Assembly: GCA_902806015.1 (NCBI GenBank)
Contig: CADCUZ010000164.1
Span: 1-20,257 of the forward strand
From: an uncultured Rubrobacteraceae bacterium
Lineage (GTDB): Bacteria > Actinomycetota > Rubrobacteria > Rubrobacterales > Rubrobacteraceae
Direction: 5' to 3'
Length of the DNA stretch: 20,257 nt
Shown here: piece after piece, positions 1-20,257 of the stretch
Position numbering within the stretch: the stretch's first letter is position 1
Layout: every line of letters begins with the position of its first letter
Position numbers and translations under genes: made by a program
Notes under the pieces: generated by a model
Seen by the model: the letters and a program-made list of their open reading frames with translations, nothing else
What the model was told of the DNA's origin: nothing
Databases searched by the model: none

Positions 1-557
<557 letters not shown>

Positions 558-718
558 CGCTTCTCCTATTTCTCCATGCGCAACATTGCTCCCTGTGATC
601 TCTTTTCGTCACCGGTTCCGTCACATCGCCTCCTGCTGCCCCACGGAATCGCTCCGGGAAGTATACGGCATTCTTCGCCCCGAGGTGCAAGCATTCGACA
701 AACATGCTCGTGCCGCAG

Positions 719-727
719 TATATAAAT
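719..727 (+). promoter_or_regulatory. Candidate -10 region of the SelD-N-like oxidoreductase gene
   Basis: TATATAAAT stands out in GC-rich DNA and ends 5 bases before the GTG start at 733. A TCGACA element at 695-700 lies 18 bases upstream of TATATA and could act as -35. Transcription would then begin at about 731, leaving essentially no leader. This is inference from spacing. Confidence 0.4.
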
Positions 728-732
728 GGCGC

Positions 733-1848
733 GTGAAACCGTTACACCACAGGCCCACTATAACCCTAGCCGGGGGCGGCCACGCCCACCTTTTTTTGCT
801 TCGCCGCACGGGCGAATTGACCCGCCGCGGCTTCGACGTCGTCCTCGTCGACCCGTCCGAACACCTCCATTATTCGGGCATGGCGACGGGCGTGGTCTCC
901 GGCTCCCACGCCCCTTCCGAGGGCCGCGTCGACCTGCGTCGCCTCGTCGAGCGGGGTGGGGGACGGTTCGTGGTGGGTCGCGTCGCGGAGGTCCTTTATC
1001 GGGACCGCGCCCTGGTGCTGGAAGACGGCCGCACCGTCCCGTACGACGCCGTCTCCTTCTGCCTGGGAAGCAGGGCTCGGGGCGGGGGAGACGCGGTGAC
1101 CGTAAAGCCGGTCGCGAACCTGGAGGGGGCCCGAAACCGGCTTCTCGCCCCGCGCGTCCTCGTAGTCGGCGGGGGGGCCGCCGGGTGCGAGGTCGCCGCC
1201 AACGTCGCCCGCCTGAGGCGCGACGCGGGCCGCGAGGTTGGGATGACGCTCGTGGAGGCCGGCCCGGAACTTTTGGCCTCCTCCCCCAAGGCCGCGCGGC
1301 GCGTCATGCTCGAACACCTGCGGGCGGGAGGGGTGGAGGTGGTCCTTGGCCGAAAGGCCGACCTGCTGCCCGGGGCTGCCGTTCTGGACGACGGCACGAG
1401 GATCGAGGCGGACCTGATCCTGACCGCCACCGGCGTCTCGCCGCCGGACGTCTTCCGCCGTTCGTGCCTGACGACGGGCGAAGACGGCGCCCTCTGGGTG
1501 AACCGCCACCTGCAGAGCCCGAGCGACGCGAGGGTCTTCGGCGGCGGCGACGCTATCGCCTACCGCGGCGACCGCCTGCCCCAGTTCGGGGTCTTCGCCG
1601 TCCGCCAGGGCCCCGTCCTCTACCACAACCTCCGGGCCATCCTGCGCGACGAGCCCCTGTTTTCCTACAAGCCCCAAAGGCGCTACCTCTACATCCTCGA
1701 CCTCGGCGACGCGACGGGGCTCGCGATCTACGGCCCGCTAACCTGGCGGGGCCGACTTCCGCTGCTTCTCAAGCATGGCATAGACAAACATTTCGTGAAA
1801 AAACACAACCAACGAGGGGCACGCCGTGCCCTTCGGAGGCCGCCTTAA
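733..1848 (+). CDS. FAD/NAD(P)-dependent oxidoreductase, SelD-N-terminal-domain-like
   Basis: Predicted soluble flavoprotein of 371 residues from the pyridine nucleotide-disulfide oxidoreductase superfamily. The FAD-binding N-terminus has LAGGGHAHL (GGGHAH at residues 14-19). This resembles the family found as the N-terminal half of some selenophosphate synthetases and also as a stand-alone protein. A second dinucleotide fold, VVGGGAAGCEVAANV, lies at about residues 144-158 and should bind NAD(P)H. The C-terminal FAD contact VFGGGDAIAY is near 269. No redox-active CxxC or CxxxxC pair is obvious, so it is probably not a disulfide reductase. I chose the GTG at 733 because the protein homology begins there. 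The open frame further upstream runs antisense through the ABC ATPase gene. No Shine-Dalgarno sequence is evident. No selD or selenium gene is near, and the electron acceptor is unknown. Confidence 0.8.
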   Translation: MKPLHHRPTITLAGGGHAHLFLLRRTGELTRRGFDVVLVDPSEHLHYSGMATGVVSGSHAPSEGRVDLRRLVERGGGRFVVGRVAEVLYRDRALVLEDGRTVPYDAVSFCLGSRARGGGDAVTVKPVANLEGARNRLLAPRVLVVGGGAAGCEVAANVARLRRDAGREVGMTLVEAGPELLASSPKAARRVMLEHLRAGGVEVVLGRKADLLPGAAVLDDGTRIEADLILTATGVSPPDVFRRSCLTTGEDGALWVNRHLQSPSDARVFGGGDAIAYRGDRLPQFGVFAVRQGPVLYHNLRAILRDEPLFSYKPQRRYLYILDLGDATGLAIYGPLTWRGRLPLLLKHGIDKHFVKKHNQRGARRALRRPP

Positions 1849-1871
1849 GCCGGCGCGAAGCGGCCCGTCGC

Positions 1872-2147
1872 CTAGCCCTTTTTCCCTACCCCGAGTAGGA
1901 GGTACAGGATCAGGTACAGTCCCGCCGCGGTAAGGGCGACGGTAAAGAAGCTGTTGGGGTTCAGGTACTGCTGGATGGCGGGGAGGGCGCTTATGAGGAG
2001 GGCGGCCGGCGATTCCAAAAGGGCGCCGAGGCTGTAGACGGCTTCCGTGACGGTGTTCGCGGCCCTTCTGACGCCCACGTAGACCAGGGCCGCGTGGGTC
2101 AGGATAAGCAGGATGACAAACCCCAGGATCGTGCGGATGAGCGACAT
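1872..2147 (-). CDS. Small hypothetical membrane protein (91 aa)
   Basis: I do not recognise a family. The protein starts MSLIRTILGFVILLIL. It has a strong hydrophobic helix at about residues 5-27, an amphipathic middle with a weaker hydrophobic stretch near 42-58, and a second strong helix at about 67-87, ending in a basic GVGKKG tail. A two- or three-span inner-membrane protein is likely. It lies 30 bases after the next leftward gene and is probably cotranscribed with it. It converges on the oxidoreductase gene, whose stop is 23 bases from this stop codon. The ATG at 2145-2147 follows a G-rich stretch that could serve as ribosome-binding site. Confidence 0.6.
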   Translation of the reverse strand: MSLIRTILGFVILLILTHAALVYVGVRRAANTVTEAVYSLGALLESPAALLISALPAIQQYLNPNSFFTVALTAAGLYLILYLLLGVGKKG

Positions 2148-2177
2148 TTCCTAGCCCCCTCCCCCCGCGGGCGCCAC

Positions 2178-2531
2178 TTACGAGGCGGCCCGCTTGTAGC
2201 CCGTCCTGTTCTCCGTGGTGGTCTTCTCGGACCCTTCGGGCGTTTGGCCGTCGGGTCCTCCCCTGCCCCGCTTGCCGGGGCCTTTGTGCGCCCCCTTGAA
2301 GTGGAGGTGGACCGCGCCCGCCAGCAGAAAGCAGAGCGCCCCGACGAGGAACGTGACCACGTCGCGCATTACCACGCCGGCCGCCCCGGCGGCCGCGGAC
2401 ACCCAGCACAAGGCGAAGAGGACGCCGGGTTCGCGGTTCTTCCCGTTCAGGGCCATGTAGACGCCGAGGGCGACACCGGCCAGGCAGACGATCAGGAGCA
2501 CGATTCCGATGGAGACCAGGATAAAATTCAC
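2178..2531 (-). CDS. Hypothetical multi-span membrane protein with a charged tail (117 aa)
   Basis: No recognised family. Hydrophobic segments lie at about residues 4-27, 37-56 and 59-77. They are followed by a hydrophilic, Gly/Lys/Arg-rich C-terminal tail of about 40 residues that is probably cytoplasmic and disordered. The likely start is GTG at 2529-2531. Upstream there is no Shine-Dalgarno sequence, but a TAGTAT -10 box on the same strand (2538-2543) ends only 6 bases before the GTG, so the message may be leaderless. Reading continues into the 91-residue membrane-protein gene, suggesting a two-gene unit. Function is unknown; the pairing with another small membrane protein is the only contextual clue. 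Confidence 0.6.
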   Translation of the reverse strand: MNFILVSIGIVLLIVCLAGVALGVYMALNGKNREPGVLFALCWVSAAAGAAGVVMRDVVTFLVGALCFLLAGAVHLHFKGAHKGPGKRGRGGPDGQTPEGSEKTTTENRTGYKRAAS

Positions 2532-2537
2532 AGCGCA

Positions 2538-2543
2538 ATACTA
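2538..2543 (-). promoter_or_regulatory. Candidate -10 box TAGTAT
   Basis: On the minus strand this reads TAGTAT and ends 6 bases before the GTG of the 117-residue membrane protein. This matches the TAnnnT actinobacterial pattern. No clear -35 is seen. If used, transcription begins at or next to the start codon. Confidence 0.35.
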
Positions 2544-2573
2544 ACCGACCGCGAAAGGTTTGGCACGACGGCG

Positions 2574-2605
2574 GCCTACCGCCGGGCCATGGCCCGGCGG
2601 TAGGC
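2574..2605. repeat. 32-bp perfect palindrome at the 3' end of the recombinase-like gene
   Basis: Bases 2574-2605 are a perfect inverted repeat with no spacer, centred on CCATGG. Each arm is 16 bases (GCCTACCGCCGGGCCA). It contains the last nine codons and stop of the leftward recombinase-like gene. No T-run follows on the minus strand; on the plus strand only TTT follows. It could work as a Rho-independent-like or pausing hairpin, or as a binding site for a dimeric protein. The symmetry is directly visible; the role is inferred. Confidence 0.9.
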
Positions 2606-2956
2606 TTTCATGGCGGCCAGGCACTCTTCCCATGGGCGCCCCGGGCTCTCAAGACGGTTGCCGTAGAGCGAGAGCTTGTGGACGAACTCGTGCAGGGCGG
2701 ACTCGTCGTCGGAGATGCAACCCGGGCGGGCCACGATGAGGGTTTCCCAGTCCTCCTTTTCCTTTATGTTGCTGATCGCCTCTTTGAGGGCGGGCTTGTG
2801 GTAGAGGAGGGTGCCGGGGGCGTCGAGGTCCTCGTAGCGGGCCACGATCCTGTGGCCGTTTTCGGCTGCGAACGCCTCGCAGAGGGCCGCCTGTTCCCAC
2901 TGGGAGGGCAGCTCAGACCCGGGGTTTGTCCTTATGTAGAGGGCGGCTCGGGACAC
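2576..2956 (-). CDS. Serine-recombinase (resolvase) N-terminal-domain-like protein, probably catalytically inactive
   Basis: A 126-residue protein resembling only the catalytic domain of serine recombinases. The opening RAALYIRTNP corresponds to the family pattern for Y-x-R-V-S-T. The position of the catalytic serine is Asn11, followed by Pro12. Other family landmarks are recognisable: a Gln in PSQWEQ, the strand HRIVARYEDLD, and KPALKEAI in place of RPAL. The DRLxR helix motif is replaced by RPGCIS. No DNA-binding helix-turn-helix or large-recombinase domain follows. I chose GTG at 2954-2956 because the homology starts there and an extended -10 box lies 9 bases upstream; a longer frame reaches GTG at about 3004. 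The fold assignment is from pattern memory. A non-catalytic or remnant protein is the most likely reading. Confidence 0.6.
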   Translation of the reverse strand: MSRAALYIRTNPGSELPSQWEQAALCEAFAAENGHRIVARYEDLDAPGTLLYHKPALKEAISNIKEKEDWETLIVARPGCISDDESALHEFVHKLSLYGNRLESPGRPWEECLAAMKAYRRAMARR

Positions 2957-2965
2957 GGAAAACGG

Positions 2966-2974
2966 ATGATAGCA
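2966..2974 (-). promoter_or_regulatory. Extended -10 promoter of the recombinase-like gene
   Basis: The minus strand reads TGCTATCAT, a TGn extended -10, ending 9 bases before the GTG at 2956. The predicted transcript would have a leader of only a few bases. It is back to back with a plus-strand extended -10 at 2986-2994. Confidence 0.5.
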
Positions 2975-2985
2975 CGGCCTGCGTC

Positions 2986-2994
2986 TGGTATGAT
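2986..2994 (+). promoter_or_regulatory. Extended -10 promoter of tRNA-Pro
   Basis: TGGTATGAT is a near-perfect extended -10, with a predicted start near 3001, about 16 bases before the mature tRNA. No -35 match is obvious. Confidence 0.55.
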
Positions 2995-3016
2995 TCGGCC
3001 CCACGAAGAGGCGCGT

Positions 3017-3090
3017 CGGGACGTGGCGCAGTCTGGTAGCGCACTCGGCTGGGGGCCGAGTGGTCGCCGGTTCGAATCCGGCCGTCCCGA
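3017..3090 (+). tRNA. tRNA-Pro(GGG)
   Basis: A complete 74-base cloverleaf. The acceptor stem CGGGACG (3017-3023) pairs with CGTCCCG (3083-3089), and the discriminator is A at 3090. The D stem is GCGC/GCGC. The anticodon stem is CTCGG/CCGAG with loop CTGGGGG, giving anticodon GGG for proline CCC/CCU codons. The T arm contains GGTTCGAATCC. The 3' CCA is not encoded. Confidence 0.95.
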
Positions 3091-3128
3091 CTCTTCGAAA
3101 CCGCTTACGTGGAAAGGCCGCGAGAGTT

Positions 3129-3248
3129 TTGGATACGATCTACCTGCTGCTAGGCATCGTTGGGTTCATGGTCGTCATCGCGGCCTTCTTTTTCGGCGGC
3201 TTCTTGCTGCTGGACTTTATCTGGGGCCGCCGCGGGGGAGACGCTTAG
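3129..3248 (+). CDS. Small single-span membrane peptide (39 aa)
   Basis: TTG-initiated frame of 39 residues with one long hydrophobic segment at about residues 4-29 (LLLGIVGFMVVIAAFFFGG) and the tail WGRRGGDA, compatible with an N-out/C-in single span by the positive-inside rule. It begins 38 bases after tRNA-Pro. No promoter is obvious between them, so it could be read from the tRNA promoter. A GGAAAGG sequence 10 bases upstream is a possible ribosome-binding site. I do not recognise a family. An upstream in-frame ATG overlaps the tRNA and is rejected as a start. Confidence 0.5.
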   Translation: MDTIYLLLGIVGFMVVIAAFFFGGFLLLDFIWGRRGGDA

Positions 3249-3280
3249 CGCGGGGCCGCCTCTCCGCCCTCTCCTCGCGC

Positions 3281-4042
3281 TTGATCCCTTCGCTCAAAGA
3301 CCTGCGCCTCGTGGAACCGGGGTGCCTGATCCTGCACGAGGCCCACGACGAGGATCGCCTCGCCCGCCTGAAGGGGCGCGTCGAAGCCGAAGGCGAGCAA
3401 CGCAACCCCGTTATAGCCTCCCCTTACGAGGACCGCTTCCTGGTCCTCGACGGCGCCCACCGGGTCCGCGCCATGGCCGAGCTTGGCGCCCGCTTCGTTC
3501 TCGTGCAGGTCGTCGAGCCGCCGGAGCGGGCCGAGGGTTGGGGGCACCTCGTCGGGGGCATGGAGTCCTTCGGGACCCAAGGGACGAACGGGCTGCTCGT
3601 CTCGGAAGGGCCGGACGGCGAGGTCGTCGCCGAGGTCGAAACGCCCGCCGGGGGGACGGCGTTCGTGCTTTCCCGCGAGGGCGGGCCCCTCGCCCGGTCC
3701 CGCGTCATGTGGGACCTGCAGGCGCTCTACCAGAAGGGGGCGGCGGTGCGCCGCATCGAGCCAGACGGGGCGGTGCGTCTCTCCGGGGGGGAGGCCCTGA
3801 TCCGGTACGGCGCCTTCGCCCCGGAGGAGCTCGTCGAGATCGTCGCCTCGGGCGCGGTTCTTCCCGCCGGCGTCACCCGGTTCCGCGTGCGGGAGCGCAT
3901 CCTCGGCGTGCGCTACCCGCTGGACAGGATGATGGGCGGCGAACCCCGCGCCCGCAACGTCGAGCTGAGAAGGTTCGTCGTGGCGCGCTGGGCCGAAAAC
4001 CGCGTCCGCTACTACCGGGAGCCCGTCGTCCTCTTCGAGTAG
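3281..4042 (+). CDS. ParB/sulfiredoxin-fold protein, SbnI/SerK-like candidate free-serine kinase
   Basis: A 253-residue protein. From memory it aligns over its whole length with Staphylococcus SbnI, which phosphorylates free L-serine to O-phosphoserine and binds heme. Seen here: LHEAHDEDRL with Glu20, at the same position as the catalytic Glu20 of SbnI; LDGAHR at residues 56-61, matching the DGxHR nucleotide-binding motif of SbnI, SerK and the ParB/Srx fold; and the C-terminal block LPAGVTRF near residue 197 followed by the hydrophobic pattern RILGVRYPL, close to the SbnI counterpart. The TTG at 3281 gives N-terminal spacing identical to SbnI. No siderophore genes are nearby, so the role may be general phosphoserine supply for cysteine or diaminopropionate-type metabolism, or regulation. 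Family membership is fairly secure; activity is inference. Confidence 0.7.
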   Translation: MIPSLKDLRLVEPGCLILHEAHDEDRLARLKGRVEAEGEQRNPVIASPYEDRFLVLDGAHRVRAMAELGARFVLVQVVEPPERAEGWGHLVGGMESFGTQGTNGLLVSEGPDGEVVAEVETPAGGTAFVLSREGGPLARSRVMWDLQALYQKGAAVRRIEPDGAVRLSGGEALIRYGAFAPEELVEIVASGAVLPAGVTRFRVRERILGVRYPLDRMMGGEPRARNVELRRFVVARWAENRVRYYREPVVLFE

Positions 4043-4078
4043 GGCGGCCCGCCCGGTTGGCCGGTGGCTTGCACGCGG

Positions 4079-4087
4079 TGGTATAAA
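4079..4087 (+). promoter_or_regulatory. Extended -10 promoter upstream of the sugar-binding lipoprotein gene
   Basis: TGGTATAAA is a strong extended -10. A TTGGCC at 4057-4062 is a possible -35, but the 19-base spacer is long. The predicted start near 4094 leaves a leader of about 140 bases. Confidence 0.55.
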
Positions 4088-4218
4088 TCCCGGCCAACGG
4101 GAAAGAGGGGCAGACGACGACCTGCCGGGATGCCGACGTCGGCGGGCCCTTTTTCGGGGAGGCCGGTGGCGCACCGGACACAGACCGTTCGCCGGGCGCG
4201 CCAGGGGCGTCGGCGAAC
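4087..4218 (+). promoter_or_regulatory. Hairpin-rich 5' leader of the sugar-binding lipoprotein gene
   Basis: Four dyads are packed here. ATCCCGGC (4087-4094) pairs with GCCGGGAT (4124-4131). GCCGACGTCGGC (4132-4143) is a palindrome followed by GGGCCC and TTTTT (4150-4154). CCGGTG-GCG-CACCGG lies at 4163-4177. GTTCGCCG (4187-4194) pairs with CGGCGAAC (4211-4218), ending 5 bases before the AAGGAG ribosome-binding site. The TTTTT after a GC-rich dyad resembles an attenuator. If transcription starts near 4094, the first 5' arm is not in the RNA, and that dyad would instead be a DNA operator. I match it to no known riboswitch class. Confidence 0.45.
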
Positions 4219-4234
4219 TGGAAGGAGCGGGTGG

Positions 4235-5572
4235 ATGAACGAGTCAGCGGCACGTCGCGCGAAGGGCCTGAGCCGCCGCGGGTTCTTGAAGATGGGCGGC
4301 GGGCTCGCCGGGGCGGCGGTGTTCGGCGGCGTGCTGGCCGGCTGCGGGGGGGGAAGCTCCGGTGGCGGAAGCTCCGGGGGGGCGGTCGAGATCACCCTCG
4401 GCTTCATACCCGACGAGGCGGGCGGGCTGCAGAAGATCCTCGACCGCTTCAACCGGGAGAACAAGGGCGAGATACAGGTCGAGTGGCGCCAGATGCCGGC
4501 CTCCAGCGCCGAGTTTTTCGAGCAGATGCAGGCCGAGCTGCAGAGCGGCAGCTCCACGATGGACGTGATCGCGGGCGACGTGGTCTGGCCGGCCCAGTTC
4601 GCCGCCAACGGCTACATCCTCGACCTCTCGGACCGATTTACCCCGAATATGCAAAAGGACTACCTCGAAGGCCCGGTCCAGGCCGTCCAGTACGAGGGCA
4701 AGACCTACGCCGTCCCGTGGTTCACGGACGCCGGGATGTTCTACTACCGCACGGACCTTCTTGAGGGGAGCGGCTTCTCCGAGCCCCCGAAGACCTGGGA
4801 AGAGATGAAAAGGATGTCCGAGAGGGTCCGCGCGGACCAGGGGACGAAGTTCGGGTTCGTCTTCCAGGGGGCGCAGGACGAGGGGGGCGTCGTGGACGCC
4901 CTGGAGCACATCTGGAACGCCGGGGGCGACGTCCTGGACGGCGACAGGGTCGTCATAGACAGCCCGGAGGCGGCCGAGGGGCTCAAGCTCCGGCGGAGCC
5001 TCATCACCGACGGCGTGGCGCCCGAGGCCTCGGGCGACTACACGACCCAGGAGTCCCAGGCGAGCTTCACCAACGGCGACGTGGTCTTTATGCGCAACTG
5101 GCCCTTCGTGTACGGGCTGCTCTCGGACCCGGAGACCTCCAAGGTCAAGCCTGGGCAGGTGGACATCGGGGCGTTGCCGGTGGCGGGCGCCGGGGACACG
5201 AGCTTCAGCGGCCTGGGGGGCTGGAACTTCATGGTCAACGCCTCCGCGGAGGACAAGATCGACGAGATTTGGGCCTTCATCGAGTTCATGTCCGCGCCCG
5301 AGCAGCAGCAGACCTTCGCGGTCGAGAGTGCGCGCCTGCCCACCCTAAGAAGCCTCTACGAGGACGAGAAGGTGCTAGAGAAGCTGCCGGTCGCGAGGCT
5401 CGGCCGGGAGGCGCTGGAGAACACCCGGCCGCGCCCCGTCTCGCCCCTCTACTCGGACATGTCGCTCGAGATGGCCGAGCAGTTCAACGCCGCCCTCAAG
5501 GGAGAGGTCTCCGTGGACAAGGCCCTGGCCGACCTCCAGAGGGGGCTGCAGGAGATAGCGGACCAGGCCTGA
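4235..5572 (+). CDS. Sugar ABC transporter substrate-binding lipoprotein with Tat signal
   Basis: A 445-residue extracellular solute-binding protein (family 1, the maltose/trehalose-type group). The N-terminus has the twin-arginine motif SRRGFLK (Arg14-Arg15), a hydrophobic run, and lipobox LAGC with Cys37 as lipidated residue, then a Gly/Ser linker. The mature part opens with an ITLGFIPDE strand followed by LDRFNRENKGEIQVEW. It contains MDVIAGDVVWPAQFA and YAVPWFTDAGMFYYR, all typical of this family. The ATG at 4235 has AAGGAG 7 bases upstream; an in-frame upstream extension has no supporting signal. Permease genes of a CUT1 system would be expected next but are absent, because purA follows. 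It may use membrane components encoded elsewhere. The ligand cannot be named from sequence. Confidence 0.88.
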   Translation: MNESAARRAKGLSRRGFLKMGGGLAGAAVFGGVLAGCGGGSSGGGSSGGAVEITLGFIPDEAGGLQKILDRFNRENKGEIQVEWRQMPASSAEFFEQMQAELQSGSSTMDVIAGDVVWPAQFAANGYILDLSDRFTPNMQKDYLEGPVQAVQYEGKTYAVPWFTDAGMFYYRTDLLEGSGFSEPPKTWEEMKRMSERVRADQGTKFGFVFQGAQDEGGVVDALEHIWNAGGDVLDGDRVVIDSPEAAEGLKLRRSLITDGVAPEASGDYTTQESQASFTNGDVVFMRNWPFVYGLLSDPETSKVKPGQVDIGALPVAGAGDTSFSGLGGWNFMVNASAEDKIDEIWAFIEFMSAPEQQQTFAVESARLPTLRSLYEDEKVLEKLPVARLGREALENTRPRPVSPLYSDMSLEMAEQFNAALKGEVSVDKALADLQRGLQEIADQA

Positions 5573-5581
5573 GGGCCCGGG

Positions 5582-5595
5582 CGGGGCTCGCCCCG
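5582..5595 (+). terminator. GC-rich hairpin after the solute-binding protein gene
   Basis: CGGGG-CTCG-CCCCG sits 10 bases after the stop, flanked by further G and C runs. There is no T tail, so it is a weak candidate for an intrinsic terminator. Confidence 0.35.
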
Positions 5596-5620
5596 GCCCC
5601 GCGGGTTCCTCGTCGGGCGT

Positions 5621-5649
5621 TTCAAAACCGCAAAACCATGTGCTACGCT
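5621..5649 (+). promoter_or_regulatory. Candidate promoter of the purine operon
   Basis: TTCAAA (5621-5626), a 17-base spacer, then TACGCT (5644-5649) preceded by TG at 5641-5642, giving an extended TGnTAnnnT -10. This predicts a leader of about 120 bases before purA. A second candidate lies downstream: TTGACG at 5693-5698 with CTCAAT at 5716-5721, also spaced 17. I see no recognisable riboswitch in the leader. Confidence 0.45.
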
Positions 5650-5777
5650 GCTGGCGTGGCAGAGAGCGCAGGTCCCGACCGGATAGCGACAGTTGACGTC
5701 TCCTGGTCTGGCGTACTCAATTTCGCCCCCCGCCGCTTCCGTCTCGGCGTCCTTAACACCACCGCGGAGGTAAAGCT

Positions 5778-7064
5778 TTGACGGCCACGGTCGTGCTCGG
5801 GTTGGCCTGGGGGGACGAGGGGAAGGGCCGCGTCTGCGACTCGCTCGCCTCAGATGCCCACTACGTCTCGCGTTACTCTGGCGGCAACAACGCGGGGCAC
5901 ACCGTCCGCGTCGGCGACGAGGAGTTCAAGCTGCACCTCGTCCCGTCCGGGATCGTGCGGGAGGACGTGGTCTGCACCATCGGTAACGGGGTCGTGGTCA
6001 ACCCGGAGGTGCTCGTCGAGGAGGTCGAGGCGCTGGAGGCGCGCGGCATCAGCGTCCGCGGCCGGCTCAAGATAGACGGCCGGGCGCACCTCATCATGCC
6101 GTACCACATAGCGCTCGACTCGCACCGCGAGATCGCGCTCGGCGACGCCCGCATCGGCACCACGAACCGCGGCATAGGCCCCGCCTACGAGGACAAGGTC
6201 GCCCGCTACGGCATCCGCATCCAGGACATCTCCGACGAGGGCATTCTCAAGACGAAGCTGAAGGCGGCCCTGCGCGAGAAGAACTCGATCTTCGAGAACG
6301 TTTACGGGGAGAAGCCCTACGACGTCTCGGAGCTCGCCTCCTGGCTGCGCGGCCTCGAGGACTTTATCCGGCCGATGGTGGCCGACACGGGCGCCGTGCT
6401 GCGCGAGGGCCTAGGCCGCCGCGAGAAGGTCCTCCTCGAAGGCGGCCAGGCCACCCTCCTGGACAACGACCACGGCACCTACCCCTTCGTCACCTCGTCG
6501 AACCCGACGGTGGGGGGGGCCGTCACGGGCTCGGGCATCCCGGCGCGGCACCTTGAGTACGTGGTGGGGGTGACCAAGGCCTACACGACGCGGGTCGGGG
6601 ACGGGCCTATGCCTACCGAGCTCTTCGACGAGGTCGGGGAGACCCTCCGGGAGGTGGGGCGCGAGTACGGGACCACGACGGGGCGGAGCCGGCGGGTGGG
6701 ATGGCTGGACCTGCCGGCCATCCGGTGGGCGGCGTCCCTGAATGGGATCACGCACTGCGCCCTCACGATGCTCGACGTCCTCTCCTCGGTTGAGGAGATC
6801 AAGATCTGCACCGCCTACGACGTCGACGGCGAGCCCTTCGAAGGCTACCCGATGCACCAGACCGACCTCCACCACGCCCGGCCCGTGTACAAGACGCTGG
6901 CGGGCTGGGGCGAGGACATCACGGGGTGCAGGATGCGGGTGGATTTGCCGGAGGCCGCGCGGGACTTTGTCGGGTTCGTCGAGGCTGAGGTCGGGGCGCC
7001 TCTGTGCATGATCAGCGTGGGCCCGGAGCGCGACCAGGCCATCGTGGAGAGGATCGGGACCTAG
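5778..7064 (+). CDS. purA: Adenylosuccinate synthetase
   Basis: Catalyses GTP-dependent condensation of IMP and aspartate to adenylosuccinate, the first of two steps from IMP to AMP, in the cytoplasm. The 428 residues match the usual length. WGDEGKGR at 11-18 contains the catalytic Asp13, and GGNNAGHT at 35-42 contains catalytic His41. Further signatures are TTNRGIGPAYEDK, the IMP-binding TTTGRSRRVGW loop, and the C-terminal SVGPERDQAI. The usual K in GDEGKGK is Arg18. The TTG start is supported by GGAGG 7 bases upstream. It is the first gene of the pur operon, with purD 4 bases after its stop. Having the AMP-branch gene lead the operon couples IMP formation to AMP synthesis. Confidence 0.97.
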   Translation: MTATVVLGLAWGDEGKGRVCDSLASDAHYVSRYSGGNNAGHTVRVGDEEFKLHLVPSGIVREDVVCTIGNGVVVNPEVLVEEVEALEARGISVRGRLKIDGRAHLIMPYHIALDSHREIALGDARIGTTNRGIGPAYEDKVARYGIRIQDISDEGILKTKLKAALREKNSIFENVYGEKPYDVSELASWLRGLEDFIRPMVADTGAVLREGLGRREKVLLEGGQATLLDNDHGTYPFVTSSNPTVGGAVTGSGIPARHLEYVVGVTKAYTTRVGDGPMPTELFDEVGETLREVGREYGTTTGRSRRVGWLDLPAIRWAASLNGITHCALTMLDVLSSVEEIKICTAYDVDGEPFEGYPMHQTDLHHARPVYKTLAGWGEDITGCRMRVDLPEAARDFVGFVEAEVGAPLCMISVGPERDQAIVERIGT

Positions 7065-7068
7065 CGCC

Positions 7069-8343
7069 GTGCGGGTGTTGGTCGTCGGCGGCGGGGGGCG
7101 GGAGCACGCCCTCGTAGAGGCCCTGGCCGCGAGCTCCCTGGCCCCCGAGATGTTCGCCGCCCCCGGCAACCCCGGCATCGCCCGCATAGCCCAGGTGGCG
7201 GACATCCCCGTGGACGACCTCGTTGCCCTGCGAGACTTCGCCAAAGAGAACGAGATAGACCTGACGGTCGTGGGGCCGGAATCGGCCCTGATCGGGGGTA
7301 TCACCGAGTGCTTCTGGGAGGAGGGGCTGAAAATTTTCGGCCCCTCCCGCGCCGCCTCCCGCATAGAGGGCTCCAAGGTCTTCGCCAAGGAGCTTATGCG
7401 CCAGGCAGGCGTCCCCTCCGCCGACTTTGAGGCGTTCGACCGCGAGGCGGCGGCCCTCGCCTACCTCGCCACCCGCCGCGACTACCCGGTCGTCGTGAAG
7501 GCCGACGGCGTCGCCGCCGGCAAAGGCGTGACGATCGCGCACAACCGCGACGAGGCCGAGGAGGCCGTGAGGGCGTCGTTTGCCGGCAAGTTCGGCGCGG
7601 CGGGGGAGAGGATCGTGATAGAAGAGTGCCTGGAGGGGCGGGAGGCCTCCGTCTTCGTGGTCACGGACGGCCACGACATCCTGCCTTTTCTGCCGGCCCA
7701 GGACTACAAGCGGGCCTTCGACGAGGACGAGGGGCCCAACACCGGGGGGATGGGGGCCTACTCGCCGATCATGTGGATGGAGCCCGCCACCTACGCCGCC
7801 ATCCTCGAGGACATCATCCGCCCGACCATCCACCACCTCTCCCTCGTGGGCGCCCCGTACACGGGCCTGCTCTACGCCGGCGTCATGGTCACCGAAACCG
7901 GGCCGAAGGCGCTTGAGTTCAACTGCCGCTTCGGCGACCCGGAGACCCAGGTGATACTCCCCCGGCTAGGCTCCGACCTTCTGGAGCTCATGATCGCGGC
8001 CGGAGAAGAGGACCTCGCCGGCCGGGAGGTCGTCTGGTCCGCGGACAAGACCGTCTGCGTCGTGCTCGCCTCGGAGGGCTACCCGGACTCGTCGCACTCG
8101 GGGGACGAGATCTTCGGCCTTGAGAACATCCCGGCCGGCGTCTACGTCTACCACGCCGCGACCGAAGGGATGGACGGCAGGTTCCGAACGGCGGGGGGAC
8201 GGGTCCTGAACATCGTGGGGACCGGACGGTCGATTATCGAGGCGCGGGCGCGGGCTTATGCCGCGGTCGAGCAGATCCACTTCGAGGGCATGCACTACCG
8301 AACCGACATAGCCCTGGAAGCGATCGACTGGGAAAACCTTTGA
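7069..8343 (+). CDS. purD: Phosphoribosylamine-glycine ligase (GAR synthetase)
   Basis: ATP-grasp enzyme joining phosphoribosylamine and glycine to give GAR, the second step of de novo purine synthesis. At 424 residues it is normal length. The N-domain motif GGGGREHAL lies at about 7-15. VVGPESALIGGI follows, then the ATP-grasp core with PVVVKADGVAAGKGV and the family signature region LEFNCRFGDPETQV near residue 283. The GTG at 7069 begins directly at the conserved VLVVGGGGREHAL strand. The stop TGA overlaps the TTG start of the following purE-like frame by 4 bases (TTGA), so coupled translation is likely. Confidence 0.97.
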   Translation: MRVLVVGGGGREHALVEALAASSLAPEMFAAPGNPGIARIAQVADIPVDDLVALRDFAKENEIDLTVVGPESALIGGITECFWEEGLKIFGPSRAASRIEGSKVFAKELMRQAGVPSADFEAFDREAAALAYLATRRDYPVVVKADGVAAGKGVTIAHNRDEAEEAVRASFAGKFGAAGERIVIEECLEGREASVFVVTDGHDILPFLPAQDYKRAFDEDEGPNTGGMGAYSPIMWMEPATYAAILEDIIRPTIHHLSLVGAPYTGLLYAGVMVTETGPKALEFNCRFGDPETQVILPRLGSDLLELMIAAGEEDLAGREVVWSADKTVCVVLASEGYPDSSHSGDEIFGLENIPAGVYVYHAATEGMDGRFRTAGGRVLNIVGTGRSIIEARARAYAAVEQIHFEGMHYRTDIALEAIDWENL

Positions 8344-8894
8344 GTCCCCAAGTAGGCATCCGCGTCGGCGACGACGACCTCCCCGCCCTCGAACGATGCA
8401 CCGCGCGCCTGAAGGGCTACGGCATCGAGTACGAGGTCGAGGTCCGGGACGTACACGCCAACCCCGAGTCCGCCTCCGGGTACGCCGGCACCGGCCGCGA
8501 ACGCGGCCTCAAGGTCATCATCTGCGCCGCCGGCATGTCCGCCCACCTGGCAGGCGCCGTCGCGGCGAGGACCACCCTGCCGGTCGTAGGCATCCCCGTT
8601 GGGACGGGCACGCTCGGCGGCTTCGACGCCCTGCTCGCGACGCGACGACTGCGAACAACTTCTACGCTCGAGCACCTGCGACACCGTATCCTTCTGCGCG
8701 TAGTCTTGGCGCCCACGACGCTGCTGGGGGCGGCGCACCTCTGGGCGCGCCTTTCGTCTGGTGTCACCGTCGGAGCGCGGATTTTCGCGGCGCTCGGCTT
8801 CTTCGTTGCGGGCTACGGAGTGCTGATCGATGCGCCGATCCTACCGAGCCAAAGACGAGGTGCCCTCGTTGCGAGCGCAGGGGCGTCGGTGTGA
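8340..8894 (+). CDS. PurE-like hybrid: divergent N5-CAIR mutase N-terminal two-thirds fused to an unrelated hydrophobic tail
   Basis: Residues 1-101 clearly belong to the PurE family (AIR to CAIR step): VGIRVGDDDLPALE, KVIICAAGMSAHLAG, ARTTLPVVGIPV and LGGFDALLA. Key positions are altered. The phosphate-binding GSxSD loop is GDDD with one residue missing, and SAHRTP is DVHANP, keeping the catalytic His but losing the Arg. After residue 101 the conserved QMPxGVPVATV and NAALLA segments are absent. Instead there are about 83 residues with two possible membrane helices (about 115-137 and 147-169). About 30% of tail codons end in A/T, against about 10% before. No frame or strand restores the missing PurE end. 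The frame starts by TTGA overlap with purD and ends by GTGA overlap with purB, so it is probably still translated. Activity is doubtful. Confidence 0.65.
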   Translation: MSPQVGIRVGDDDLPALERCTARLKGYGIEYEVEVRDVHANPESASGYAGTGRERGLKVIICAAGMSAHLAGAVAARTTLPVVGIPVGTGTLGGFDALLATRRLRTTSTLEHLRHRILLRVVLAPTTLLGAAHLWARLSSGVTVGARIFAALGFFVAGYGVLIDAPILPSQRRGALVASAGASV

Positions 8895-10204
8895 TCGAGC
8901 GCTACACCCTCCCGGAGATAGGCAACGTCTGGACCGAAGGGGCGAAGTACCGCGCCTGGCTGAAAGTCGAGCTTGCGGTTTGCCGCGCACGGGCCGAGCT
9001 GGGCGAGATCCCAACCGAAGAGGTCGAGGAGCTGGAAGAGAAGGCGGACTTCTCCTTGGAGCGCATCCACGAGATCGAGGGAGAGACCAACCACGACGTC
9101 ATAGCCTTCGTAACGAACGTCGCGGAGAACGCCGGGGATGTCGCCCGCCACTTCCACTTCGGCCTGACGAGCTCGGACGTGCTGGACACGGCGGGGGCGT
9201 TGCAGCTTCGGGACGCGCTGGATCTCATCAGGGGCGAAGCGAAGGCTCTGACGCTGCTGCTGGCCGAGATGGCGCTGGAGCACCGGCGCACGGTAATGGT
9301 CGGGCGGACGCACGGTGTCCACGCGGAGCCGATGGTGCTGGGGCACAAGCTGGCGGTATGGACGTTCGAGATGGAGCGGAACCTGGGGCGGCTGGCGCGG
9401 GCTGAGGAGGTCGCCGCGGTCGGCAAGATCTCCGGTGCCGTCGGCGTCTACGGGAACGTGGACCCGAAGGTGGAGGCCCTGACGTGCGAGGATCTCGGCA
9501 TCTCGTCTTCGCCGGCTTCGACGCAGGTGGTGCAGCGGGACCGGCACGCCGAAGTATTGTCGGCGCTCGCCATCCTCGGCTCGACGATGGAGAAGGTTGC
9601 CTTGGAGGTAAGGGGGGCGCAGCGGACGGAGATCCGGGAGCTCTCGGAGCCTTTCGGGCGCGGCCAGAAGGGCTCCTCGGCGATGCCCCACAAGAAGAAC
9701 CCGATCCTGTGCGAGCGCCTGTGCGGCATGGCGCGCCTGATGCGCGGCTACGCGGCGGTGGGCTTCGAGAACAACGCCCTCTGGCAGGAGCGCGACATAA
9801 GCCACTCCTCCGCCGAGCGCGTCGTCTTGCCCGATGCAACCACCCTCGCCTTCTATATGCTCCGCACGACGCAGCGCGTCCTGCGCGGCCTCCAGGTCCA
9901 CAAAGACAGGATGCGGGAGAACCTCAACGTGGGCGGCGGCATCGTCTTCTCCGGCCGCGTCCTGCTCGCGCTCGTCGGGGCCGGCATGACCCGCGACGAC
10001 GCCTACGCCGTCGTGCAGGGCGCCGCGATGCAGGCCTGGGAGGGCGAAGGCGGCTTCCGGGAGCTCCTTGAGGCGAGGGAAGAGGTGCGCGAGCACCTGG
10101 ACGGCGACCTGGACGGGCTCTTCGACCCGGCGCACGCGCTCCGCAACGTGGGCGTCGTCTTCGAGAGGGTGCAGAAGCTGAAAGAAAGGCTCGAGGATGG
10201 CTAA
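8891..10204 (+). CDS. purB: Adenylosuccinate lyase
   Basis: Acts twice in purine synthesis, cleaving SAICAR to AICAR and adenylosuccinate to AMP, each releasing fumarate. The 437 residues belong to the fumarase/aspartase superfamily. The start is the typical IERYTLPEIGNVWTEGAKY. GLTSSDVLDT (about 92-101) and GRTHGVHAEP (about 138-147) carry catalytic and substrate-binding residues. The superfamily signature GSSAMPHKKNP at 261-271 contains the catalytic serine loop. The GTG start at 8891 has AGGGG 7 bases upstream and overlaps the previous stop as GTGA. The C-terminus overlaps purC by 8 bases. Confidence 0.97.
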   Translation: MIERYTLPEIGNVWTEGAKYRAWLKVELAVCRARAELGEIPTEEVEELEEKADFSLERIHEIEGETNHDVIAFVTNVAENAGDVARHFHFGLTSSDVLDTAGALQLRDALDLIRGEAKALTLLLAEMALEHRRTVMVGRTHGVHAEPMVLGHKLAVWTFEMERNLGRLARAEEVAAVGKISGAVGVYGNVDPKVEALTCEDLGISSSPASTQVVQRDRHAEVLSALAILGSTMEKVALEVRGAQRTEIRELSEPFGRGQKGSSAMPHKKNPILCERLCGMARLMRGYAAVGFENNALWQERDISHSSAERVVLPDATTLAFYMLRTTQRVLRGLQVHKDRMRENLNVGGGIVFSGRVLLALVGAGMTRDDAYAVVQGAAMQAWEGEGGFRELLEAREEVREHLDGDLDGLFDPAHALRNVGVVFERVQKLKERLEDG

Positions 10205-10931
10205 GACCCTTCTCTACGAGGGCAAGGCGAAGAAGGTTTTCGCCACGGACGACGGGGCCGTCCTGCTGCATCGCTACAAGGACGACGCCACCGCCTACAA
10301 CGCGCAGAAACGCGGCTCGTGGAAGGGCAAGGGCAAGACCAACGCCACCATGAGCGCCGCCATGTTTACCTACCTCGAAGCGAACGGCGTTGCGAGCCAC
10401 TTCCTGGAGCAGACCGACGAGACGACCATAAAGACGAAGAAGCTCACGATGTTGCCCGTCGAGGTCGTCGTCCGTAACCTCGCGGCGGGCTCCCTCTCGC
10501 GTCTGCTCGGCTTCGAGGAGGGGTTCAGGCTGAAGGCCCCTATAGTGGAGCTCTGCTACAAGAACGACGCCTTAGGCGACCCGCTGCTCAACTGGCACCA
10601 CTTCCGCGAGCTCGGCGTCTCCGACGAGGAACTGGGGTTTTGCGAGGGGCTCGGCCTCAAGGTGAACGGCATCCTGGCCCCCTTTTTCGACGAGAGGGGC
10701 GTTACCCTGGTGGACTTCAAGATAGAGGTCGGGCGCGACGGGGGCGGACGGCTCATGCTCGCCGACGAGATATCCCCGGACACCTGCCGCTTCTGGGACA
10801 AGGAGACCGGCGAGAGGTTGGACAAGGACCGCTTCCGCCGCGACCTCGGCGGGATGGAGGAGGCCTACGCGGAGATGTTGCGCCGGGTTACGGCGGGGGC
10901 ATCAGGTAAAGGCGAGGAGGGCGGCGCTTGA
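10197..10931 (+). CDS. purC: SAICAR synthetase (phosphoribosylaminoimidazole-succinocarboxamide synthase)
   Basis: Condenses CAIR with aspartate using ATP to form SAICAR. At 244 residues it is normal length. LLYEGKAKKVFATDD starts the N-terminal domain. Conserved blocks include LPVEVVVRNLAAGSL, APIVELCYKNDALGDP, and VDFKIEVGRD followed by LADEISPDTCRFWD. The ATG at 10197 overlaps the end of purB by 8 bases (ATGGCTAA). The substrate CAIR must come from a PurE activity, which is doubtful in this operon. Confidence 0.97.
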   Translation: MAKTLLYEGKAKKVFATDDGAVLLHRYKDDATAYNAQKRGSWKGKGKTNATMSAAMFTYLEANGVASHFLEQTDETTIKTKKLTMLPVEVVVRNLAAGSLSRLLGFEEGFRLKAPIVELCYKNDALGDPLLNWHHFRELGVSDEELGFCEGLGLKVNGILAPFFDERGVTLVDFKIEVGRDGGGRLMLADEISPDTCRFWDKETGERLDKDRFRRDLGGMEEAYAEMLRRVTAGASGKGEEGGA

Positions 10932-11053
10932 CGGTAAGGACCGAGGGTCGCCGGCTGGCGGAGGGACACGAAACACGCCGTCGCCGGGCACCGTCGCGGC
11001 CGACGAACGGCGGGTACGGGTCGAGTACCACAAACCTAAAAGTCGAAGCCTGA
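10928..11053 (+). CDS. Unannotated small basic ORF between purC and purS (41 aa)
   Basis: A 41-residue TTG-started frame fills the only sizeable gap in the operon. Its TTG overlaps the purC stop as TTGA, the same geometry as purD to the purE-like frame. A strong GAGGAGG (10914-10920) lies 7 bases upstream, and its TGA ends 4 bases before the purS start. The predicted peptide is hydrophilic and Arg-rich (MTVRTEGRRLAEGHETRRRR, then a Ser/Thr/Gly tail ending LKVEA). No family is recognised. It may be a real microprotein, or a frame kept open to couple translation from purC to purS. In GC-rich DNA a frame of this length can occur by chance, so the ribosome-binding site and junction geometry are the main evidence. 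Confidence 0.4.
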   Translation: MTVRTEGRRLAEGHETRRRRAPSRPTNGGYGSSTTNLKVEA

Positions 11054-11057
11054 TGCC

Positions 11058-11278
11058 TTGAAGATCCGTGTTCTCGTCCGTCCCAAGGAGGGCATCCTCG
11101 ACCCGCAGGGGGAGGCGGTGCTGGGGGCCTTGCCGGCGCTCGGGTTCGGGGGCGTAAAGACCGTTCACGTGGGACGCCTGATCGAGATGGAGGTCGAGAG
11201 CGCGGACGAGGTGGACGCGATGTGCCGGCGGCTGCTCGCCAACCCCACCGTCGAGGAGTACGAGTGGGAGGTGGTCTC

Positions 11279-11282
<4 letters not shown>
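11058..11282 (+). CDS. purS: FGAM synthase subunit PurS
   Basis: Small 74-residue subunit that joins PurL and PurQ in the formylglycinamidine ribonucleotide synthase complex and helps transfer ammonia. Typical features are the opening [19 protein letters not shown], the central [12 protein letters not shown] and the C-terminal [14 protein letters not shown]. The TTG at 11058 starts right at the conserved first strand. The stop overlaps the purQ start as GTGA. Its presence fits the short PurL found downstream. Confidence 0.93.
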
Positions 11283-11937
<655 letters not shown>

Positions 11938-11941
<4 letters not shown>

Positions 11942-14175
11942 ACGTAAGGGAAGCATACGGCGCCTTGGGCCTCTCCGAATGGGAGTACGGGCGCATCCTG
12001 GACCTTATGGGCCGGGAGCCAAACTACCTGGAGCTCTCGCTCTTTTCCGTGATGTGGAGCGAGCACTGCGGCTACAAGAACTCGCGCCCCCTGCTGCGCC
12101 GCTTCCCGAACGAGGGGCCGCGGGTTTTGCAGGGCCCAGGGGAGAACGCGGGCGTGGTCGAGGTGGGGGACGGGTGGGCGCTCGCGTTCAAGATGGAGAG
12201 CCACAACCATCCCTCGGCCGTCGAGCCCTACGAGGGGGCTGCGACGGGCGTCGGTGGGATCATCCGCGACGTCCTCGCCATGGGCGCCAGGCCAGTCGCG
12301 CTCCTGGATTCCCTGAGGTTCGGCCCGCTGAACGAGGAGCGCAACCGCTACCTTTTCCGCGAGGTCGTGCGCGGCATCGGCGGGTACGGCAACGCCGTCG
12401 GCGTGCCGACCGTCGGCGGTGAGGTCGAGTTCTCGCCGGCCTACTCGGGCAACCCGCTCGTCAACGCGATGTGCGTCGGGCTCATACGGGTGGAGGACCT
12501 TATGCGTTCCAGGGCGACGGGCGAGGGCAACGCCGTCGTCCTGCTCGGCTCGAAGACCGGCCGCGACGGCATACACGGGGCGACCTTCGCCTCCGACGAG
12601 CTGACGGAGGAGTCCGAATCCAAGAGGTCCAACGTGCAGGTTGGCGACCCGTTCGCCGAGAAAATGCTCGTGGAGTGCTGCCTGGGGTTGCTGGCACAGG
12701 ATCTGCTCGTCTCCCTGCAGGACCTCGGGGCGGCGGGCATAACCTCGTCGGCCTCGGAGATGGCCGCCAGCGGCCGCGTCGGCATCGACCTGGAGGTGGA
12801 GAAGGTCCCCAGGCGGGAGGCGGGGATGGAGCCTTGGGAGGTCATGATCTCCGAGTCCCAGGAACGCATGCTCGCCGTCGTCGAACCCGAGAAGGTCGGG
12901 GAGGCGCTGGCCCTCGCCGGGCGCTACGGCATCGGCGGCACGGTCGTCGGTCGCGTCGCCGGCCACGGCGACCTGCGGGTAATCGAGAAGGGGGAAGTCG
13001 TCGGCACCGTCCCCGCCGAGCACCTCGCCGACGCCCCCGCCTACGAGCGAGAGGTCGTCCGGCCGAAATACCTCGACGAGGTCCAGAAGCTCGACGAGGG
13101 TGCGTTGCCCGAGCCCGAGGACTACAGCGAGATCCTGCTCACGATGCTCTCCCACCCGAACGGGCGCTCTCGCCGGTCCGTCTACAACCAGTACGACCAC
13201 CAGGTCGGCACGAACACCGTCGTCTTGCCGGGTGCGGACGCCGCCGTGATGAGGATAAAGGGCACGAAGCGCGGCTTCGCCGTTACCACCGACGGCAGGG
13301 GCCGGCACTGCTTTCTTGACCCGCGGGGCGGCGGGGCCGCGACCGTCGCCGAGGCGTACAGGAACCTCTCGTGCGTCGGGGCGGAGCCCGTGGCCGTCAC
13401 CGACTGCCTCAACTTCGGCAGCCCGGAGAAGCCGGACGGCTACTACCAGCTTGCCGAGTGCATCGAGGGTATGTCCCAAGCGTGCGAGGTCCTCGGGACG
13501 CCTGTGGTGAGCGGCAACGTCAGCCTCTATAACGAGACGGACCGGGGGCCCATCTACCCGACGCCCACGGTCGGTATGGTCGGCATCCTTGAGGACGTTA
13601 GCCGCCACGCGACCCTTGGCTTCAAGCGGGAGGGGGACATCGTGGTGGCTATCGGCAAGGGTGGGCGATCCGGGCTCGCGGGTTCGGATTACCTGGAGGT
13701 CGTCCACGGTGAGGTCGCCGGCGTGCCATCGGAACCCGAGCTGTCCGCCGAGAAGCAGTACTCCGATCTCGTGCGCCGCTTGGTATCGGAGGGCGTAGTG
13801 GACACGGCGCACGACGTCTCGGGCGGCGGAGAGATTGTTGCCCTGGCGGAGATGGTTCTCGCCGGAAACGTCGGTATGGAGTTCGAGGATGCCGAGATCG
13901 GGCCTATGTTGAGCGGTGCCGGGGGCAGGGGAGACGTGGCGCTGTTCGGAGAAGCCGGTGCGCGATTCTTGGTCACCGTCCCGACGGAACGCTGGGACGA
14001 CCTGCAGAGGGCCCTGGCGCAAGTCCCCTACGATAGCATCGCTGTGACCGGTGGCGACCGGTTCCGGGTACCGGGCCTGGTCGATGTGAGCCTGGACGAA
14101 CTCAGGGAGGCCTACGCGCAAGATCTCTTCGGCGTTCCGGGCGAGGCCGTCGGCGGAACGGAGGCCGCCGGATGA
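11938..14175 (+). CDS. purL: FGAM synthase large subunit PurL (small type)
   Basis: Catalyses ATP-dependent conversion of FGAR to FGAM with ammonia from PurQ. About 745 residues, the short form that needs PurS and PurQ. Recognisable blocks are [37 protein letters not shown], the duplicated AIRS-like domains, [18 protein letters not shown], and in the second half [10 protein letters not shown] and DVSGGGEI. The start is unusual. No ATG, GTG or TTG exists in frame before the homology, except a TTG at 11965 that would trim the conserved N-terminus. CTG at 11938-11940, overlapping the purQ stop as CTGA with GGGGG a few bases upstream, fits best. The 3' end overlaps the cupin gene as ATGA. Confidence 0.95.
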
Positions 14176-14534
14176 GCCCGGGCAAGGTGGACCTCGCGGA
14201 GAAGCTCTCGCTTTTCGACGAACGCTGGAGCCCGAAGATCGTCGGCGAGATGAACGGCAAGCACGTGAAGCTGGTGAAGCTTCTCGGCGAGTTCGTCTGC
14301 CGCCACCACGACGCCGCAGACGAGTTGTTCCTCGTCGTGAAGGGCCGGTTCAGGATGGACTTTCGGGACCGAGAAAAGTGGATCGAAGTGGGCGAGTTCG
14401 TCGCGTTGCCGCGCGGGGTGGGGCGCCGGCCGCTCGCGGAAGAGGAGGCCCACGTTATGCTCTTCGAGCCGGCCTCTACGGTAAAGGGGAGCGCCGGCGG
14501 CGGGATGACCATGGCCGAGCTGGACAGGGTCTAG
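14172..14534 (+). CDS. Cupin-domain protein embedded in the pur operon
   Basis: A 120-residue single-domain cupin. The family pattern is clear: [23 protein letters not shown], then [20 protein letters not shown], then [22 protein letters not shown]. In typical members (memory comparison) the first motif is HxHxxxxE and the second is PxGVEHxP. Here the positions read Arg44-His45-His46 with Glu51, and Arg85 replaces the second-motif His. The metal site therefore appears altered or lost. ATG overlaps the purL stop by 4 bases, so it is coupled to purL. Function in purine synthesis is unknown; ligand sensing or a moonlighting role are possible. Confidence 0.8.
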
Positions 14535-14553
14535 GACCCGGAAGGTGGGCGTT

Positions 14554-16005
14554 TTGCACGAGGACTGCCGCGACACGGACGGCAAGCCCAAGGAGGCTTG
14601 CGGGGTCTTCGGGATCTACTCCCGGAAGCTGGCCGGCGAGCTGGCCCAACGCACGTACTTCGGCCTCTACGCCCTGCAGCATCGGGGACAGGAGTCGGCG
14701 GGCATCGCGATCTCCGACGGCGAACGGACGACGGCCTTCAGGGACATGGGCCTCGTCTCACAGGTCTTCGACGGCCCGCGCCTGGCGGCCCTGGAATCGG
14801 GCCACCTCGCCCTCGGCCACGTCCGCTACTCGACGACGGGATCGGCCTCCTGGGAAAACGCCCAGCCCGAGTTCGGGGGCCGCGGCGAGGTGAACGTCGC
14901 GGTCGCCCACAACGGGAACCTGGTGAACGCGAAGTCTTTGCGGGAGGAGCTTGCGGCGGACGGTTTCCGGTTCAACTCCACCTCCGATACGACGTACATC
15001 GCGGCGGCGGCGGTGCGCGAGCTGGAGCGCGGACGCTCCGTCGGGGAGGCCGTGCGGGAGGCGATGCACCGGCTGAGTGGGGCTTACTCGGTCGCCATGA
15101 TCTTCCGCGACAAGCTCGTCGCCTTCCGCGACCCGCACGGGTTCAGGCCGCTCGCCATCGGGCGCGTCGAGGGCGGCTACGCCGTCTCCAGCGAGACGTG
15201 CGGCCTGGACATCATAGGCGCCGAGTTCCTGCGCGAGGTGGAGCCGGGCGAGGTCGTCGTCATAGACGACGGGGGCCTCACGAGCCACCGCTCCGAGAGC
15301 CCGCGCCGCGCGCTGTGCGTGTTCGAGTACGTGTACTTCGCCCGCCCGGACTCCCGCTTCGACGGCAGCGAGGTCGCCGCCAGCCGCAACCGGATGGGGG
15401 AGCTGCTAGCCGAAGAAGCCCCCGCCGAGGCCGACGTGGTCATCCCCGTCCCCGACTCCGGGATGATGGCCGCCATCGGCTACTCCCGGCGCAGCGGCAT
15501 CCCCTACGCGGAAGGGCTCATTAAGAACCGCTACGTCGGCAGGACCTTTATCCAGCCGTCGGACGGTATACGCCAGCTCGGCATCCGGCTCAAGCTGAAC
15601 CCGCTCCCAAGCGCGATCCGGGGTAAGAGGGTGGTCGTGGTGGACGACTCCATCGTGCGCGGCAACACGAGCCGCAAGCTTGTCGAGCTGCTCTTCGAGG
15701 CGGGGGCCACGGAGGTCCACTTCCGGGTCTCCTCGCCGCCGGTGACCGGCCCGTGCTACTACGGCATAGACATGGACAGCCCCGACCAGCTCGTGGGCGC
15801 CAACTTCACGGTCGAGGAGATCCGGGACCAAATCGGGGCGACCACCCTCGCCTACCTCTCCACCGACGCGATGGTCGCCGCCACCGGGCAACCGAAGGAC
15901 CGTCTCTGCCGCGCCTGCTTCGACGGCGAGTACCCGACGCGCGGCACCTCGGAGAAGTTCGCCCTGGAGAACCGGACCCACCACGCGGCCTTCAGGAGCC
16001 GGTGA
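14554..16005 (+). CDS. purF: Amidophosphoribosyltransferase (glutamine PRPP amidotransferase)
   Basis: First committed step of purine synthesis: PRPP plus glutamine to phosphoribosylamine. 483 residues from the TTG at 14554, which has GGAAGG 8 bases upstream; the in-frame GTG at 14545 would lie on that ribosome-binding site. A 15-residue propeptide precedes the catalytic Cys16 in EACGVFGIY, so N-terminal processing is expected. The PRPP-binding loop VVVVDDSIVRGNTSR is near 360-375. Cys255, Cys401, Cys452 and Cys455 match the four 4Fe-4S ligands of the Bacillus subtilis-type enzyme, implying an oxygen-sensitive cluster form. It lies 19 bases after the cupin gene and overlaps the GNAT gene by 4. 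Confidence 0.97.
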   Translation: MHEDCRDTDGKPKEACGVFGIYSRKLAGELAQRTYFGLYALQHRGQESAGIAISDGERTTAFRDMGLVSQVFDGPRLAALESGHLALGHVRYSTTGSASWENAQPEFGGRGEVNVAVAHNGNLVNAKSLREELAADGFRFNSTSDTTYIAAAAVRELERGRSVGEAVREAMHRLSGAYSVAMIFRDKLVAFRDPHGFRPLAIGRVEGGYAVSSETCGLDIIGAEFLREVEPGEVVVIDDGGLTSHRSESPRRALCVFEYVYFARPDSRFDGSEVAASRNRMGELLAEEAPAEADVVIPVPDSGMMAAIGYSRRSGIPYAEGLIKNRYVGRTFIQPSDGIRQLGIRLKLNPLPSAIRGKRVVVVDDSIVRGNTSRKLVELLFEAGATEVHFRVSSPPVTGPCYYGIDMDSPDQLVGANFTVEEIRDQIGATTLAYLSTDAMVAATGQPKDRLCRACFDGEYPTRGTSEKFALENRTHHAAFRSR

Positions 16006-16487
16006 CGCCCCCGACGGCGGAACCCCTGACGATGCGCCGCTACGCGCCGGCCGACAGTGAGGCCGTGCGGCGATTACACGACGATGCCCTAAACGCCGTC
16101 GGCGCGCACCTCGGGGACGGCCCGTGGGACAGCGGCCTCGACGCCATCGAATCGTCCTACCTGAACGACGGCGGCGAGTTTCTCGTCGGGGTCCTCGAAG
16201 GGAAGGTGGTAGCGATGGGGGCGCTGCGGCGCACCCCCGGGGGGCGGGCCCAGGTCACGCGCATGAGGGTCACCCCGGGACTCCGGGGCCGGGGCATCGG
16301 CCAGAGGATCCTCGACAGGCTCCACCTCCGCGCGGCCGGGCTCGGCCACGAGACGCTCTACCTGGACACCACCGTGCAGCAGGCGGCGGCGCGGCGCCTC
16401 TACGAAAAGAACGGCTACCGGGAGATCGGACGGGGCACGGTGGGGCCGTTTTTTTGCCTCTACTACGAGAGGAAGAGCGTTGCCTGA
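16002..16487 (+). CDS. GNAT-family N-acetyltransferase in the pur operon
   Basis: A 161-residue protein of the Gcn5-related acetyltransferase fold. The acetyl-CoA motif A is VTRMRVTPGLRGRGIG (Arg95-Gly96-Arg97-Gly98-Ile99-Gly100). The later LYLDTTVQQAAARRLYEKNGY is the usual motif B region. The GTG at 16002 overlaps the purF stop as GTGA; AGGAG lies close upstream with a short spacing, and ATG at 16032 is an alternative start. The 3' end overlaps purM by 8 bases, so it is locked into the operon between two purine enzymes. The substrate is unknown; it could modify a small amine, an antibiotic or a protein. Confidence 0.85.
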   Translation: MTPPTAEPLTMRRYAPADSEAVRRLHDDALNAVGAHLGDGPWDSGLDAIESSYLNDGGEFLVGVLEGKVVAMGALRRTPGGRAQVTRMRVTPGLRGRGIGQRILDRLHLRAAGLGHETLYLDTTVQQAAARRLYEKNGYREIGRGTVGPFFCLYYERKSVA

Positions 16488-17502
16488 AGACAGGGGCTCG
16501 TACGAGTCTGCGGGGGTCTCCATCGAGCGCGGGGAGCTGGCCGTGGACCTTATGCGCTCCGCCGTCGAGAGGACGCACGGCCCGGGGGTGATCGGGGGCC
16601 CTGGCGGGTTCGCGGGCCTCCACGCCCTGGCCGGTTACAGGGAGCCCGTCCTCGCCTCCACCATCGACGGTATAGGCACCAAGGTCCTCGTCGCCCGCAG
16701 CGTGGGACGCTACGACTTCTTGGGCGCGGACATCGTGAACCACTGCGCGAACGACGTGCTCGCCACGGGCGCCCGGCCGCTCTTGTTCCTGGACTACGTC
16801 GGTACGGGCAGGCTCGACCCGGAGGCCGTCGCCGCGTTGGTCCGCGGGGCTGCCGAGGCCTGCCGGGAGCTCGGCGTTGCCCTCATAGGGGGTGAGACGG
16901 CGGAGATGCCGGGCCTCTACGCCGAGGGCGACTTCGACGTGGTCGGCGCCTGCGTTGGGGCTTGCGAGAGGGACGAGGTCGTCACGGGGCAGGCGGTGCG
17001 TCCGGGGGACGCGGTGCTGGGCCTGGCCTCCAGCGGCCTCCACACCAACGGTTACACCCTCGCCCGCAGGGTGCTCGATGACGCGGGCGTCTCTTTCGGC
17101 GATACGCCGGGAGGGTTGGATGTTCCGGTCGGTGAAGCCTACCTGAAGCCGCACCGGCCGTACTCGCGCGAGATCGGCGCGCTGCGCGGGGCGGTAGGGG
17201 TGAGGGGGATGGCGCACGTTACCGGCGGCGGGCTCGTAGGAAACCTCCCGCGCGCCCTGGGCGGGCGCGGCGCGCGGCTCGACGCAGGCTCGTGGGACGA
17301 ACCCCCAGTGTTCGGCCTCATACGCTCCCTGGGGGACATCCCCGAAGACGAGATGCGCCGCGTCTTTAACCTCGGCGTCGGCTTCTGCGCGGTGGTCGCC
17401 CCGGAGGACGCCGAAAGGGGCCTCGAGGCGCTTCGCGCCACCGGGTGCGAGGCGTGGAGGATCGGGGAGGTTCTCGAGGAAGTGGGCGTCGCTTTTGCCT
17501 GA
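16480..17502 (+). CDS. purM: AIR synthetase (phosphoribosylformylglycinamidine cyclo-ligase)
   Basis: Closes the imidazole ring: FGAM plus ATP to AIR. 340 residues, normal length. SYESAGVSIERGELAVDLM opens the protein. Family blocks are STIDGIGTKVLVA, DIVNHCANDVLATGARPL, LIGGETAEMPGLY, SSGLHTNGYTLAR and HVTGGGLVGNLPR. The TTG at 16480 has GAGGAAGAG a few bases upstream and overlaps the GNAT stop by 8 bases (TTGCCTGA). Its product AIR is the substrate for the PurE step, which appears compromised in this operon. Confidence 0.97.
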   Translation: MPEDRGSYESAGVSIERGELAVDLMRSAVERTHGPGVIGGPGGFAGLHALAGYREPVLASTIDGIGTKVLVARSVGRYDFLGADIVNHCANDVLATGARPLLFLDYVGTGRLDPEAVAALVRGAAEACRELGVALIGGETAEMPGLYAEGDFDVVGACVGACERDEVVTGQAVRPGDAVLGLASSGLHTNGYTLARRVLDDAGVSFGDTPGGLDVPVGEAYLKPHRPYSREIGALRGAVGVRGMAHVTGGGLVGNLPRALGGRGARLDAGSWDEPPVFGLIRSLGDIPEDEMRRVFNLGVGFCAVVAPEDAERGLEALRATGCEAWRIGEVLEEVGVAFA

Positions 17503-18076
17503 GGGGCTGCCGGAGGGCTCGCGGTTCGCGGTGCTGGCCTCGGGCTCCGGGACGAACCTCCAGGCCCTGCTCGACGTCTACCCCGCGAACGTCGCCGTGG
17601 TTGCCGGGGACAAGGGGGACGCGTTCGCCTTCGAGCGGGCGCGGCGGACCGGGGTGCCGGCGGAACACGTTGACCCGGCGGGCCTCGCGGGCAGGGAGGA
17701 CTTCGACCGGGAGCTGGCCGAACGGGTGGCGGCGCACGACGTGGATCTGGTCGTGGGCGCCGGGTACATGCGGGTCCTCTCGCCGGTCTTTTTGGAGAGC
17801 TTCCCGGCCGTGCTGAACGTGCACCCGTCGCTGTTGCCGGAGTTCCGGGGGCTTCGCGCGGTGGAGCGGGCGCTGGAGGCGGGGGTTGGGCAAACGGGGG
17901 TGACGGTCCATTTTATGGTCGAGGAGGTGGACGCCGGGCCGGTGGTGGCGCAGGAGGCGGTGCCGGTGCTGCCCGGCGACACCAAGGTGAGCCTGCTCGA
18001 GAGGTTGCACCCGGTCGAGCACCGGCTGCTCGTGCGGGCCGTGGCGGACTTTTTCTGGGGAAAGGTGACTGTATGA
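17495..18076 (+). CDS. purN: GAR transformylase (10-formyl-THF dependent)
   Basis: Transfers a formyl group from 10-formyltetrahydrofolate to GAR, giving FGAR. 193 residues. FAVLASGSGTNLQAL binds the phosphate. The catalytic triad is Asn108, His110 (in NVHPSLLP) and Asp146 (in VDAGPVV), each offset by 2 from the Escherichia coli enzyme. The TTG start at 17495 overlaps purM by 8 bases through the same TTGCCTGA string seen at the GNAT-purM junction. The stop overlaps purH as ATGA. Confidence 0.96.
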   Translation: MPEGLPEGSRFAVLASGSGTNLQALLDVYPANVAVVAGDKGDAFAFERARRTGVPAEHVDPAGLAGREDFDRELAERVAAHDVDLVVGAGYMRVLSPVFLESFPAVLNVHPSLLPEFRGLRAVERALEAGVGQTGVTVHFMVEEVDAGPVVAQEAVPVLPGDTKVSLLERLHPVEHRLLVRAVADFFWGKVTV

Positions 18077-19605
18077 AGCGTCGGGCACTGGTGTCGGTCT
18101 CGGACAAGCGCGGGGTCGCCGCCTTCGCGCGCAAGCTCTCGGGGATGGGTTTCGAGATCATCTCCACCGGCGGCACCGCGAAGGCGCTGGAGGAGTCGCG
18201 GGTTCCTGTGGTCCAGGTCTCCGAGGTAACCGGCGCCCCCGAGATGCTCGGCGGCCGAGTAAAGACCCTCCACCCGAAGATCCACGGCGGCATCCTCGCC
18301 GACCTCGAAAACCCGGACCACGTCACCCAACTTGTCGAGCACGACATCGGCCCGATAGACCTCGTCTGCATAAACCTCTACCCGTTCGAGGAGACGATCT
18401 CTAAGGACCCGTCGGAGAAGGGGGGCATCGAACAGATAGACGTGGGCGGTCCCGCCATGCTCCGGGCGGCGGCCAAGAACTTCAAGAGCGTCACGGTGGT
18501 TCCCTCTCCCGAGTTCTACAAGGAGGTAGCGGCCGAGCTCGAAAACGAAGGACAGGTCACCGAAGAGACGCGCCGCCGCCTCGCCGTCGCCGCCTTCCGC
18601 CGCACCGCGGAGTACGACGCCGCCATCTCCGGCTGGCTCGGTGGTTCCGAAGAAGACCCCTTCCCGGAGAGAAGGGTTGCCCGATACGAGAAGGTTTCGT
18701 CCCTGCGCTACGGAGAAAACCCGCATCAGGAGGCCGCCTTCTACGCGGAGGCGGGGGGGGAGCACCTGCTCTCCGGCGTGGAGAAGCTGCAGGGACGGGA
18801 GATCTCCTTCAACAACCTCTACGACCTCGACGCGGCCCGAACCTTGCTGGCGGACCTCACCGGCCTCGAAACGCCGGCCGCCGCCGTGATCGTCAAGCAC
18901 GCGAACCCCTGCGGCGCGGCGGTAGGTGGTTCGCTGGCAGAGGCGTACCGCAAGGCGCTCGCCTGCGACCCTCTCTCCGCGTTCGGGGGCATAGTGGCCC
19001 TGAGCGGCGGGGTGGACGGGGAGCTCGCGGCGGAGGTCGCGGAGGTGTTCACGGAGATCATCGTGGCCCCGAACTTCACGTCAAAGGCCAGGGAAACCCT
19101 CTCCGCCAAGCCCAACACGAGGGTCCTAAGGGGCGGTCCCATCCCGCGTCCGGCGCTCTCCGCCAAGCACGTCACGGGCGGCGTCCTTCTGCAGCAGTCC
19201 GACGGGATCGAGGACGCGTCCGGGTACAAAGTCGTCACCGAAAAGCGCCCCTCGCCGGGGCAGATGGACGACCTGCTCTTCGCGTGGCGGGTGGCCCGCA
19301 CCGTGAAAAGCAACGCCATAGTGCTGGCGAAGGCGGGCGCGACGGTGGGGGTCGGGGCCGGCCAGATGAGCCGGGTGGACTCTTCGGAGATGGCTGTCAA
19401 GAAGGCCGGGGATCGCATCCGCGGCGCCGTCGCCGCCAGCGATGCCTTCTTCCCTTTCGCCGACGGGGTCGAGGCGCTGGCGGAGGCCGGCATCGGGGCC
19501 GTCATACAACCGGGCGGATCGGTCCGCGACGAGGAGGTCGTGGCGGCGGCGAACCGCCGCGGCGTGGCGATGATCTTCACCGGCCGCCGGCACTTCAACC
19601 ACTAG
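18073..19605 (+). CDS. purH: Bifunctional AICAR transformylase/IMP cyclohydrolase
   Basis: Carries out the last two steps to IMP. 510 residues. The N-terminal MGS-like cyclohydrolase domain (to about residue 195) shows ALVSVSDKRGVAAFARKL, ISTGGTAKALEE and GRVKTLHPKIHGG. The C-terminal transformylase domain shows LRYGENPHQEAAFY, ISFNNLYDLDAA, VIVKHANPCGAAVG, CDPLSAFGGIVA and the terminal MIFTGRRHFNH. ATG at 18073 overlaps the purN stop by 4, with GGGGAAAGG upstream as ribosome-binding site. It is the last gene of the operon. Confidence 0.97.
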   Translation: MKRRALVSVSDKRGVAAFARKLSGMGFEIISTGGTAKALEESRVPVVQVSEVTGAPEMLGGRVKTLHPKIHGGILADLENPDHVTQLVEHDIGPIDLVCINLYPFEETISKDPSEKGGIEQIDVGGPAMLRAAAKNFKSVTVVPSPEFYKEVAAELENEGQVTEETRRRLAVAAFRRTAEYDAAISGWLGGSEEDPFPERRVARYEKVSSLRYGENPHQEAAFYAEAGGEHLLSGVEKLQGREISFNNLYDLDAARTLLADLTGLETPAAAVIVKHANPCGAAVGGSLAEAYRKALACDPLSAFGGIVALSGGVDGELAAEVAEVFTEIIVAPNFTSKARETLSAKPNTRVLRGGPIPRPALSAKHVTGGVLLQQSDGIEDASGYKVVTEKRPSPGQMDDLLFAWRVARTVKSNAIVLAKAGATVGVGAGQMSRVDSSEMAVKKAGDRIRGAVAASDAFFPFADGVEALAEAGIGAVIQPGGSVRDEEVVAAANRRGVAMIFTGRRHFNH

Positions 19606-19940
19606 GCTCGTGGGGCGCGGTCCGGGCGCTTCCCTGTAGGGCCCACGCTTGCGCGGCTCGCGGGCTTCGCCGAGGAGTATCGGCAAAACCACCCTTCTAC
19701 GCGTTGGCTGCTCCTGACCGATCAGGAGGTCGTACCCGACCCGCAGCACCACCCACCGGATCACGCGGCCGGTGACGAGGACGCGGAGACTCCTTGCGGA
19801 AGGTCGGGGCCAGCCTTCGGTGCACAAGCGGCCTTTGCGGCGCCCGGACGCCGTAGAGCCCGAGCCGGCCGGCGCTCGCGGGCATCATCTTCAGGTTCGG
19901 CACGTGGTCCGTGGTTGTCGTGGGTATCGTCGGATTTTGC
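19606..19940. other. Intergenic stretch after purH with no convincing gene
   Basis: No ORF here has both a start signal and recognisable protein. The purH frame stays open after its stop up to the tRNA-Lys gene but has no plausible start, which is common in GC-rich DNA. Weak dyads are GTGGG/CCCAC (19610-19614, 19642-19646) and a perfect CTCCTGA-CCGA-TCAGGAG hairpin at 19711-19728. Neither is followed by T residues. The operon terminator, if intrinsic, is not evident. Confidence 0.5.
19711..19728. repeat. Perfect 7-bp stem hairpin downstream of purH
   Basis: CTCCTGA (19711-19717), loop CCGA, TCAGGAG (19722-19728). It could be a pause or processing hairpin at the end of the pur transcript, or a DNA dyad. 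No T tract follows on either strand. Confidence 0.5.
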
Positions 19941-19949
19941 TGTTAGAAT
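19941..19949 (+). promoter_or_regulatory. Extended -10 promoter of the tRNA-Lys/Glu/Val cluster
   Basis: TGTTAGAAT is a TGn-type extended -10, followed by a predicted start near 19956, a few bases before tRNA-Lys. No clear -35 at the usual spacing; TTGTCG at 19915-19920 is too far away. Confidence 0.6.
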
Positions 19950-19961
19950 CGGCGTAAAGGC

Positions 19962-20033
19962 GGGCCAGTAGCTCAGTGGTAGAGCAGGGGACTTTTAATC
20001 CTCGTGTCGAAGGTTCGATCCCTTCCTGGCTCA
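19962..20033 (+). tRNA. tRNA-Lys(TTT)
   Basis: Complete cloverleaf of 72 bases. Acceptor GGGCCAG (19962-19968) pairs with CTGGCTC (20026-20032) with one G-U, discriminator A20033. D arm GCTCAGTGGTAGAGC. Anticodon stem GGGGA/TCCTC with loop CTTTTAA gives anticodon TTT. T arm contains GGTTCGATCC. CCA is not encoded. Confidence 0.95.
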
Positions 20034-20036
20034 TGA

Positions 20037-20109
20037 GCCCCCATCGTCTAGAGGCCCAGGACACCGCCCTTTCAAGGCGGCGGCACGGGTTCGAATCCCG
20101 TTGGGGGCA
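20037..20109 (+). tRNA. tRNA-Glu(TTC)
   Basis: Starts 3 bases after tRNA-Lys. Acceptor GCCCCCA (20037-20043) pairs with TGGGGGC (20102-20108), discriminator A20109. Anticodon stem CCGCC/GGCGG with loop CTTTCAA gives TTC. T arm GGGTTCGAATCCC. CCA is not encoded; the CC that follows is not followed by A. Confidence 0.95.
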
Positions 20110-20125
20110 CCGGGTTGGCCGGCAA

Positions 20126-20197
20126 GGGCGATTAGCTCAGGGGTAGAGCGCCTCCCTTACAAGGAGGAGGTCGCTGGTTCGAACCCAGCATCGCCCA
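20126..20197 (+). tRNA. tRNA-Val(TAC)
   Basis: Acceptor GGGCGAT (20126-20132) pairs with ATCGCCC (20190-20196), discriminator A20197. D arm GCTCAGGGGTAGAGC. Anticodon stem CCTCC/GGAGG with loop CTTACAA gives TAC. T arm CTGGTTCGAACCCAG. It lies 16 bases after tRNA-Glu and is probably cotranscribed. Confidence 0.95.
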
Positions 20198-20205
20198 CTT
20201 CAAAA

Positions 20206-20236
20206 CTACCTGCAAAATGCGCTATTTCGCAGGTAG
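20206..20236. repeat. Hairpin after the tRNA cluster, next to a ribosome-binding-site-like sequence
   Basis: CTACCTGC (20206-20213) pairs with GCAGGTAG (20229-20236). After one A/C mismatch, AAAT pairs with ATTT around a GCGCT loop. On the plus strand GAAGGAGG follows at once, suggesting the leader of a gene beyond the window. On the minus strand the stem is followed by TTTTG, which would suit a weak terminator for leftward transcription. Its direction of action cannot be decided here. Confidence 0.6.
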
Positions 20237-20257
20237 GAAGGAGGACCTGAGAGCGCA

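Follow-up and report, generated by a model that had tools for sequence, protein, structure and literature searches.

The purine biosynthesis operon of an uncultured Rubrobacteraceae bacterium carries, between purD and purB, a gene that begins as purE and ends as something else, and this raises the question of whether the gene encodes a new form of the enzyme, the remains of an old one or an artefact of assembly. The original prediction, made from the DNA sequence, described a PurE with an altered substrate loop whose last third had been replaced by a hydrophobic tail, and proposed either that a recent recombination had destroyed PurE, with an intact copy elsewhere in the genome, or that PurE also exists in a divergent form bearing a membrane tail. 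The window, which is the whole stretch of 20,257 nucleotides that was analyzed, is a pur operon of the Rubrobacteraceae type. The pur genes other than the hybrid are spread over 5778..19605 of the forward strand, and all score above their own NCBIfam cut-offs (Table 1). No purK was found among the window ORFs scanned against NCBIfam and Pfam.

Table 1. Features of the pur operon in the window (positions counted from the first nucleotide of the window).
Feature	Position	Strand	Evidence or remark
purA	5778-7064	+	NCBIfam/Pfam match
purD, phosphoribosylamine-glycine ligase	7069..8343	+	TIGR00877, 498.7 bits; TTGA 4-nt overlap with the hybrid ORF
Hybrid ORF	8340-8894	+	184 aa, TTG start
PurE-derived part, aa 1-101	8340..8642	+	altered substrate motifs GDDD and DVHANP
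Tail, aa 102-184 and stop	8643..8894	+	counterpart of the C-terminal half (helices 3 and 4) of a membrane protein
purB, adenylosuccinate lyase	8891..10204	+	TIGR00928, 497.3 bits, scored on the longer ORF 8396-10204
purC	10197-10931	+	NCBIfam/Pfam match
purQ	ORF up to 11941	+	NCBIfam/Pfam match
purL	ORF up to 14175	+	NCBIfam/Pfam match
purF	14545-16005	+	NCBIfam/Pfam match
GNAT ORF	up to 16487	+	NCBIfam/Pfam match
purM	16480-17502	+	NCBIfam/Pfam match
purN	17495-18076	+	NCBIfam/Pfam match
purH	18073-19605	+	NCBIfam/Pfam match

The homology of the hybrid to PurE was predicted to stop abruptly, and it does so near T101 (base 8642). Alignments with solved PurEs (34 distinct sequences) stop at hybrid residues 100-103, and the TIGR01162 profile aligns residues 11-102 with its positions 8-99 of 156, with a score of 73.7 bits against a cut-off of 149.6, which leaves the hybrid outside the full-length TIGR01162/PF00731 domain as defined by the curated cut-off. 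About 41 C-terminal PurE codons are absent from the hybrid, and its PurE part is at most 81% identical to ordinary-length Rubrobacter-type PurEs, over aa 1-101 only. The two motif changes and the TTGA and GTGA overlaps with purD and purB, the GTG start of purB sitting within the GTGA stop of the hybrid ORF, are as first described. The reported shift in codon bias was also found, GC3 being 0.90 in bases 8340-8639 and 0.70 in 8640-8891, with A/T-ending codons rising from ~10% to ~30%. An AF2 model built from a 28-row alignment, with no intact PurE as control, gave no confident structure for the hybrid (mean pLDDT 46.6) and was uninformative for the tail, whose ten-residue blocks scored 22-34.

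The difference in GC3 between the two parts is what an assembly chimera at about base 8640 might produce. However, when related sequences were checked for the same junction, an independent protein from JGI (P0002, 185 aa) proved to be the same hybrid, 93% identical to that of the window over its whole length. Of the 12 substitutions between the two, 7 fall in aa 1-101 and 5 in aa 102-184; there is also one indel, and the window GDDD is one codon shorter than the GGDDD of P0002. The tail, moreover, comes from a gene that is expected beside purE and ends in the expected purB overlap (see below). Given this second hybrid, an assembly error is exceedingly improbable, and the hybrid itself is real. 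Both protein searches covered 5.8 billion proteins, with candidates of 0.55-1.75 times the query length. Among the best 120 of 4149 matches in the full-length search, no tail-bearing cluster other than P0002, whose 90% cluster counts 24 members, was found; the other 119, with lengths of 143-163 aa (mostly 143-146), align to 54-58% of the query. In the search with the tail region P0002 was the sole match. The idea of a divergent PurE family with a membrane tail found no support in these searches.

The two possible membrane segments noted in the tail correspond to two hydrophobic 19-residue windows, from residue 117 (1.53) and from residue 150 (1.79), which are lower than those of the intact membrane proteins described next (2.1-2.7). 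Among 25 Rubrobacteria operons with both genes in view, six (G001, G005, G008, G012, G018, G028) have a purE-purB gap of 457-505 bp that accommodates a membrane-protein ORF of 151-168 aa, in the order purD-purE-membrane gene-purB. The spacing is 81-145 bp in three operons (G003, G004, G009), and the remaining 16 have the genes overlapping or at most 6 nt apart. The membrane-protein loci in the purE-purB interval are L154, L157, L158, L087, L113 and L116. A profile of the six membrane proteins scored 28.7 bits with the tail and 20.8 bits with the P0002 tail, the best of 2000 shuffles reaching 12.0. A profile of 40 relatives, which were gathered from a search scoring only the 7999 candidates sharing most words, scored 38.0 and 29.5 bits, respectively, compared to 12.8 for the best shuffle (4937 of 5000 shuffles scored); the reversed tail reached 0.8, and the five other frames of the tail scored below zero or not at all. 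The best pairwise match by blastp among those 40 relatives was P0137 (36% over 81 aa, E 3e-11). Its model (mean pLDDT 71.8) has four predicted helices, at residues 3-41, 52-89, 96-125 and 131-167, and the tail aligns to residues 90-169, the last two predicted helices, reaching almost the last residue of the C-terminal half. The membrane gene overlaps purB by 4 nt in five of the six intact cases, as the tail does, and the GC3 of the tail is 0.70 versus 0.68-0.78 in the six membrane genes. What had been read as a replacement of the last third of PurE thus matches the second half of the membrane gene that stands between purE and purB in relatives. By homology and by its position directly before purB the tail belongs to this Rubrobacteria family, of whose four helices it holds only the part with helices 3 and 4.

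Foreign DNA brought in by recombination or by a mobile element could also have supplied the tail, and would fit its different codon usage, the lack of a homologue outside P0002 in the tail search, and the noise obtained when the tail alone was compared with 39 Rubrobacteria genomes (E at most 1 in 29 of the 39, best E 0.012). Such an origin is very unlikely in view of the profile and pairwise homology to a membrane gene at the same place, and it was dropped after reading the purE-purB interval of relatives; judged from its sequence, the tail is native to the operon. Its appearance as an orphan follows from the divergence of the membrane proteins, which are only 30-35% identical among G001, G005 and G028 despite PurB identities of 91-93%; this low identity would reflect very fast divergence or allele replacement. 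A frame-shifted PurE C-terminus was also considered as the source of the tail and rejected after the other frames were inspected by eye and showed no PurE motif. With six members searched, the membrane protein gave no above-threshold match to a Pfam family, DUF2975 included, and neither three of its members nor the tail matched an NCBIfam family over cut-off. A fold search with the model of mean pLDDT 71.8 found nothing (39 matches, best E 1.9). One member from R. tropicus (P0124) is labelled both 'hypothetical protein' and 'DUF2975 domain-containing' at source, the latter a family without a match here. The hybrid tail resembles this four-helix protein in its C-terminal half, its place and its purB overlap, whereas the first two helices are missing from the hybrid and the rest is joined to PurE. 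The membrane protein of the pur operon gave 40 matches, and their organism names, where given, are Rubrobacter.

The active-site residues were interpreted by reference to human PAICS. In the excerpted text of that study (PMC9376930), Ser274, Ser276 and Lys304 surround the substrate phosphate, Asp277 contacts the ribose and Ser301 the imidazole, and His303 is the general base, its change to Tyr going with no growth in complementation. We mapped these residues to GSxSD and SAH(R/K) by our own motif alignment. In the window, the catalytic His is retained (H39), and the positions of the phosphate-loop Ser, the imidazole-contact Ser and the phosphate-contact Arg/Lys are all altered, so that neither the two Ser of GSxSD nor the Arg/Lys after the catalytic His is found in GDDD and DVHANP. 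The fused protein would no longer convert AIR to CAIR.

The motif changes, correctly recognized in the original prediction, are not special to the hybrid: SAHR is altered in 74 of 120 other relatives, P0002 included, among the best 120 of 4149 matches. Within P0001-P0121, all 46 proteins with SAHR have Ser at the fourth place of GSxS, which is retained in 3 of the 75 with altered SAHR. The altered motif takes some 20 different forms among the relatives listed, and most altered PurEs retain their length and non-catalytic residues. Loss or change of GSxSD is concentrated in the window's clade; G020 and G034 retain the motif, and G007, a genome with SAHR, has Asn in place of the GSxS Ser. The changes are common to the full-length PurEs of the window's clade and, on the evidence of these alignments, are older than the fusion. 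In the operon PurEs of G032, G033 and G034 the catalytic His position is occupied by Tyr, which is the change reported in the excerpted PAICS study to abolish growth with the human enzyme (PMC9376930). These three operon PurEs (L152 in G032, L150 in G033, L151 in G034) are full-length, carry SPYR, and have pN/pS of 0.12-0.21, indicating purifying selection.

The distribution of PurK was surveyed in 39 genomes of the class Rubrobacteria. Operon-type PurE was found in 26 of them, and purB is visible downstream at 25 of these loci. For PurK (TIGR01161), 17 genomes gave a match over cut-off and an eighteenth has the gene split over two contigs; every PurK is accompanied by a class-I-type PurE 50-62 bp away, making 19 pairs in 18 genomes, two of them in G004. 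In the eight genomes with both PurK and an operon PurE, the latter carries DLHA (G001), DVHT (G004, G028), DVHK (G005), SVHR (G010), SVHE (G020) or SPYR (G032, G034). Intact SAHR is therefore seen in 0 of 8 operon PurEs in PurK genomes versus 16 of 18 without detected PurK (Fisher's exact p 2.9e-5 for 8/8 versus 2/18 altered, a test treating as independent genomes that share ancestry). All 16 SAHR operon PurEs lie in genomes without detected PurK, several of which are draft MAGs. A genome without PurK is the setting expected for a PurK-independent, class II PurE. None of 34 non-Rubrobacter genomes with similar PurEs (34 of 69 such loci taken) yielded a PurK.

The two exceptions, with an altered operon PurE and no detected PurK, are G013 (SPHR, 1.3 Mb) and G033 (SPYR, 3.2 Mb), the latter grouping with G032 and G034 as their sister. 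G010 and G013 show a mild change, with S, H and R retained. A neighbour gene chosen in G032 to gauge missing sequence is absent from G034 too, and purC is present in both G033 and G013. Ten PurK genomes (G019, G022-G024, G026, G029-G031, G036, G039) gave no match to operon-type PurE. Nothing purE-like was found at the purD-purB junction in eight of these ten, as read by sequence in G019, G022, G031 and G039 and from match coordinates in the others; G026 and G036 gave no purB. The junction of G019 still holds the membrane gene. Among the three remaining genomes, a contig end truncates the class-I-type PurE of G021, and only weak matches came from G014 and G025.

In a PurB+PurD tree the window is placed as sister to G028, G004, G005 and G001, with which it shares 91.5-92.0% identity in PurB and 92.5-93.9% in PurD. 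Each of these four genomes has a second, motif-intact PurE beside PurK, so that the intact copy expected elsewhere is present in the nearest relatives; since all four have the pair, the window's organism likely has it too. The draft genome G004 contains two PurE-PurK pairs (L082, L092), and the sequence of one class-I PurE in it is the same as in G001 (L081), a possible sign of mixing between the two MAGs. Altered motifs fall in about four groups on the tree.

Selection was compared by simple pairwise pN/pS counts, without a branch model. Over full-length genes, the four clade relatives gave 0.18-0.29 for purE, 0.10-0.17 for purB and 0.05-0.09 for purD; the PurE part of the window gave 0.31-0.40 and its purB 0.13-0.17. 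Full-length purE exceeds purB in all ten pairs from the clade and window and in all three SPYR pairs, compared to 2 of the 16 PurK-less pairs having purB. On matched stretches of ~101 codons, mean purE pN/pS is 0.37 for the window versus its clade, 0.32 within the clade, 0.21 in the SPYR group and 0.10-0.23 in five PurK-less groups. An apparent extra relaxation of the window PurE part was an artefact of unequal lengths and mostly vanished on matched codons, where the window shows no clear excess of relaxation over its own clade. Constraint on purE in the window's clade is relaxed but not gone, pN/pS being well below 1, and for the same reason the altered PurEs are not neutral.

This residual constraint bears on the possibility that, in Rubrobacteria with PurK, selection maintains the altered operon PurEs as pseudoenzymes, acting for instance as partners or regulators of PurE-PurK, and that the hybrid is a membrane-attached version with a role of its own. 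The purifying selection seen both in the clade without the window (0.18-0.29) and in the SPYR group would fit such a function, as would the retained length and non-catalytic residues of most altered PurEs, the altered motifs in about four places on the tree and the persistence of the hybrid in P0002, a protein from a 24-member cluster. Nevertheless, we consider it unlikely: the ten PurK genomes above do without an operon-type purE, selection in the window's clade is weaker on purE than on purB, the altered motif has taken many forms, and the hybrid is missing the final third of the fold and is modeled with low confidence. A version in which operon PurE repeatedly turned into a dead but selected pseudoenzyme tuning purine synthesis, and became tied to the membrane by fusion in the window's lineage, appears improbable.

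We favor instead, with a probability of roughly 85%, an in-frame deletion fusion of two adjacent operon genes in a lineage where the operon PurE was already dispensable beside a PurE-PurK pair. The window gene would most likely be a PurK-independent PurE caught in the course of decay, after a pair encoded elsewhere had rendered it redundant. In the window's clade, a PurE-PurK pair separate from the operon would make CAIR, and the operon PurE would have lost its substrate-binding residues first. One in-frame deletion of ~340-390 bp would then have taken out the final third of purE together with the initial half of the membrane gene, comprising ~126 bp of purE, 2 bp of intergenic DNA and ~72-86 membrane-gene codons as estimated versus G028, G005 and G001; the exact breakpoints cannot be placed because the membrane gene is so divergent. 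The remnants of the two genes would have been joined, and the fusion tolerated because the operon PurE was already dispensable. We infer a single deletion; in no genome was the same tail seen within an intact membrane gene. The suggestion that recombination destroyed PurE is therefore best kept in the form of a deletion fusion, the most likely event, which would have struck a gene with motifs already altered and brought in no foreign tail. The persistence of the hybrid in P0002 counts against a reading as decay.

The open frame of the hybrid may be explained by translational coupling: if purB depends on translation of the preceding ORF, the frame up to the purB start may be held open for that reason. 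Across the survey, purD and purE overlap by 4 nt at 21 of 26 loci. Of the 25 loci with purB in view, 12 show a 4-nt overlap between purB and the ORF preceding it, and 22 have the two no more than 6 nt apart. The purE-purB spacing in G003, G004 and G009 indicates that coupling is not indispensable, and six other operons have 15-25 bp between purD and purB.

With respect to known systems, aa 1-101 of the hybrid are plainly PurE (N5-CAIR mutase, class I, or AIR carboxylase, class II; TIGR01162, PF00731) and stand in a pur operon, whereas the changed substrate positions, the missing last third and the score below the family cut-off set it apart. The double-domain PurE-PurE' gene of Methanobacteria, as presented in the excerpted text of PMC3261824, is likewise a non-standard purE ORF with no adjacent purK, and it complements E. 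coli purE and purK deletions; both of its halves are PurE-like, however, whereas the second half of the hybrid is a remnant of a membrane protein. The same text also speaks of six residues by which class II PurEs are told apart. In searches of the open-access literature, we found no paper on purE decay or on a PurE pseudoenzyme in Rubrobacter or other Actinobacteria among the titles listed.

The hybrid is mildly surprising, its parts being explained, and is most likely a decay intermediate rather than a new enzyme. Of greater interest is a by-product of the comparison: in Rubrobacteria that carry PurK, the active site of PurE has changed repeatedly. The locus would illustrate the stepwise loss of a core metabolic gene within an overlapping operon, from an alternative route through active-site changes in several lineages and fusion to absence: here a deletion would have fused the remains of purE to the next gene with the frame into purB staying open, and elsewhere the gene is gone. 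For annotation, a 143-aa operon 'PurE' of a PurK-carrying Rubrobacter is probably not the working enzyme, and the Rubrobacteria genomes offer a comparison set for PurK-dependent and PurK-independent routes.

Several further features were observed in the window. A 74-aa ORF between purC and purQ (11058-11282) occupies the position expected for purS. A GNAT acetyltransferase gene (15753-16487) lies between purF and purM; the called ORF overlaps purF, and the domain match starts past the overlap. Three tRNA genes follow purH in tandem (19962-20197), and a further tRNA (3017-3090) lies within a called ORF (2678-4042) whose real start is probably farther downstream.
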